This document shows, piece after piece, positions 1 to 64,000 of a stretch of 64,000 bases of DNA (positions within the stretch are counted from its first letter, which is position 1; each line of letters starts with the position of its first letter). A program made the translations under genes and the position numbers. The DNA comes from Siphonodentalium dalli. Its lineage: Eukaryota; Mollusca; Scaphopoda; Gadilida; Siphonodentaliidae. The DNA lies in assembly GCA_032622095.1 (NCBI GenBank), contig CP136064.1, positions 250,668,484 to 250,732,483 of the forward strand, written 5' to 3'. The notes beneath the pieces were generated by a model. That model saw nothing but the letters and a program-made list of their open reading frames with translations, ran no database searches and was not told the DNA's origin.

Positions 1-790
1 ATTTTCTCCAGCGGTAGGAAGGAAGCCGGAATATAATTTGGCGAGGAGGTGGAGCACTGGTTGAAGCTCCTTGTTTCACGGGTGCTCCTACACGGTGACT
101 GCGTCCTATGTGTTTTTCTTTTATCGGAATGCCCAGTTTAGTTACAACATCTTGTACTATTTTGTCGGTTGATTCACCTGGGGTTTCGGTAATACCAGAG
201 AGACGGAGATTTGTGCGCCTTCCATATTGTTGAAGGTCGTCTATTTCCGCGCGGAGCTCGTATTCAATTTTCTCTCGCGTTTCAACTTCAGTTTTAAGTT
301 TTGATTCAAGTGCGTTTATTTTGGCATCGCGTTTAGATAGTTCTTTGTTGAGAGTATCCATTGTTACTATGTCGTCCTTACATACTTTGGCGATTTCATT
401 CTTAGCGATTGATGAAGCTACTGACTGGACTAATGTTTGCATCACTTTTGCCAGAGCTTCTATTACCCTGGTGATGGTTAAAGCTTTGATTAGGCCACAC
501 TCAAAATATGCATTTGGTCCGAAGAATTCATTTGAATCACGATCAGCCTCATCTTCAGATGGAAATGGGCTAGTGACCAGGTCACTTTGGTAGATTGGCT
601 TGGATATTTTGCTTTCCATGAACCCCGAAGGGGAAATTGGCGATTCGGAAACATGTGGCTCCGTCCTCTTGACAGGCACGGGCGCGGAACCTCCGGATAT
701 ATTGAGTGAGTTTGAGATAGAATGTTGCACCGTAGATTTACTGTTTTTATCGTGACTTGCTGTCGAGGGCTCTGGCTGATCATCACTCAT
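1..790 (-). CDS. Non-LTR retrotransposon ORF1 protein, partial (runs off left edge)
   Basis: Reading leftward from the ATG at 790-788 the frame stays open to the window edge, giving 263 codons with no stop. The N-terminal ~130 residues are Ser/Pro-rich and low complexity. They are followed by a charged heptad-like coiled coil (about residues 145-180) and then a block with LQQYGRRTNLRLSG and, further on, RSHRVG and IIFRLPSYRW. That order (coiled coil, then RRM-like Transposase_22 region) is the ORF1 nucleic-acid chaperone of L1/CR1-type LINEs, which coats element RNA. The bases upstream (791-1080) would be the element 5' UTR. The reverse transcriptase ORF would lie left of the window. The family call rests on motif resemblance read by eye. 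Confidence 0.75.
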   Translation of the reverse strand, partial: MSDDQPEPSTASHDKNSKSTVQHSISNSLNISGGSAPVPVKRTEPHVSESPISPSGFMESKISKPIYQSDLVTSPFPSEDEADRDSNEFFGPNAYFECGLIKALTITRVIEALAKVMQTLVQSVASSIAKNEIAKVCKDDIVTMDTLNKELSKRDAKINALESKLKTEVETREKIEYELRAEIDDLQQYGRRTNLRLSGITETPGESTDKIVQDVVTKLGIPIKEKHIGRSHRVGAPVKQGASTSAPPPRQIIFRLPSYRWRK

Positions 791-1491
791 AATGAAATGC
801 ACAGTAATACTATGTAGTGACAGATAACAAAGAGAGAATAAATGATTGAGCAGTTGTCAGTGGCGAAGTCGCTGAACGATTAATTATCCAATTCACCGAT
901 GCCGTCGAAAATAAGAGAGTCCACAATATTGTTAAATAGACGACTGACAATTATAATGTTATCGAGAATGAATCAGATATAGTTTAAATGGAACAATCTC
1001 ACCAGTGTCCAGTGGCAATAAATCCGTTGATGTTCGGCTTCGTTAGATTCAATATGGCGGCCGTGTTGCAGGCGATCGTAGAGTCCACCTCAGGCAGAAA
1101 ATCCCACAATATATTCACTTAACATGCGTTGATTTATTTTTCCCAACAATATATGTGATCCTAATACTTCATATTTTAAATCATAGCTTTTAGTTCAGTT
1201 GATCCGAGAACATTTGGCTTTAAAATTGACAAATTAGACCCATCAAACACAGAGCAAAATAATTAGCGTCCCGTCATTGGCGTGGTCACGTGTAATTATG
1301 TTGCTATCATGTCAAAACTGAGCGCTTTGGGTTTGGCAAGAATATCGTGTTTCAGGACGACGAACGATTTGGTTACCACTAATAGGTAAAAATTACGGCC
1401 ACATGGCGATCACAATTTAAGGACATAATCTCAGAATCATCGCCCACATTGAGGAGCTGAGAAACGGTCGCGAATTAACTTATTACTATAT
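791..1491. other. Non-coding: probable LINE 5' UTR and unassigned sequence
   Basis: No convincing ORF on either strand. The first ~290 bp abut the ORF1 start codon and probably form the 5' UTR of that element. The ATGGCGGC motif at about 1052-1060 resembles a YY1-type site, which some LINE promoters carry. Nothing else is recognisable. Confidence 0.4.
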
Positions 1492-1964
1492 GTGACCCGC
1501 CATTTCAAATCCAGTCGTAAGTCGTTTCCAGTCGTAAGTCGTTTTTTTTTTACCCTGTGCCAATGCATTCTCTTATATATGCGAGTCGACCATAGGTCGC
1601 CTCGCATATATAAGAGAATTCATTGGCCTAACAATTTTTTACAATTTAAATAATTTTTTCTTGTATTCTTTAACAATTTTATAATTTCACCCATACAGAG
1701 CCCCAGACAACAATGAGCAGACGACACTCTTATATATGCTTCTATAATGTGTGGGGCTCCCTGCGGGGTAATGGATGTTTTTTATTTTATGTCCTAAAAA
1801 TTGTAAGAAACATTTATTTAAAAACAATTATAAAAAATTGTTAGGCCAATGCATTCTCTTATATATGCGAGGCGACCTATGGTCGACTCGCATATATAAG
1901 AGAATGCATTGGTACAGGGTAAAACAAATCCCGACTGACGACTGGATTTGATATGGCGGGTCAC
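1492..1964. repeat. Foldback MITE, copy 1 (complete)
   Basis: A 473 bp palindromic element. It begins GTGACCCGCCAT and ends with the inverse ATGGCGGGTCAC. Inside each arm is a second palindrome built on CTCTTATATATGCGAG and its complement, adjoining GCCTAACAATTTTTT. The AT-rich centre has no ORF. A second, right-truncated copy lies at 3062-3495 and related hairpins lie at 6655-6900. No target duplication could be assigned with certainty. Confidence 0.75.
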
Positions 1965-2152
1965 ATTTGTTATTTTTGTTGAAAATCGGAAACCGTAATC
2001 GTAACAACGAATAGGGAAAACGACAACGAATAGAAAGAACACACATTCTAGTGACGTATAGTACCTATTCGTAATAATTATTTGTCGTAGGTGCCTATTA
2101 TGGGTAGGCCTATGTACTATAATTCTTACCGATATTTTCTCGTTAATTTCAG

Positions 2153-2464
2153 ATAAGTTGTACGAAGTCCTTCGCAATTATGAGGGCGAAAGCAAACCGA
2201 CGCAAGTCGAAAAGAGGGGTGCAGCCGAGCTCTGTGGGGACTTACGAGTGCACGGTTACGAGTACCTACCGTGGCATGTCAATCCGGACAGCAAGGGCTG
2301 GTGTGTAAATTTCGGAAAAAACTTTGTTGCTAATACAGATGGTACAGCAAAAACCTGGTGCAAGGAAAAGGGATCGGGCGAACTTGCTGTCGTGGACACC
2401 CCTTTTAAGATTGGTATCATCGCCGCTATACTTCGGGAACGCCAGAACGCATCTGCTAGTACAT
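2153..2464 (+). CDS. C-type lectin-like gene, internal exon (N-terminal half of the CTLD)
   Basis: A 312 bp exon bounded by a pyrimidine-rich acceptor ending AG at 2151-2152 and a GTATGT donor at 2465. It enters and leaves in phase 1 (two bases of a codon first, 102 codons, then one base). The translation has the N-terminal half of a C-type lectin fold: an extra Cys pair, then TWCKEKGSGELAVVDTP, the usual first conserved Cys and hydrophobic helix/strand region. Its exit phase matches the exon at 6213-6481, which supplies the rest of the domain. Upstream exons, including any signal peptide, are not visible. The protein is probably a secreted or surface recognition protein; no calcium-site motif is visible, so carbohydrate binding is unproven. 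Confidence 0.7.
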
Positions 2465-3061
2465 GTATGTATAGTTAATATAGTATATGTATAGACACTG
2501 GGGGGGGGGTCTGGATTGTAAAACTGCGAACATGCGTTACTATATAGAAATACTCTGCATACACTATACTAGATCATGCCATGCACGAATCTCTACTCTG
2601 ACTAACGCCCGTATAGAGATCATATTCCACCAGTACAAAACCGGAGAACTTTTTGATGTTCTGACCCGTTCTGACAGGCTGCCGGCGGCCATGATTTTCA
2701 TAATCGAAAATCGTTCAACAACGAAAACAATTCTCCAATAAATGTGGGCTGCATGGTGTGCTGACACATATTTGAAATCCAAGATGGCTGCTAGTGGCCA
2801 TGTTTTTGTTAACGAACTTCGGGAAAAAGGGAGAATCCATCTAGAGGTCATCCTGAAGATCCATATTAAGTTTGGTGACGATTGGATGATAAATGTGACC
2901 CGTAAGGCGTGCTAAAGGATTTAGCCATATAAAGAGTCCAAGATGACCGCTGAACAGAATTCGGAAAAAAGAGTAAAAGAGCAAAGAGTAAAATCCAAGA
3001 TGGCTGCCGGCGGCCATGTTTTTCATCAAAAATTGTTCAAATTCGATAGCTCCATCTAGAG

Positions 3062-3495
3062 GTGACCCGCCATATCAAATCCAGTCGTAAGTCGGGATGT
3101 TTTTTACCCTGTGCCAATGCATTCTCTTATATATGCGAGTCGACCAAAGGTCGCATCGCATATATAAGAGAATGCATTGGCCTAACAATTTTTTATCATT
3201 TTTTTTAAATAAATGTTTCTTACAATTTTTAGGACATAAAATAAAAAACATCCATTACCTTGCAGGGAGCCCCACACATATATAGAAGCATATATAAGAG
3301 TGTCGTCTGCTCATGTTTGTCTGGGGCTCTGTATGGGTGAAATTATAAAATTGTTAAAGAATACAAGAAAAAATTATTAAAATTGTAAAAAATTGTTAGG
3401 CCAATGCAATCTCTTATATATGCGAGGCGACCTATGGTCGACTCGCATATATAAGAGAATGCATTGGCACAGGGTAAAAAACATCCCGACTTACG
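3062..3495. repeat. Foldback MITE, copy 2 (right end truncated)
   Basis: Same family as 1492-1964: it starts GTGACCCGCCATATC and contains the same CTCTTATATATGCGAG palindromes in both arms and the same AT-rich centre. The right arm stops at CCCGACTTACG without the terminal GGCGGGTCAC. It lies inside the inferred lectin-gene intron. Confidence 0.7.
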
Positions 3496-4007
3496 TTATT
3501 TTGAGTTATCGCGCTAACGGTCGCAAACGATCAAAATCGCTAAAAAATATATACAAGCTAAGTCCCATAACTCTCGTATAAAAGATTGGGCAACCTGGTT
3601 TTCGAACTAGTTCGAGATATTGTTGCAGACCTATATACCAAATATGAATGAAAACGGTTGACGTTTGTTTGAGTTATCACGCTATCGGTATAGCGCAGGT
3701 CCGGACGCCCCCGCCCCTACCGACCTATCCAAACCATAAGTCGAGTTTAAAAACAAAATCAACTAAAAACTGTAGGTATTCTTTATATTATATATGCCCC
3801 TTATTATTGTTCAAAGTTGCTAAATTAACTTTTACTTAATTAAATTATTAACTCTACTTGATCAAAACAGCGATGTATATAATGTGTCTAATTTATACGC
3901 CCATGATTAAAGTGGCTCATTAGTGTTTGGGCCTTTTTTAGACATATCGATAGATTTACTATGATCTTTCTGTTATTTGTATCGAAGAGGTCCTGCAATA
4001 CATGAAG
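3496..4007. other. Intronic sequence without recognisable feature
   Basis: AT-rich, with no exon-like ORF and no clear repeat apart from short homopolymers. Confidence 0.4.
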
Positions 4008-5008
4008 CTATAATGGCTGCGGACACACGAACTACCGTGGCGATGGTATATTAGGTGTGACCATTTATTATGATGAAGTTTGGTGACACTTGCTGGTCAT
4101 ATATAGTTACAATGCAATAGCTAGCCGTGTCGCCCGCTGCATATTCGCACAATGAGTCTACCTAAGCTCTACAAGTGTCGCGGCCGTTCTCTCAAGGATG
4201 AATATACCTGAATGTCTTGTCGCTGTTGATCTTTACTCAACACGCAAACGTCGCAAAATAAAAAACGCAATTGGGGAACTGTCTTAATACGCATGAAATT
4301 AATGTAAGTAGATAAACATGCATTGAAATAATATCAATAAAACGTATATATTACTGCATGCTATGTGAGTGAATGAGGGATTTCCGCAGACAAACTCAAT
4401 TCTGGAGGATCGACCGTGCAATTATATATATCGTAGAGAATACAATGTAGCAAGACATAACGAGTAGAGATCAACATTGGAGAAACCCAATGGATTAATT
4501 GGTCCAGTCGACTCAATGTGTGGAAACTCAGCGGGCAACATGGCTAACTATGGCCAATTGTCACCAAACTCCACCATAATAAATTGTTACACCTACTTCG
4601 CCATCGCTACTATAAAACGCAATTGGGGAACTGTCTTAACACGCATGAAATTAAAAATTATGTAGATAAAACATGCATTGGGATAATATCAATAAAAAGT
4701 ACTACGTGCATGGCATGTGAGTGATTGTGGGATTGCCATGGTCAAACACAATTATGGACGATCGACCGTGCAATTATATATATCGTAGAGAATACAATGT
4801 AGCAAAATGTAATGAGTTGAGATCAACATTGGTGAAAATCAATGAGTTAATTGGTCCAGTCAACTCATTGTGCGGAAACTCAGCGGGCAACATGGCTTGC
4901 TATGGCATAATAATTATGACGACCAATTGTCACCAAACTCCACCATAATAAATTGTCACACCTATTCTGCCATCGCTACTGTGGTACGTGTTTCCGCAAC
5001 CATTATAG
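4008..5008. repeat. Foldback element with internal 352-bp tandem duplication
   Basis: The left end (CTATAATGGCTGCGGACAC) is the imperfect inverse of the right end (GTGTTTCCGCAACCATTATAG). The inverted arms are about 150 bp (4008-4160 against 4860-5008). Between them is a unit beginning AATTGGGGAACTGTC at 4269 that repeats at 4621, a period of 352 bp. No transposase ORF is present, so it looks like a non-autonomous DNA element that expanded internally. Confidence 0.65.
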
Positions 5009-6212
5009 ATTTATATAGAAAGCTATAATGTTCCATGAAAACTCTATAGTTCCACCTGTAACGATGCTACCGAAATGTAGCTGTAAATATAGAATTCAGT
5101 TATAACGAAAATGAGTATATGACTTAAGCTTGTCCTTCTTTCAACTCTTTCTCTGATTCTGTATTCTAAAATATGTCATCTGGTTGACTATTGAAATTAT
5201 TTGCACAAAATCTCCACCAAATAAAATTTTCACCTTCCCAGTGAAGAAAAGTTAGTCATTATGGCTCAATTAAGCTAGGTTATTAGTCTGTGACTAAGCT
5301 ACGAATTAGTCATCATGACTAATATTGTAAATTAGTTGGAATGACTAAGAAAAGTTAGTTGAGTTACGGACAAAAATCTGACGAATCAATCTTAGTCACA
5401 TTGCAATGATTAAGGTTTTTTTTCTCAGTGTATAATTATGTCCTTGTGGACGTACGTGTATTCATATTAATTCTTTTATTGGATGGTTTCTTTTGAGTAT
5501 AGTAGGAGATGGCCCCATAAATGTCTGGATTTAGATACGGTCCTCCATTCATGCACGATTTATTCTTGCCATATATGATATGTTTAAAGGTTATATACCG
5601 GGCAAACATCGCTTATAACGTACGGAATTACATAGATAGCACTGCGTATGTAGTAAACAGTGAGGTGTGTGTAATTTAAAAGTCCACTTAATTTTGAACC
5701 CCAAATCACATTATATAAACTATATGCCATATTTTTCCGGTGTAATACACAGTGAACATGTTGTTTTTGTTGAGATAAAGATGTCTGTTCTGTGCTAAAG
5801 TTTATGCACAAAGTATATTATTTTCAATGGAATAGGAATAACTCTATATATTTAGATATAGTTATTCCCCTTCGATTAAAAAATAAACTGTAGTTTGAAT
5901 TCTGTTGCATTCTGTGAGTCATAGCAGGGGAAATGATTTTATGATTTCAGCTATTTCCTATTACCCTATGGGCGCCTTCTGAGACACATACGTTCCAAAT
6001 GGTGATGAATTGTAGTATTTTAATCATATTTTATGACATAGATTGTTACTAAAACCGTATATCAAGGCACTATACAAAGAATAATCGGTGAATCGAAAAT
6101 TTAGTGGGCCTTCGCGTGGCCCATACGACTGTGACGTAATATTCGGTTGCCTGTTTGCTCCCCGTGTCGATATATAAGAGGCGCGTTCATTGGTTCATTT
6201 ATGATGTTGCAG
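5009..6212. other. Intronic sequence, no gene seen
   Basis: AT-rich. It contains a run of short related TTAGTCA/GACTAA motifs at 5250-5410 that may be a small inverted-repeat element. No coding signal was seen before the acceptor at 6211-6212. Confidence 0.4.
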
Positions 6213-6481
6213 ATGGCTACTTCGTCGACGGTCATTGGAACAGTGATAACACCAATTGGCAATACAAAGATGGCAGAGTTATAAAAGCAGCTGACACACA
6301 TAATTACTGGTACAATTCATCCGAATTCGTCGAGAACTCCAGAAACTGGAAAAATGAAGACGGAAGTTCAGACACACGTAGCTGCATCAGATTAATGTCA
6401 AACGCCGATTTCATGTGGAGTGTCTCCAAGTGCTGGAATACTGGCGACACCGGACACCCTCTGTGTCAAAAAATTGTATAA
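6213..6481 (+). CDS. C-type lectin-like gene, terminal exon (C-terminal half of the CTLD)
   Basis: The exon begins after the AG at 6211-6212 in phase 1 and ends with TAA at 6479-6481. The translation starts GYFVDGHWNSDNTNWQYKDG and continues with three Cys in CTLD order: SCIRL, SKCW, and PLCQK near the C-terminus. These are the second to fourth conserved lectin-fold cysteines; the first lies in the exon at 2153-2464. Neither EPN/QPD nor WND calcium-site triplets are seen (MWSVSKC stands at the WND position), so this may be a non-canonical lectin. ATTAAA at 6484 could be a weak polyadenylation signal. Confidence 0.7.
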
Positions 6482-6649
6482 GCATTAAATTAGAGTCTGG
6501 GTGTCATCTCCACTACACGAGTCTGTTCGTAATTTAATCATAATATAAGATGTCCATTCACACAATTATAAAAAAGAAACAATTGGTTGTCACACACTTA
6601 TCCATTTACCATTTGATGATTGAAGCTTCCTGAATTTTTGCGAAAACCC
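6482..6649. other. Probable 3' flank of the lectin-like gene
   Basis: AT-rich sequence after the stop codon with ATTAAA near its start and no further ORF. Confidence 0.35.
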
Positions 6650-6900
6650 TATGCCCATGGATTCTCTTATATATGTGAGTCGCCCATAGGGAGCTTTGCA
6701 TATCTAAGAGAATGAATTGGCCTAACAATATTTACCTTGATCTTGTAAGCCATTGATTCGCGTATATATGCGAGGCTCCCTATGGGAGACTCGCATATAT
6801 AAGAGAATGTATTGGCCTAACAATATTTACCTTGATATTGTAAGCCATTGTATTAGCTTATATGTGCTCGCATATATAGGATAATTCACTGGCACAGGGT
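6650..6900. repeat. Hairpin repeat related to the foldback MITEs
   Basis: Three successive imperfect palindromes of the CTCTTATATATGNGAG type, separated by GCCTAACAATATTTACC spacers. It shares modules with the elements at 1492 and 3062 but lacks their GTGACCCGCC ends. Confidence 0.6.
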
Positions 6901-8454
6901 TTTTAATGCTGCACCAGCGCAGCTCCCACCATGAAAGGGTTAAGATTATTCCGTGATCCTTTGGCAAGACGCCAGCATTGTTAGTCTCAATTCGACCAAT
7001 AGAAATGCTGAAAATGAAGTTTCTCTTCAGCTGGATTCATGATTGACAGGTATTTGTTCACAAGACATAATTGTTAATTGGAACTTCATCTACTGTTTAT
7101 CTGTTTATGGACATATATTGGTGAATCTTGGCAAATACTGGGATTAAATGATAAGAAATAACTCTTGTTCAGATTAACGTTATGAGTTATAACCGAAAGT
7201 TTGAAGACAAATTTACGCGTGTATCTGTATTCTGATAACACCCATTATGAATAATATAACATTCGAAAATATAACTTAATAGGAGAATTCATTTGGCCAT
7301 GACAGGAATATAAATACACCATGTGATATACGTGGAGATGACACCCTGAAATGCAACATGTATAAATAGCTGATTGGCGAAACCAATAAAATCTTATTCG
7401 TCGACAGTTATGTGTTTTATTACCAATTCGTATGCAGTCCAATACCACATACTTTACGCCAAGTTCCCAGTTCAAGATTGCATGATTTAGGTTACTTTGT
7501 TGAGCCGATTATGATTTGAATCGCTTACAATCATGGAATTCATCCCGGGAAATAATTCAATATCGATTGTGATGCCAACTCAAAAAAGTCGCAAAAATCA
7601 TGCAATCTCGAGCTACTGTTAAATTGATTATTACTAGTATTATAAAGCTCCTCGTCAGAACAGGTCTGAACATCAAAAAGTTCCCATTATTTCAACGGGT
7701 GGTATATGCTCTCTACCCACGTAGGCAGATTGTGAACAGGTTGTATATGTTCTCTACGCGGGGGCAGCCATAGCATGTCATGATCATGGCATGATCTATG
7801 CCTCACATGATATTTATCTGGACCAGACAATTACGATCAACGAGCTTTGTATGCGAGGATTACTTTTTCTGATACCTGTGTTCTTGGGATTTTGGAGAAG
7901 CCGGCGACCCTTCAAGAGGATCCCATGCCTGGCGTCAGTGACTTAAGTGTGTGTTTTATAGAGTGCTATTGCAGTTTGATTGATTGTGAGAATTCGGTCA
8001 CGGGTGTTAGTTCAAATGTACCAATTTGTTGAAGGGGCAGCTCTTAGTGTGTGAGTACGGTGTAAGAATCATACGCGGTGTAAAAATGAGAATACTCGAG
8101 AAATTATCACGCAATGTGCATAGAAGTGCACGTTATGCGCAAAAACTTCGAGGACTTATAAGAAAAAAAACAGCAAAGAAAAGGAGGAGTTTTAAGTGAT
8201 ATGACAACAGTATTGTGAATGGGCGTGATATAATCACCGAGGAGTCATCAACATATAGGGCCATAAAGAAACCCATAGGGAAGGGGCATGAAACCGCATG
8301 CATCTATTGTGCCATGCATGTTGCTTGTGTCAACTAATCATTTTAAAGTTGTATTGGTCGAAGAGTTGACTTCAAAATGGTCAACATCATTCTATCTGAT
8401 GACTGACATTAAATGCCCAACTCTGTTCAAGATTGTTAACATCCGATATAGTAG
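6901..8454. other. Intergenic, no gene seen
   Basis: Several short ORFs occur but none has protein-like composition or a recognisable motif. Scattered fragments (7650-7800 and 8340-8454) resemble the repeat family at 8455-8960 and 9960-10200, including shared blocks such as GTCGAAGAGTTGACTTCAAA. Confidence 0.4.
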
Positions 8455-8960
8455 ATCATGCCACGAATCTCTACTCTGCTAACGCCCGCAGAGATCATAC
8501 TCCACCAGTATAAAACCTGGGAACTTTTTGAAGTTTTGTCAGGGAACCTTATAAAGTCAAAAAATAACGCGGGGAACATATATCTTAGTTATTATTTGTT
8601 CTTTAATAATGTAGTTTGCTGTAGGTGAGGGTCCCAACTAGAAATTGCATGTTTTTCTGTGACTTTTGTGACCCGATAGCGTAATAAACATTAATTACCC
8701 AGAAGTAATTCCTTAATTGTAAGCGACGCAAAGCAAATTCGCTCACAAAGTCACTTAAATTGTAAAATTTCGAGTTGGGACCTCCATCTACAGTGAGTTA
8801 TATTATTAAGTAACAGATAATAACTAAGAAATATATTTCCCGCATTATTTTTTCGACTTTATAAGTTTCCCTGTCAAAACTTCAAAAAGTTCCCAGGTTT
8901 TATACTGGTGGAATATGATCTCTGCGGGCTTTAGCCAGAGTAGTGATTCATGACAGGATC
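8455..8960. repeat. Large inverted repeat (foldback element)
   Basis: The left arm (about 8455-8690) and the inverse right arm (about 8715-8960) match over most of their length. Both carry CCCGCAGAGATCAT, CCAGTATAAAACCTGGGAAC, TTATAAAGTC and GTCCCAACT in mirrored order. The loop is a short AT-rich segment with no ORF. A diverged single arm occurs at 2570-2700. Confidence 0.7.
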
Positions 8961-9469
8961 TACCGACATAGGAGAGAATAAGACACGATTACACATTTCC
9001 ACAATTATGAGTTATCAGCCGAAAATCAATGAAATTTATAAGCTTATGTTAGTCCTGAACCCCACTCACCCCGCAAGACTTAACGCAATACCTCTCGTTT
9101 TCTTCCCTATTATATGCCTCAACTCAACAAAGCAATGTTAACACGAAAAATATGGCCATGTAAACACCAGACAAGATGTTTTTCAGACGAGGCACTACGT
9201 CAGTTTGATGCAAATTGTAGAGAGCAATTATTGACAAATGTATTCAAATGAAAAATGTATATTATTTTGTGAAGCTTATACACAATGCCACATGTTTGGT
9301 CCACCTGAAATGACTCGGTGGCATGTTAGTTGTCGTTCCATGGCTTGTGTCTGTTTCCAATTGTAGGCATCCTAATCCACATTTGTAAATATGAATAAAT
9401 ATTTTTGCATGTACATGTAATATGTTAAATCGTGTCTAGCAATAAAGCATACAAAATTGGAACTACCCG
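8961..9469. other. Intergenic, no gene seen
   Basis: AT-rich sequence without a supported ORF. Blocks such as GTTATCAGCCGAAAAT recur at 10230. Confidence 0.35.
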
Positions 9470-10560
9470 TCCAAGATGGCCGCCGGAATTGGAAAATATT
9501 AGGCTTTTTTCACTAATAGCTTCTAGATCACTTTCTGCTGGTTGGAATTCGTTGAGAATTGTGACTTTATGTTGGTTTTTTTTTTATGTTAACTGATCAT
9601 TCGTGCAATGAAATATGACATTTTTGGGGTCCTATAGCCCCTTCCGATCCCAAAAAAAATCGAGTTTACAGAACGCGGTATAAAATTTCATACTTCAACT
9701 AGGAATTATCGAGCAGAATTGTGTACTGTACTGACGCATACCATTATTTATGAATACTCCAGCTCAATGTAATCAAAAGGTTTGACAATTTATCATGTAA
9801 AACTGAATTACCTTTGGTATCAGAGGTGTTTATTGTTTGATCTGTCTTAAATGTGTCACACTGAGGTAGACCAAATTACTCACGATGGCTTGCAAAATGG
9901 CAAACAAATATGGTAAATAGCTGATTCTTCACATATATCCCGAGTACAATTCTCTGCTATTCCGAAAAGGTAGCAACTTATGACTCACTTGGTTGGAATG
10001 TGGTCTCTACGGGCGCAGCCACAGCATATCATCATCATGGCATTATCAAGGCCTTACATGATATTATATGGACTGTACGATTACGATCAACGAGCTTTGG
10101 TCGAAGAGTTGACTTCAAAATGGTCACCATCTTTTCGTATGACTGACGTTACATATCCAACTCTTTTCTTGTTAACATCCGATATACGAGAATAAGACAC
10201 AATAACACATTTTCCACAACTTATGAGTTATCAGCCGAAAATAAATGAAATTTATGACCCACTTGGTTACATGTATAATACATGTTTTTAATCAACTGAT
10301 AACTAAATATTATATTATTGTTAGCACAGTACCTTATGAGGCAAGAAGAAATTCATTCTAAATGATGCGGTTTGGAATTTTCCGATTACTTTTGGGATTC
10401 TGGCCATATATTTTAAATGAAATGGGCAGAACTTTGAAACGGGACTGAGAGAGAGAGAGACCATAATCTATGGTTATTCTAGCCCATTAGCATCAAAATT
10501 TATCAACATATCACCGAGTGGTGGTCAAGGTGGCAGCTAGATACCAAAATTCGTTATAGT
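9470..10560. repeat. Diverged copy of the 3' half of the long-TIR repeat family
   Basis: Successive blocks (CCAAGATGGCCGCCGGAA, AACTGATCATT, GGGTCCTAGCCCCTTCCGA-type, ACAGAACGCGGTA, GGTATCAGAGGTGTTTATTG, GACTCACTTGGTT) occur in the same order at 62390-63470. It is non-coding and clearly older than that copy. Confidence 0.6.
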
Positions 10561-11032
10561 TTGCTCTATTTGCTCTTGACAGCACTTTCAGGGTGTGGTG
10601 TGTGCGAATTATTTTTGCGTCCATTGGTTATTAAAGATACGGGCGGCGTTAGCGGTGGGTATGCTGTTAAAATATTCACCTCCGTCAAAAACCGCCATAA
10701 ACAGAAATAATAGTAAAATAGAGACAGACTTTTTTCTTATACCAATCAGAAATATGGCATAAACAGTAAGTTATTGTCAAATGTTTTCCATTTGTTATGT
10801 AAACAAAAGCAAAAAACGTTACAGGACCTGGCTTTTGTTTAGATCCGGATATGGTAAACATAAAGAGCGTTTTTTGTTATTGTTTTCCTGATATTGAAAT
10901 ATCAAAGAGCGTTTATATCATTTGCTAATAGAATTGCGCTGTGTTATGTAAACAGAAGCAAAACTTCTGTAACACGAGCAGGCTCTTGTTTACGTACACC
11001 ATCGTACGTCTTGACGATAATATACTATTTAC
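10561..11032. other. Intergenic, no gene seen
   Basis: No supported ORF. A GAGCGTTT motif recurs (10864 and 10906), and the end of the segment joins the foldback cluster at 11033. Confidence 0.35.
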
Positions 11033-12453
11033 GCCACCTAATGCGCATAAGATTGTCCACTTATAAATGGACAATCGGTACCTAAAATGGTCATTAATAA
11101 ATTGACAATCCGACCACGAGTGGCACGCGAGCTTGCGATTGTCCACTAAATCACGACATATATCGATAATCCTGCATGTTAGCTTCATATTAAATCTGAA
11201 GGGTATTAACTCTATAAAGAATGTACTTTACTAAATGACAGAGATTTGTATGAGAAATTTGCAACACCACAACAGATCAACTTTTGTGAAATATAAGTCA
11301 AATTCTTCCCTTGGGTGGGTGGGGTTGGGGGAGGTTTGGGGTACGCTGGTGTTGGAGGGAAGTGGCACTGTTTATGGCTGGATCTAGCTGAAACTTGGCA
11401 TTTTTGATATTTTCCATAAGAGAATCCAGCAAACTAACGCTCAGCTTCGAAATATTATTCGATCCATAGGTTTGAATTTCAATCGGAGCTTTCAAAATTC
11501 GGTGGAGATTCGTTCGAAGTTCGAAATTCAGATTGAAATTCGACCCCTATTTTTTTTGCCTCAAGTTCATTGTGGTGTTCCAATTCGTGCTCCCCTGCTC
11601 GAATTTTGGGTCAAAGGTGATTTTTTTCACTTTTTCTGAGATACTGCCACCATTAGTCCATCTATAAATCACAAACTTAGTCACATACGCCTGTCCAGCT
11701 GTCAAAAATTGGGCGTAAGTCGTGCGAGGGGTAAAAATATGCCATATTTTGTTGCTAAATTCATTATGTATGCATAACCACAACAGCCACGGGGATATCC
11801 TTTGTGGATTCTTCTTGTGCCACCACTAGTCCATCTAGAAATCACAAATCAAGTCACATACGCCTGTCCAGCTGTTCTTTGTGGCAAGAAGAATCCAAAA
11901 GGATAGCCCCGTGGCTGCTGTGGTCCTGCACCTAATGCGCATAAGATTGTCCACTTATAAATGGACAATCGGTACCTAAAATGGTCATTAATAAATGGAC
12001 GATCCGACCACGCGTGGCACGCGAGCTTGCGATTGTCCACTAAATCACGACATACATGTATATCGATAATCCTGCATGTTAGCTTCATATTAAATCTGAA
12101 GGGTAATAACTCTATAAAGAATGTACCTTTACTAAATGACAGAGATTTGTATAAGAAATTTGCAACACCACAACAGATCAACTTTTGTGAAATATAAGTC
12201 AAATTCTTCCCTTGGGTGGGTGGGGTTGGGGGGGGGGGGGTTTGGGGTTCGTCAAAAACACTTCTTCTCATACAAATCACCGTTATTTAGCAAATTAACA
12301 TTATTTATAGAGTTATTGCCCTTCATGCAGGATTAACAAAACATGTCTTCATTTAGTGGACAATCCCAAGCTCGCGTGCCACGCGTGGTTGGATTGTCCA
12401 TTTATTAATGACCATTTTAGGTACCGATTGTCCATTTATAAGTGGACAATCCT
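11033..12453. repeat. Foldback repeat cluster: two direct and one inverted copy
   Basis: A block starting ATTGTCCACTTATAAATGG and containing GGTACCTAAAATGGTCATTA occurs at about 11045-11345, again directly at 11946-12250, and inverted at 12255-12453. The second and third copies form a large hairpin. Between the first two copies, 11640-11930 is itself a diverged palindrome around CCTTTGTGGATTCTTC. That part resembles the 174-bp satellite unit at 24277 (shared AAGTCGTGC and GTGCCACC blocks). Poly-G runs occur near 12228. No transposase was seen. Confidence 0.65.
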
Positions 12454-12536
12454 TGAAGAATTGCCTGATTTACGCGCTGGTTATGTTTGGCATACAAAAC
12501 TATATATATTTTAATATTCCTTCTCTTGATGGCGAT

Positions 12537-12626
12537 TTCCTCCACCACTAAAACTGGCAATGTCGCGATATGGCATTAGTGGCTAAAGCGACAATAATCC
12601 CCAATCAATCAATCAATCAATCAATC
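12537..12626 (+). repeat. Retroelement tail with (AATC)n microsatellite
   Basis: A short unique segment (GGCAATGTCGCGATATGG onward) ends in CCCC(AATC)n. Short-tandem tails of this type are common at 3' ends of CR1-like LINEs and their SINEs in invertebrates. The assignment is by resemblance only. Confidence 0.4.
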
Positions 12627-13945
12627 TTGATGGCGATTTGAAAAAATGTGAATATTTCTGCAACGAACGCCGCCCGTGCCTTTAAACATGTCAGTTAATC
12701 AGCTGACTACTATATATTCTCTTCTGGCAGTCCCAGTATCGTATTTTCCATGACAAATTCATTGTGTATGATACGGTAACGAATATTGATTTTGGGATTC
12801 TGGTCTTGTTTTGGGTGGGAATGGAGATCGCTTTGTGTAGGAAGTAAAGAGGACCATATCATGTGGCTACTCTGACCTATTGATATCCAAATTATTTAAC
12901 TTGATCCAAGATGGCAGCCAAAAAAAGAGCAATTACATTATATTCTGTCAGAGAACGATATTGAATGAAACATTGTAGATTGCTCTGAATCAATATATAA
13001 GGTTAAGAAACTTTTGAGAAAATCAAGGCATCACATTGCAAAAGTGTATGCCTGCAGTCATTCGTCGTAATAGGACATATAAAGCTGATCACATGAACAC
13101 AGATTACTCCCTATAGATGTAAGAACGTCCCAGTAGTCAAAGGCAAAGAACAGATATTAAATAAGGTTTCCAGAACTACTCCACATTTATTACGCGCGCC
13201 GCGTGTACACTGTACTAGAGATCCTAGATAGCTATGGTTGGACGGGCGTTTTATTTATAGATAATGGGAATTTTTTGGGAGGATTAAAAGTCGAACTGCG
13301 AACCGGAGGCGGAGTCCGATGAAAGGTGTAGTTTGGGGATTTCAATTTCGTTTATTGTCCTTTACATTATTATGTCAATAATGTTGATTTGCGACAAGCT
13401 ATATATGTCAATTACAAATTAAAGAAATGAAAAATATAATTTGTAAGTTTTATATTTCAACTTTTATAGACATTTTTCGTTCTGCAGCCCACTGGGGATT
13501 GTGGTCGGGGACGACCGAGTCGGCCGCCGGTTCGTTAATTAGGTGCTGGTTGTTATTGTTATTTTAACGGAATTCTGAGTTGGTCATTCACGAAACCAGG
13601 TGCCGAGCCGCAAACCAAGTTCCGAAACGTACAGCATTCTATTTTATTGCGGGAACACAATGCATAATATAACAGCTAACATTGCCGATGAAGTATGTCC
13701 CAGTTAGAATGTAGAATAAATGTCGTATTGCGAAGTATCGAGGTGTACTTAATCCAATTAGTAGATTTTGGTCCGTATTTAGAGGCTTTCTGGTGCGGTG
13801 AATGAGAAACCTTCATACCTTGATTTTGTAATACTCTGAGGGATTGGATGTTTTAACAGAATTCTGAGGTGGTGCATTCATGAAAGCAATCTATTGCATG
13901 ATCCTACCCTTATTCCATTCTATAAATTGTGATATTAAAGTGATG
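12627..13945. other. Intergenic, no gene seen
   Basis: No convincing ORF, exon or repeat structure. GAATTCTGAG(T/G)TGGT at 13570 and 13860 recurs once with a following CATTCA block, suggesting a weak old duplication. Confidence 0.35.
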
Positions 13946-14570
13946 AGAATACTCCGATGGGGTGATCAAATAGAAATGGAAAATTATCTTGCTCAAAGTC
14001 GTTATTTTTACAAATAAAACATCCAAAATTGACAACACACACCGTCATTCTTAAATATTATTTGAATGCAGTGACTCTCGGTGGCGAAATCATTTTAGTT
14101 AGTTTATCGCCGATAGATGCGTCTCGAATGAACAAGCAAATATTTACAAATGAGTGTGGTTCAGACGATGTTTTCTATGGAGCTGTCGATTTGCTTAAAG
14201 GCATATTATGGACTTGTTCGGGTGCGTGAAACCGATAAATTGGTCCTCAGACCCTGTGCCAACTGGGGTAATGGAACATTCTACTAACATCGCCCAAAAT
14301 CTCGAAAGAAATCGACAATACAGTTATACAGCTCCATTGAAAACACCGTCTGAACTACGCTGAATTGTAAATATTTACATCTCGATTCGGGACGCAAAAA
14401 TCTGCGATAAACTAACGCATATGATTTCGCCATCGATACTCATTGCATTTTATAAATATATAAGACTGACGGTGTGTGTTGTAAATTTATTCATGAAAAT
14501 AAATACTTTGAAAAAGATTATACTCCATTTCTATTTGATCACCCAAACCGGAGTGTTTCGGCGATGTTAG
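13946..14570. repeat. Large diverged inverted repeat (foldback element)
   Basis: The left arm (GGGTGATCAAATAGAAATGG, then CAACACACACCGTCA, GATGGCGAAATCAT-type, GTTAGTTTATCG, TTCAGACG, GGAGCTG) recurs inverted at about 14310-14570. The arms are about 250 bp and 75-80% similar by eye. No coding capacity seen. Confidence 0.65.
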
Positions 14571-15100
14571 TATAATGCTTTACATTCCTCCAGATGGCAA
14601 AGAGCCTGAATACTAATTAATTTTTCACGCACCCGAATAAGTCCATAATATGTCTTTAAACGTTCGTTTCATAACAGGAAATAGTGCCAGTTGACCTTTG
14701 ACTTACGGTTTGTCGTCTGTTTACATTGCGTACTCTATGTCTCAAAATACTATGGTTTCCATTATTTTTCCAACAAAACTCTAACGAAAGAAGAGTTTGA
14801 AAAGCTATTTATATGCCATTAAATGCATGAAAGAGTATTTATTTATCTGAGACTATTATTTGCTCGGGCAAACAATGCATAGAACTTTACTTGAAAAGCC
14901 ATCGCATTCTTTATAGAAGTCGCTGTTAGTTTTAACGTCCCATTTGTTGATTTAAGTATGTTTTATCGAGGTTTTGGTCCATGTAATAAATATAATCTAC
15001 AACTCATCCCCAGTTTATAGCGGAATTTATAAAACTCGTCAAAGTCTCGGTCCAGACCTAATTTACTGGACGAGTTTTAAAAATTCCGCAATAAATAAAA
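14571..15100. other. Intergenic, no gene seen
   Basis: No supported ORF. ATTTATAAAACTCGTC and GACGAGTTTTAAAAATTCCGC around 15028-15090 form a loose inverted repeat. Confidence 0.35.
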
Positions 15101-15107
15101 TATATAT

Positions 15108-16065
15108 CTCATATATATTTTGAAGACCTCTGTTTGTCTGTCTGTATGTCCTTTATAGAATCGAAAACGGGTTGACCGATCGAGACCAAACTTCCTATCC
15201 AAAGGTAAAATCCCACGGGAATCGTCGACGTCGCAGAGCACCCATTCTCCACTCTCAGTCACAAAAAAACGGCACTGCTGTGGTTAATCAAGTGATAATT
15301 TAATGAGCGTTTGTTTTTGACGCATCGCTATAAAGAGCGATTGTTTACCGCAGCCCTCGATACATGCACGAAAAGACACAAGACTTTATGTTATCAGAAC
15401 AAGGACAATTCTTCGCGACGCCAGCTTCGCGCAGCCCTCGATACATGCACGAAAAGACACAAGACTTTATGTTATCAGAACAAGGACAATTCTTCGCGAC
15501 GCCAGCTTCGCGCGCATTCATCCATTAATTAATCAGAAGCATATCTTCCCCTATTCTGGCGTGAACTGTGAAACATGATATAGACGCTCTTTATTATTTC
15601 CATATCAGGAATCCGTTCACAGATAACGCTCTTTATGTGTTAGCCAGGAATTATATGTCTACCAAACGCCACGAACTAACGTTTTGTGCATTTGTTGACA
15701 TTGTTGGGATGTACTCTCCTTGAATCAGAGAGCTTCGTTGAATATCTTGTAAGACTGTATCCAGACATGAGCGTGTTGTGTGACGTACTTTCCGCCCGAG
15801 GTGTTCTTCACCTTGAAACGGGTACCCACAAACGTACCTCTTTTAGGGGCGGGTACGATCACGGGACGGGTAACATCATTTAAAGGCAGAATTAAACTCA
15901 AATTAAATTAAAAAATTAACGGATTTCGACGAAATTTTATACCTAGGGATATTTTTTATCGGGGGGAGTGTTTTCGACGGGTCAAATCGTGACCCCGACC
16001 TGACCTTGACCTTCAAATTGGTCAATTCAAGGTCAAAGCCCGGACGAAGTCGGGTCACCTGCTAG
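15108..16065 (+). mobile_element. Helitron-like non-autonomous element (3' end at 16065)
   Basis: The right end has the Helitron 3' signature: a hairpin (CCCGGACGAAGTCGGG) followed about 8 nt later by CTAG (16062-16065) and then T. A plausible left end starts TC at about 15108 and is followed by the TTTGTCTGTCTGTATGTCC and TCGAAAACGGGTTGACCGAT blocks typical of this family's 5' region. It includes the 81-bp direct duplication at 15351-15512. No Rep/helicase ORF is present. The left boundary is tentative. Confidence 0.4.
15351..15512. repeat. 81-bp perfect tandem duplication
   Basis: CAGCCCTCGATACATGCACG at 15351 repeats exactly at 15432, and the two 81-bp units appear identical base for base. 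This points to a very recent duplication or an assembly artefact. Confidence 0.85.
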
Positions 16066-16736
16066 TCTATTATATATTTTGGGAAATATGTCTGTGTGCC
16101 TGTGAGTGAGTGTGTGTGTGGGTGTGTGTGTGTGTGTGTGGGAGGGTGTGTGTGTGTGTGTCTATAGTCTGTCTGTTCGCGATGGACTCGAAAACGGCCG
16201 AGCCGATTTCGATGAAACTTGGTATGTGGGGGTGCTTTCGGCCGGGGAGTGGCATGGGCCTATTAATTTGACCTTTATATTGAAATCGGGTCATTTCAAA
16301 GTCGAACGCCCGAGTATCACGGGATTGCGATGAAAATTAGTGTATAGTGTCGTAAGCCTATTCGTTTGCCCGTGCGACGTGACATTGACCTTGAAATCGG
16401 GTCAATTCAAGGTCAAATCGCGAATTTTTATGGGATTTCGACAACATTTGATACGTAGGGTTACTTTTGTCCACTGAGTGTTTTGGACGGGTCAAGTCGT
16501 GACCCCAACCTGACCTTGACCTTCAAAATGATCAATTCGAGGTCAAATCGGGTAAAACCGGATGGATTTCGATGGGTAATTTTGTCGGGTACTTTTGTCC
16601 GGGCAGTGTTTTGGACGGGTCAAATCGTGACACCACCGGACCTTGACCTTCAAAATGGACAATTCAAGGTCAAATCGCGCAATTCGCCGAAAAGCAGAGG
16701 GGAAACAACCCGGACGAATTCGGGTCCACCTGCTAG
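16066..16736 (+). mobile_element. Helitron-like non-autonomous element
   Basis: It begins TCTATTATATATTTTGGG directly after the previous CTAG, runs through a GT microsatellite (16106-16160) and repeated GATTTCGATGAAACTTGG-type modules, and ends with hairpin CCCGGACGAATTCGGG plus CTAG at 16733-16736, followed by T. These match Helitron 5' TC and 3' hairpin-CTRR rules. It encodes nothing. Confidence 0.5.
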
Positions 16737-16750
16737 TATATATATATATA

Positions 16751-19608
16751 CTAGCAGGGTTACCCGGCGTTGCCCAGGTTAATGCGATGTGAAACCATCT
16801 CTATGTTGTGGATATTTGTTGGGAATAGAGAACACTCTTGTTCAAAGTGGTATACGTTTTCTCATAAATTGTATATTCAATTAGCATCACAAAACATGAT
16901 TATTACAGTCATGGAATATAAGTAGTGGCCCACCTTGTCAATTGTCATTCTGTTTATCGCGATTAATCCGTTCCACCAATAATGAAGTATTTATTTATTT
17001 ACAACTGCGTATACGTCAGACGTTATAATATGATACATGGACATCATAAAGACATTAGTTCGCATAAATAAAAGATGACAATTGGGTTTTACATATTGAG
17101 ATGTATCAATCAATCTAGTGGGTTGGACTAAGATATCGAGGACACCTGGCTATCATATCTCCATGATGATACAGACGTTTCAAAGAAATTTCCAGGTGCT
17201 CCTCTGTTCATGGTGCTTTATATTGGCTAAATATTCTCAGTTTCAACGAAATGTTGCTGCGCGTGTATATCGGCTACATTTGCCAGACACAGAGCGAGAT
17301 TTTGAGTTGTTTATGTCAGTCGATGAGTCTGTTCTAAACCCCTTGTCAGATGTCAGTATTGGGAGGATCCTGAAAAGTCATGTGCTACTAACTGCATTTT
17401 ATTGTATATCAGAAGAAACTATATATGACTGCACACTATTTTTGAACAGGCCTTCTATATATCCTGACAAATTGTAACTTTTTTGTGGAAACTGTATTGA
17501 ATGGAACAGACTAAATTTTGTTATTATATATATGCAATCCTCTGACGGTTCGAGGTCTCTCAGTTTGCACGAATATATGTATCTCTTCAATAGAATGATA
17601 AATATACGTTTAATGATTCTTCTAGTTATCTCTTTTTGCTAGGTCATTGTGTGAATGCCTTGATTGCCATTCCCATATAAATATGACTGTTAAGAAGATA
17701 TAATTGTTGAAGTGACTTATGTGGGTCACCATATGTCGGGATTGTGAAATGTGAACGCCCAACTACTTAAAATGATATGGAGATGGCCTGGTGACTGTAT
17801 ATAACTTATATGTGGATATCGGCGAATATCAATCTTATCAATGATAGTGCATATCCGCTCGCCATCCGTGACGCAAACGACACCAAATGTGATTTAATTC
17901 ATGGTATATCATTGGAGAAAAACGTGTATGAATTTGGTGGAATTTGGTTTTTTAATCAATTGTTGATGCAACGCTGACTCGAACAATGCCATATTGCGAA
18001 GGTGATTATGTATTCGTTTGGTGGAAATCAGCGACAAAACTATTTCACCATATTTTTGAAATTTCCCCTCCCACCAACAGCGTCATTTTAGAAAATTATA
18101 ACCCGCACCATTGTCTTCCTTGTAAAAAGTTACCCTCTTAGAACGCCTTGGTGCCATCTCGATTGTACCGTGTGAAGTTATATATAGAATGCACACAGAC
18201 AGACAAAAAGACAGACATACAGCACGATTTTATTTCTTGTATCATTTGAGAAGAACGTGTCTGAATTTGATGGTAATTGGTACTAAAAATATTTTGTATC
18301 AGTTTTGGTGACCCTCCCGTCCCTATTTCGGACTCAAGCTGCACACACTAAGACTCATTAGAGATTAGAGATGCATATATATGAAATTGGTGAAAATTGG
18401 CGAGTATACAAACTCGTATCAAATTTAAGGTCCCCATATCTCTCACCCATAGGGCACCAATTTGGTGTATCTAAACCACACGATAAGATTCCTCGTATCA
18501 CGGAGAAGAATATGTATCAATCTGGTGGAAATCGGCACTAAACATATATATATAATTTGTTGTGTCCCTCTCAGCTCTATACAACACTGACTTGAATGGC
18601 CCCACTAGTGACACCCTTAAACCACACGATTACACTCCTGATATCATGGAGATGATTGTTTATAAGTTTGGTGATAATCGGCGACTAAACAATTTTTTTT
18701 ATCAAATTTGGTGCCAATCCCTCCCCTCTCCATCTCTCACCCAAACAGCACCACTATGGCGTCTTTAAATCACGATTAGATTCCTCGTATCATGGATAAG
18801 AACGTGTATCAATTTGGTGGAAATTGGCGCTAAAATAATTGTGCATCAATTTTGGTGCCCCTGTCCCTTTCAATGCAACCCTACTCGAATGAGGCCACGT
18901 TTGGCAGATAAAAGCCACACCATTAGAATCCCCATACCATGGGGATGATTTTGTATAAGTGTGGTGGCAATCGGCGACTTATTATCAAATTTAGTGCCCA
19001 TACCCTCCCAATCTCTCATCCAAAAACAACAATTTGGCGTTGTTAAATCGCACAATTAGATTCCTTGTATCATGAAGAAGAATATATATCAATTTGGTGG
19101 AAATCGGCGCTAAAATTAGTTTTATCAATTTTGGTGCCCCTCTCCCCTTCCGTTCATCCCTGACTCAAACGACGCCACTTTTGACATATTTAAACCACAC
19201 CGTTGGATTCTTCATATCATGGGGATGATTATATGTAAGTTTCGTGGCAATCGGCGACAGAAAAAAAAATCGGCCCCACCCCCTTCCGAACACCCCCGAC
19301 GCGAACGGCGCGACTTTTGCCATATTTAAGCCACGCCTTTAGATTCCTCATATTATGGGGGTGATTATATATAAGTTTGGTGGCAATCGGCGACAAATTT
19401 TTGTTCTGCCCCTCCCCCTTTCAGCCCCTGACAACAACAGCGTCACTTTATAACATTCTAACCCCGACCATTATCTTTCTCGTAAAAAGCTACTCCTAGT
19501 AGACCCCTTTGGCATCATCTAGATGGTCCCCTGTGAATTTCTATAGAACACAGACAGACAAACAGACAGACAGACATACAGACAGACATTCGCAAATATA
19601 GATATAGA
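16751..19608 (-). mobile_element. Helitron-like non-autonomous element B, copy 1, with internal degenerate tandem repeats
   Basis: Read on the minus strand, the 3' end is a hairpin (CCTGGGCAACGCCGGG) followed by CTAG at 16754-16751. The 5' end is near 19608-19602 at A|TC, followed by a GTCTGTCTGTCTG run. Between 17800 and 19500 is a series of degenerate units of about 150 bp. Each contains GGTGGCAATCGGCGAC or a variant, a run of T and A, CC-rich text and CATATTTAAACCACACC. The 5' end lies just beyond the truncated GIY-YIG part of the PLE, so the element seems to have inserted into the PLE 3' region. A 119-codon ORF at 17118-17477 is not recognised and is probably fortuitous. Confidence 0.45.
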
Positions 19609-19674
19609 TATATTTGGAAAGTGTGGAGAGCACTGGCGCAGGACTGAAAGCTGAAATGGGATTTAATGTCATGA

Positions 19675-21813
19675 TTAGATGAGTTGAAATGATCGGAAAT
19701 TTTGCATGTCGAGTTTTTTGCGAACACTGGAAAGATTATTAGACATTCTAACTTTGAGAGCGGTTTGTGTTTGTCCAACATATTGTATACGGCATCGTTT
19801 GCATGTGATTAAGTAAATTACATTTTTAGAATCACAATTAAGTTCGCTACGCATTTGATACGATATGCGTGTTTGTTCGCTGGTGAAAGTGTTACTAGTA
19901 TTGAGATATCCCATTGTATTGATGTAACATCGTTTTTTGTAACAAAATGAGGCTGAACCATTACCCAACACCGGCCGATTGTGCCGTATCCTTGTGGGTT
20001 CAGTCGATGTTGGGTCATGGCGAAACGATTCCAATTCTCTGAGAGTTTCGGACTTTACTTGGCGCAGTAATCTACTAGAGTAGCCGCGCGGTCGTAAAGC
20101 CTGGAACAGCACTGAACTAGCTTGATTTAGGTCGCTTCTGTTCGTGCAGTTCCGGTGGTATCGAATGATTTGAGATTTAATCAATACATTGAAAAGTTTT
20201 GGCGGATGGAAAGATTTACGATGAAGAAGCTGGTGAGAATCCGTTGGTTTCGTAAAAAGTTTTGTATCTAAAATGTTGCATGATGTAAATTGTGGGCCCT
20301 TAAATATTGTTAAATCAAGGAAATCAATGCTGGTTTGCGATATTGATTCTTTGAGTTTGATTGATTCATCATGACTGTTCAAGATGTCCAAGAACACCCT
20401 AAACTCATCCAGACCATGAGTCCAAATGATAAATATGTCGTCCAAGAATCTATAATAGGCTAATGGTTGTTTATCAGATTTGGCTAGGGCGCCTTTCTCC
20501 CACTCTGCAACAAAAATTGAGGCAAAATTTGGACTAAACTTCTTGCCCATACTACAGCCGGAGACCTGTAAATAATATTGTCCATTAAATTCAAAGTCAT
20601 TCCCTTTAAGAGAAAGTTCTAATAATTGAAGTATTTCATCTCCAGGTCTATGAGGATCATGGTGGAAATCAAATGCATTCTTAATTGACTTTAATCCGGC
20701 ATCGATTCCAATATTAGTATACATAGATTCCACGTCGAGACTAATTAGGTAAGCAGAAGATGGGACTTCAATTTTCGACAATTTAATGAGGAAGTCCTCC
20801 GTGTCTTTTAGATAGCTCGGATGGCGGGTAGCAATTGGTTTCAAATTGAAATCAATAAACTCCGAAATGTGGTACGATTCCGAACCAGCGTCACTGATAA
20901 TGGGGCGTCCGGGTGGTGTGTATGGATTAGTCCAACAGCTCAAAGGTTTATGTATTTTAGGTAGCAAATAAAATGTCCTATTATTGGATTCAGGTTTTGC
21001 AATTAGATACTGAACATGTTTTTTCTTTAAAACGTCCTGGTCCAGCAAGCTTTTGAGAATGAGATTGAATTTTAAAACATTGGATTTCCAAATTGGCTCA
21101 TCCAATTGTTTGTAATATTTAGTGTTGCTTAATTGGCGCGTCGCTTCTAAAATGTAATTTTCTTTAGACATGATGACGAGCGAGCTGCCTTTGGCACAAG
21201 GTTTGATTACAATGTTTTTATTGCTGCGAATGGTTTTCAGTGCAGTTCTTTCAACTTTAGTGAGGTTATCCTCGTTGTGAAATTTTGGTAAATTTGTAAT
21301 GTCGGTTTTGACTAAACCAGCGACCTCGGGAATTAATTTGTCAATCTGGCGATAAGAGGGGGTCCAAATCGAAGGTTCTTTAAAATGATCTTTTAAACCT
21401 GTCAAATTGCGAAAGAAATTAGCCATAGCTGTTACTTCCATAAATTGCATGCTTGCTGGACCGCCGTTCATTTCCATGGCATACATAGAGTCTGGTAAAA
21501 TCAATGTTCCATCCTCCGTCTCAACAACATGTGGTGTTTCTTTGAGATCGGGTGGGGTAGGAACAAAGGTTAGGCCATACCTAAGTAGTGATTTCTCACC
21601 AGCGCTCAGGGAAAGGTCGGGTACAAGATTAACTATCTCGGTGCCGAGACCGACTCTTTCCGCATGGCTGGTGCCCTTTAAAGATGTTGGTCCAGCCGTG
21701 GTTGATTTTCGCCGCCGTCTGTGGTGTCCAGTGGATGTTGTTATTCTCCACGTGAAAGTCGCGGGGCTATTGCCTGTATGACCTCGAGGTTCTGTGTGTG
21801 ACGATCTTGGCTG
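19675..21813 (-). CDS. PLE reverse transcriptase with C-terminal GIY-YIG (frameshifted), copy 1
   Basis: Open on the minus strand for about 713 codons, from just after a TAG at 21816-21814 to 19675. There is no ATG before 21486, yet conserved PLE N-terminal text (SLSAGEKSLLRYGLTFVPTP) lies upstream, so initiation by frameshift or reinitiation from the upstream ORF is likely. RT motifs include LPKIHKP, PGRPIISDAGS, YLISLDVESMYTNI, GCSMGKKFSPNFAS and FLDDIFIIW, the Penelope form of the catalytic DD box. Near the C-terminus VIYLITCKRC...QYVGQT opens a GIY-YIG endonuclease. About 30 codons later the frame changes: the expected continuation (SDHFNSSNHD) is in the 19515-19781 frame, so the endonuclease is broken and cut short near the Helitron B end. 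The enzyme would copy element RNA at an endonuclease nick. The same frameshift is present in copy 2. Confidence 0.9.
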   Translation of the reverse strand, partial: QPRSSHTEPRGHTGNSPATFTWRITTSTGHHRRRRKSTTAGPTSLKGTSHAERVGLGTEIVNLVPDLSLSAGEKSLLRYGLTFVPTPPDLKETPHVVETEDGTLILPDSMYAMEMNGGPASMQFMEVTAMANFFRNLTGLKDHFKEPSIWTPSYRQIDKLIPEVAGLVKTDITNLPKFHNEDNLTKVERTALKTIRSNKNIVIKPCAKGSSLVIMSKENYILEATRQLSNTKYYKQLDEPIWKSNVLKFNLILKSLLDQDVLKKKHVQYLIAKPESNNRTFYLLPKIHKPLSCWTNPYTPPGRPIISDAGSESYHISEFIDFNLKPIATRHPSYLKDTEDFLIKLSKIEVPSSAYLISLDVESMYTNIGIDAGLKSIKNAFDFHHDPHRPGDEILQLLELSLKGNDFEFNGQYYLQVSGCSMGKKFSPNFASIFVAEWEKGALAKSDKQPLAYYRFLDDIFIIWTHGLDEFRVFLDILNSHDESIKLKESISQTSIDFLDLTIFKGPQFTSCNILDTKLFTKPTDSHQLLHRKSFHPPKLFNVLIKSQIIRYHRNCTNRSDLNQASSVLFQALRPRGYSSRLLRQVKSETLRELESFRHDPTSTEPTRIRHNRPVLGNGSASFCYKKRCYINTMGYLNTSNTFTSEQTRISYQMRSELNCDSKNVIYLITCKRCRIQYVGQTQTALKVRMSNNLSSVRKKLDMQNFRSFQLI

Positions 21814-22682
21814 CTAATGGCACGCAGAACTTCCTGGTCCCTAGAATTTAGACTAGAAGAGATATTTATTTCCTGAAAATGAAGTGTAGCATTAGGAAAA
21901 AGTTTGTGGAAATTACAAACCATGTTGGTTAACCTGTTCTTAGCTGTGGTGCCTGCTAGTTTGCTTTTCTCGTTGTCTGTCTTCCAGTCATATCTGTTGT
22001 TGATGCCAATGCTGATGATGACGTGTCGAGGTGTCTTTTCTGGCTTCGACTTCAGTTTGTGGGCGATGTTGCCGAAATGACCTAAATAGCCACCTGGGTA
22101 AGAAGCAATACAAACATTTTTGGGAGGATCGACATCGATCCGGGACACATTAGAAGTGTTTTTGATCTGTTTAGGGAAGGACCAATCCTTCTTAGGGCCA
22201 GGTTGAAGAAATTTATGAAATTTGGATACCGTAGGTGATGTTGACAATACCTCGGCATACGATGGTGGTGATGTTGAAATCGTTGGCGATGTCATCGAAG
22301 AAATGGAAGTAACAGGCGAAGGAGGTTTACTGGAAGAGATGTGCTTTGGTGGTGTTGTTCTCATGGCTGGTGAATTTTGAAGTGTTGTGTTCGGTGGAGT
22401 GGATATGCGTGACGTCCGTGGTTTTGGTGCAGGTCGCTGTGGCTGTGATGTGGCTTTGACGCGTTTTGGCGTGGATCTCACAGACGACGACGTTGTCTGA
22501 TCCCTGGCTGGACTATCCTGAAATTGAAGCTGGCGAGCGATCAGTGGGGGAGGGGAGGGTGACCGAGCACGTTTCGTATGAGTTTGGACGCCAACTCGTG
22601 TACCTATCGAGGACTGAAGCTTACCACTGATGTTCAAGAACTTTGATTTTGTTTCATTAGTTAAAAATTCTTCAGTCCCCAT
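21741..22682 (-). CDS. PLE second ORF: Pro/Ser-rich protein with SGNH-hydrolase-like domain, copy 1
   Basis: 313 residues. The N-terminal half is Ser/Thr/Pro-rich and basic (PRTSRISTPPN, SPSPPPL), resembling a disordered nucleic-acid-binding region. The C-terminal half has NTSNVSRI, ASYPGGYLGHF, VIISIGINNR and PNATLHFQEINIS in the order of SGNH/GDSL esterase-like domains known from ORF1 proteins of several retroelements. The first block lacks a clear GDS catalytic serine motif, so activity is doubtful. The start codon overlaps the end of the upstream ORF by 22 nt in the -1 frame, and its own 3' end overlaps the RT frame, again in -1. It probably acts with the RT as an RNP component. Confidence 0.7.
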   Translation of the reverse strand: MGTEEFLTNETKSKFLNISGKLQSSIGTRVGVQTHTKRARSPSPPPLIARQLQFQDSPARDQTTSSSVRSTPKRVKATSQPQRPAPKPRTSRISTPPNTTLQNSPAMRTTPPKHISSSKPPSPVTSISSMTSPTISTSPPSYAEVLSTSPTVSKFHKFLQPGPKKDWSFPKQIKNTSNVSRIDVDPPKNVCIASYPGGYLGHFGNIAHKLKSKPEKTPRHVIISIGINNRYDWKTDNEKSKLAGTTAKNRLTNMVCNFHKLFPNATLHFQEINISSSLNSRDQEVLRAISSQDRHTQNLEVIQAIAPRLSRGE

Positions 22683-23083
22683 TTTAAAGCCGTGTCTCGT
22701 GCTCGGTCGAAGTCAAGGGTTTTAGAAGAAAGAGCCGAAAGAACCTTGACTTCAATTTCTGATTCCGTTTTCCGATAATATTTTACCAAAGTTTTCATGG
22801 AGTTTAAACCCCACTCAAAAGCGTCCGCTTTAAGCGAATTGAAGACATCCTCACAGGGGAGGACTGGTCGGAATGTCTTCTTTCGCCCTGACTCTACAAT
22901 GGCCGAGAAGCCTTTCGGAAGGACCTTCTTCTCCAAACGGTCCTGTAGGAAGTTAATATGATGCCAAAGCTGCAGGATCTTGTACAGCAACTTTACAAGA
23001 TTTGAATGGTCTAAATAAGCCTGGTCTTTTTGCCGCTCTGGGCGGTTAGTTTTTCCACGTTTAAGTTGTTTTGGTTGAGTCAT
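22661..23083 (-). CDS. PLE first ORF, small basic/helical protein, copy 1
   Basis: 140 residues starting MTQPKQLKRGKTNRPERQK, with a basic N-terminus followed by predicted helical text. No known domain is recognised. It lies directly upstream of, and overlaps, the SGNH-like ORF on the same strand. The last codons contain T TTA AAA in the reading phase needed for -1 frameshifting into the next ORF. It is kept intact in both copies with one or two substitutions (D/V and L/V near residues 20-33), which supports it being coding. Confidence 0.6.
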   Translation of the reverse strand: MTQPKQLKRGKTNRPERQKDQAYLDHSNLVKLLYKILQLWHHINFLQDRLEKKVLPKGFSAIVESGRKKTFRPVLPCEDVFNSLKADAFEWGLNSMKTLVKYYRKTESEIEVKVLSALSSKTLDFDRARDTALKWGLKNF

Positions 23084-23183
23084 TATAATCCAGGACTTGA
23101 AATTTGGCTGTGGATAAAGGTAATGATTAATAACATATAATACACAAAGAATGGAACGCGAAGATATAAAATAAAAAAATACT

Positions 23184-24276
23184 TAGGAGCCCACTGTCAA
23201 GTTGCCTCAACGTTTCGGTAGAATTACCTTCTTCAGGAAGCAAGCTAGGTTCGAATGTTTAGGTCACACCCCACCCCCGGAATTAAAATTCCTCAAAAAT
23301 GAGCACCGAAGTATATATCGAATACTATACTTTTGATAGTGGTGCTATATATACGACCAACTTAATCCATTCACGTTAAAACAAATTAATTATGTACAAG
23401 AAAAGTCGAATGTTGAAAGAATGTTGAATGATGTACCAACTTCACACGAATGTTAACGAATGTTGAATGTGCTATAGGCGTGGGCCCTAGGGAGAATTAA
23501 AGTACCATCAGGGTACAATCCCTGCATATATTGGCCCGATCCGATCCGATCATGCGCATATGATGTGCCCTCTACCACCCCCCCCCCGGAATTAAAATTC
23601 CTAAAAAATGAGCATCGAAGTATCGAATACTCTAATTTTGATAGGGGTGCTATATATACGACCCACTTAATTCATTCACGTTAACAAAAACTTATGTACA
23701 AGAAAAATCGAATGTTGAACGAATGTTGAATGTTGTGCCAACTTCACACGAATGTTGAACGAATGTTGAATGTGCTTTGTTCAACATTCGCCAGCGAAAA
23801 CCACACATGCTATGCGTGGGCCCTATGGAGAATTAAAGTACCATCAGGGTACAATCCCTGAAAACAATTTATGTACAAGAAAAATCGAATGTTAAAATTG
23901 CTAAAAAATTAGCATCGAAGTATCGAATACTCTAATTTTGATAGGAGTGCTATATATACGACCCACTTAATCCATTCACGTTCAAATAAATTATGTTCAA
24001 GAAAAATCGAATGTTGAACGAATGTTGACTGTTGAATGTTGTGCCAACTTCACACGAATGTTGAACGAATGTTGAATGTTCTTTCTGTTCAACATTCGCC
24101 AGCGAAAACCACATATGCTAGGCGTGGGCCCTATGGAGAATTAAAGTACCATCAGGGTACAATTTCAATCCCTGCATACATAGGCCCGATCCGATCATGC
24201 GTATATGAGGTTCCACCTCCCCCCCCCCCCCCGGAATTGAAATTCTTCAAAAATGAGCATCGAAGTATCCAATGCT
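23184..24276. repeat. PLE upstream region with ~300-bp degenerate repeat modules, copy 1
   Basis: Upstream of the PLE ORFs. It starts with a segment reading on the minus strand as CCTGAAGAAGGTAATTCTAC plus CGAAACGTTGAGGC, a motif widespread at retroelement ends and hammerhead-like in layout. Three to four modules follow, each with CCGGAATTAAAATTCCT, GCATCGAAGTATCGAATAC, GCTATATATACGACC, runs of GAATGTTGAACGAATGTTGA, GGAGAATTAAAGTACCATCA and CCCGATCCGATC. Poly-C tracts (near 23580 and 24220) vary between the copies. No ORF. Confidence 0.6.
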
Positions 24277-25001
24277 CATGCAGCCCCTTCCAAATTTTCT
24301 AAAATTGGGCTGAAGTCGTGCATGGGGTGTCAAAATAGCACTTTTCGTTACTAAATCGGCTGCCGTATCCTGAGTCATGGTGGCCACCCGGGAATCCTTG
24401 TATTTTCGTGCGGTGCCACCCCGCGGGCAACTATAGGAAAGTCACGCGACCATGCAGCCCCTTCCAAATTTTCAAAAATTTGGCTGAAGTCGTGCATGGG
24501 GTGTCAAAATAGCACTTTTCGTTACTAAATCGGCTGCCATATCCTGAGTCATGGTGGCCACCCGAGAATCCTTGTATTTTCGTGCGGTGCCACCCCGCGG
24601 GCAACTATAGGAAAGTCACGCGACCATGCAGCCCCTTCCAAATTTTCTAAAATTGGGCTGAAGTCGTGCATGGGGTGTCAAAATAGCACTTTTCGTTACT
24701 AAATCGGCTGCCGTATCCTGAGTCATGGTGGCCACCCGGGAATCCTTGTATTTACGTGCGGTGCCACTCCGCGGGCAACTATAGGAAAGTCACTCGGCCA
24801 TGCAGCCCCTTCCAAATTTTCTAAAATTGGGCTGAAGTCGTGCATGGAGTGTCAAAATAGCACTTTTCGTTACTAAATCGGCTGCCGTATCCTGAGGCAT
24901 GGTGGCCACCCGGGAATCCTTGTATTTTCGTGCGGTGCCACCCCGCGGCCAACTATAGGAAAGTCACGCGACCATGCAGCCCCTTCCAAATTTTCTAAAA
25001 T
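24277..25001. repeat. 174-bp satellite, four full units, copy 1
   Basis: Units start CATGCAGCCCCTTCCAAATT at 24277, 24451, 24625 and 24799, with a fifth partial unit at 24973. They differ by a few substitutions each. The array ends in a TATA microsatellite. No ORF is conserved across units. Confidence 0.9.
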
Positions 25002-25019
25002 TTATATATATATATATAT

Positions 25020-27300
25020 TGTGTTGATGGCATTTGTACTTTCTTGAACCATACCGACCACCACCCAGCGTGAGTATGACATCAACCAACTATCAAAGGC
25101 ATCGCCTTTAAGACTACACCCCAGTCTGGTGGGGGTTATATAGTAGTAGTCAATGGTACACGTATGGTCAAGTTGATTAAGATATCCTGTCTCAATCGAC
25201 AACATACCAAAAGAAGGGGCGGTGCAGTCATGGTCCAATTTAATTTCCACTATCATGACACATTCCCACAAACTAGCACCGTGTGTATTATTATCATCTG
25301 CTTGGATCTGTTCGGTGAGACGATTGCTGGACGCCAACAACATTGTTCTTATGATCATGTTCAAGACGTGTGGGTATATTATGCATTATGGTCCTCTACG
25401 CCTTAGCAGAAAGGCATCCGTCAAATGTCAGGCTTTTAACATTCGAAGCCATATACAGAAGTTGTCAGTGCATTAGATGAGTATGTGAATTGAATTGACG
25501 AACCACATATTGATGACGCTCATACCCCATATGTATCATCTGAATTATACCATAAGCTATACCACAAATGAAGCTCGCCAATAATGAGTATAATAATTCC
25601 CAGCTTTCGAAGCAAACACGTGAGCTGGACACCGGCATATGTATTGTTTAAAACAATCCGATTAGTGGGATCCTTCTACAAAGAAGTGTAGAAAACTGTG
25701 TTGTCGTGGGCGAGATAGATTAATCTTACGAAGAGACGGAAACGGGTACAGATAATGCTGAATGTGGCAAATTAGAATAAGCTAAGGTACTGTTGTTTTG
25801 ATTCTTGGAAGTCATAATATTCGGCGCACCTATATACGGTTATGGCCAGTATGGGACCTTAGTGGAGAATGGATTTTGAAATGTCACATGGCGATTGTGG
25901 GTTTTCCTCCTTCCAAAAGGCTACGACTTATGTTGGAACTAATAGATGGCTTATATTATGTACCGTTTTGTCCATACAGATCGATATTATGACAAAAAGT
26001 GGAAATTAGTATGTGATAATATCGACTTCTTTTCAATTTCTGGCCACCAGTTTGGCCGCCATATTGACTGTGGGAGTTTTCTAAACTCAAATGAATACTT
26101 CATATCAATGTTCCATATGAACATGTAATTGTGGGCAGAATTCGCTTAAAATAACGCCCATCGTACGAAAGTAAAGGAATGTGAGCTTGTTTTCAAATTT
26201 CGGTCGCCATTTTGACCGTCATCTTCGATTTGGAAAACAATTTCTTGCATGACAAATTACTTCACCTCAATATTTCCAACTCAACTGTCAGCATGTGTGT
26301 AGTTGTCTCGAAAATAATGCCAATGAAGTGAAAATGAGGGAATTTCGGTGATTTTTCAAAATATGTCAGCCATTGTGGGCGCCATTTTTGATTTGGGGGA
26401 CTTTTATTTGTGTTCCCAACTCACAATAGTAAACAGGTGTTGAGTTGTCGTGACAATAATGCTCACTGCTGTTCGGCGATTTTTCTATTTCTTGTGGCCA
26501 TTTTGGCAGCCATCTTGGATTTGGGTGAATATTCCTCAACTCAGATATAAGAGGAATCCTAGCTCGAGTATCTCCTGCACATATATATGCATGGGTGTTG
26601 TTATGAGAGCAATAACATTCATTCATTCGAAACATTACATCGGGTTATTAGCCTCGATTCGGCTTTGACCTATTATACCGGCATTTGGGAAAACGTGAAA
26701 TCGGACAAAAATATCCCACAATGAATGTATATTATGGTCCCAGTGTGTTCGCCAATGATACTTCTATACGATAAATGTATAACATCACGCCAAGATGCCA
26801 ATATTTTCCCACGGAGACAAACGAAAGGCGGTGAAATGTAAGAAAAATAGCATATTTTCACATTTCGGCGGCCATCTTGGCCGCCATATTGGGTTCTGGG
26901 GTCGGATTTTTAGCTAATTTGTAAGGGTTGTATATTAGCATAACGAATCGAGCGGAAAACAAGACCACATGTGATATCATCTTTACTACATCGGCGATCA
27001 AAAAGACCTGGTGCATATAAATAAAATGGCCGCCATGATGGACGCCATCTTGTCTGGAGTCTCTGCGGCCACTTTTTTTCTTGTTAACAACGGAAAAAAA
27101 TTAGAGGAGACATTAAGAAAGAAAATTAGTGGGGTGAAGTTGAGTCCTGTGGTTGCAGAGGTCGACCAATATCTCCTGGACTATTATGTGTGTGGTGTTT
27201 ATGTATATATGGAATGACTGTGTGATAATGGGTGGCTATCGCTTTCCAGGTTTAACGTTTCCCCCCATGTACATAGACATCAGGATGGAGAACTCTCTGA
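25020..27300. repeat. Diverged copy of the 5' half of the long-TIR repeat family, copy 1
   Basis: Blocks such as ACAAACTAGCACCG, GTGGGTATATTATGCATT, GTCCATACAGATCGATATTATG, CGCCCATCGTACGAAAGTAA, CCATCTTGGATTTGGGTGAA and AATGGCCGCC occur in the same order at 59750-62280. It is rich in ATGGC(C/G)GCC motifs (26039, 26866, 27028). The small ORFs here (for example 27011-27217) are not supported as genes. Confidence 0.6.
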
Positions 27301-27575
27301 CATGACTTTACTTTAAACACATTTTAATGTATCTAGAAAATATACATAGGGATCGGGGCACAAGTTACAAAACTTACAAACTTGCCCCTCTCCTAATACA
27401 ATCATGGAGCATACATAAAAATACATATCAGATATAGCACAAAGTGTTTATAAAGAATAGTACAGAGTGTGTGTGCTGCGGGTGTCAGGGTTTCATCTGT
27501 ATTCCAATCTCGGTTATGAAGAAAAGCCTAGAATTCAGTGAGTTTGAAAGATGAATGGTGAGATTTACCATGTTA

Positions 27576-28412
27576 TCATACATGGGTTTGTTCAAAACGC
27601 TTTGTTTTAGCTAAAAAGGATAGAGTAATGCGAAAAAGATTAGTGTTCTTGTGGTTTGATATACCTTTAACCCCATATAAGAAATGATTTGCTTTTAATG
27701 ATTGAAAGCCATTAATACTTAAATTTCGATAAAAATCAATCCTCTGATCTATAAATAAAGGGCATACATGAAAATAGTGATTGGCGTCTTCAATGTCTAT
27801 ACTAAGTTACAGGGGCATATAGGCGAATCGGATATGTGATTATCAAACATATCCGAACGGAGATCACTACAATGCTTCCGAATTTTACAGTGCATTGTGT
27901 TAATTTTCCCTTTTCCTGTATAAAAATAAGAGGGGGGTTTTATTATTGGGTCTATAATCCCTAAATTTGCTTTGAAATCTGAAATGGAGGTTGCATTGAT
28001 TATATATACAGGTAATTTGTTCCATTCCAGAACAACGGATGGGAGAAAGTTATAATCCGATCGTTCTCTGGAGCGTGCTGGTGGGAGATATGTCAGATAC
28101 AAAGGGGCGTCTTCATTGATAATTCTGTAAATTGCTTGCAAATGGCGGTGTTGCATACGCATGTGTAGTGTACGCCAACCTACCTCGAGCCATAGCTTGT
28201 TAAGTGATACTGAACGATTTAGGCCGGTTACGATTCTAGCGGCGTCTTTATGTATTCGGTCGAGTTTTTCCAATAAATAATCAGCTGCTGAATCCCATAT
28301 GACGTCAGCATAATCCAAAATAGGAAGGATATACGCATTGTAAAACATTTCGAGTGTCTTTCTATCGAGATCGTTTTTAAATTTCCTCAATTGTGATAGT
28401 CTAGAAACAGCT
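27576..28412 (-). pseudogene. Non-LTR retrotransposon RT, C-terminal fragment, copy 1
   Basis: On the minus strand, frame 28390-27797 encodes LEMFYNAYILPILDYADVIW and VSLNKLWLEVGWRTLHMRMQ, the region after the RT core of jockey/CR1-like LINEs. At about 27808 a one-base frameshift replaces the expected continuation. The next frame gives DIEDANHYFHVCPLF and stops at 27576. The 5' part is cut off at the tandem-duplication junction (28412/28413); the longer version is at 56408-58495. It has no function as it stands. Confidence 0.8.
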
Positions 28413-28416
28413 TATA

Positions 28417-31285
28417 CTAGCAGGGTTACCCGGCGTTGCCCAGGTTAATGCGATGTGAAACCATCTCTATGTTGTGGATATTTGTTGGGAATAGAGAACA
28501 CTCTTGTTCAAAGTGGTATACGTTTTCTCATAAATTGTATATTCAATTTAGCATCACAAAACATGATTATTACAGTCATGGAATATAAGTAGTGGCCCAC
28601 CTTGTCAATTGTCATTCTGTTTATCGCGATTAATCCGTTCCACCAATAATGAAGTATTTATTTATTTACAACTGCGTATACGTCAGACGTTATAATATGA
28701 TACATGGACATCATAAAGACATTAGTTCGCATAAATAAAAGATGACAATTGGGTTTTACATATTGAGATGTATCAATCAATCTAGTGGGTTGGACTAAGA
28801 TATCGAGGACACCTGGCTATCATATCTCCATGATGATACAGACGTTTCAAAGAAATTTCCAGGTGCTCCTCTGTTCATGGTGCTTTATATTGGCTAAATA
28901 TTCTCAGTTTCAACGAAATGTTGCTGCGCGTGTATATCGGCTACATTTGCCAGACACAGAGCGAGATTTTGAGTTGTTTATGTCAGTCGATGAGTCTGTT
29001 CTAAACCCCTTGTCAGATGTCAGTATTGGGAGGATCCTGAAAAGTCATGTGCTACTAACTGCATTTTATTGTATATCAGAAGAAACTATATATGACTGCA
29101 CACTGTGACCACTATTTTTGAACAGGCCTTCTATATATCCTGACAAATTGTAACTTTTTTGTGGAAACTGTATTGAATGGAACAGACTAAATTTTGTTAT
29201 TATATATATGCAATCCTCTGACGGTTCGAGGTCTCTCAGTTTGCACGAATATATGTATCTCTTCAATAGAATGATAAATATACGTTTAATGATTCTTCTA
29301 GTTATCTCTTTTTGCTAGGTCATTGTGTGAATGCCTTGATTGCCATTCCCATATAAATATGACTGTTAAGAAGATATAATTGTTGAAGTGACTTATGTGG
29401 GTCACCATATGTCGGGATTGTGAAATGTGAACGCCCAACTACTTAAAATGATATGGAGATGGCCTGGTGACTGTATATAACTTATATGTGGATATCGGCG
29501 AATATCAATCTTATCAATGATAGTGCATATCCGCTCGCCATCCGTGACGCAAACGACACCAAATGTGATTTAATTCATGGTATATCATTGGAGAAAAACG
29601 TGTATGAATTTGGTGGAATTTGGTTTTTTAATCAATTGTTGATGCAACGCTGACTCGAACAATGCCATATTGCGAAGGTGATTATGTATTCGTTTGGTGG
29701 AAATCAGCGACAAAACTATTTCACCATATTTTTGAAATTTCCCCTCCCACCAACAGCGTCATTTTAGAAAATTATAACCCGCACCATTGTCTTCCTTGTA
29801 AAAAGTTACCCTCTTAGAACGCCTTGGTGCCATCTCGATTGTACCGTGTGAAGTTATATATAGAATGCACACAGACAGACAAAAAGACAGACATACAGCA
29901 CGATTTTATTTCTTGTATCATTTGAGAAGAACGTGTCTGAATTTGATGGTAATTGGTACTAAAAATATTTTGTATCAGTTTTGGTGACCCTCCCGTCCCT
30001 ATTTCGGACTCAAGCTGCACACACTAAGACTCATTAGAGATTAGAGATGCATATATATGAAATTGGTGAAAAATGGCGAGTATACAAACTCGTATCAAAT
30101 TTAAGGTCCCCATATCTCTCACCCATAGGGCACCAATTTGGTGTATCTAAACCACACGATAAGATTCCTCGTATCACGGAGAAGAATATGTATCAATCTG
30201 GTGGAAATCGGCACTAAACATATATATATAATTTGTTGTGTCCCTCTCAGCTCTATACAACACTGACTTGAGTGGCCCCACTAGTGACACCCTTAAACCA
30301 CACGATTACACTCCTGATATCATGGAGATGATTGTTTATAAGTTTGGTGATAATCGGCGACTAAACAATTTTTTTTTATCAAATTTGGTGCCAATCCCTC
30401 CCCTCTCCATCTCTCACCCAAACAGCACCACTATGGCGTCTTTAAATCACGATTAGATTCCTCGTATCATGGATAAGAACGTGTATCAATTTGGTGGAAA
30501 TTGGCGCTAAAATAATTGTGCATCAATTTTGGTGCCCCTGTCCCTTTCAATGCAACCCTACTCGAATGAGGCCACGTTTGGCAGATAAAAGCCACACCAT
30601 TAGAATCCCCATACCATGGGGATGATTTTGTATAAGTGTGGTGGCAATCGGCGACTTATTATCAAATTTAGTGCCCACCCCCTCCCAATCTCGCATCCAA
30701 AAACAACAATTTGGCGTTGTTAAATCGCACAATTAGATTCCTTGTATCATGAAGAAGAATATATATCAATTTGGTGGAAATCGGCGCTAAAATTAGTTTT
30801 ATCAATTTTGGTGCCCTTCTCCCCTTCCGTTCATCCCTGACTCAAACGACGCCACTTTTGACATATTTAAACCACACCGTTGGATTCTTCATATCATGGG
30901 GATGATTATATGTAAGTTTCGTGGCAATCGGCGACAGAAAAAAAAATCGGCCCCACCCCCTTCCGAACACCCCTGACGCGAACGGCGCGACTTTTGCCAT
31001 ATTTAAGCCACGCCTTTAGATTCCTCATATTATGGGGGTGATTATATATAAGTTTGGTGGCAATCGGCGACAAATTTTTGTTCTGCCCCTCCCCCTTTCA
31101 GCCCCTGACAACAACAGCGTCACTTTATAACATTCTAACCCCGACCATTATCTTTCTCGTAAAAAGCTACTCCTAGTAGACCCCTTTGGCATCATCTAGA
31201 TGGTCCCCTGTGAATTTCTATAGAACACAGACAGACAGACATACAGACAGACATACAGACAGACATTCGCAAATATAGATATAGA
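28417..31285 (-). mobile_element. Helitron-like element B, copy 2
   Basis: Second copy of 16751-19608, with the same 3' hairpin and CTAG at 28420-28417 and the same degenerate internal repeats. The ORF at 28785-29108 is cut by a 6-bp insertion that creates a stop, which argues against it being a gene. Confidence 0.45.
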
Positions 31286-31351
31286 TATATTTGGAAAGTG
31301 TGGAGAGCACTGGCGCAGGACTGAAAGCTGAAATGGGATTTAATGTCATGA

Positions 31352-33490
31352 TTAGATGAGTTGAAATGATCGGAAATTTTGCATGTCGAGTTTTTTGCGA
31401 ACACTGGAAAGATTATTAGACATTCTAACTTTGAGAGCGGTTTGTGTTTGTCCAACATATTGTATACGGCATCGTTTGCATGTGATTAAGTAAATTACAT
31501 TTTTAGAATCACAATTAAGTTCGCATCGCATTTGATACGATATGCGTGTTTGTTCGCTGGTGAAAGTGTTACTAGTATTGAGATATCCCATTGTATTGAT
31601 GTAACATCGTTTTTTGTAACAAAATGAGGCTGAACCATTACCCAACACCGGCCGATTGTGCCGTATCCTTGTGGGTTCAGTCGATGTTGGGTCATGGCGA
31701 AACGATTCCAATTCTCTGAGAGTTTCGGACTTTACTTGGCGCAGTAATCTACTAGAGTAGCCGCGCGGTCGTAAAGCCTGGAACAGCACTGAACTAGCTT
31801 GATTTAGGTCGCTTCTGTTCGTGCAGTTCCGGTGGTATCGAATGATTTGAGATTTAATCAATACATTGAAAAGTTTTGGCGGATGGAAAGATTTACGATG
31901 AAGAAGCTGGTGAGAATCCGTTGGTTTCGTAAAAAGTTTTGTATCTAAAATGTTGCATGATGTAAATTGTGGGCCCTTAAATATTGTTAAATCAAGGAAA
32001 TCAATGCTGGTTTGCGATATTGATTCTTTGAGTTTGATTGATTCATCATGACTGTTCAAGATGTCCAAGAACACCCTAAACTCATCCAGACCATGAGTCC
32101 AAATGATAAATATGTCGTCCAAGAATCTATAATAGGCTAATGGTTGTTTATCAGATTTGGCTAGGGCGCCTTTCTCCCACTCTGCAACAAAAATTGAGGC
32201 AAAATTTGGACTAAACTTCTTGCCCATACTACAGCCGGAGACCTGTAAATAATATTGTCCATTAAATTCAAAGTCATTCCCTTTAAGAGAAAGTTCTAAT
32301 AATTGAAGTATTTCATCTCCAGGTCTATGAGGATCATGGTGGAAATCAAATGCATTCTTAATTGACTTTAATCCGGCATCGATTCCAATATTAGTATACA
32401 TAGATTCCACGTCGAGACTAATTAGGTAAGCAGAAGATGGGACTTCAATTTTCGACAATTTAATGAGGAAGTCCTCCGTGTCTTTTAGATAGCTCGGATG
32501 GCGGGTAGCAATTGGTTTCAAATTGAAATCAATAAACTCCGAAATGTGGTACGATTCCGAACCAGCGTCACTGATAATGGGGCGTCCGGGTGGTGTGTAT
32601 GGATTAGTCCAACAGCTCAAAGGTTTATGTATTTTAGGTAGCAAATAAAATGTCCTATTATTGGATTCAGGTTTTGCAATTAGATACTGAACATGTTTTT
32701 TCTTTAAAACGTCCTGGTCCAGCAAGCTTTTGAGAATGAGATTGAATTTTAAAACATTGGATTTCCAAATTGGCTCATCCAATTGTTTGTAATATTTAGT
32801 GTTGCTTAATTGGCGCGTCGCTTCTAAAATGTAATTTTCTTTAGACATGATGACGAGCGAGCTGCCTTTGGCACAAGGTTTGATTACAATGTTTTTATTG
32901 CTGCGAATGGTTTTCAGTGCAGTTCTTTCAACTTTAGTGAGGTTATCCTCGTTGTGAAATTTTGGTAAATTTGTAATGTCGGTTTTGACTAAACCAGCGA
33001 CCTCGGGAATTAATTTGTCAATCTGGCGATAAGAGGGGGTCCAAATCGAAGGTTCTTTAAAATGATCTTTTAAACCTGTCAAATTGCGAAAGAAATTAGC
33101 CATAGCTGTTACTTCCATAAATTGCATGCTTGCTGGACCGCCGTTCATTTCCATGGCATACATAGAGTCTGGTAAAATCAATGTTCCATCCTCCGTCTCA
33201 ACAACATGTGGTATTTCTTTGAGATCGGGTGGGGTAGGAACAAAGGTTAGGCCATACCTAAGTAGTGATTTCTCACCAGCGCTCAGGGAAAGGTCGGGTA
33301 CAAGATTAACTATCTCGGTGCCGAGACCGACTCTTTCCGCATGGCTGGTGCCCTTTAAAGATGTTGGTCTAGCCGTGGTTGATTTTCGCCGCCGTCTGTG
33401 GTGTCCAGTGGATGTTGTTATTCTCCACGTGAAAGTCGCGGGGCTATTGCCTGTATGACCTCGAGGTTCTGTGTGTGACGATCTTGGCTG
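31352..33490 (-). CDS. PLE reverse transcriptase with C-terminal GIY-YIG (frameshifted), copy 2
   Basis: Nearly identical to the copy at 19675-21813: the same RT motifs, the same -1 overlap with the SGNH-like ORF, no early ATG, and the same frameshift in the GIY-YIG region. One visible replacement is Ser to Cys near the start of the endonuclease (MRCELNCDSK instead of MRSELNCDSK). Sharing the frameshift shows it predates the duplication, or that both copies are alleles of one locus. Confidence 0.9.
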   Translation of the reverse strand, partial: QPRSSHTEPRGHTGNSPATFTWRITTSTGHHRRRRKSTTARPTSLKGTSHAERVGLGTEIVNLVPDLSLSAGEKSLLRYGLTFVPTPPDLKEIPHVVETEDGTLILPDSMYAMEMNGGPASMQFMEVTAMANFFRNLTGLKDHFKEPSIWTPSYRQIDKLIPEVAGLVKTDITNLPKFHNEDNLTKVERTALKTIRSNKNIVIKPCAKGSSLVIMSKENYILEATRQLSNTKYYKQLDEPIWKSNVLKFNLILKSLLDQDVLKKKHVQYLIAKPESNNRTFYLLPKIHKPLSCWTNPYTPPGRPIISDAGSESYHISEFIDFNLKPIATRHPSYLKDTEDFLIKLSKIEVPSSAYLISLDVESMYTNIGIDAGLKSIKNAFDFHHDPHRPGDEILQLLELSLKGNDFEFNGQYYLQVSGCSMGKKFSPNFASIFVAEWEKGALAKSDKQPLAYYRFLDDIFIIWTHGLDEFRVFLDILNSHDESIKLKESISQTSIDFLDLTIFKGPQFTSCNILDTKLFTKPTDSHQLLHRKSFHPPKLFNVLIKSQIIRYHRNCTNRSDLNQASSVLFQALRPRGYSSRLLRQVKSETLRELESFRHDPTSTEPTRIRHNRPVLGNGSASFCYKKRCYINTMGYLNTSNTFTSEQTRISYQMRCELNCDSKNVIYLITCKRCRIQYVGQTQTALKVRMSNNLSSVRKKLDMQNFRSFQLI

Positions 33491-34359
33491 CTAATGGCAC
33501 GCAGAACTTCCTGGTCCCTAGAATTTAGACTAGAAGAGATATTTATTTCCTGAAAATGAAGTGTAGCATTAGGAAAAAGTTTGTGGAAATTACAAACCAT
33601 GTTGGTTAACCTGTTCTTAGCTGTGGTGCCTGCTAGTTTGCTTTTCTCGTTGTCTGTCTTCCAGTCATATCTGTTGTTGATGCCAATGCTGATGATGACG
33701 TGTCGAGGTGTCTTTTCTGGCTTCGACTTCAGTTTGTGGGCGATGTTGCCGAAATGACCTAAATAGCCACCTGGGTAAGAAGCAATACAAACATTTTTGG
33801 GAGGATCGACATCGATCCGGGACACATTAGAAGTGTTTTTGATCTGTTTAGGGAAGGACCAATCCTTCTTAGGGCCAGGTTGAAGAAATTTATGAAATTT
33901 GGATACCGTAGGTGATGTTGACAATACCTCGGCATACGATGGTGGTGATGTTGAAATCGTTGGCGATGTCATCGAAGAAATGGAAGTAACAGGCGAAGGA
34001 GGTTTACTGGAAGAGATGTGCTTTGGTGGTGTTGTTCTCATGGCTGGTGAATTTTGAAGTGTTGTGTTCGGTGGAGTGGATATGCGTGACGTCCGTGGTT
34101 TTGGTGCAGGTCGCTGTGGCTGTGATGTGGCTTTGACGCGTTTTGGCGTGGATCTCACAGACGACGACGTTGTCTGATCCCTGGCTGGACTATCCTGAAA
34201 TTGAAGCTGGCGAGCGATCAGTGGGGGAGGGGAGGGTGACCGAGCATGTTTCGTATGAGTTTGGACGCCAACTCGTGTACCTATCGAGGACTGAAGCTTA
34301 CCACTGATGTTCAAGAACTTTGATTTTGTTTCATTAGTTAAAAATTCTTCAGTCCCCAT
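33418..34359 (-). CDS. PLE second ORF with SGNH-like domain, copy 2
   Basis: Copy of 21741-22682, 313 residues, with an Arg to His change near residue 38 and otherwise the same blocks (NTSNVSRI, ASYPGGYLGHF, VIISIGINNR). Overlaps at both ends are preserved. Confidence 0.7.
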   Translation of the reverse strand: MGTEEFLTNETKSKFLNISGKLQSSIGTRVGVQTHTKHARSPSPPPLIARQLQFQDSPARDQTTSSSVRSTPKRVKATSQPQRPAPKPRTSRISTPPNTTLQNSPAMRTTPPKHISSSKPPSPVTSISSMTSPTISTSPPSYAEVLSTSPTVSKFHKFLQPGPKKDWSFPKQIKNTSNVSRIDVDPPKNVCIASYPGGYLGHFGNIAHKLKSKPEKTPRHVIISIGINNRYDWKTDNEKSKLAGTTAKNRLTNMVCNFHKLFPNATLHFQEINISSSLNSRDQEVLRAISSQDRHTQNLEVIQAIAPRLSRGE

Positions 34360-34760
34360 TTTAAAGCCGTGTCTCGTGCTCGGTCGAAGTCAAGGGTTTT
34401 AGAAGAAAGAGCCGAAAGAACCTTGACTTCAATTTCTGATTCCGTTTTCCGATAATATTTTACCAAAGTTTTCATGGAGTTTAAACCCCACTCAAAAGCG
34501 TCCGCTTTAAGCGAATTGAAGACATCCTCACAGGGGAGGACTGGTCGGAATGTCTTCTTTCGCCCTGACTCTACAATGGCCGAGAAGCCTTTCGGAAGGA
34601 CCTTCTTCTCCAAACGGTCCTGTAGGAAGTTAATATGATGCCAAAGCTGCAGGATCTTGTACACCAACTTTACAAGATTTGAATGGTCTAAATAAGCCTG
34701 GACTTTTTGCCGCTCTGGGCGGTTAGTTTTTCCACGTTTAAGTTGTTTTGGTTGAGTCAT
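34338..34760 (-). CDS. PLE first ORF, small basic protein, copy 2
   Basis: Copy of 22661-23083, 140 residues, with substitutions at residues 20 and 33. It has the same T TTA AAA sequence in phase at the overlap with the next ORF. Function is not recognised. Confidence 0.6.
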   Translation of the reverse strand: MTQPKQLKRGKTNRPERQKVQAYLDHSNLVKLVYKILQLWHHINFLQDRLEKKVLPKGFSAIVESGRKKTFRPVLPCEDVFNSLKADAFEWGLNSMKTLVKYYRKTESEIEVKVLSALSSKTLDFDRARDTALKWGLKNF

Positions 34761-34860
34761 TATAATCCAGGACTTGAAATTTGGCTGTGGATAAAGGTAA
34801 TGATTAATAACATATAATACACAAAGAATGGAACGCGAAGATATAAAATAAAAAAATACT

Positions 34861-35954
34861 TAGGAGCCCACTGTCAAGTTGCCTCAACGTTTCGGTAGAA
34901 TTACCTTCTTCAGGAAGCAAGCTAGGTTCGAATGTTTAGGTCACACCCCACCCCCGGAATTAAAATTCCTCAAAAATGAGCACCGAAGTATATATCGAAT
35001 ACTATACTTTTGATAGTGGTGCTATATATACGACCAACTTAATCCATTCACGTTAAAACAAATTAATTATGTACAAGAAAAGTCGAATGTTGAAAGAATG
35101 TTGAATGATGTGCCAACTTCACACGAATGTTAACGAATGTTGAATGTGCTATAGGCGTGGGCCCTAGGGAGAATTAAAGTACCATCAGGGTACAATCCCT
35201 GCATATATTGGCCCGATCCGATCCGATCATGCGCATATGATGTGCCCTCTACCACCCCCCCCCCCCCCCCCGGAATTAAAATTCCTAAAAAATGAGCATC
35301 GAAGTATCGAATACTCTAATTTTGATAGGGGTGCTATATATACGACCCACTTAATTCATTCACGTTAACAAAAACTTATGTACAAGAAAAATCGAATGTT
35401 GAACGAATGTTGAATGTTGTGCCAACTTCACACGAATGTTGAACGAATGTTGAATGTGCTTTGTTCAACATTCGCCAGCGAAAACCACACATGCTATGCG
35501 TGGGCCCTATGGAGAATTAAAGTACCATCAGGGTACAATCCCTGAAAACAATTTATGTACAAGAAAAATCGAATGTTAAAATTGCTAAAAAATTAGCATC
35601 GAAGTATCGAATACTCTAATTTTGATAGGAGTGCTATATATACGACCCACTTAATCCATTCACGTTCAAATAAATTATGTTCAAGAAAAATCGAATGTTG
35701 AACGAATGTTGACTGTTGAATGTTGTGCCAACTTCACACGAATGTTGAACGAATGTTGAATGTTCTTTCTGTTCAACATTCGCCAGCGAAAACCACATAT
35801 GCTAGGCGTGGGCCCTATGGAGAATTAAAGTACCATCAGGGTACAATTTCAATCCCTGCATACATAGGCCCGATCCGATCATGCGTATATGAGGTTCCAC
35901 CTCCCCCCCCGGAATTGAAATTCTTCAAAAATGAGCATCGAAGTATCCAATGCT
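34861..35954. repeat. PLE upstream repeat modules, copy 2
   Basis: Copy of 23184-24276, with a longer poly-C tract near 35257-35272 and a shorter one near 35902. Confidence 0.6.
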
Positions 35955-36679
35955 CATGCAGCCCCTTCCAAATTTTCTAAAATTGGGCTGAAGTCGTGCA
36001 TGGGGTGTCAAAATAGCACTTTTCGTTACTAAATCGGCTGCCGTATCCTGAGTCATGGTGGCCACCCGGGAATCCTTGTATTTTCGTGCGGTGCCACCCC
36101 GCGGGCAACTATAGGAAAGTCACGCGACCATGCAGCCCCTTCCAAATTTTCAAAAATTTGGCTGAAGTCGTGCATGGGGTGTCAAAATAGCACTTTTCGT
36201 TACTAAATCGGCTGCCATATCCTGAGTCATGGTGGCCACCCGAGAATCCTTGTATTTTCGTGCGGTGCCACCCCGCGGGCAACTATAGGAAAGTCACGCG
36301 ACCATGCAGCCCCTTCCAAATTTTCTAAAATTGGGCTGAAGTCGTGCATGGGGTGTCAAAATAGCACTTTTCGTTACTAAATCGGCTGCCGTATCCTGAG
36401 TCATGGTGGCCACCCGGGAATCCTTGTATTTACGTGCGGTGCCACTCCGCGGGCAACTATAGGAAAGTCACTCGGCCATGCAGCCCCTTCCAAATTTTCT
36501 AAAATTGGGCTGAAGTCGTGCATGGAGTGTCAAAATAGCACTTTTCGTTACTAAATCGGCTGCCGTATCCTGAGGCATGGTGGCCACCCGGGAATCCTTG
36601 TATTTTCGTGCGGTGCCACCCCGCGGCCAACTATAGGAAAGTCACGCGACCATGCAGCCCCTTCCAAATTTTCTAAAAT
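35955..36679. repeat. 174-bp satellite, four full units, copy 2
   Basis: Units start at 35955, 36129, 36303 and 36477, with a partial fifth at 36651. Each matches the corresponding unit of copy 1, including private changes (CTCGGCC in unit 3 to 4). Confidence 0.9.
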
Positions 36680-36696
36680 TTATATATATATATATA

Positions 36697-38990
36697 TTGT
36701 GTTGATGGCATTTGTACTTTCTTGAACCATACCGACCACCACCCAGCGTGAGTATGACATCAACCAACTATCAAAGGCATCGCCTTTAAGACTACACCCC
36801 AGTCTGGTGGGGGTTATATAGTAGTAGTCAATGGTACACGTATGGTCAAGTTGATTAAGATATCCTGTCTCAATCGACAACATACCAAAAGAAGGGGCGG
36901 TGCAGTCATGGTCCAATTTAATTTCCACTATCATGACACATTCCCACAAACTAGCACCGTGTGTATTATTATCATCTGCTTGGATCTGTTCGGTGAGACG
37001 ATTGCTGGACGCCAACAACATTGTTCTTATGATCATGTTCAAGACGTGTGGGTATATTATGCATTATGGTCCTCTACGCCTTAGCAGAAAGGCATCCGTC
37101 AAATGTCAGGCTTTTAACATTCGAAGCCATATACAGAAGTTGTCAGTACATTAGATGAGTATGTGAATTGAATTGACGAACCACATATTGATGACGCTCA
37201 TACCCCATATGTATCATCTGAATTATACCATAAGCTATACCACAAATGAAGCTCGCCAATAATGAGTATAATAATTCCCAGCTTTCGAAGCAAACACGTG
37301 AGCTGGACACCGGCATATGTATTGTTTAAAACAATCCGATTAGTGGGATCCTTCTACAAAGAAGTGTAGAAAACTGTGTTGTCGTGGGCGAGATAGATTA
37401 ATCTTACGAAGAGACGGAAACGGGTACAGATAATGCTGAATGTGGCAAATTAGAATAAGCTAAGGTACTGTTGTTTTGATTCTTGGAAGTCATAATATTC
37501 GGCGCACCTATATACGGTTATGGCCAGTATGGGACCTTAGTGGAGAATGGATTTTGAAATGTCACATGGCGATTGTGGGTTTTCCTCCTTCCAAAAGGCT
37601 ACGACTTATGTTGGAACTAATAGATGGCTTATATTATGTACCGTTTTGTCCATACAGATCGATATTATGACAAAAAGTGGAAATTAGTATGTGATAATAT
37701 CGACTTCTTTTCAATTTCTGGCCACCAGTTTGGCCGCCATATTGACTGTGGGAGTTTTCTAAACTCAAATGAATACTTCATATCAATGTTCCATATGAAC
37801 ATGTAATTGTGGGCAGAATTCGCTTAAAATAACGCCCATCGTACGAAAGTAAAGGAATGTGAGCTTGTTTTCAAATTTCGGTCGCCATTTTGACCGTCAT
37901 CTTCGATTTGGAAAACAATTTCTTGCATGACAAATTACTTCACCTCAATATTTCCAACTCAACTGTCAGCATGTGTGTAGTTGTCTCGAAAATAATGCCA
38001 ATGAAGTGAAAATGAGGGAATTTCGGTGATTTTTCAAAATATGTCAGCCATTGTGGGCGCCATTTTTGATTTGGGGGACTTTTATTTGTGTTCCCAACTC
38101 ACAATAGTAAACAGGTGTTGAGTTGTCGTGACAATAATGCTCACTGCTGTTTGGCGATTTTTCTATTTCTTGTGGCCATTTTGGCAGCCATCTTGGATTT
38201 GGGTGAATATTCCTCAACTCAGATATAAGAGGAATCCTAGCTCGAGTATCTCCTGCACATATATATGCATGGGTGTTGTTATGAGAGCAATAACATTCAT
38301 TCGAAACATTACATCGGGTTATTAGCCTCGATTCGGCTTTGACCTATTATACCGGCATTTGGGAAAACGTGAAATCGGACAAAAATATCCCACAATGAAT
38401 GTATATTATGGTCCCAGTGTGTTCGCCAATGATACTTCTATACGATAAATGTATAACATCACGCCAAGATGCCAATATTTTCCCACGGAGACAAACGAAA
38501 GGCGGTGAAATGTAAGAAAAATAGCATATTTTCACATTTCGGCGGCCATCTTGGCCGCCATATTGGGTTCTGGGGTCGGATTTTTAGCTAATTTGTAAGG
38601 GTTGTATATTAGCATAACGAATCGAGCGGAAAACAAGACCACATGTGATATCATCTTTACTACATCGGCGATCAAAAAGACCTGGTGCATATAAATAAAA
38701 TGGCCGCCATGATGGACGCCATCTTGTCTGGAGTCTCTGCGGCCACTTTTTTTCTTGTTAACAACGGAAAAAAATTAGAGGAGACATTAAGAAAGAAAAT
38801 TAGTGGGGTGAAGTTGAGTCCTGTGGTTGCAGAGGTCGACCAATATCTCCTGGACTATTATGTGTGTGGTGTTTATGTATATATGGAATGACTGTGTGAT
38901 AATGGGTGGCTATCGCTTTCCAGGTTTAACGTTTCCCCCCATGTACATAGACATCAGGATGGAGAACTCTCTGACATGACTTTACTTTAA
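36697..38990. repeat. Diverged copy of the 5' half of the long-TIR repeat family, copy 2
   Basis: Copy of 25020-27300 with the same order of blocks. The ATTCATTCATTCG run at 26620 is 4 bp shorter here. Confidence 0.6.
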
Positions 38991-39106
38991 ACACATTTTA
39001 ATGTATCTAGAAAATATACATAGGGATCGGGGCACAAGTTACAAAACTTACAAACTTGCCCCTCTCCTAATACAATCATGGAGCATACATAAAAATACAT
39101 ATCAGA
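38991..39106 (-). repeat. Non-LTR element 3' UTR fragment left of the Polinton
   Basis: Same sequence as 27315-27432 in copy 1. It is the 3' flank of the minus-strand non-LTR element, whose body resumes at 56265 after the Polinton. Confidence 0.6.
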
Positions 39107-39112
39107 TATAGC
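39107..39112. repeat. Polinton target-site duplication, left (TATAGC)
   Basis: TATAGC here is repeated at 56265-56270 and occurs once, unoccupied, at 27433-27438 in the tandem copy. Six-base duplications are the rule for Polinton integration. Confidence 0.97.
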
Positions 39113-39402
39113 AGTAGTAATGGTGGGCACTATGGCCCAGTACCCCCCAGACATGGGCACTATGGCCCAGTACCCCCCAGATATGGGCACTATGGCCCAG
39201 TACCCCCCAGACATGGGCACTATGGCCCATGGGCCATAGTGCCCATGTCTGGGGGGTACTGGGCCATAGTGCCCATGTCTGGGGGGTACTGGGCCATAGT
39301 GCCCATGTCTGGGGGGTACTGGGCCATAGTTCCCACCCTGAGGATAGATGTTCCTGTCATTGATGTGACATTTCTGATCGAAAAAATGAAAATGGACTTA
39401 GA
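39113..39402. repeat. Polinton left TIR (290 bp), itself a palindrome of 30-bp repeats
   Basis: The outer part has three 30-bp units (GGGCACTATGGCCCAGTACC then CCCCAGACAT), a palindromic centre CATGGGCC-type at about 39229, then three inverted units, followed by about 70 bp of unique text ending GGACTTAGA. Each TIR can therefore fold on itself as well as pair with the other. The match to the right TIR is nearly perfect except that the right one has one extra 30-bp unit. Confidence 0.93.
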
Positions 39403-39482
39403 ATTATTTTTTTTCAAAAGGAAAATCTCACTTTGGAAAATATCAATTAGCAATCAAGAGTTTTTCTTTTCGAATATTTGGT

Positions 39483-39498
39483 GGCCCTGAAAAGGGCC
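39483..39498 (-). terminator. Histone-type 3' stem-loop downstream of the OTU-like gene
   Basis: On the minus strand: AAAAC, then GGCCCTTTTCAGGGCC, then ACCAA. The six-base stem with UUUC loop matches the replication-dependent histone mRNA consensus (GGYYYU-UHUH-ARRRCC, A-rich 5' side, ACC on the 3' side). It lies 19 nt after the stop codon at 39518. About 20 nt further on comes a purine-rich AAAAGAAAAACTCTT. Confidence 0.7.
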
Positions 39499-39517
39499 GT
39501 TTTATTTTTGTTATAGT

Positions 39518-39982
39518 TTAGAATCCGCCACATTGAACTTCTTTGTTCGCCAAAACTTCAATTGATTTGTCTCCTCGCCTCATCCATATTTCGCATTCAC
39601 AATAATGCTCGTGGCAAACGTGTGGGATCCACACTAGAGTTATTGATGACTTGAATCTTGGTGTTGATTTGTAGCCGCCTTTGGTAGCATCAAACATGAC
39701 GATAGGTCGCTGTTTAACAGTCGCCGCTAATTCAACCATCAATCTTGATTCAGCCTAAAGTGGTGTGCGCCGTAACTCTTGTGCCGACGCACCAAGTTCG
39801 TCACTCTCTGCGTAGTACAGGTCAACTGCCGCATCTCTCAGAATCATCCATCCATCGGTCGTCCCGTAAACCCCGAGGCTGAGTGCCCTCCAAAACAGCG
39901 ATATTTCTTCACCGTACACTGCTTTACAGTATACCCCACCGGCCATTATCTCGTCAAGATCTGTTATGTTTACAGCAGTCAT
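39518..39982 (-). pseudogene. OTU-like cysteine protease homologue, interrupted by in-frame TAG
   Basis: The ATG is at 39982, in the same ATTCAAAGATG context as the gene at 41534. The frame runs 75 codons to TAG at 39757-39755, then continues open in the same frame for 78 codons to TAA at 39520-39518. The first half has SLFWRALSLGVYGTTDGW, which resembles the catalytic region of OTU deubiquitinases (family pattern GDGNC followed by hydrophobic, Arg, Ala). Here the catalytic-Cys position reads as Ser (S28) and the preceding acidic-Gly-Asn text is altered. The second half has LAATVKQRPIVMF and EHYCECEIW, resembling the later OTU strands and catalytic His. Either it is a decaying gene or the TAG is read through. 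It is followed by a histone-type stem-loop. The OTU call is by motif resemblance. Confidence 0.55.
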
Positions 39983-40550
39983 CTTTGAATGTAGAATAAG
40001 TCTGAAGATCCGTCTTGAACATATATCACGATTGCGCGGGCGGTAGAGAAAGCACATAATACTTTGACGTTAAAAATGACAAATGCTCCCTGACGTTGTG
40101 TTTCTTTTCAGTGCATTATCTGTTAGTTTCACCATTTCGATATGATATAGATTCAATTCATGATAGTATATGCAATTAATTAAGATATTTTAACATATGA
40201 ATTCATCTTCGTTCATAAACGATGACCAAGTAAAGTTATCAATTGTAATGATGAAGAAAACTAGAAAAACTAGAAAAACATTCCATATTTGCCTAACGAG
40301 GTAACAAATATATCAATCATGTGTACCAAATAATAGATAATGATCTAACGAAATAAAAAACATTTGTTTGATCGCTATGCAATAATGATCAAGAAAAATA
40401 TGAATGCTGATCCGTCTCTGAAAAAACACAACGCCAGGAAACATTTGTCAATTTTAACGTCAATGCGACATGTGATTTCATTGACGCCCGTGTCAAATGT
40501 ATAAAAATATTTTCGAATTTGATCAACGTTACATTGCATTGCTATCAAAG
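39983..40550. promoter_or_regulatory. Divergent promoter of the OTU-like gene and the 162-aa gene
   Basis: The two ends are inverted versions of each other. The minus side reads GCGGGCGG...TGACGTTAAAAATGACAAATG...CTGACGTTGTGTTT. The plus side carries CACAACGCCAGG...CATTTGTCAATTTTAACGTCA...GACGCCCGTG and then TATAAAAAT at 40500. A minus-strand TATA-like GATATATG lies at about 40026-40019. TGACGT/ACGTCA motifs resemble CRE/ATF sites. The same arrangement recurs at 41535-42430. Confidence 0.6.
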
Positions 40551-41039
40551 ATGGATCCGTTAACAGAATTTCTTCAGAGTGAGATATACAGTAATCCTGT
40601 TGTACAGAATACATATGCGGCACCACAGTCAACAGGCCAAGCTAATACGACAATGACTATAGGTGGTGATACACTCATTTTAAAAGCGATTTTAGATGAA
40701 CTGAGATGTCTTCGCAGGGATATTGACGTGAAAACACAAGTAACGCATCAAGAAGTAAAAGTGAATCTTCGTTTCGTTGCAGAAGAGATAGATATACCAA
40801 TCAGGGTTCATGATGTTCAGAGATCGAAAGAACAGAAACAGATCAAAAAAGAAAAAATATTGGCGGCGAAAGAAAAAGAACCTAAAAGTATCATGAAGCC
40901 TTCTACTGAGACAAAAGTCAGATTTCGTCTTCCTTGTAAAGAATCTAAAGATACAGAGAAAAGTGATGAATTCGCAAAAGCTATTGGTTCTCATGGGAAA
41001 GATATGTCAAGATATAAGAAAAACACAAAACGATGTTAA
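40551..41039 (+). CDS. Unknown Polinton accessory protein, 162 aa
   Basis: The ATG at 40551 was chosen because the in-frame upstream ATG at 40497 overlaps the TATA box. The N-terminal half is mixed (MDPLTEFLQSEIYSN) with a leucine-rich helix around LKAILDELRCLRRD. The C-terminal half is very basic and lysine-rich (KEQKQIKKEKILAAKEKEPK), ending KKNTKRC. There is no recognised domain. A histone-type stem-loop follows 22 nt after the stop. It pairs divergently with the OTU-like gene and converges on the 62-aa gene. Confidence 0.7.
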   Translation: MDPLTEFLQSEIYSNPVVQNTYAAPQSTGQANTTMTIGGDTLILKAILDELRCLRRDIDVKTQVTHQEVKVNLRFVAEEIDIPIRVHDVQRSKEQKQIKKEKILAAKEKEPKSIMKPSTETKVRFRLPCKESKDTEKSDEFAKAIGSHGKDMSRYKKNTKRC

Positions 41040-41061
41040 AGTCAGATGATAATTTTAAAAC

Positions 41062-41077
41062 GGCCCTTTTCAGGGCC
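41062..41077 (+). terminator. Histone-type 3' stem-loop of the 162-aa gene
   Basis: TTTTAAAAC precedes GGCCCTTTTCAGGGCC and ACACA follows, 22 nt after the stop codon. The downstream segment CCCAAAAGGTTACTCTTTCA is nearly identical to the one after the stem-loop at 42813. Confidence 0.7.
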
Positions 41078-41288
41078 ACACACATTTCCCAAAAGGTTAC
41101 TCTTTCATTGCTGAAAAAATCAAAAACACGATTGTTCAATTTATATTTTATTCAACAACAAATATTTGCAAGTATATTTTGTTTTAAATTATTCGTGGCG
41201 TGATTTTTTCAAAACAAAACATAGGGTACAAAGAACATTATTAGTTCTTAAGCAATGCTAAAAGTTTTTCTTTTTGAAAAAATTGGTT

Positions 41289-41304
41289 GGTCCTGAAAAG
41301 GACC
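41289..41304 (-). terminator. Second (covarying) histone-type stem-loop of the 62-aa gene
   Basis: On the minus strand GGTCCTTTTCAGGACC, preceded by AAAAAC and followed by AACCAA. Relative to the other hairpins the third stem pair is U-A instead of C-G, a compensatory change that keeps the stem and the UUUC loop. It lies 12 nt beyond the first hairpin and is followed by AAAAAGAAAAACTTTT. Confidence 0.65.
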
Positions 41305-41316
41305 GTTTTTGTTTTT

Positions 41317-41332
41317 GGCCCTGAAAAGGGCC
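41317..41332 (-). terminator. First histone-type stem-loop of the 62-aa gene
   Basis: On the minus strand CAAAAC, then GGCCCTTTTCAGGGCC, then AAAAAC, 13 nt after the stop codon at 41346. The 3' flank lacks ACC, which the second hairpin partly supplies (AACC). Confidence 0.65.
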
Positions 41333-41345
41333 GTTTTGTATGGCA

Positions 41346-41534
41346 TCAAAGTTCACGCCACGATTTTCTTTTGAGACTTTTGCTTTTGTTCCAACGCTGT
41401 TGTTTTTTGCATATTTGCATAACCAGTTTTGCACTGGCGGTTACTTCTTTTGCGTGTCCGGCCCGCATTATCTGGGGTGTTAGCCCTATCGTTCCTCTTA
41501 GTATAGACATCAACGGTTCGGGGATTTCGGACAT
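41346..41534 (-). CDS. Unknown small basic Polinton protein, 62 aa
   Basis: The ATG at 41534 sits in the same ATTCAAAG-ATG leader as the OTU-like gene, downstream of a duplicated promoter, which decides the start and frame. The C-terminal half is strongly basic (KKQQRWNKSKSLKRKSW). No domain is recognised. An overlapping ORF in another frame (41353-41562) was not chosen because its start lies upstream of this leader context. It may be a degraded remnant of a longer gene. Confidence 0.55.
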   Translation of the reverse strand: MSEIPEPLMSILRGTIGLTPQIMRAGHAKEVTASAKLVMQICKKQQRWNKSKSLKRKSWREL

Positions 41535-42430
41535 CTTTGAATGCAGAATAAAAATTGTTCAAAGCCGTGTTTGAACATATATCACGATTGCGCGGGCGGT
41601 AGAGAAATCACATGTCACGTTGGCATTAAAAATGACAAATGTTTCCGGGCGTTGTGTTTCTTTACAGTGCATTATCTGTTAGTTTTACTATTTCGATATG
41701 TTATAGATTAAATTCATGATAGTATATGCAATTAATTAAGATGTTTTAACATATGAATTCATCTTCGTTCATAAACGATGACCAAGTAAAGTTATCAATT
41801 GTAATGATGAAGAAAAATGTTCAGTATGTTTCTTGTGTTCAGTTTTTATGTATAAAATATGTACAATTCCAAAACCAAAAACTAGAAAAACATTCCATAT
41901 TTGCCTAACGAGGTAATAAATATATCAATCATGTGTACCAAATAATAGATAATGATCTAACGAAATTAAAAACATTTGTTTGATCGCTATGCAATAATGA
42001 TCAAGAAAAATATGCATGTTGATCCGGTTCTGAAAAAACACAACGTCAGGAAATATTTGTCAATTTTAACGCCAAAGTATTATGTGATTTCATTGACGCC
42101 CGTGTAACAATCTTGTGTTCAGTTTTATGTATAAAATATGTACAATTCCAAAAACAAAAACTAGAAAAACATTCCATATTTGCCTAACGAGGTAATAAAT
42201 ATATCAATCATGTGTACCAAATAATAGATAATGATCTAACGAAATTAAAAACATTTGTTTGATCGCTATGCAATAATGATCAAGAAAAATATGCATGTTG
42301 ATCCGGTTCTGAAAAAACACAACGTCAGGAAATATTTGTCAATTTTAACGCCAACGCGACATGTGATTTCATTGACGCCCGTGTCAAATGTATAAAAATA
42401 TTTTCACTTTTTCAGTGAACTTCATTCATT
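41535..42430. promoter_or_regulatory. Duplicated divergent promoter with internal 280-bp tandem repeat
   Basis: A longer version of the spacer at 39983-40550. A 280-bp unit starting CTTGTGTTCAGTTTTATG-type occurs at 41832 and again at 42112. Each has AACGAGGTAATAAATATATC, GATCTAACGAAATTAAA and CACAACGTCAGGAAATATTT. The plus side ends with GACGCCCGTGTC and TATAAAAAT at 42391. The minus side has GCGGGCGGTAGAGAAATCAC and GATATATG near 41582-41575. Confidence 0.6.
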
Positions 42431-42793
42431 ATGCCGTCGTTAAAGAAATTTATCAAGAAGTTATGGAGGAAGAGAGATTCAGATGAGACGAAAATAAGAA
42501 CATATAGGAAATGGCAGGATTCTCCTGAACAAAAGGTGGTACAGAAACAGATGCTAAGAGATTTTCTGGCTCGGCGACGACCATCGCCTGAAGTATGCGA
42601 TCAAGCAATCAAGAATCAAGAATCAAGCAATCTTGATCTCATGGAGATCTTGTCACAGATCTCGAAGAAAGATCTGTGCAATGCAGCAATTGACAGCTTC
42701 GCTCAGGCTGCTGCGGCGCACAGATCAAATCCTACTTGGTCTGTGACAATTAATCCCAACGGGATATATCCTGATTTGGCAGAATTTTTATGA
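42431..42793 (+). CDS. Unknown Polinton accessory protein, 120 aa
   Basis: ATG at 42431, 40 nt after the TATA box. The N-terminal third is very basic (LKKFIKKLWRKR), followed by a helical stretch (EQKVVQKQMLRDFLARRRPS) and an Ala-rich segment (IDSFAQAAAAH). No family is recognised. The histone-type stem-loop 19 nt after the stop is the most canonical of the set, with ACCCA. It converges on the zinc-knuckle gene. Confidence 0.7.
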   Translation: MPSLKKFIKKLWRKRDSDETKIRTYRKWQDSPEQKVVQKQMLRDFLARRRPSPEVCDQAIKNQESSNLDLMEILSQISKKDLCNAAIDSFAQAAAAHRSNPTWSVTINPNGIYPDLAEFL

Positions 42794-42812
42794 ATTCTGG
42801 AAAAGAAAAAAC

Positions 42813-42828
42813 GGCCCTTTTCAGGGCC
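42813..42828 (+). terminator. Histone-type 3' stem-loop of the 120-aa gene (canonical flanks)
   Basis: AAAAAAC, then GGCCCTTTTCAGGGCC, then ACCCA, the full metazoan histone mRNA 3' consensus including both flanks, 19 nt after the stop. CCCCAAAAGGTTACTCTTTC follows at the distance where U7 snRNA would pair in histone pre-mRNA. Confidence 0.75.
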
Positions 42829-42896
42829 ACCCACATTCCCCAAAAGGTTACTCTTTCATAGCTGAAAAAAACAAAACACGATTGTTCAATTCATAA

Positions 42897-42902
42897 TTTA
42901 TT
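42897..42902 (-). terminator. AATAAA polyadenylation signal of the zinc-knuckle gene
   Basis: AATAAA on the minus strand, 15 nt after the stop codon at 42918. This gene thus appears conventionally polyadenylated, unlike its four neighbours. Confidence 0.55.
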
Positions 42903-42917
42903 CACACAACATAATTT

Positions 42918-43520
42918 TCAAATGTTTGTATCGATTCGTTTATCTGTTTTTGGAATGTAGAATGGTCTCAGCTTCTTTTTCTTGGAAGTTTTCTTGGAAT
43001 TTTCAAAATCTGGATTTTTATCTTCAGATTTGTTCTGTGAATCATTCGTAGGATCAACAGGTCGGGGTTGTTTGAAAACATCTGATGTTGTAGACATCTC
43101 TTCAGTTTTGATATCTGCATTTTGTTCTTGTATTGTTACTGCTTGTAGACATTTTTGTATAGTTTTCACATTTTTTTTGTCGCCGAAATCTGTTTTACAA
43201 TGGAAGGACCAATGGGATTCTTGTCCGCATTTGTAACAGTAACCATATGGCGGTTTCCAATTTTTATCAGCTTTGTTTTTCTCTTGTTTCTCTTGCCATT
43301 GCATTTTGTTACAAAGTTTAAACAAATTGGCAGAGATCTGTCTCATTTCGACAAGATTATCTTGAATTTTTCTAGTCTGTGGCTGTGTAGATTTTTTTGA
43401 ATCTTCTTTATGTAGCTCAATATAGCTCTCTTCAATAACTGCAGGCCTTGGTCTTTTTCTAACAATATCTTCTTCGCTGGCGGCGTCGTCTGAAACAGGT
43501 CTTTTAATTCTCTTAAACAT
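42918..43520 (-). CDS. CCHC zinc-knuckle protein sharing the polymerase N-terminus, 200 aa
   Basis: The ATG at 43520 mirrors the polymerase ATG at 43716; an alternative CTG start 24 nt upstream is less likely. The first ~31 residues (MFKRIKRPVSDDAASEED onward) are identical to the polymerase N-terminus because the coding sequence lies in a perfect inverted repeat. The middle has YCYKCGQESHWSFHC, a CX2CX4HX4C zinc knuckle (C95, C98, H103, C108), suggesting single-stranded nucleic-acid binding. The C-terminus is basic (SKKTSKKKKLRP) and looks like a nuclear localisation signal. It may help replication alongside the divergently transcribed polymerase; this is inference. Confidence 0.75.
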   Translation of the reverse strand: MFKRIKRPVSDDAASEEDIVRKRPRPAVIEESYIELHKEDSKKSTQPQTRKIQDNLVEMRQISANLFKLCNKMQWQEKQEKNKADKNWKPPYGYCYKCGQESHWSFHCKTDFGDKKNVKTIQKCLQAVTIQEQNADIKTEEMSTTSDVFKQPRPVDPTNDSQNKSEDKNPDFENSKKTSKKKKLRPFYIPKTDKRIDTNI

Positions 43521-43811
43521 TTTTGTCTTGAGTTTTGTCAGCAAAAAATATTGCGACTGGCTTCTTCGGAGTTGAAGTGTAAAGTGTAGAATTACATCTG
43601 CTTTTATAGCATTTTCATCGCGAATGCTATAAAAGCAGATGTAATTCTACACTTTACACTTCAACTCCGAAGAAGCCAGTCGCAATATTTTTTGCTGACA
43701 AAACTCAAGACAAAAATGTTTAAGAGAATTAAAAGACCTGTTTCAGACGACGCCGCCAGCGAAGAAGATATTGTTAGAAAAAGACCAAGGCCTGCAGTTA
43801 TTGAAGAGAGC
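43425..43811. promoter_or_regulatory. Perfect inverted repeat forming a bidirectional promoter and shared N-termini
   Basis: Arms of 189 bp (43425-43613 and 43623-43811) are perfect complements around a 9-bp centre. Each contains CTATAAAAG (TATA box; plus strand 43627-43635), a leader with CTCCGAAGAAGCCAGTCG, and the first 31-32 codons of each gene. Such identity implies gene conversion or a recent inverted duplication. Confidence 0.85.
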
Positions 43812-46800
43812 GATATGGAAACTGATAAGGTAGAAAGTGAAGAGAGCGATATGGAAACTGATAGGGCAGAAAGTGAAGAGAGCGATATGGAAACTGATGA
43901 GGCAGAAAGTGAAGAGAGCGATATGGAAACTGATAGGGCAGAAAGTGAAGAAAGTTCTAGTGATGGGCAGATTGGACGCGGTCGAAGACAGAATAGAGAA
44001 ATTGGTGGGAAGAGAAAGAGAAGTCTGGCTAGAGAGCGTGTTGTGTTCAATCCAACAAAATATTTCAAAATGGAGCTGAACTCGGAGAAATTTTCCAGAA
44101 AATTTAAATCAGCATCACGACAATTTGGTGTGAAATTCGAGAAATTTACAGATCCAATCGAAAACATTCCAGAGATATTTGAGAAGTTGTCAGAAGAATT
44201 GAAACAGAAATGTTCACCAAATGAGAAGACAAGAATCAGAGTTACGATAAATCATCCAGGACTTGATATGAGCATTTTCATTCCATTCACAAAAGCCAGT
44301 GAATTGAATGGTGGGACACTCATGGATAATATTCAAAATGTGGTTCAATCAAATGCAGCCTTTACAATTCATGACGGTGCACTCAATTTCGAAATCTTCG
44401 TTACAGATATTCCGGAAGGTGGTACACGACACTCACTACATTATGGACCATTTGCAGACAAGAACAAGCTGACAAAAGTAAAAAGAAGTATTGTCCGGAT
44501 TGAAAATGCTGATGATGTTATGTGTATGTCAAGATCTATTGTCGTCGGAATGTGTAAGGCAGATAGTGATGGATCTGCGTGCTGGTCAAAGATATGGAAA
44601 AGAATAAGACAATCAATATACACAGCACAAACAGATGCAGCAAAAAATCTACTCAACCGTGCTGGCATTCCACACGATACAGTTTGCAGTATCAATGAGT
44701 TCCACAAGATTCAAGAAATATTGTATCCAGAATATGTTGTGAAAATTCACAATGAATTTGCTGGCGCTGGATTTCTATTTGAACCTGCAGAAATGTGTTC
44801 GGATAGCAAATGTGTACACATCTACTACAACAACAATCACTTCGACACCATAACATCAATCAAAGGATTTCTAGGCACCAGCTACTACTGCGAATTCTGC
44901 GACATTGGATTCCATATGCGTGGCGATCATCGATGCAGATTTGTTTGTGCATGCTGGTCATTGACACAGTGTAATTTCACAAATTGGGTGAAGTGTAGAA
45001 CGTGTCGACGATCATTCAGAAGTAAATCATGTTTCGACAACCATTTGAAGACGGAAGGAAAACAGAAAAGAAAAATATGTGATTTGGTTCAACTATGCAA
45101 CAATTGTGATGAAGAAATTCTCATCAATAAATCAAGCAGACATATATGTGCGGGGTTGAAGAAATGCAAACATTGCAAAGAAATCGTTGAAGCAGATCAC
45201 AGGTGCTACATTCCAAAATATGAATCACCGGAAAAGAAACCTGCAAAGATTCCATATGTATTCTTTGACTTTGAATGCAGACAAGACACAGGTGTTCATA
45301 TTCCAAACTTCTGTGTTGCACATACCGCTTGTGGAGATTGCATGTGCAAACCAATCGAAGAAAAATGTGAAACATGCGGACGGATTCCAGAGAATTTGTA
45401 TTCAAGGGTGACAATGTTTTAACAGACTTCACAAACTGGTTATTCCACCAAGATCACAAAGGATGTGTTGCAATAGCACATAATGCTCAGGGATACGATG
45501 CACAGTTTCTACTTCAAGCACTCATACAAAGTGGAATTCATAAACCAGAACTGATCATGAATGGAAACAAGATTCTCAGTTTAAAATGCAACAGCGTGAA
45601 AGTTATTGATTCTCTGAGTTTTCTGATGATGCCGCTTTCAAAGTTTCCACAAACTTTTCAGCTGAATGAGATGGCGAAAGGACACTTTCCACATTGGGCG
45701 AATTCACCAAAGTTTCAAAATTACATTGGACATTACTTGGCTTCTGATTACTACAAACCAGACATGATGAGCGTGGAAAATCGAGAGAAATTCTTTGAAT
45801 GGTACAATGAGAAAATAGAAAATTACGTGATATTCAACTTCCAAGAAGAGATGGAGAAGTACTGCAAATCAGACGTGGATATTCTTCGCCGTGGATGTGG
45901 AAAATTCAGGAAATACATATTGGAAACAGAACAGATTGACCCGTTCATTGAGTCAATAACATTGGCGCAAGTTTGCAATTTGGCATGGAGGAAGAATTCA
46001 ATGCCAGAGAAAACAATTGGAATCATTCCAGATGGTGGATACCCATGTGCTAAAAACTATTCCATGAAAGCGATACGTTGGCTTCAACATATATCATTGT
46101 CACGTATGATAACAATCAAGCATGCTTTGAATGGAGGAGAAATCAAGATTGGTGGACACTACGTCGATGGATATGAGGAAGCCACAAGAACAGTTTTTGA
46201 GATGAATGGATGTCTGTTTCATGGATGTCCAAAATGTTACAACAACAGACAATACAAGAATCCCTATACGATGCTCACCATGGAAGAATTATATACAAGA
46301 ACTCAACAGAAGAAAGATGAACTGGAAAGTGTTGGTTACAGAGTTGAATCAATTTGGGAGCATCAGATCGACGAAAGAATGAAATCGGATGTGAAATTCA
46401 AACAACAAATGGAATCTTTCTACAAACATCGAGACCCCATTTTGCCAAGAGAAGCATTGTTTGGTGGACGTACAAATGCCATCAAATTGTACGAGGAAAT
46501 TGATCAAGATTCCACAAAAGAAATCAAGTTCATCGATGTGTGTTCGTTGTATCCATTTTGCAACAAATATAAATTCTACCCTGTTGGACATCCAGAAATT
46601 TTGAGCCAAGAGCAGATCGATCAAGAACACATTAGAGACTATGCGGGGCTTGTTAAATGTACAATTTTACCACCATCGAAATTGTATATTCCAGTTCTAC
46701 CGATTCATTGTAACAAGAAAATGGTTTTTACTCTGTGCAACACTTGTGCCATCAATGAGAACGAGGCATGTAACCATTCAGAAGAAGATCGAGCTATAAC

Positions 46801-47775
46801 CGGAGTGTGGACCACGCCAGAATTATTCAAAGCAATGGATGTTGGCTACAAAATACTTGATGTGTACCAAATTTGGCATTGGACAGATTGGACAGATGAA
46901 ATATACAAATCCTATATCGACAAACATCTAAAGATCAAACAGGAATGTAGTGGTTATCCATTTGGTGTTGAGACAGAAGAACAGAAGCAAAAGTTTGTAC
47001 AGGATTATTATGCAGCTGAGGGTATAAAATTGGAGAACATCGAGAAGAATCCAGGAAAACGCCAAATATCTAAAATTATGATTAATTGTATATGGGGTAA
47101 GAATGCACAAAGAAATCTTATGTCAAAAACAGAGTATGTGGATAAACCATCACGTTATTTTGATTTGCTTACTAGTAACAATATAATTGTTCAAAATGTT
47201 ACACTTCTTGATGGTGACAAATTCATTCTGGTAAATTATGTTGATATTTTAGATAATATTGAACCTCATCATTCAGCAAATGTTGTTGTTGCTTCTTTTG
47301 TTACAGCGTATGCAAGATTACAATTGTATAAAGTTTTTAAAAAACTTGGAGATAGAGTGCTGTATTTTGATACAGACAGCTGTATGTATGTCAGTGATCC
47401 ATCAAAGAAGAACATCAAAGATTGGGGAAATGGAGCGACGAACATCCAGATGCAAAGATTGTCAAATTTGTTGGACTTGGGCCAAAGAACTACGGATATG
47501 AATACATCAAAGATGGGAGAAGATACACCAAATGTAAGGTAAAAGGTATCACTCTTGATTACAGCACAAGTCAAAAAGTTAATTTTGAAACAATGGTACA
47601 ATGTGTTAATGATCGTGAAAATTTCAAAACTGTTGTTGAGTATCCTTCCAGAATTAAAAGACAAAAGAACCATCAACTGATTAGTGAGTGTCAAACCAAA
47701 ACTTTCAGATCGGTGTACACAAAACGAAAACTCGTCAATGGTATTCATACATATCCATACGGATGGAGATGTTGA
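43716..47775 (+). pseudogene. POLB: Protein-primed DNA polymerase B (Polinton), two frameshifts
   Basis: The ATG at 43716 is 80 nt after the TATA box. A basic/acidic N-terminal tail with four 12-residue acidic repeats (43803-43946) precedes the Polinton-type N-terminal region with several Cys/His pairs (CEFCDIGFH, CRTCRRSF, CNNCDEEI, CKHCKEIV). Exonuclease motifs are FFDFECRQ, NAQGYDAQF and YCKSDVDIL. Polymerase motifs are DVCSLYP (A), KIMINCIWGKNAQR (B) and YFDTDS (C). One-base frameshifts occur at about 45385 and about 47430, so the protein lies in three frames (43716-45422, 45374-47542, 47422-47775). The catalytic residues are otherwise intact. It replicates the element from a terminal protein at the TIR ends. 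Frameshifts may be real decay or assembly error. Confidence 0.93.
43803..43946 (+). repeat. 36-bp coding tandem repeat, four units, in the polymerase N-tail
   Basis: Units starting GAAGAGAGCGATATGGAAAC at 43803, 43839, 43875 and 43911 encode ESDMETD plus an E/A/S linker. They are strongly acidic, absent from the sister zinc-knuckle gene, and likely polymorphic in length. Confidence 0.85.
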
Positions 47776-47791
47776 GTCATTTCATGTCAAG

Positions 47792-48388
47792 ATGTTGGCA
47801 GGAGTAGTACCTCCAGAAATTGCTGAGAAGATTTATGGATATTTGGTGGCACAGTCAACGCTTATTCCAGAGATAAAGAAGGAATTACAAGAAGTCTGGT
47901 TTGAAAGAGAAAAGAAAGCAATACTACGATGCTGTGATGTCGGCGAATGTTTACAGAGATTGGCCTATCTTGAGTCAAGTATATCTTCTCATTTCTCTCA
48001 AAAATATATTGAATCATTTATTAAATTCAAAACATTTTTTCTCATTGAAAAAATATCTGATTTTTGGATATTTGGTGGTGATCAACCCCATTTAGATTTA
48101 GATTTAGGAACTTTTGATGAACATGACTATATTCATTATACAAAGTATGAAGATCATTTTCCTCTTGCTGGGGGAACTTTTGAATCAGCTCCTAGGATCT
48201 ATGGGTATTTGTTAACAAAAAAAATGTCAACACATGCAAAAATTCAAAACATTTTGGGGGATGATTTTTATATTTACAGAACAAAGTACAGAAGAATAGA
48301 AGACTATAATAATTGGATTATTGAAATATATGGAAATATTTACAGCTTTGGAGATTTCTCTTTAAGAACTAAATTCACACGTCGTTAA
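47792..48388 (+). CDS. Unknown Polinton protein, 198 aa
   Basis: ATG at 47792, 17 nt after the polymerase stop; an in-frame upstream extension overlapping the polymerase was not used. It begins MLAGVVPPEIAEKIYGYLV and is rich in aromatic residues in the C-terminal half (FYIYRTKYRRIEDYNNW). No motif is recognised. Position between polymerase and packaging ATPase suggests a replication or early virion role, which is inference. Confidence 0.65.
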   Translation: MLAGVVPPEIAEKIYGYLVAQSTLIPEIKKELQEVWFEREKKAILRCCDVGECLQRLAYLESSISSHFSQKYIESFIKFKTFFLIEKISDFWIFGGDQPHLDLDLGTFDEHDYIHYTKYEDHFPLAGGTFESAPRIYGYLLTKKMSTHAKIQNILGDDFYIYRTKYRRIEDYNNWIIEIYGNIYSFGDFSLRTKFTRR

Positions 48389-48421
48389 GTTCACTCTCTG
48401 ATTAGACATCAAAGTGACAAC

Positions 48422-49072
48422 ATGGAAGAATCTTTACTTTTCCAACATCCGTGTAATTTCTTTATCAGCGGACCTAGTGGATCAGGTAAAACAGAATTTG
48501 TTAAAAAAGTTATTGAATTTAAACACGATTTATTCCAAACACCACCAAAGAAAATAGTTTGGTGTTACAAAGAATGGCAAGACACATACAATCGTATAAA
48601 AGAAATTGATAACGTTGAGTTTATCGATGGTATTCCAGACGATGATGAGGAAATTGTATCAGATAAATCATTTCCTCATCTTGTTGTTTTCGATGACATG
48701 ATGGGGGAACAAGATGAAGACAAAATAATGCTTTGGTTTACTAGAAAAGGTCATCATCGAAATGCTTCAATAATTTACATTACTCAAAACATGTTCCAAA
48801 AATCAAAAAGTAGCAGAACTATAAGTTTGAATGCACACTACATGGTTTTATTTCAAAGCGTTCGAGATAAAAATCAAATAAAAGTTTTGGCTCATCAAAT
48901 GCAAACCAATCATTTGAAACAAGCATACGAAGATGCAACTTCAATAAATCATGGATATATTTTAGTAGATTTTCATCCTAGAACAGAAAATTATTTGCGA
49001 ATTAGAACTGATATTTTCCATAAATGGTTGACAGCTAAAGACCGAGGTCTTGTCATTTATTCAAAAGTATAA
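48422..49072 (+). CDS. ATP: FtsK/HerA-type genome-packaging ATPase
   Basis: 216 residues from ATG at 48422. The Walker A motif GPSGSGKT is at residues 17-24 and the Walker B region LVVFDD at 87-92. ITQNMF follows at the sensor position, and Arg-rich text (FTRKGHHRNAS) between them could supply an arginine finger. Length and layout match the A32-like packaging ATPases of Polintons and related viruses, which pump genomes into capsids. No damage is visible. Confidence 0.93.
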   Translation: MEESLLFQHPCNFFISGPSGSGKTEFVKKVIEFKHDLFQTPPKKIVWCYKEWQDTYNRIKEIDNVEFIDGIPDDDEEIVSDKSFPHLVVFDDMMGEQDEDKIMLWFTRKGHHRNASIIYITQNMFQKSKSSRTISLNAHYMVLFQSVRDKNQIKVLAHQMQTNHLKQAYEDATSINHGYILVDFHPRTENYLRIRTDIFHKWLTAKDRGLVIYSKV

Positions 49073-49106
49073 ATTCAGTTGTTGTTACTTTTTTCATTTT
49101 AGAACC

Positions 49107-49693
49107 ATGTCGTCCACCGAGATGTTTAGTCATGATGAACTGTCACAAATTATAAATTTCTTCACTTTTGCAGCTGAATTATTTCTTGAACATGATTGGA
49201 AATTACCATCACAGACAAAAAAGTTTTTTCAGAGAAATAAAAATGTTCTTAAAAAAATCTCTGATCGATCAACTGATATGGAAACAAAACGCAATTTAAT
49301 TTTACAACGAGGTGGTAGTGGGTTCCTTGGGGGAGTTTTAATTAGAAGTCTTTTGAAAAATTCATTTGAACAAACTGGTAGACAATCTAAAAGTAAATCA
49401 AAGGTTTCTCCAAAACGTTCAAAGATTACACTGATGCAAACACAACAAAGGGGTAATCAAAAAGAATCTAAACGTAAAACAAAGCTTTCTCTAAATCATT
49501 CAAATTTACACCGATGCAAACTCAACAAAATCAACATTCTAAATTTACACCTATACCTTCTCAGCAGAACCCTCAACATCAACCGTTACAAAAAAAACCA
49601 GTTATTGATCTTGAATTTTCTAAATTTATGCCGTTGTCTGATCCATCGAAATCGGCATTCGAAGCTTTAGAATGGTTCAATCAGAAAAGATAA
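49107..49693 (+). pseudogene. Polinton small virion-type protein with QRGG motif, frameshifted
   Basis: ATG at 49107 (the earlier in-frame start lies in the ATPase). The N-terminal helix (LSQIINFFTFAAELFLEHDW) leads to LILQRGGSGFLGGVLIRSLL, a Gly-Gly site followed by a hydrophobic helix. Such layout resembles adenovirus/Polinton precursor proteins cut by the adenain-like protease. A basic low-complexity region follows with repeated MQTQQ text. At about 49485 the frame shifts by one base: the protein-like C-terminus (SDPSKSAFEALEWFNQKR) is in another frame, ending TAA at 49693. In the unshifted frame the ORF runs on to 49670 as Asn/Leu-rich filler. Confidence 0.65.
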
Positions 49694-49749
49694 AAGATGA
49701 AACATATAATTTTTCTGCTCATTTTGAGACAACTACTTAGACTGTGAAG

Positions 49750-50112
49750 ATGTCTTCAAAAACTAAGAGCCGGAAAGTACCGCTGATAAAAAAATATGGG
49801 GAGTTGATTGTTGCAATGAGTAAAGTTCCATCTGCATATAAAAAGAAAATGATCAACGATGCTCCGAAACAAGTGATGGATTGCATTTCAGAATGTTGTC
49901 AAAATCTTTTAAAAGGTAATGTAAAACTGAATGAAGCTCAGAACCGCAAGTTACATTCGAAGTGTAAACATATCAGATATCTTGCAGACAAGAACAAACC
50001 TTTGCAACAAAAGAAGAAAATTTTGAATCAAAAAGGTGGCTTTTTACCATTATTATTTCTTGCTCCATTGATTAGCAAAACATTAGGTGCAGTTGTTAAA
50101 AATATTTTGTAA
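49750..50112 (+). CDS. Polinton small virion-type protein with QKGG and membrane-active tail, 120 aa
   Basis: ATG at 49750 (a GTG two codons earlier is less likely). Basic helical body, then KKILNQKGGFLPLLFLAPLI and SKTLGAVVKNIL at the C-terminus. The Gly-Gly preceded by a basic residue fits an adenain-type cleavage site, releasing a hydrophobic or amphipathic C-terminal peptide. Similar proteins recur in Polintons. A role in capsid maturation or membrane penetration is inferred. Confidence 0.75.
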   Translation: MSSKTKSRKVPLIKKYGELIVAMSKVPSAYKKKMINDAPKQVMDCISECCQNLLKGNVKLNEAQNRKLHSKCKHIRYLADKNKPLQQKKKILNQKGGFLPLLFLAPLISKTLGAVVKNIL

Positions 50113-50132
50113 AAACTAAATCTCAAATAAAT

Positions 50133-50852
50133 ATGAAGAAAATGGTTATTGTACCATTCAGAATGTTGGAAGATTTCAAACAATGGAAAATGTCAGAAAT
50201 GAATAAACCTCAATTACCTCCTGATCCTGCAATTTCAAATGTTTCAGATTCTTACAAAGAATTGAAATCAGTTTATGATAAAAATATTTCTGAATCAGAA
50301 AAGGCACAGTTATTTGGAGAAAATTTGTACAAATTGAAAACTTCACAAAAATCTTTAAATTCAAAATTCAGTTTACCTGAACAAAAGTTATCTGAAAACT
50401 TTGGGAACATGAGTGAACATATATTGGAAAGTGTTCCATCTAAACTTCGTGGTAAAGCACAACAAATTTTAACATTGTTGTCAACTAATCCTAAACTTAG
50501 ATGGGATGATCGTGGACAATTAATTTATGGAACAGAAACAGTTACTGGATCAAATATAATTGATTTGATAAACGATGTTGTTCGTCACCGAAAAGGTTTT
50601 GACCCAGTTGGTTATGAAACATTCCTACGTGGATTGGGGGAACTTAATGTACCACAAGATTATGTAGGTAACAGGAATCGATGGTTGTGGATACAAAGAC
50701 ATTTAAAAGGTCACACTGGTGATGAGTTTCATACACCTCATGCAACTCCTAGCAGTGGCAAGTCAAGAAAACGTTCAGTTGATATTTTCACACCTCAAAG
50801 TTTTCCTAAAACCAGAAAATCTATTTTGAAAGAATGGTCCCCACTTACATAA
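50133..50852 (+). CDS. Conserved Polinton protein of unknown function, 239 aa
   Basis: ATG at 50133. A coiled-coil-like N-terminal half (SVYDKNISESEKAQLFGENL) precedes a segment with NPKLRWDDRGQLIYGTETV, NIIDLINDVVRHRKGFDPVG and GLGELNVPQDYVGN. These blocks recur in Polinton gene sets, though the biochemical role is unknown. A basic C-terminus follows (SGKSRKRSVDIF). It overlaps the integrase by 19 nt. Confidence 0.8.
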   Translation: MKKMVIVPFRMLEDFKQWKMSEMNKPQLPPDPAISNVSDSYKELKSVYDKNISESEKAQLFGENLYKLKTSQKSLNSKFSLPEQKLSENFGNMSEHILESVPSKLRGKAQQILTLLSTNPKLRWDDRGQLIYGTETVTGSNIIDLINDVVRHRKGFDPVGYETFLRGLGELNVPQDYVGNRNRWLWIQRHLKGHTGDEFHTPHATPSSGKSRKRSVDIFTPQSFPKTRKSILKEWSPLT

Positions 50853-51928
50853 AATTTGACAAACTTCTAACTGAAATTTACTACAATCCAAAAGAAGTTG
50901 GTGGTTTCAGTGGAGCAAATCAACTTTTTAAAAATGCGAAAGAAACAAATAACAAAATTAAACTTTCAGATGTTAAAAAATGGTTACAATGGCAAAAAAC
51001 ATATACTTTGCACAAACCAATTGTTCGGAAATTTCGCAGACGTAAAACTATTGTTGCAGGAATTGATATTCAGTGGCAAGCTGATTTGGCAGATTTGCAA
51101 ACTTTGCAAAAGCACAATGACAATTACAGATATTTACTTTGTGTTATTGATGTGTTCTCAAAATTTGCATGGGTTGAAAAAATTAAAGACAAAACTGGTA
51201 AAACTTTAGTTAAAACATTTCAGAAAATTCTCAAATCATCAAAACGAAAACCAGTTTCATTTCAATCTGACAAAGGTTCCGAATTCAAAAATAAATTATT
51301 TTTACAATTTTTGAAATCTAAGAAAATTCATTTTTTCACAACAGAGAATCCAGAGACAAAAGCAAGTATAGTTGAACGTTTTCAACGGACATTGAAAACA
51401 AAGATGTGGAAATATTTTACACATAATCAAACTTTGAAATACAATGATGTTTTGCACTATTTTGTGAATTCTTACAACAAAAGTTTTCATAGAAGTATTA
51501 AGATGGCACCAGTTTTAGTAACTCGAGAAAATGAAATTGAAGTTTCCAGAAATCTTTATGGAAAGTTAAAAACGAAAATAGATAAGATCTTGAAAGTTGG
51601 AGATTTTGTTAGAATAAATAAAACAAAGAGAACTTTTGATAAAGGATATCTTCCAAATTGGACAAAAGAAATTTTCAAAATTAGTAGAGTTTGTAAAAGT
51701 ACACCATTAACTTACAAATTAGTAGATTTAGATGGTGAAAACATCGCAGGTTCATTTTATGGTAAAGAAATTCAACATATAAAGGATAATAAAGTTTACG
51801 AAATTGAATCAGTTGTTGGTAAACGTTCAAGAAAAGTTGCTGGTAAATCAGTTAGAGAAATTAAAGTTCATTGGGGTGGTTATCCTAAAAAATTTGACAG
51901 TTGGATTCCTGCCACAAATTTGGTATAA
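50834..51928 (+). CDS. INT: Retroviral-type integrase with C-terminal chromodomain
   Basis: 364 residues. The rve core has the catalytic triad intact: D84 (QADLADL), D146 (FQSDKGSEF) and E181 (ASIVERFQRT), the last two 35 positions apart. It lacks a clear HHCC zinc motif at the N-terminus, which is usual in part of the Polinton family. The C-terminal ~45 residues (VYEIESVVGKRS, REIKVHWGGYP, FDSWIPATNL) form a chromodomain, which probably tethers insertion to histone-modified chromatin. The 6-bp target duplication seen here is its expected product. Confidence 0.95.
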   Translation: MVPTYIKFDKLLTEIYYNPKEVGGFSGANQLFKNAKETNNKIKLSDVKKWLQWQKTYTLHKPIVRKFRRRKTIVAGIDIQWQADLADLQTLQKHNDNYRYLLCVIDVFSKFAWVEKIKDKTGKTLVKTFQKILKSSKRKPVSFQSDKGSEFKNKLFLQFLKSKKIHFFTTENPETKASIVERFQRTLKTKMWKYFTHNQTLKYNDVLHYFVNSYNKSFHRSIKMAPVLVTRENEIEVSRNLYGKLKTKIDKILKVGDFVRINKTKRTFDKGYLPNWTKEIFKISRVCKSTPLTYKLVDLDGENIAGSFYGKEIQHIKDNKVYEIESVVGKRSRKVAGKSVREIKVHWGGYPKKFDSWIPATNLV

Positions 51929-51938
51929 AACTTTTAAC

Positions 51939-52961
51939 ATGGCTCAAAATGGTTCAGTTGATCTGGATGCTCCATCACAATTTCAAATCTGTGGAGAAAA
52001 AATTGCAAAAAATCAAGTAACATATTTTACACAAATTATTATAATTGTTGGTATAATCGCTACAGCGTTTGAAATATTTGAAAAATCAGTCGACAGAAAT
52101 TTTGAAAGTATGAATTCTTTCTACATTACAATTCCGAGCGACAGTTCAATGGTAATGTATCCAAACAATACTCAATGTTGTTTTACTGTACAATTACCAA
52201 AACCAATTCAAATTGATAAAGAAAAATGGGAAGTTGCATTAGTCGAACTGATAACACCTTCAGAAACATACAATGTTACAGGGGATTCGTGTAAATTCAA
52301 TTTGATTACAACTGATGCAATAATACTGTCTGTTCTTCAAAATCGTTTTGAAGAAAAGATATTTACGAGACCTGATGGCGTTCGTGCAATTGAAATACAG
52401 ATACGCGAAGGTTCGTATACCTCTGCGACAGATTTACTTGATACAATGCAAGATGTAATTGATGAAACACTTGGAGAAGCAATGCAAAACGAATACGGAT
52501 TTCACATCAAGTACTCAAAAGTTACAAAACGTGTGAAAATTATTCGCAAGAGTTTAAGTATCCCAAAACTAGGAATTGAATTACCACAATGTCTTTTGCA
52601 CAAGTTGGGTTACAAAACTGAAAACGCTTCTGAAGATTTTTATTCAAATAGTAGATTTCCGTTTGGTGTAGATTTGTTTGTTGGTCATAATCAAATGTTT
52701 GTTTATTCTGATATTGCCGATTTCACAATTGTTGGAAATGTTGAAGTACAAATTTTACGAGTTGTTTCTTTCAGAATTAAAAGAGATATCGACGGATTAC
52801 ATGTAAAACATGAATTTTTAAATTTACATTATGTTCCAGTTTCAAAGTCATACTTTGACAAAATTAGTGTAAATATAAGTGGCGACACAGGAGAATCAAT
52901 TCAGTTTATTGGTGGTAAGTCTTTGGCGAAGCTGCATTTCAGAAAACGAGAGGAGTTCTAA
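51939..52961 (+). CDS. mCP: Small membrane protein fused in frame to penton-like minor capsid protein
   Basis: ATG at 51939 opens MAQNGSVDLDAPSQFQICGE, then a transmembrane-like helix (YFTQIIIIVGIIATAF). In many Polintons a separate ~80-residue membrane microprotein starts like this. Here there is no stop, and the frame runs into MNSFYITIPSDSSM (ATG at 52110), the usual start of the single-jelly-roll penton protein. The latter includes KEKWEVALVELITPS and continues to 52961 (283 aa from 52110). So either one fused 340-aa protein is made, or the penton starts at 52110 and the first 57 codons are the remnant of a microprotein that lost its tail. The penton forms the capsid vertices. Confidence 0.85.
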   Translation: MAQNGSVDLDAPSQFQICGEKIAKNQVTYFTQIIIIVGIIATAFEIFEKSVDRNFESMNSFYITIPSDSSMVMYPNNTQCCFTVQLPKPIQIDKEKWEVALVELITPSETYNVTGDSCKFNLITTDAIILSVLQNRFEEKIFTRPDGVRAIEIQIREGSYTSATDLLDTMQDVIDETLGEAMQNEYGFHIKYSKVTKRVKIIRKSLSIPKLGIELPQCLLHKLGYKTENASEDFYSNSRFPFGVDLFVGHNQMFVYSDIADFTIVGNVEVQILRVVSFRIKRDIDGLHVKHEFLNLHYVPVSKSYFDKISVNISGDTGESIQFIGGKSLAKLHFRKREEF

Positions 52962-52966
52962 AAACA

Positions 52967-53341
52967 ATGTTTCCCGTGTATAGAGGTGTACCACGGCAAT
53001 ATGGTAACGGTATTGGTTCAATTTTCAAATCACTTATGAGATCTGATGTACCATTTCTAAAACCGATTGGTCGGACAGCTTTACAACTTGCGAAAAAACA
53101 CACTTTTGGTGTTGCAGATGAAATTATTAATCAAGGTAAAAGTCCGAAAGAAGCGTTGATGTCTGAAGGTAAAAAAGCTTTAAAATCTTTTGGCACACAA
53201 GCTAAAAATCAAATTTTGAACTCGAGACAAAAACCTAGAAAAAGAGTAGCGAATTCAAAAATGAATCATTCAGCTGTCAAACGCCGAAAAAGTCAGTCGA
53301 AAAAACATCCTAGCAGTCGAGCTCTTGATATTTTTGATTAA
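52967..53341 (+). CDS. Small basic virion-type protein, 124 aa
   Basis: Starts MFPVYRGVPRQYGNGIGSIF, followed by hydrophobic/basic helix text (RTALQLAKKHTFGVADEI) and a lysine/arginine-rich tail (KPRKRVANSKMN, KRRKSQSKKH). Proteins of this make-up, next to the capsid genes, recur in Polintons and recall adenovirus core or cement precursors. The N-terminal GNGIG could be a protease site. It is five nt after the penton stop and two nt before the MCP start, so co-expression is likely. Confidence 0.75.
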   Translation: MFPVYRGVPRQYGNGIGSIFKSLMRSDVPFLKPIGRTALQLAKKHTFGVADEIINQGKSPKEALMSEGKKALKSFGTQAKNQILNSRQKPRKRVANSKMNHSAVKRRKSQSKKHPSSRALDIFD

Positions 53342-53343
53342 TC

Positions 53344-54648
53344 ATGGCACAAATGGTAAATGGATCATGCGAATGCAATAAATCGGAACTTGATATAACA
53401 CATGTTCCACCAACGGTGGCTACAATGTCAGAATCGCAGTGGATCGAAAATCATCCGATTGCACCGCTGAATAATTCTGCTCCGATAGAGTTTGTCATAC
53501 CATCTCAAACCGAAAAGTGGACAGATATTAACCAATCTTATCTTTATGTGAAATTCAAAATTACAAAAAAAGATGGAACTAATTTGCTAGCTGGTACGGA
53601 ATTAGCACCTGTTAACAATTTCTTTCATAGCATGTTCAGCAGTATCGATGTTTACTTGAACAACAAATTGATAACTTCGAATTCTGACACTTACCCATAC
53701 CGAGCATATTTCGAAAATCTGTTGGGATACTCTCCAGAATATAAAGATAATCAATTAGCAAATTTAGAAATGTGGTATGGCGATACAGCAGAACAATTTG
53801 AAGAGAATACCAAAGGTGGTGGCAATGCTGGATTAACTTCTAGAGAAAGTTTGATCGGTGGTAGTAAAATTGTTGAACTATGTGGACGCTTACACACTGA
53901 TCTGTTTCTTCAAGAAAAATATTTACCAAATGGAATTGAAATTCGTATCAGATTAAACAGATCACCATCAAAATTTTGCCTCATTGGCGGCGAGGATGGA
54001 CAAATTGTTTTCGAATCAGCAGTGTTCCATGTCAGAACAGTTAGTCTCTTTCCAGCGGTCTCAAATAAATTAAATCAAGAAATTGTCCAGTCAAAAATGA
54101 AAATACCTATCAGACGAGTAGAAATAAAAACTTTCACAATTAGTACTGGACTTAGATCAAAAATTGAAGACCACTTATTTCAAGGACAATTACCAAAGAG
54201 AATTTTTATTGCGTTGGTCGAAAATAAAGATATGAATGGAGATTTGGGTACCAATCCATTCCACTTCAAACATTTCAGTTTGAATAAATTGGAAGTTAGT
54301 CAAGACGGTCATACAATACATAACCGTCCATTTGAACCAAACTTCGCAACAAAACAATGTCTCAGATCATATTTATCTTTGTATCAATCTTTAGGAATGT
54401 TTGGTGTTAACAAATCAATTGGCATTAATTTAAAAGAATATATGAATGGATATTGTTTGTGGGGTTTCGACTTGACACCGGACCAAGGAAGTGACGAGGG
54501 ACATCTACATCCTATAAAGACAGGGAACCTGCGTTTGGAGCTTCAGTTCTTGACAGCTCTCACTACAGCCGTCAACGTTTTGGTGTATGCTGAATTCGAC
54601 AGTGAAATAGAGATCACAGCTTTGAGAGAAGTGCTTACTGACTATTAG
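53344..54648 (+). CDS. MCP: Major capsid protein (double jelly roll)
   Basis: 434 residues, full length for Polinton MCPs. Characteristic blocks include PIEFVIPSQTEKWTDINQSY, NNFFHSMFSSIDVYLNNKLI, YPYRAYFENLLGY, LHTDLFLQEKYLPNGIEIRI and a conserved C-terminal GNLRLELQF. It builds the hexagonal capsomers as trimers. No damage seen. Confidence 0.95.
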   Translation: MAQMVNGSCECNKSELDITHVPPTVATMSESQWIENHPIAPLNNSAPIEFVIPSQTEKWTDINQSYLYVKFKITKKDGTNLLAGTELAPVNNFFHSMFSSIDVYLNNKLITSNSDTYPYRAYFENLLGYSPEYKDNQLANLEMWYGDTAEQFEENTKGGGNAGLTSRESLIGGSKIVELCGRLHTDLFLQEKYLPNGIEIRIRLNRSPSKFCLIGGEDGQIVFESAVFHVRTVSLFPAVSNKLNQEIVQSKMKIPIRRVEIKTFTISTGLRSKIEDHLFQGQLPKRIFIALVENKDMNGDLGTNPFHFKHFSLNKLEVSQDGHTIHNRPFEPNFATKQCLRSYLSLYQSLGMFGVNKSIGINLKEYMNGYCLWGFDLTPDQGSDEGHLHPIKTGNLRLELQFLTALTTAVNVLVYAEFDSEIEITALREVLTDY

Positions 54649-54649
54649 G

Positions 54650-55108
54650 ATGGATTTCACATCACAGCTATGGAACTACTATGAAGAACACCAACGTTCA
54701 CAAAACTTTGCTCCGAGATGGAACCTGATCTTGGACACACTCAACAACGCTATGATTGAAGAACTACAAGAACTTATTCGCAAGGAAGTGTCAGCAAACT
54801 GTGAAGGATGTAAAATAGAACATCCTAGTCAACGTGAACATGTTCTGTGTTTGTTCTCTACAACTGATGATTGGACAAACCAGTTTATCGACTTAGCGCT
54901 GATTAAACTTGACATATACAATGTTTGGGAAAGATGGTTCCCGAAGCTGATGTGGTTAAACCCACACTGCAAGGAGAAGTTCGAAGCATTCATCATGTAT
55001 GATCATCTGAGAAACAGTTTGGAGCTCAACCGCAAAAAATTCGACGCAGAGTGGACTCTGATGTGGTCACAGCGAGTCAAAGAGAATTACAACGATGCAG
55101 ACAGCTGA
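54650..55108 (+). CDS. Conserved Polinton protein with putative zinc site, 152 aa
   Basis: Starts one nt after the MCP stop codon. It contains CEGCKIEHPSQREHVLC, a C-X2-C-X3-H...H-X2-C arrangement that recurs in Polinton proteins at this position, followed by TDDWTNQFIDLALIKL and a C-terminal helix. Function unknown. It overlaps the protease start by 14 nt. Confidence 0.8.
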   Translation: MDFTSQLWNYYEEHQRSQNFAPRWNLILDTLNNAMIEELQELIRKEVSANCEGCKIEHPSQREHVLCLFSTTDDWTNQFIDLALIKLDIYNVWERWFPKLMWLNPHCKEKFEAFIMYDHLRNSLELNRKKFDAEWTLMWSQRVKENYNDADS

Positions 55109-55661
55109 ACTTCAATATATTCTGGACAATTCCTGGTTGTGTAAACTTAACACACATGTTTGTGCTAGAGATCTGTTACCAGAGAAGAAACCACAGCATA
55201 TTCAAGCATATATTGTGAACACGCACTCATCGGATCAGCCAGGAGAACACTGGACATTGATGTTATTCAAGGGAAGATCAGCTGTATACTTCGACTCATT
55301 TGGACTACCACCACCGAGACGATATATGTTACCATTCATAAAAAGGAACTCATCAGCATGGACTATGAATACAACACGATATCAACATCGTGCGACAAAT
55401 GTGTGTGGATTATATTGTATATTCGCACTCCACCACATGATGAAAGGAAAGAGGATGAAAATATTATTCAATTCTCGGGATTTCTTCAAGAATGACAGAA
55501 CAATAGTTCGATGGTTTGGAAAGCACTATGGTCGATTATACAGAAAAGCAAAATTTGCTGTTGAATTAAACTTCACCAGGACATCGACGGCTGATATACA
55601 TACAACGCAAAGAAGACGACGACCAGATAACAACGAATGTGTCAACAACTCCACAAAATAG
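55095..55661 (+). CDS. PRO: Adenain/Ulp1-like cysteine protease
   Basis: 188 residues. Catalytic layout is intact: H52 (GEHWTLM), D67 (VYFDSFG), Q97 (RYQHRATN) and C104 (NVCGLYC). This is the C48/C5-type fold used by adenoviruses and Polintons to mature capsid precursors, and candidate substrates here carry Gly-Gly sites (genes at 49107 and 49750). The C-terminus is basic and Arg-rich (TQRRRRPDN). It is the last gene before the right TIR. Confidence 0.93.
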   Translation: MQTAELQYILDNSWLCKLNTHVCARDLLPEKKPQHIQAYIVNTHSSDQPGEHWTLMLFKGRSAVYFDSFGLPPPRRYMLPFIKRNSSAWTMNTTRYQHRATNVCGLYCIFALHHMMKGKRMKILFNSRDFFKNDRTIVRWFGKHYGRLYRKAKFAVELNFTRTSTADIHTTQRRRRPDNNECVNNSTK

Positions 55662-55820
55662 ACTCTTTTTGTTATTGATTCAGCGTAGGATGTTGTAGGA
55701 TGTTCAATTAAGTTTCTTCAAATCTGAGACCTTGTTTTGTACATAAATTATTGTTCTTGTTAATATTATTGATGTATAATAATATATTATTGTTCATTGT
55801 TCTTGTTCTTGTTTTTGAAA

Positions 55821-55826
55821 AATAAA
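55821..55826 (+). terminator. AATAAA polyadenylation signal of the late block
   Basis: AATAAA 160 nt after the protease stop, the first on this strand after the late genes. It is the probable 3' end of the capsid/protease transcripts. Confidence 0.5.
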
Positions 55827-55944
55827 ATGATAAATTTCAACAAAATCGTTTTCACTGTAGGACCCCCACCATTTGATTCTGTTCGTGTCGATGTGTCATC
55901 TCTGGTCAGAATTATACAAACTTTAAATTAGTAATGAAAAAATG

Positions 55945-56264
55945 TCTAAGTCCATTTTCATTTTTTCGATCAGAAATGTCACATCAATGACAGGAACATC
56001 TATCCTCAGGGTGGGAACTATGGCCCAGTACCCCCCAGACATGGGCACTATGGCCCAGTACCCCCCAGACATGGGCACTATGGCCCAGTACCCCCCAGAC
56101 ATGGGCACTATGGCCCATGGGCCATAGTGCCCATGTCTGGGGGGTACTGGGCCATAGTGCCCATGTCTGGGGGGTACTGGGCCATAGTGCCCATGTCTGG
56201 GGGGTACTGGGCCATAGTGCCCATGTCTGGGGGGTACTGGGCCATAGTGCCCACCATTACTACT
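55945..56264. repeat. Polinton right TIR (320 bp)
   Basis: Inverse of 39113-39402, with one more 30-bp unit: three forward units, the palindromic centre (about 56117), then four inverted units. It ends CCATTACTACT. Confidence 0.93.
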
Positions 56265-56270
56265 TATAGC
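56265..56270. repeat. Polinton target-site duplication, right (TATAGC)
   Basis: Second copy of the TATAGC at 39107-39112. Host sequence resumes with ACAAAGTGTTTATAAAG exactly as after 27438. Confidence 0.97.
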
Positions 56271-56407
56271 ACAAAGTGTTTATAAAGAATAGTACAGAGT
56301 GTGTGTGCTGCGGGTGTCAGGGTTTCATCTGTATTCCAATCTCGGTTATGAAGAAAAGCCTAGAATTCAGTGAGTTTGAAAGATGAATGGTGAGATTTAC
56401 CATGTTA

Positions 56408-58495
56408 TCATACATGGGTTTGTTCAAAACGCTTTGTTTTAGCTAAAAAGGATAGAGTAATGCGAAAAAGATTAGTGTTCTTGTGGTTTGATATACCTTT
56501 AACCCCATATAAGAAATGATTTGCTTTTAATGATTGAAAGCCATTAATACTTAAATTTCGATAAAAATCAATCCTCTGATCTATAAATAAAGGGCATACA
56601 TGAAAATAGTGATTGGCGTCTTCAATGTCTATACTAAGTTACAGGGGCATATAGGCGAATCGGATATGTGATTATCAAACATATCCGAACGGAGATCACT
56701 ACAATGATTCCGAATTTTACAGTGCATTGTATTAATTTTCCCTTTTCCTGTATAAAAATAAGAGGGGGGTTTTATTATTGGGTCTATAATCCCTAAATTT
56801 GCTTTGAAATCTGAAATGGAGGTTGCATTGATTATATATACAGGTAATTTGTTCCATTCCAGAACAACGGATGGGAGAAAGTTATAATCCGATCGTTCTC
56901 TGGAGCGTGCTGGTGGGAGATATGTCAGATACAAAGGGGCGTCTTCATTGATAATTCTGTAAATTGCTTGCAAATGGCGGTGTTGCATACGCATGTGTAG
57001 TGTACGCCAACCTACCTCGAGCCATAGCTTGTTAAGTGATACTGAACGATTTAGGCCGGTTACGATTCTAGCGGCGTCTTTATGTATTCGGTCGAGTTTT
57101 TCCAATAAATAATCAGCTGCTGAATCCCATATGACGTCAGCATAATCCAAAATAGGAAGGATATACGCATTGTAAAACATTTCGAGTGTCATTCTATCGA
57201 GATCGTTTTTAAATTTCCTCAATTGTGATAGTCTAGAAACAGCTTTGTTTGCTGTGTATTCTGTTTGTTCCATTTAAAATTTGATTGAAATTCAAGACCA
57301 AGGTGCTTATGCGATTCGTCAAAGGAAATAGTTTCGTCCTGAAATATTAAATCTGGGGAGTTATCTCGAGGCATGAATGAGAAGGATATTGCCTTGGTTT
57401 TCTTGGGATTGAACGAAACTAGCCAGTTATCGGCCCATAGACTGACCCTTTTGAGGTCCTCGTTTAGTTCTGATTGTAGGGTGTTAAGATTGAAGTGAGA
57501 AGCTGTGAGACATGTGTCATCAGCATACATTCTAACCGATGATGTGAGGTTCTCTGGTAGGTAATTAATGTATATTCAAAATAGGAAAGGCCCAAGGATT
57601 TTTCCATGAGGAACGCCCGCTGTGATGGTTTCAAAGTCAGAATAAGTGTTATTGATTCGGACTCTTTGCTTCCTGTTAGTGCGATAGTCCTCCAGTCATT
57701 TAGAAAGCGACCCTGTTATCCCATATGCGGTAGGTTTGGCAATCAACCCTCTGTGCCAGACTCTCTCGAAGGCTTTAGAGATATCACAAAATACTGAACA
57801 AGTGTATAAGCCTTTGTTGAGTGTCTGACACAGCTGGTGATAAAGATCAATCAATTGAAATGTAGTGCTGTGTTTCGGAACGAAACCCGACTGATTTTGA
57901 AATAGGAGTTTATTCTCATCAAAGAAGGACGAGATTCTCTTTAGAACTATCTTTTCAAAGACTTTACCCAGGCATGGTAAAAGGGAAATTGGTCGGTAAT
58001 TCGCGCTCTCTGCGGAATCTCCGTTTTTAAAGATAGGAATCACATTGGCTTTCTTCCACTGTGATGGGAACTTTCCCGTTTGTAGAGATATTTAAAATTA
58101 AGAAAAGAGGGTGAGCTATAGCGTCAGCCGTGCCGTGGAGCATCTTTGGACTAACTCTGTCGTAACCATAAGCTTTATTGGCTGTAAGTTATTTTATCGC
58201 AGATATGACATCATCGACTGAAAAATTAAGTTATGATAGTTCTGTATTGCATCGTGAACTGAAATCAGGTAATTTATGATCTTTCTGGTTAATCGTGGAG
58301 TTTGAAAGAACTTTTTGTTCAGGCACTCAGCTTTTCCCAGATCGTTTGAGACAAAAGATACACCATTGACTTTAATATCTCCGTCCGTGGAGTAAATGGC
58401 TGGTATTTTTGTTATCTTCTTTTTGTTCAAAAGAAAGTTGATGAGATGCCGGTTTGTCAAATATCTGACACAAAAAAAATCCACTTGGTGCACAT
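56408..58495 (-). pseudogene. Non-LTR retrotransposon reverse transcriptase, decayed
   Basis: Minus-strand fragments in order: 58493-58194 (linker with KKKITKIPAIYSTDGDIKVN), 58043-57696 (ANYRPISLLPCLGKVFEKIV, DISKAFERVWHRGL), 57530-57219 (MYADDTCLTAS, the catalytic YADD box, and WADNWLVSFNPKKTKAISFS), 57273-56629 (LEMFYNAYILPILDYADVIW) and, after a further frameshift at about 56640, DIEDANHYFHVCPLF to a stop at 56408. Motif order fits a jockey/CR1-type LINE. At least three frameshifts show it is dead. The upstream endonuclease is absent. The Polinton sits in its 3' UTR. Confidence 0.85.
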
Positions 58496-59060
58496 CGCTT
58501 CTACCGTGTCGACTTTGTTTCGATTTGGTAGTTCCAAATCAGAAGTGATGCACATCAGCGAGCACACCAACCTTATATCGGATTTCCTAAACCTAAAGAG
58601 GTGATAAGCCTGTGAAGCCGAAATTGCTTTGAAATCAAATTCAGGAACCCCTCTTCCCCCATCAGCATAACGTCTATCAGGTCATCCATGATAACAACGA
58701 ACTGAATTTCCGCCACATATGACCTGGCATTTTTACCGGTATTGCCACAATATATCACGAGAATCCCGGGTCGTACGTTGTGACTGGTCGAATTATTGAC
58801 AATAAACAGGTCATGATTATCGCATTGTTGCAAATGGGACGATAAGTGAGGTATTAAGGGACTATATACCAAACACACACTTTGAGTTGTAAAAGTGGTA
58901 AGAAATAATGATGGTACGTGTTCGTCAAAACTCTTACGCGTATAGTCGTTTTGCGAAAGGAATTTTTGGCCATACGGATAGACCTACGACTACGAGTAGC
59001 TATCCGTATTCGTAATCGTAAACGTGAGGATGCGAAAGGTCTCTAATATAGTCAACCACT
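58496..59060. other. Intergenic, no supported gene
   Basis: A minus-strand ORF at 58878-58573 (101 codons) shows no recognisable motif. CATACGGATAGACC...CTATCCGTATTCG at 58972-59015 is an imperfect palindrome. Confidence 0.35.
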
Positions 59061-59825
59061 TTATACACGTACACCTGATCATACAGCCATACTTGGTTAT
59101 ACCCATACATACAACAAATGACGATGCAGCCATGAGTCACCGTGCATGAACGCCAGGTATACTCCCACACCTGACACATTCACAATCACACAGTCACTAA
59201 TTGTATACATATTCACCGTACCATGGACCATAAGCCACTACATGTATACCTATTCGCCATACCCATGACCATAGAGTCAATCCAGGTATACATATACACT
59301 TCACCAATGGTGAGCCCTTCCAGATATACAATACCCGCACACACGACCATGCATAAGTTCCATACTTGCATATACACCTCACACATGACAATTCAGCAAC
59401 TCACTGTATACTTATACACGCCATCCATGATCATACATCTACTCCCTATACACCACCAATGATAATACATCCACAACATTTTCTTGAATAATACCGCCCA
59501 CATACTGACACTAACGCTGAGAGATCACAACAACAATGCATACCTTCATTCCATAAAGACATTATCCTTTAGCCCATCCGACTGTTCTGGGGAGCCTATG
59601 GTAGTATTATCCAGACAGAATTATACGTCTGGTCATCTTGATTCAGAACGGCATTGAAACGGATGTGGAAATACAATCTTACCACACAAAAAACCAACAC
59701 GCATGACATTCTATATCTGAAACATGCACCTGGTGTAGGTGTGTATACCGTGGCCCATTTCATTCCCACTGTCATGGCGCATGTCGACAAACTAGCACCG
59801 CGAGTATTAGTCTTCTCTGCTGCGA

Positions 59826-60888
59826 GCTGTTCGACAAGACCACTGTGGGTCGTCTCACAGTTTGCTTAGGATCGTGGTCAAGAAGTGTGGATAGTCGGTA
59901 CATTATGGTCTTCTGCTTCGCATATAGGCATCTGCAGGGTCCGCGCTGGATCGAAATTTACTTTTGCCAAATAATTTGCCAAATGAAAATATTTTTTGCC
60001 AAATTATTTTAGCATTTACCAAATGACATCCCTGATAGTATCATTATCGACACTTGCTGTTTGAATGTAATTTGACATAGATAGAAAAACAGTTAGTTAA
60101 TAATTAACTATACTCTCATCTCTATTGTGGTCATCATACAACAATAAGCCAATCACCGAACAGTACAATGGTAGAAGGGTTGCTTCATCAGAAGGGCACA
60201 TCACAGGAGGATTAACTATATAAACACCGCCACCACACTAAATACTAGTAATCCCTCCAACCATCGGTACTAATTTTATGAGATTAACTGCATCTTAATA
60301 CAGGTGTGAACTTTTTCTAAACCTTATAAAACACCACTGATCTAATTATGTTGTTTCCTGAAATGAATGGTTTTGATTGACCAATATTTTTCAACTTTCT
60401 TGAGGAATTGAAAAGTGACTTGCCAAAACTTTTGCCAAATAAAAATATATTTTGCCAAATGTGAATTATGTTTGCCATTGGCAAATTTGGCAAATGGCAG
60501 CGCGAACCCTGGGCATCTGTCCAATGGAATGAGACAGCTAGCTACCTTCGAAACACTGCCGAAGTTGTCCACGTATGCCAATACGTTCGCTAAGTTTGTG
60601 AGTTGAACCATCTATTGAGAAGTGACTAGTTAATTGGGAAGTCGCCAGCTATTCGACGAGACGACTGCGGGATGTCACACAGTTTGCTTAGGAACATGGT
60701 CAAGAAGTGTGGGTAGTCGGTACATTATGGTCTTCTCCTTAGCAGATAGGCATCTGTCCAAGGGAATGAGACAGCTAGCTACCCCCGAAACACTGCCGAA
60801 GGTGTCCACGTATGCCAATACGTTCGCTAAGTTTGTGAGTTGAACCATCTATTGAGAAGTGACTAGTTAACTGGGAAGTCGCCAGGTG
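59826..60888. repeat. Tandem duplication of ~240 bp, first unit split by a MITE
   Basis: The segment CACAGTTTGCTTAGGA...GTGGGTAGTCGGTACATTAT...GAGACAGCTAGCTACC...GGGAAGTCGCCAG occurs at 59826-60650 (interrupted by 59936-60511) and again at 60650-60888. The second unit shows the uninterrupted text ATAGGCATCTGTCCAAGGG. Confidence 0.8.
59936..60511. mobile_element. hAT-type MITE (576 bp) with 8-bp TSD GGCATCTG
   Basis: Termini are CAGGGTCCGCGCTG and the inverse CAGCGCGAACCCTG (13 of 14 matching), flanked by direct GGCATCTG repeats at 59928-59935 and 60512-60519. The duplicated host segment at about 60750 has GGCATCTG once. The interior has many TTTGCCAAAT motifs near both ends, possible transposase sites. 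CAGGG termini and an 8-bp target duplication are hAT hallmarks. No ORF. Confidence 0.88.
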
Positions 60889-63800
60889 TACATGTCGTTA
60901 TCCCCACGGGGTATGGGAAAGACATACATAGAGATGACCTTCTGTAAGCTTGTATACTTATGGACCATATGCCTTTCTAGTTCAAGATGACGAACAAATC
61001 CCATATTTAGCAAGCATTTAAAATCTTAAGCCAGACACCGGGAAATTAATTGTTTGAAACGTTATGATTAAAGGGACACTTCTTCCAGGAAGTGTTGAAT
61101 ACTTTGTCGGTGTGAGCGACCTAGATTTTATCAGGCAAAGAAATGGAAACTGGTCCAGATCATAAAGGACGTGGCAAATCAGAATCTCTTACCAGGTAAT
61201 TGTTCTAATATGGCTATTCGGCGCACCTACGGTTACGGCCATTATCGGCGCGAAGTGTCGAATGGATTTCGAAATAACACATCGCTATATTAAATGTGGG
61301 TTTTCGTACTTCCAGAAGGACACGATCAATGTTATGCGTTTTGATACGTTTTAAGTTGAACTAATAGATGGTTTGTGTATAGTTTCGTCCATACATATCG
61401 ATATTATGACAAAAAGTTGAAAGTTTTATGTGAATATATCGATTTCTTTTCAATTTCTGGCCTCCAGTTTAGCTGCCATCTTGACCTTGAGTATCAATTG
61501 CCAAACTCAAATGAATACTTCATATCAATATTCCATATCGACATGTAATGGTGGATAGAATTCGCGAAACAATAACGCCCATCGTACGAAAGTAAAGGAA
61601 TGTAGGCGTGTTTTCAAATATCGGTCGCCATTTTGGCCGCCATCTTAGATTTGGAAAACCATTTCTTGCATGGGATGAAAGGTAATTACTTCACCACAGT
61701 ATTACCAACTCAGCTGTAAGCATGGGTGGAGTTGTCTAGACAATAATGCCCAATGATGTTAATATGAGGGATTTTTGGTGATTTTTCTAAATCTGTCCGC
61801 CATTGTGGGCGCCATTTTGGATTTGGGGGACTTTTATTTGGATGCTATATAAGGACAGTTATTCGACTGAGTGTTCCTGACTCACAATAGTAAGCAGGCG
61901 TGGAGTTGTCGTGACAATTACTCTCACTGATGTTAAAATTAGCGATTTTCGGCGATTTTTCTATTTCTGGTGGCCATTTTGGCCGCTATCTTGGATTTGG
62001 GTGAATATTCCTCACCTCAGGTATAAGAGGAATCCTAGCCCGGGTATCTCCTGCACATATATACTCATGGCTGGAGTAATAATAGCAATATAGTCCGGGA
62101 GCTAATATGGGTGCCATTGCACCCACCCCCCATGGGACTTAACTTCACCCCACTCATTTTGTTCCTTATTATGTCCTTCAACTTTTAAGCAATGTTAACA
62201 AGAAAAATAAGTGGCCTTTTAGACTCCAGACAAGATGGCGTCCATCATGGCCGCCGTTTTTCAGACCAGACCCTAAGTCAGTTTTATGCAAATTATAGCG
62301 GGAAAATCTAGTAAAATGTATACAAATATATATATTTTCGTAAAGCTAAGACATAATGACCACTTTTTGGGCCAAAATTGAAACTCACCATCCAAGATGG
62401 CCGCCAAATGGCCGCCGGAAGTTGAAAATATGACATTTTTTCACAAATATCTTCTAGATCAATTCATGCTGTTTAGAACTGGTTGAGTAATATGACTTTA
62501 TTTTGTGTTTTTATATATTAACTGATCATTGGAGCAATTAAATATCCAATTAATAGGGTCCTAGCCCCTTCCGACCCCTCAAACATTCTATTTTACAGAA
62601 CGCGGTACAAAATTTTACAAAAAATTACAATTGGGATTCTAGTCATATTTTAACAAGAAATGAAAAGAACATTGTAATGTAAGTGAGGCATATCATTACC
62701 TATGAATATTCCAACTTTCTGGAATCAAATATCTTACCTTGGCTCAAAATGGCGGCGAAAATGGCCGCCAAAATATGGAAAATGGTAAATATTGCCCCAG
62801 GGTGTCCTGCAATCGCTTACAAGTTGTGGTTGATGTATACAATTGGCTAATCAGTATTCTATACATTATATACTAACATGTCTGATGCACCATGGATCAT
62901 TTTTACTATTGTCACCACTGAAATCACCCGAAATTTGGATTTATCTCTCACAAACTTGACATAAATATCGGCAAAAATTCACTTTTCAGGGTTCGACCAT
63001 TTGTTCAAGTAAAATGCAACTATCTTTGGTATCAAAGGTGTTTATTGTTTTGGACTATCTTACATGTGTCACACTACGGTGTTTATAGACTATATTGCTC
63101 AAGATGGCTTCCAAAATGGCAACCAAATTTGTAAAAAGTTAAAAGTTAACATATGCCGAACATAATTCTTTGCGTTATCCGAAAAAGGTAGCAAATTGTG
63201 ACTCACTTGGTTATTGTACCTGTTAGTTAATTAACTGACAACTACGTTCTATTATGTTTGTCCCAGTTCCGTATGAGGCATAACGAAATCATTTTAAAGT
63301 TGCAGTGTGGAATTTGCAGATAACCTATTTATTGATTCTGGCCATATTATTGAAAGGAAATTGGCAGAACTTTGAGACGGAACTGATATGAACCATGATA
63401 TGTGGGTATTCTGGCCCATTATCATAAATTTTATCAACTGGATACAGGGTGGAAGCCAAAATGGCATCCAGGGATTTACTCTATGATCACAGATGAGGAT
63501 AATAGGTATACAGGGAGTTATTGTATGGTCATGAATGATGTGTGGGTATATAGGGAGTGCCCTGTTAGTAACAGTGGGACGTATATTTATATATGCTGTG
63601 TATGTGTTATCATTGGTGGTGTATGGGGAGTAGATGTATGATCATTGATGGCGTGTATGAGTATGGCAATTGTGGAACTTATGAGTGGTCGTATGTGCGG
63701 GTATTGGTATATCTGGCTCACCATTGGTGATGTGCATATGTATACCTAGGCCTGGATTGATTCTATGGTCATGGGTATGGCGAATAGGTATACATGTAGT

Positions 63801-64000
63801 GGCTGTATGGTCCATGGTGAGGTGAATATGTATACAATGAGTGAATGTAGTGAATATGTATACATAGAGTGAATGTATGGGCATGTGTCGTGTGTAGGTG
63901 TATACCTGGTGTTCATGCATGGTGACTCGTCGCTGTATCGTCATTTGTGGTATGTACGGGTACAACCAAGTATGGCTGTGTGATCAGGTGTCATGTATAA

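Follow-up and report, generated by a model that had tools for sequence, protein, structure and literature searches.

The window, by which we mean the whole 64-kb stretch of DNA analysed, contains a complete Polinton (Table 1). This identification, made earlier in a sequence-only reading, is borne out by terminal inverted repeats, a 6-bp target-site duplication, and genes for polymerase B, an integrase and a packaging ATPase. The polymerase B region is occupied in this copy by two overlapping frames, of which the second matches PF03175 (E 2e-40), a polymerase B of the predicted protein-primed type, and the first matches no Pfam family above cut-off. A further product, a putative capsid protein, has 97 or more matches across the genome (98–100% identity) and 1006 relatives; in a listing of 120 of these, the entries naming an organism were F54H12.2-like proteins of bivalves and one clam-symbiont bin. 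The host genome holds dozens of near-identical copies of the Polinton. IMG/VR yielded no relative for any of five queries: the second polymerase B frame, the integrase, the capsid-like protein, an alignment of 24 capsid sequences and a hairpin pattern of 20 bases. Matches to mir-1263 and mir-3190 in the inverted repeats were rejected, being below the cut-offs and derived from the palindromic repeats.

The left end of the element carries four small accessory genes, A to D, arranged as two divergent pairs (A/B and C/D). None of them matched a Pfam family at E up to 5, with gene A tested as it stands in other copies, and hence none matched a histone, in agreement with the earlier statement that these are not histone genes. 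The proteins of D and A have no homologue in a search of 5.8 billion proteins, and AlphaFold single-sequence models of D and B reached a mean pLDDT of 46 and 47, respectively, and were set aside. In the present copy, A and C appear to be damaged. Gene A is interrupted by an in-frame TAG at 39755-39757; elsewhere, an uninterrupted frame of 179 codons is found in 13 of 19 A-slot loci. The frame of gene C differs here from its relatives in other lineages, and the gene is probably degenerating. An apparently different gene preceding the D-type hairpin in one further copy (L054) was discounted, as that copy reads as rearranged and degenerate.

Table 1 Features of the Polinton and of its accessory gene cassettes, in order along the window. 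Motif positions (+) are given relative to the hairpin.
Feature	Coordinates	Strand	Details
Polinton, complete, 17,152 bp	39113..56264	.	flanked by the 6-bp target-site duplication TATAGC; ends AG...CT
Left terminal inverted repeat	39113..39410	+	30-bp repeat arrays
Gene A downstream element	39449..39469	-	AAAG at +14, ATTGCT at +29
Gene A hairpin	39483..39498	-	19 nt past stop 39518; RF00032 match 39503-39457(-), 41.8 bits, E 6e-9
Accessory gene A, from inner ATG	39518..39982	-	frame open upstream to 40057
Putative bidirectional promoter region of A/B	39983..40550	.	basis: divergent genes and duplication
Accessory gene B, 162 aa from inner ATG	40551..41039	+	180 aa from 40497; no Pfam family
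Gene B hairpin	41062..41077	+	22 nt past stop 41039; RF00032 match 41057-41101(+), 40.1 bits
Gene B downstream element	41092..41112	+	AAAG at +15, ATTGCT at +30
Gene C downstream element	41251..41273	-	AAAG at +16, ATTGCT at +33; stretch equals host H2B at 36 of 46 aligned positions
Gene C second hairpin (C2)	41289..41304	-	41 nt past stop; RF00032 match 41309-41263(-), 37.1 bits
Gene C first hairpin	41317..41332	-	13 nt past stop 41346; RF00032 match 41337-41312(-), 22.2 bits, below cut-off
Accessory gene C	41346..41534	-	62 aa in this copy
Putative bidirectional promoter region of C/D	41535..42430	.	partly duplicated
Accessory gene D, 120 aa	42431..42793	+	no Pfam family
Gene D hairpin	42813..42828	+	19 nt past stop 42793; RF00032 match 42808-42852(+), 40.2 bits; followed by ACCCACA
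Gene D downstream element	42843..42863	+	AAAG at +15, ATAGCT (one change) at +30
Gene E	42918..43520	-	weak, sub-threshold Pfam match to a zinc knuckle; hairpin absent; poly(A) hexamer (AATAAA or ATTAAA) 15 nt past stop
DNA polymerase B region	43716..47542	+	two overlapping frames, 43716-45422 and 45374-47542
Packaging ATPase (Pox_A32)	48422..49072	+	PF04665, E 8e-9
Integrase (rve)	50834..51928	+	PF00665, E 2e-12; chromodomain match slightly below cut-off
Capsid-like protein	53344..54648	+	no Pfam match
Adenovirus-type protease candidate	55095..55661	+	PF00770, 19.4 bits against a cut-off of 21.3
Right terminal inverted repeat	55937..56264	-	287 nt complementary to left repeat at 99%

Histone 3′ hairpins are bound by SLBP, U7 snRNP directs cleavage, and the resulting mRNAs are non-polyadenylated and limited to S phase. 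On the sense strand, 3′ of each of the four accessory genes, lies a hairpin of the GGCCCTTTTCAGGGCC type. The sequence-only reading had claimed as much, and its account holds in its particulars: the first hairpin follows the stop codon by 19, 22, 13 and 19 nt for A, B, C and D, the orientation is sense relative to the preceding gene without exception, and the 3′ flank at 42829 is ACCCA. Gene C has two hairpins in tandem, and in the second, C2, one stem pair is T-A where the others have C-G, with pairing kept. All five hairpins thus lie in coding-strand orientation, 13–41 nt past a stop. The likeness to the metazoan histone type, with its 6-bp stem and conserved 4-nt loop, was likewise upheld by the Rfam model of the histone 3′ stem-loop (RF00032, gathering score 34 bits), whose cut-off was passed by four of the five (37.1–41.8 bits), the exception being the first of the tandem pair. 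Across the window RF00032 matched nothing beyond these five at E up to 10, leaving the Polinton genes other than A–D with no such hairpin, and a scan with a hairpin rule recovered exactly the same five. Over 200 first-order Markov simulations, the chance expectation for the hairpin rule was 0.02 for an element of 17 kb. Genome-wide, 409,530 first-look candidates led to 75 sites scored with RF00032; the top five (43.2–44.2 bits) fell in copies of the Polinton, and the best histone-array sites reached 42.2 bits.

The H2A, H2B and H4 genes of the host end in the identical 16-letter hairpin, located 29–36 nt past their stops. Beyond it, these three histone genes have AAAG at +14 to +16 and ATTGCT at +29 to +35; the Polinton slots have AAAG at +14 to +16 in all four cases and ATTGCT at +29 to +33 in three of four. 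This downstream element in the host's register had been missed in the sequence-only reading, and we regard it as a stronger point. A CA dinucleotide follows the hairpin at +5 for C2, B and D and at +4 for A, as against +5 in host H2A and H2B and +4 in H4; cleavage 5 and 7 nt past the loop is described in PMC6303110. When the 3′ ends were compared with those of the host genes, C2 was beaten by none of 2000 dinucleotide shuffles against H2B or H2A and by 16 of 2000 against H4. The 3′ end of gene A was beaten by 13 (H2B) and 5 (H2A) of 2000 and was not outstanding against H4 (1254 of 2000), and those of B and D were not clearly outstanding against any host histone gene (45 to 1112 of 2000). Given the persisting likeness of C2 to the 3′ ends of host H2B and H2A, the element's 3′ end was probably taken from a host histone gene. 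The host histone promoters gave no blastn match to the Polinton promoters at E up to 1.

Transcripts of giant viruses follow a hairpin rule for 3′ ends. The hairpins described here, which come after stop codons on both strands, might by the same token be the element's own general 3′-end or termination signals, operating without SLBP or U7. We consider this very improbable indeed, because the match to the histone model is one of sequence, flanks included, and extends to the host's downstream element, and because the element's other genes do without such a hairpin.

The two divergent gene pairs are duplicates of one cassette. Units B and D are 84–96% identical in the upstream region and 90.5% identical at the 3′ end over 116 nt, beginning 5 nt before the hairpin, whereas their coding parts gave no blastp match at E up to 10. 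Similarly, units A and C are 83–96% identical upstream and 69.6% identical at the 3′ end over 112 nt, with 22 of 22 positions shared at the first hairpin, and their coding parts gave no blastp match. The hairpin sites are therefore not four independent gains, as the pairs are duplicates. At the same time, the genes matched here, B with D and A with C, have promoter and 3′ end in common but not the coding sequence, and the 3′ end therefore behaves as a reusable module.

RF00032 matches above cut-off were present in 38 of 40 accessory regions fetched from copies of the element, 114 matches in all (62 + 52); eight capsid-region pieces of the family, including the window's own, had no RF00032 match. 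In the 40 fetched copies AAAG was kept in 117 of 119 hairpins of slots A, B, C2 and D found by pattern, and ATTGCT in 78 of 85 hairpins of slots A, B and C2. The hairpin itself was identical to that of the window in 140 of 149 covered instances, an identity largely explained by the youth of the copies; seven of the nine variants break at least one pair. At 20 hairpin loci from nine diverged copies, 8 of 320 stem-loop positions had changed, compared with 50 of 2080 in more distant non-coding sequence and 143 of 2383 in coding sequence, the latter being significantly more (p = 0.009), and the downstream element had 29 changes and 20 gaps in 760 positions. Across 39 alignable copies, differing sites numbered 12 of 2392 in hairpins and 80 of 9597 in nearby non-coding sequence. 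Because stem-loop changes are no rarer than those in distant non-coding sequence, the young copies give no sign of selection on the hairpin itself.

Such rates would be expected if the hairpins were relics of a single captured host histone 3′ end, spread by cassette duplication and now idle, with polyadenylation occurring further on. The identity to the host hairpin, the H2B-like downstream element and the duplication itself would fit this history, as would the poly(A) hexamers that gene A has at +11 and gene C at +193. We nevertheless judge it unlikely, since the module remains attached to unrelated coding sequences, the C-G to T-A change in C2 preserves the pair, and the hairpin is so widely identical among copies, with the reservation on their age given above. 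Nor does AATAAA or ATTAAA occur within 400 nt after genes B and D; this counts for little, as the hexamer is equally absent over that distance from 5 of 13 other genes.

Some histone mRNAs are polyadenylated in non-dividing cells and oocytes, which raises the alternative of a dual use in which SLBP on the hairpin serves translation or stability and the mRNAs are often polyadenylated. The hexamers near A and C speak for such an arrangement and their absence near B and D speaks, as weakly as before, against it; we hold it to be quite improbable. As for the host machinery, the SLBP RNA-binding domain (PF15247) was found in two stretches of the host genome, at 60.6 and 31.4 bits against a cut-off of 27, which we take as exons. 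RF00066 gave no match to a host U7, and the control was silent as well, making the search uninformative.

The reading that we prefer, with a probability of roughly three in four, is that the accessory genes end in the host's histone-type stem-loop together with a histone-like downstream element, and that their transcripts are handled as replication-dependent histone messages, much as the sequence-only reading had proposed. As predicted from sequence, host SLBP would bind the hairpins and U7 snRNP would likely cut the transcripts, leaving mature ends at the CA 4–5 nt past the hairpin. The resulting mRNAs would lack poly(A), and their expression would track DNA replication and be limited to S phase. 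The element probably acquired the 3′ end from a host histone gene, after which the cassette was copied. A likely use is the production of accessory proteins at times when the host supplies replication factors; genes for replication and capsid, being without the hairpin, would take another route.

We also favour, by a modest balance of the evidence, the broader view that this is the first animal non-histone regulon with histone stem-loop message ends, an S-phase switch of a mobile element built as a promoter and 3′-end cassette that receives new coding sequences. If so, the element would sense host DNA replication in a manner new among genome parasites, would offer a natural test of what suffices to make an mRNA replication-dependent, and would exemplify a viral cassette in which promoter and 3′ end outlast the coding sequence between them. 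Our literature search found no case of Polinton genes ending in this way. At E up to 5, RF00032 matched none of four Polinton pieces of other animals, located in symbiont-genome contigs, and a general Polinton feature is therefore unsupported.

Terminal inverted repeats, the 6-bp duplication, polymerase B, integrase, packaging ATPase and, as a candidate, a protease-like gene are features that this element has in common with Polinton/Maverick elements and the related adintoviruses, from which the histone-type 3′ ends of its two divergent accessory pairs set it apart. An RF00032 match is also described, in PMC7786107, within coronavirus genomes; it is of the same Rfam family and lies in a virus, but it is internal, lying within nsp3 and not at a gene end, and scores 14.7 bits, whereas the Polinton matches score 37–42 bits and lie past stop codons. 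The closest counterpart is the 3′ end of metazoan replication-dependent histone mRNAs, with which the accessory genes share the hairpin letters of host H2A, H2B and H4, the sense orientation soon after the stop, the CA at +4 or +5, and AAAG and ATTGCT in register, with one change in slot D. They differ in that the Polinton genes have no histone match and reside inside a mobile element.

Five hairpins lie 13–41 nt 3′ of the four small accessory genes at the left end of the Polinton (genes A to D), all on the coding strand, bearing out the claim of the sequence-only reading that the hairpins are in sense with the genes they follow. Four of the five pass the cut-off of RF00032, the Rfam histone 3′ stem-loop model (gathering score 34), and one falls short; no further matches with E up to 10 were listed in the window, and the hairpin is absent from the remainder of the Polinton. 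A UUUC loop closes a GGCCCU/AGGGCC stem. In C2, the second of two tandem hairpins 3′ of gene C, both members of one pair are changed, giving GGUCC/GGACC. The 3′ regions of genes A and C fold better than shuffled sequences (z −3.6 and −4.5), and those of genes B and D give no clear gain (z −1.6 and −0.5).

The same 16 hairpin letters occur in the host H4, H2B and H2A genes, 29–36 nt 3′ of the stops. Host histone arrays are located on C5 and C8, and six array loci were read (L006, L007, L008, L061, L065, L068). The 2.2 Gb genome of nine contigs, in which the window lies, gave 75 scored RF00032 sites, a lower bound given 409,530 candidates at first look. Sixty-three sites fall, by coordinate, inside the two histone arrays, ten are assigned by sequence to copies of the Polinton (L001–L005, L062 twice, L063, L064 and one within L022), and two more probably belong to such copies, judging by their distance to capsid matches. 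The five top-scoring sites are all Polinton sites. The host also encodes SLBP, part of the histone-mRNA 3′-end machinery; its RNA-binding domain is found in two stretches 4 kb apart, with a stop at the edge of the weaker one, which we read as two putative exons.

The Polinton encodes polymerase B, a packaging ATPase, an integrase and a protease-like gene scoring just under cut-off. At least 97 places in the genome match its capsid-like protein at 98–100% identity, a minimum since 97 of 2112 candidates were scored; 86 of the 97 are free of internal stops. Together these suggest that the element multiplied in a very recent burst. Among the 120 relatives listed of 1006, those named by organism are bivalve proteins from Mercenaria, Ostrea, Crassostrea and Saccostrea, and one clam-symbiont bin, pointing to a probable molluscan host. 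The miRNA-family matches in the terminal inverted repeats arise from 30-bp arrays and are under cut-off. A 212-nt inverted repeat causes gene E, the next gene inward, and the polymerase frame to start with identical amino acids in divergent orientation.

Features of the Polinton and its surroundings (window positions)
Feature	Position	Strand	Remarks
Polinton	39113–56264		17,152 bp; TATAGC target duplication on each side; inverted repeats
Terminal inverted repeats	39113–39410, 55937–56264		contain head-to-head arrays of a 30-bp unit
Gene A	stop 39518	−	
Gene B	40551–41039	+	
Gene C	stop 41346	−	
Gene D	stop 42793	+	
Gene E	42918–43520	−	
Inverted repeat	43402–43613, 43623–43834		212 nt, 96%
Polymerase region	43716–47542	+	two overlapping frames in window copy, 43716–45422 and 45374–47542
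Capsid-like gene	53344–54648		
Frame outside Polinton	31352–33163		603 aa; putative Penelope-like reverse transcriptase, by resemblance

The accessory genes are arranged as two divergent pairs that are duplicates of each other, each pair with one common upstream region. In the alignment of genes B and D, identity in the shared upstream region is 84% across 535 columns and 96% across 250, and the shared 3′ end, counted from 5 nt before the hairpin, reaches 90.5% across 116; blastp found no match between their coding sequences. For A and C the upstream region is 83% and 96% identical and the first hairpin 22/22, with weaker likeness in the 3′ stretch (69.6% over 112); here too blastp found no coding match. 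Gene E, which adjoins D convergently, carries a poly(A) hexamer 15 nt 3′ of its stop. Where gene A is open in other copies, such as L021, it bears by eye a faint likeness to an OTU-type fold, and Pfam gave no match for it; a KVRF stretch in gene B resembles a PP1-docking motif.

Forty accessory regions were fetched for the 97 capsid matches (20 of the best 21, the window's own omitted, and ranks 61–80), and 38 contained RF00032 matches above cut-off (62 + 52 = 114). The other two were L043, which does not align to the window accessory region, and L044, which aligns partially. Eight capsid-region pieces, including the window's own, contained no match. Alignments of 39 copies covered 149 hairpin instances and left 46 uncovered; 140 of the 149 are identical to the window. 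At least one stem pair is broken in seven of the nine variants (L030, L032, two in L034, L042, three in L046, L053), and L037, L004 and L064 hold variants beyond this count. Substitution rates give no sign of special constraint on the hairpin: across the 39 copies it changes at 0.5% of sites, vs 0.8% for non-coding sequence nearby. Nine diverged copies give 2.5% for the hairpin, 2.4% for +47 to +150 and 6.0% for coding sequence. Gaps in these nine number 0/480 in the stem-loop and next 8 nt, and 20/760 in the downstream element. In the diverged copy L062, identities for frame and 3′ region are 76% and 97% (C), 88% and 96% (D), and 94% for both (B).

Four Polinton pieces (L017–L020), found in bacterial assemblies through a capsid-like gene 37–41% identical, come from an Escarpia symbiont (two), a Bathymodiolus symbiont and a Breoghania bin, and are probably host contamination from animals. 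RF00032 gave no match with E up to 5 in these partial pieces, some of which may lack the accessory end, and no relative was found in IMG/VR. Among the papers listed, in coverage that takes in little subscription material, no description came up of a histone-type 3′ end for Polintons or for other non-histone genes of mobile elements; the accessible part of PMC11071296, on adintoviruses among others, mentions neither stem-loop, hairpin nor polyadenylation.

Sequence comparison makes a strong case that the Polinton accessory genes carry a histone-type 3′ end closely fitting the host's own. The predicted steps from this signal to processing and S-phase timing rest on the known biology of SLBP and U7. 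Downstream of the hairpin, AAAG lies at +14 in host H4 and +16 in H2A and H2B, and at +14, +15, +16 and +15 in A, B, C2 and D. ATTGCT follows at +31 (H4), +33 (H2B) and +35 (H2A) in the host and at +29, +30 and +33 in A, B and C2; D has ATAGCT at +30 instead. Within +26 to +36, ATTGCT arose by chance in 101 (A), 36 (B), 225 (C2) and 19 (D) of 20,000 first-order shuffles. Across the 40 fetched copies, AAAG is in register in 117 of 119 pattern-found A, B, C2 and D hairpins, ATTGCT is retained in 16/19 A, 29/32 B and 33/34 C2, and ATAGCT occurs in three A, two B and 34/34 D. Gene C's first hairpin (34 cases) lacks both because the second comes directly after it. As a whole, the C2 element matches host H2B at 36/46 positions, with none of 2000 shuffles as good; the corresponding numbers are 0 against H2A and 16 against H4. 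Element A gave 13 (H2B) and 5 (H2A) of 2000 and no likeness to H4 (1254), and B and D gave no clear excess (45 to 1112). A CA follows the hairpin at +5 in B, C2 and D and +4 in A, and likewise in the host genes. Clam histone genes are reported to carry stem-loops, together with partly shifted purine-rich elements (PMC6210712).
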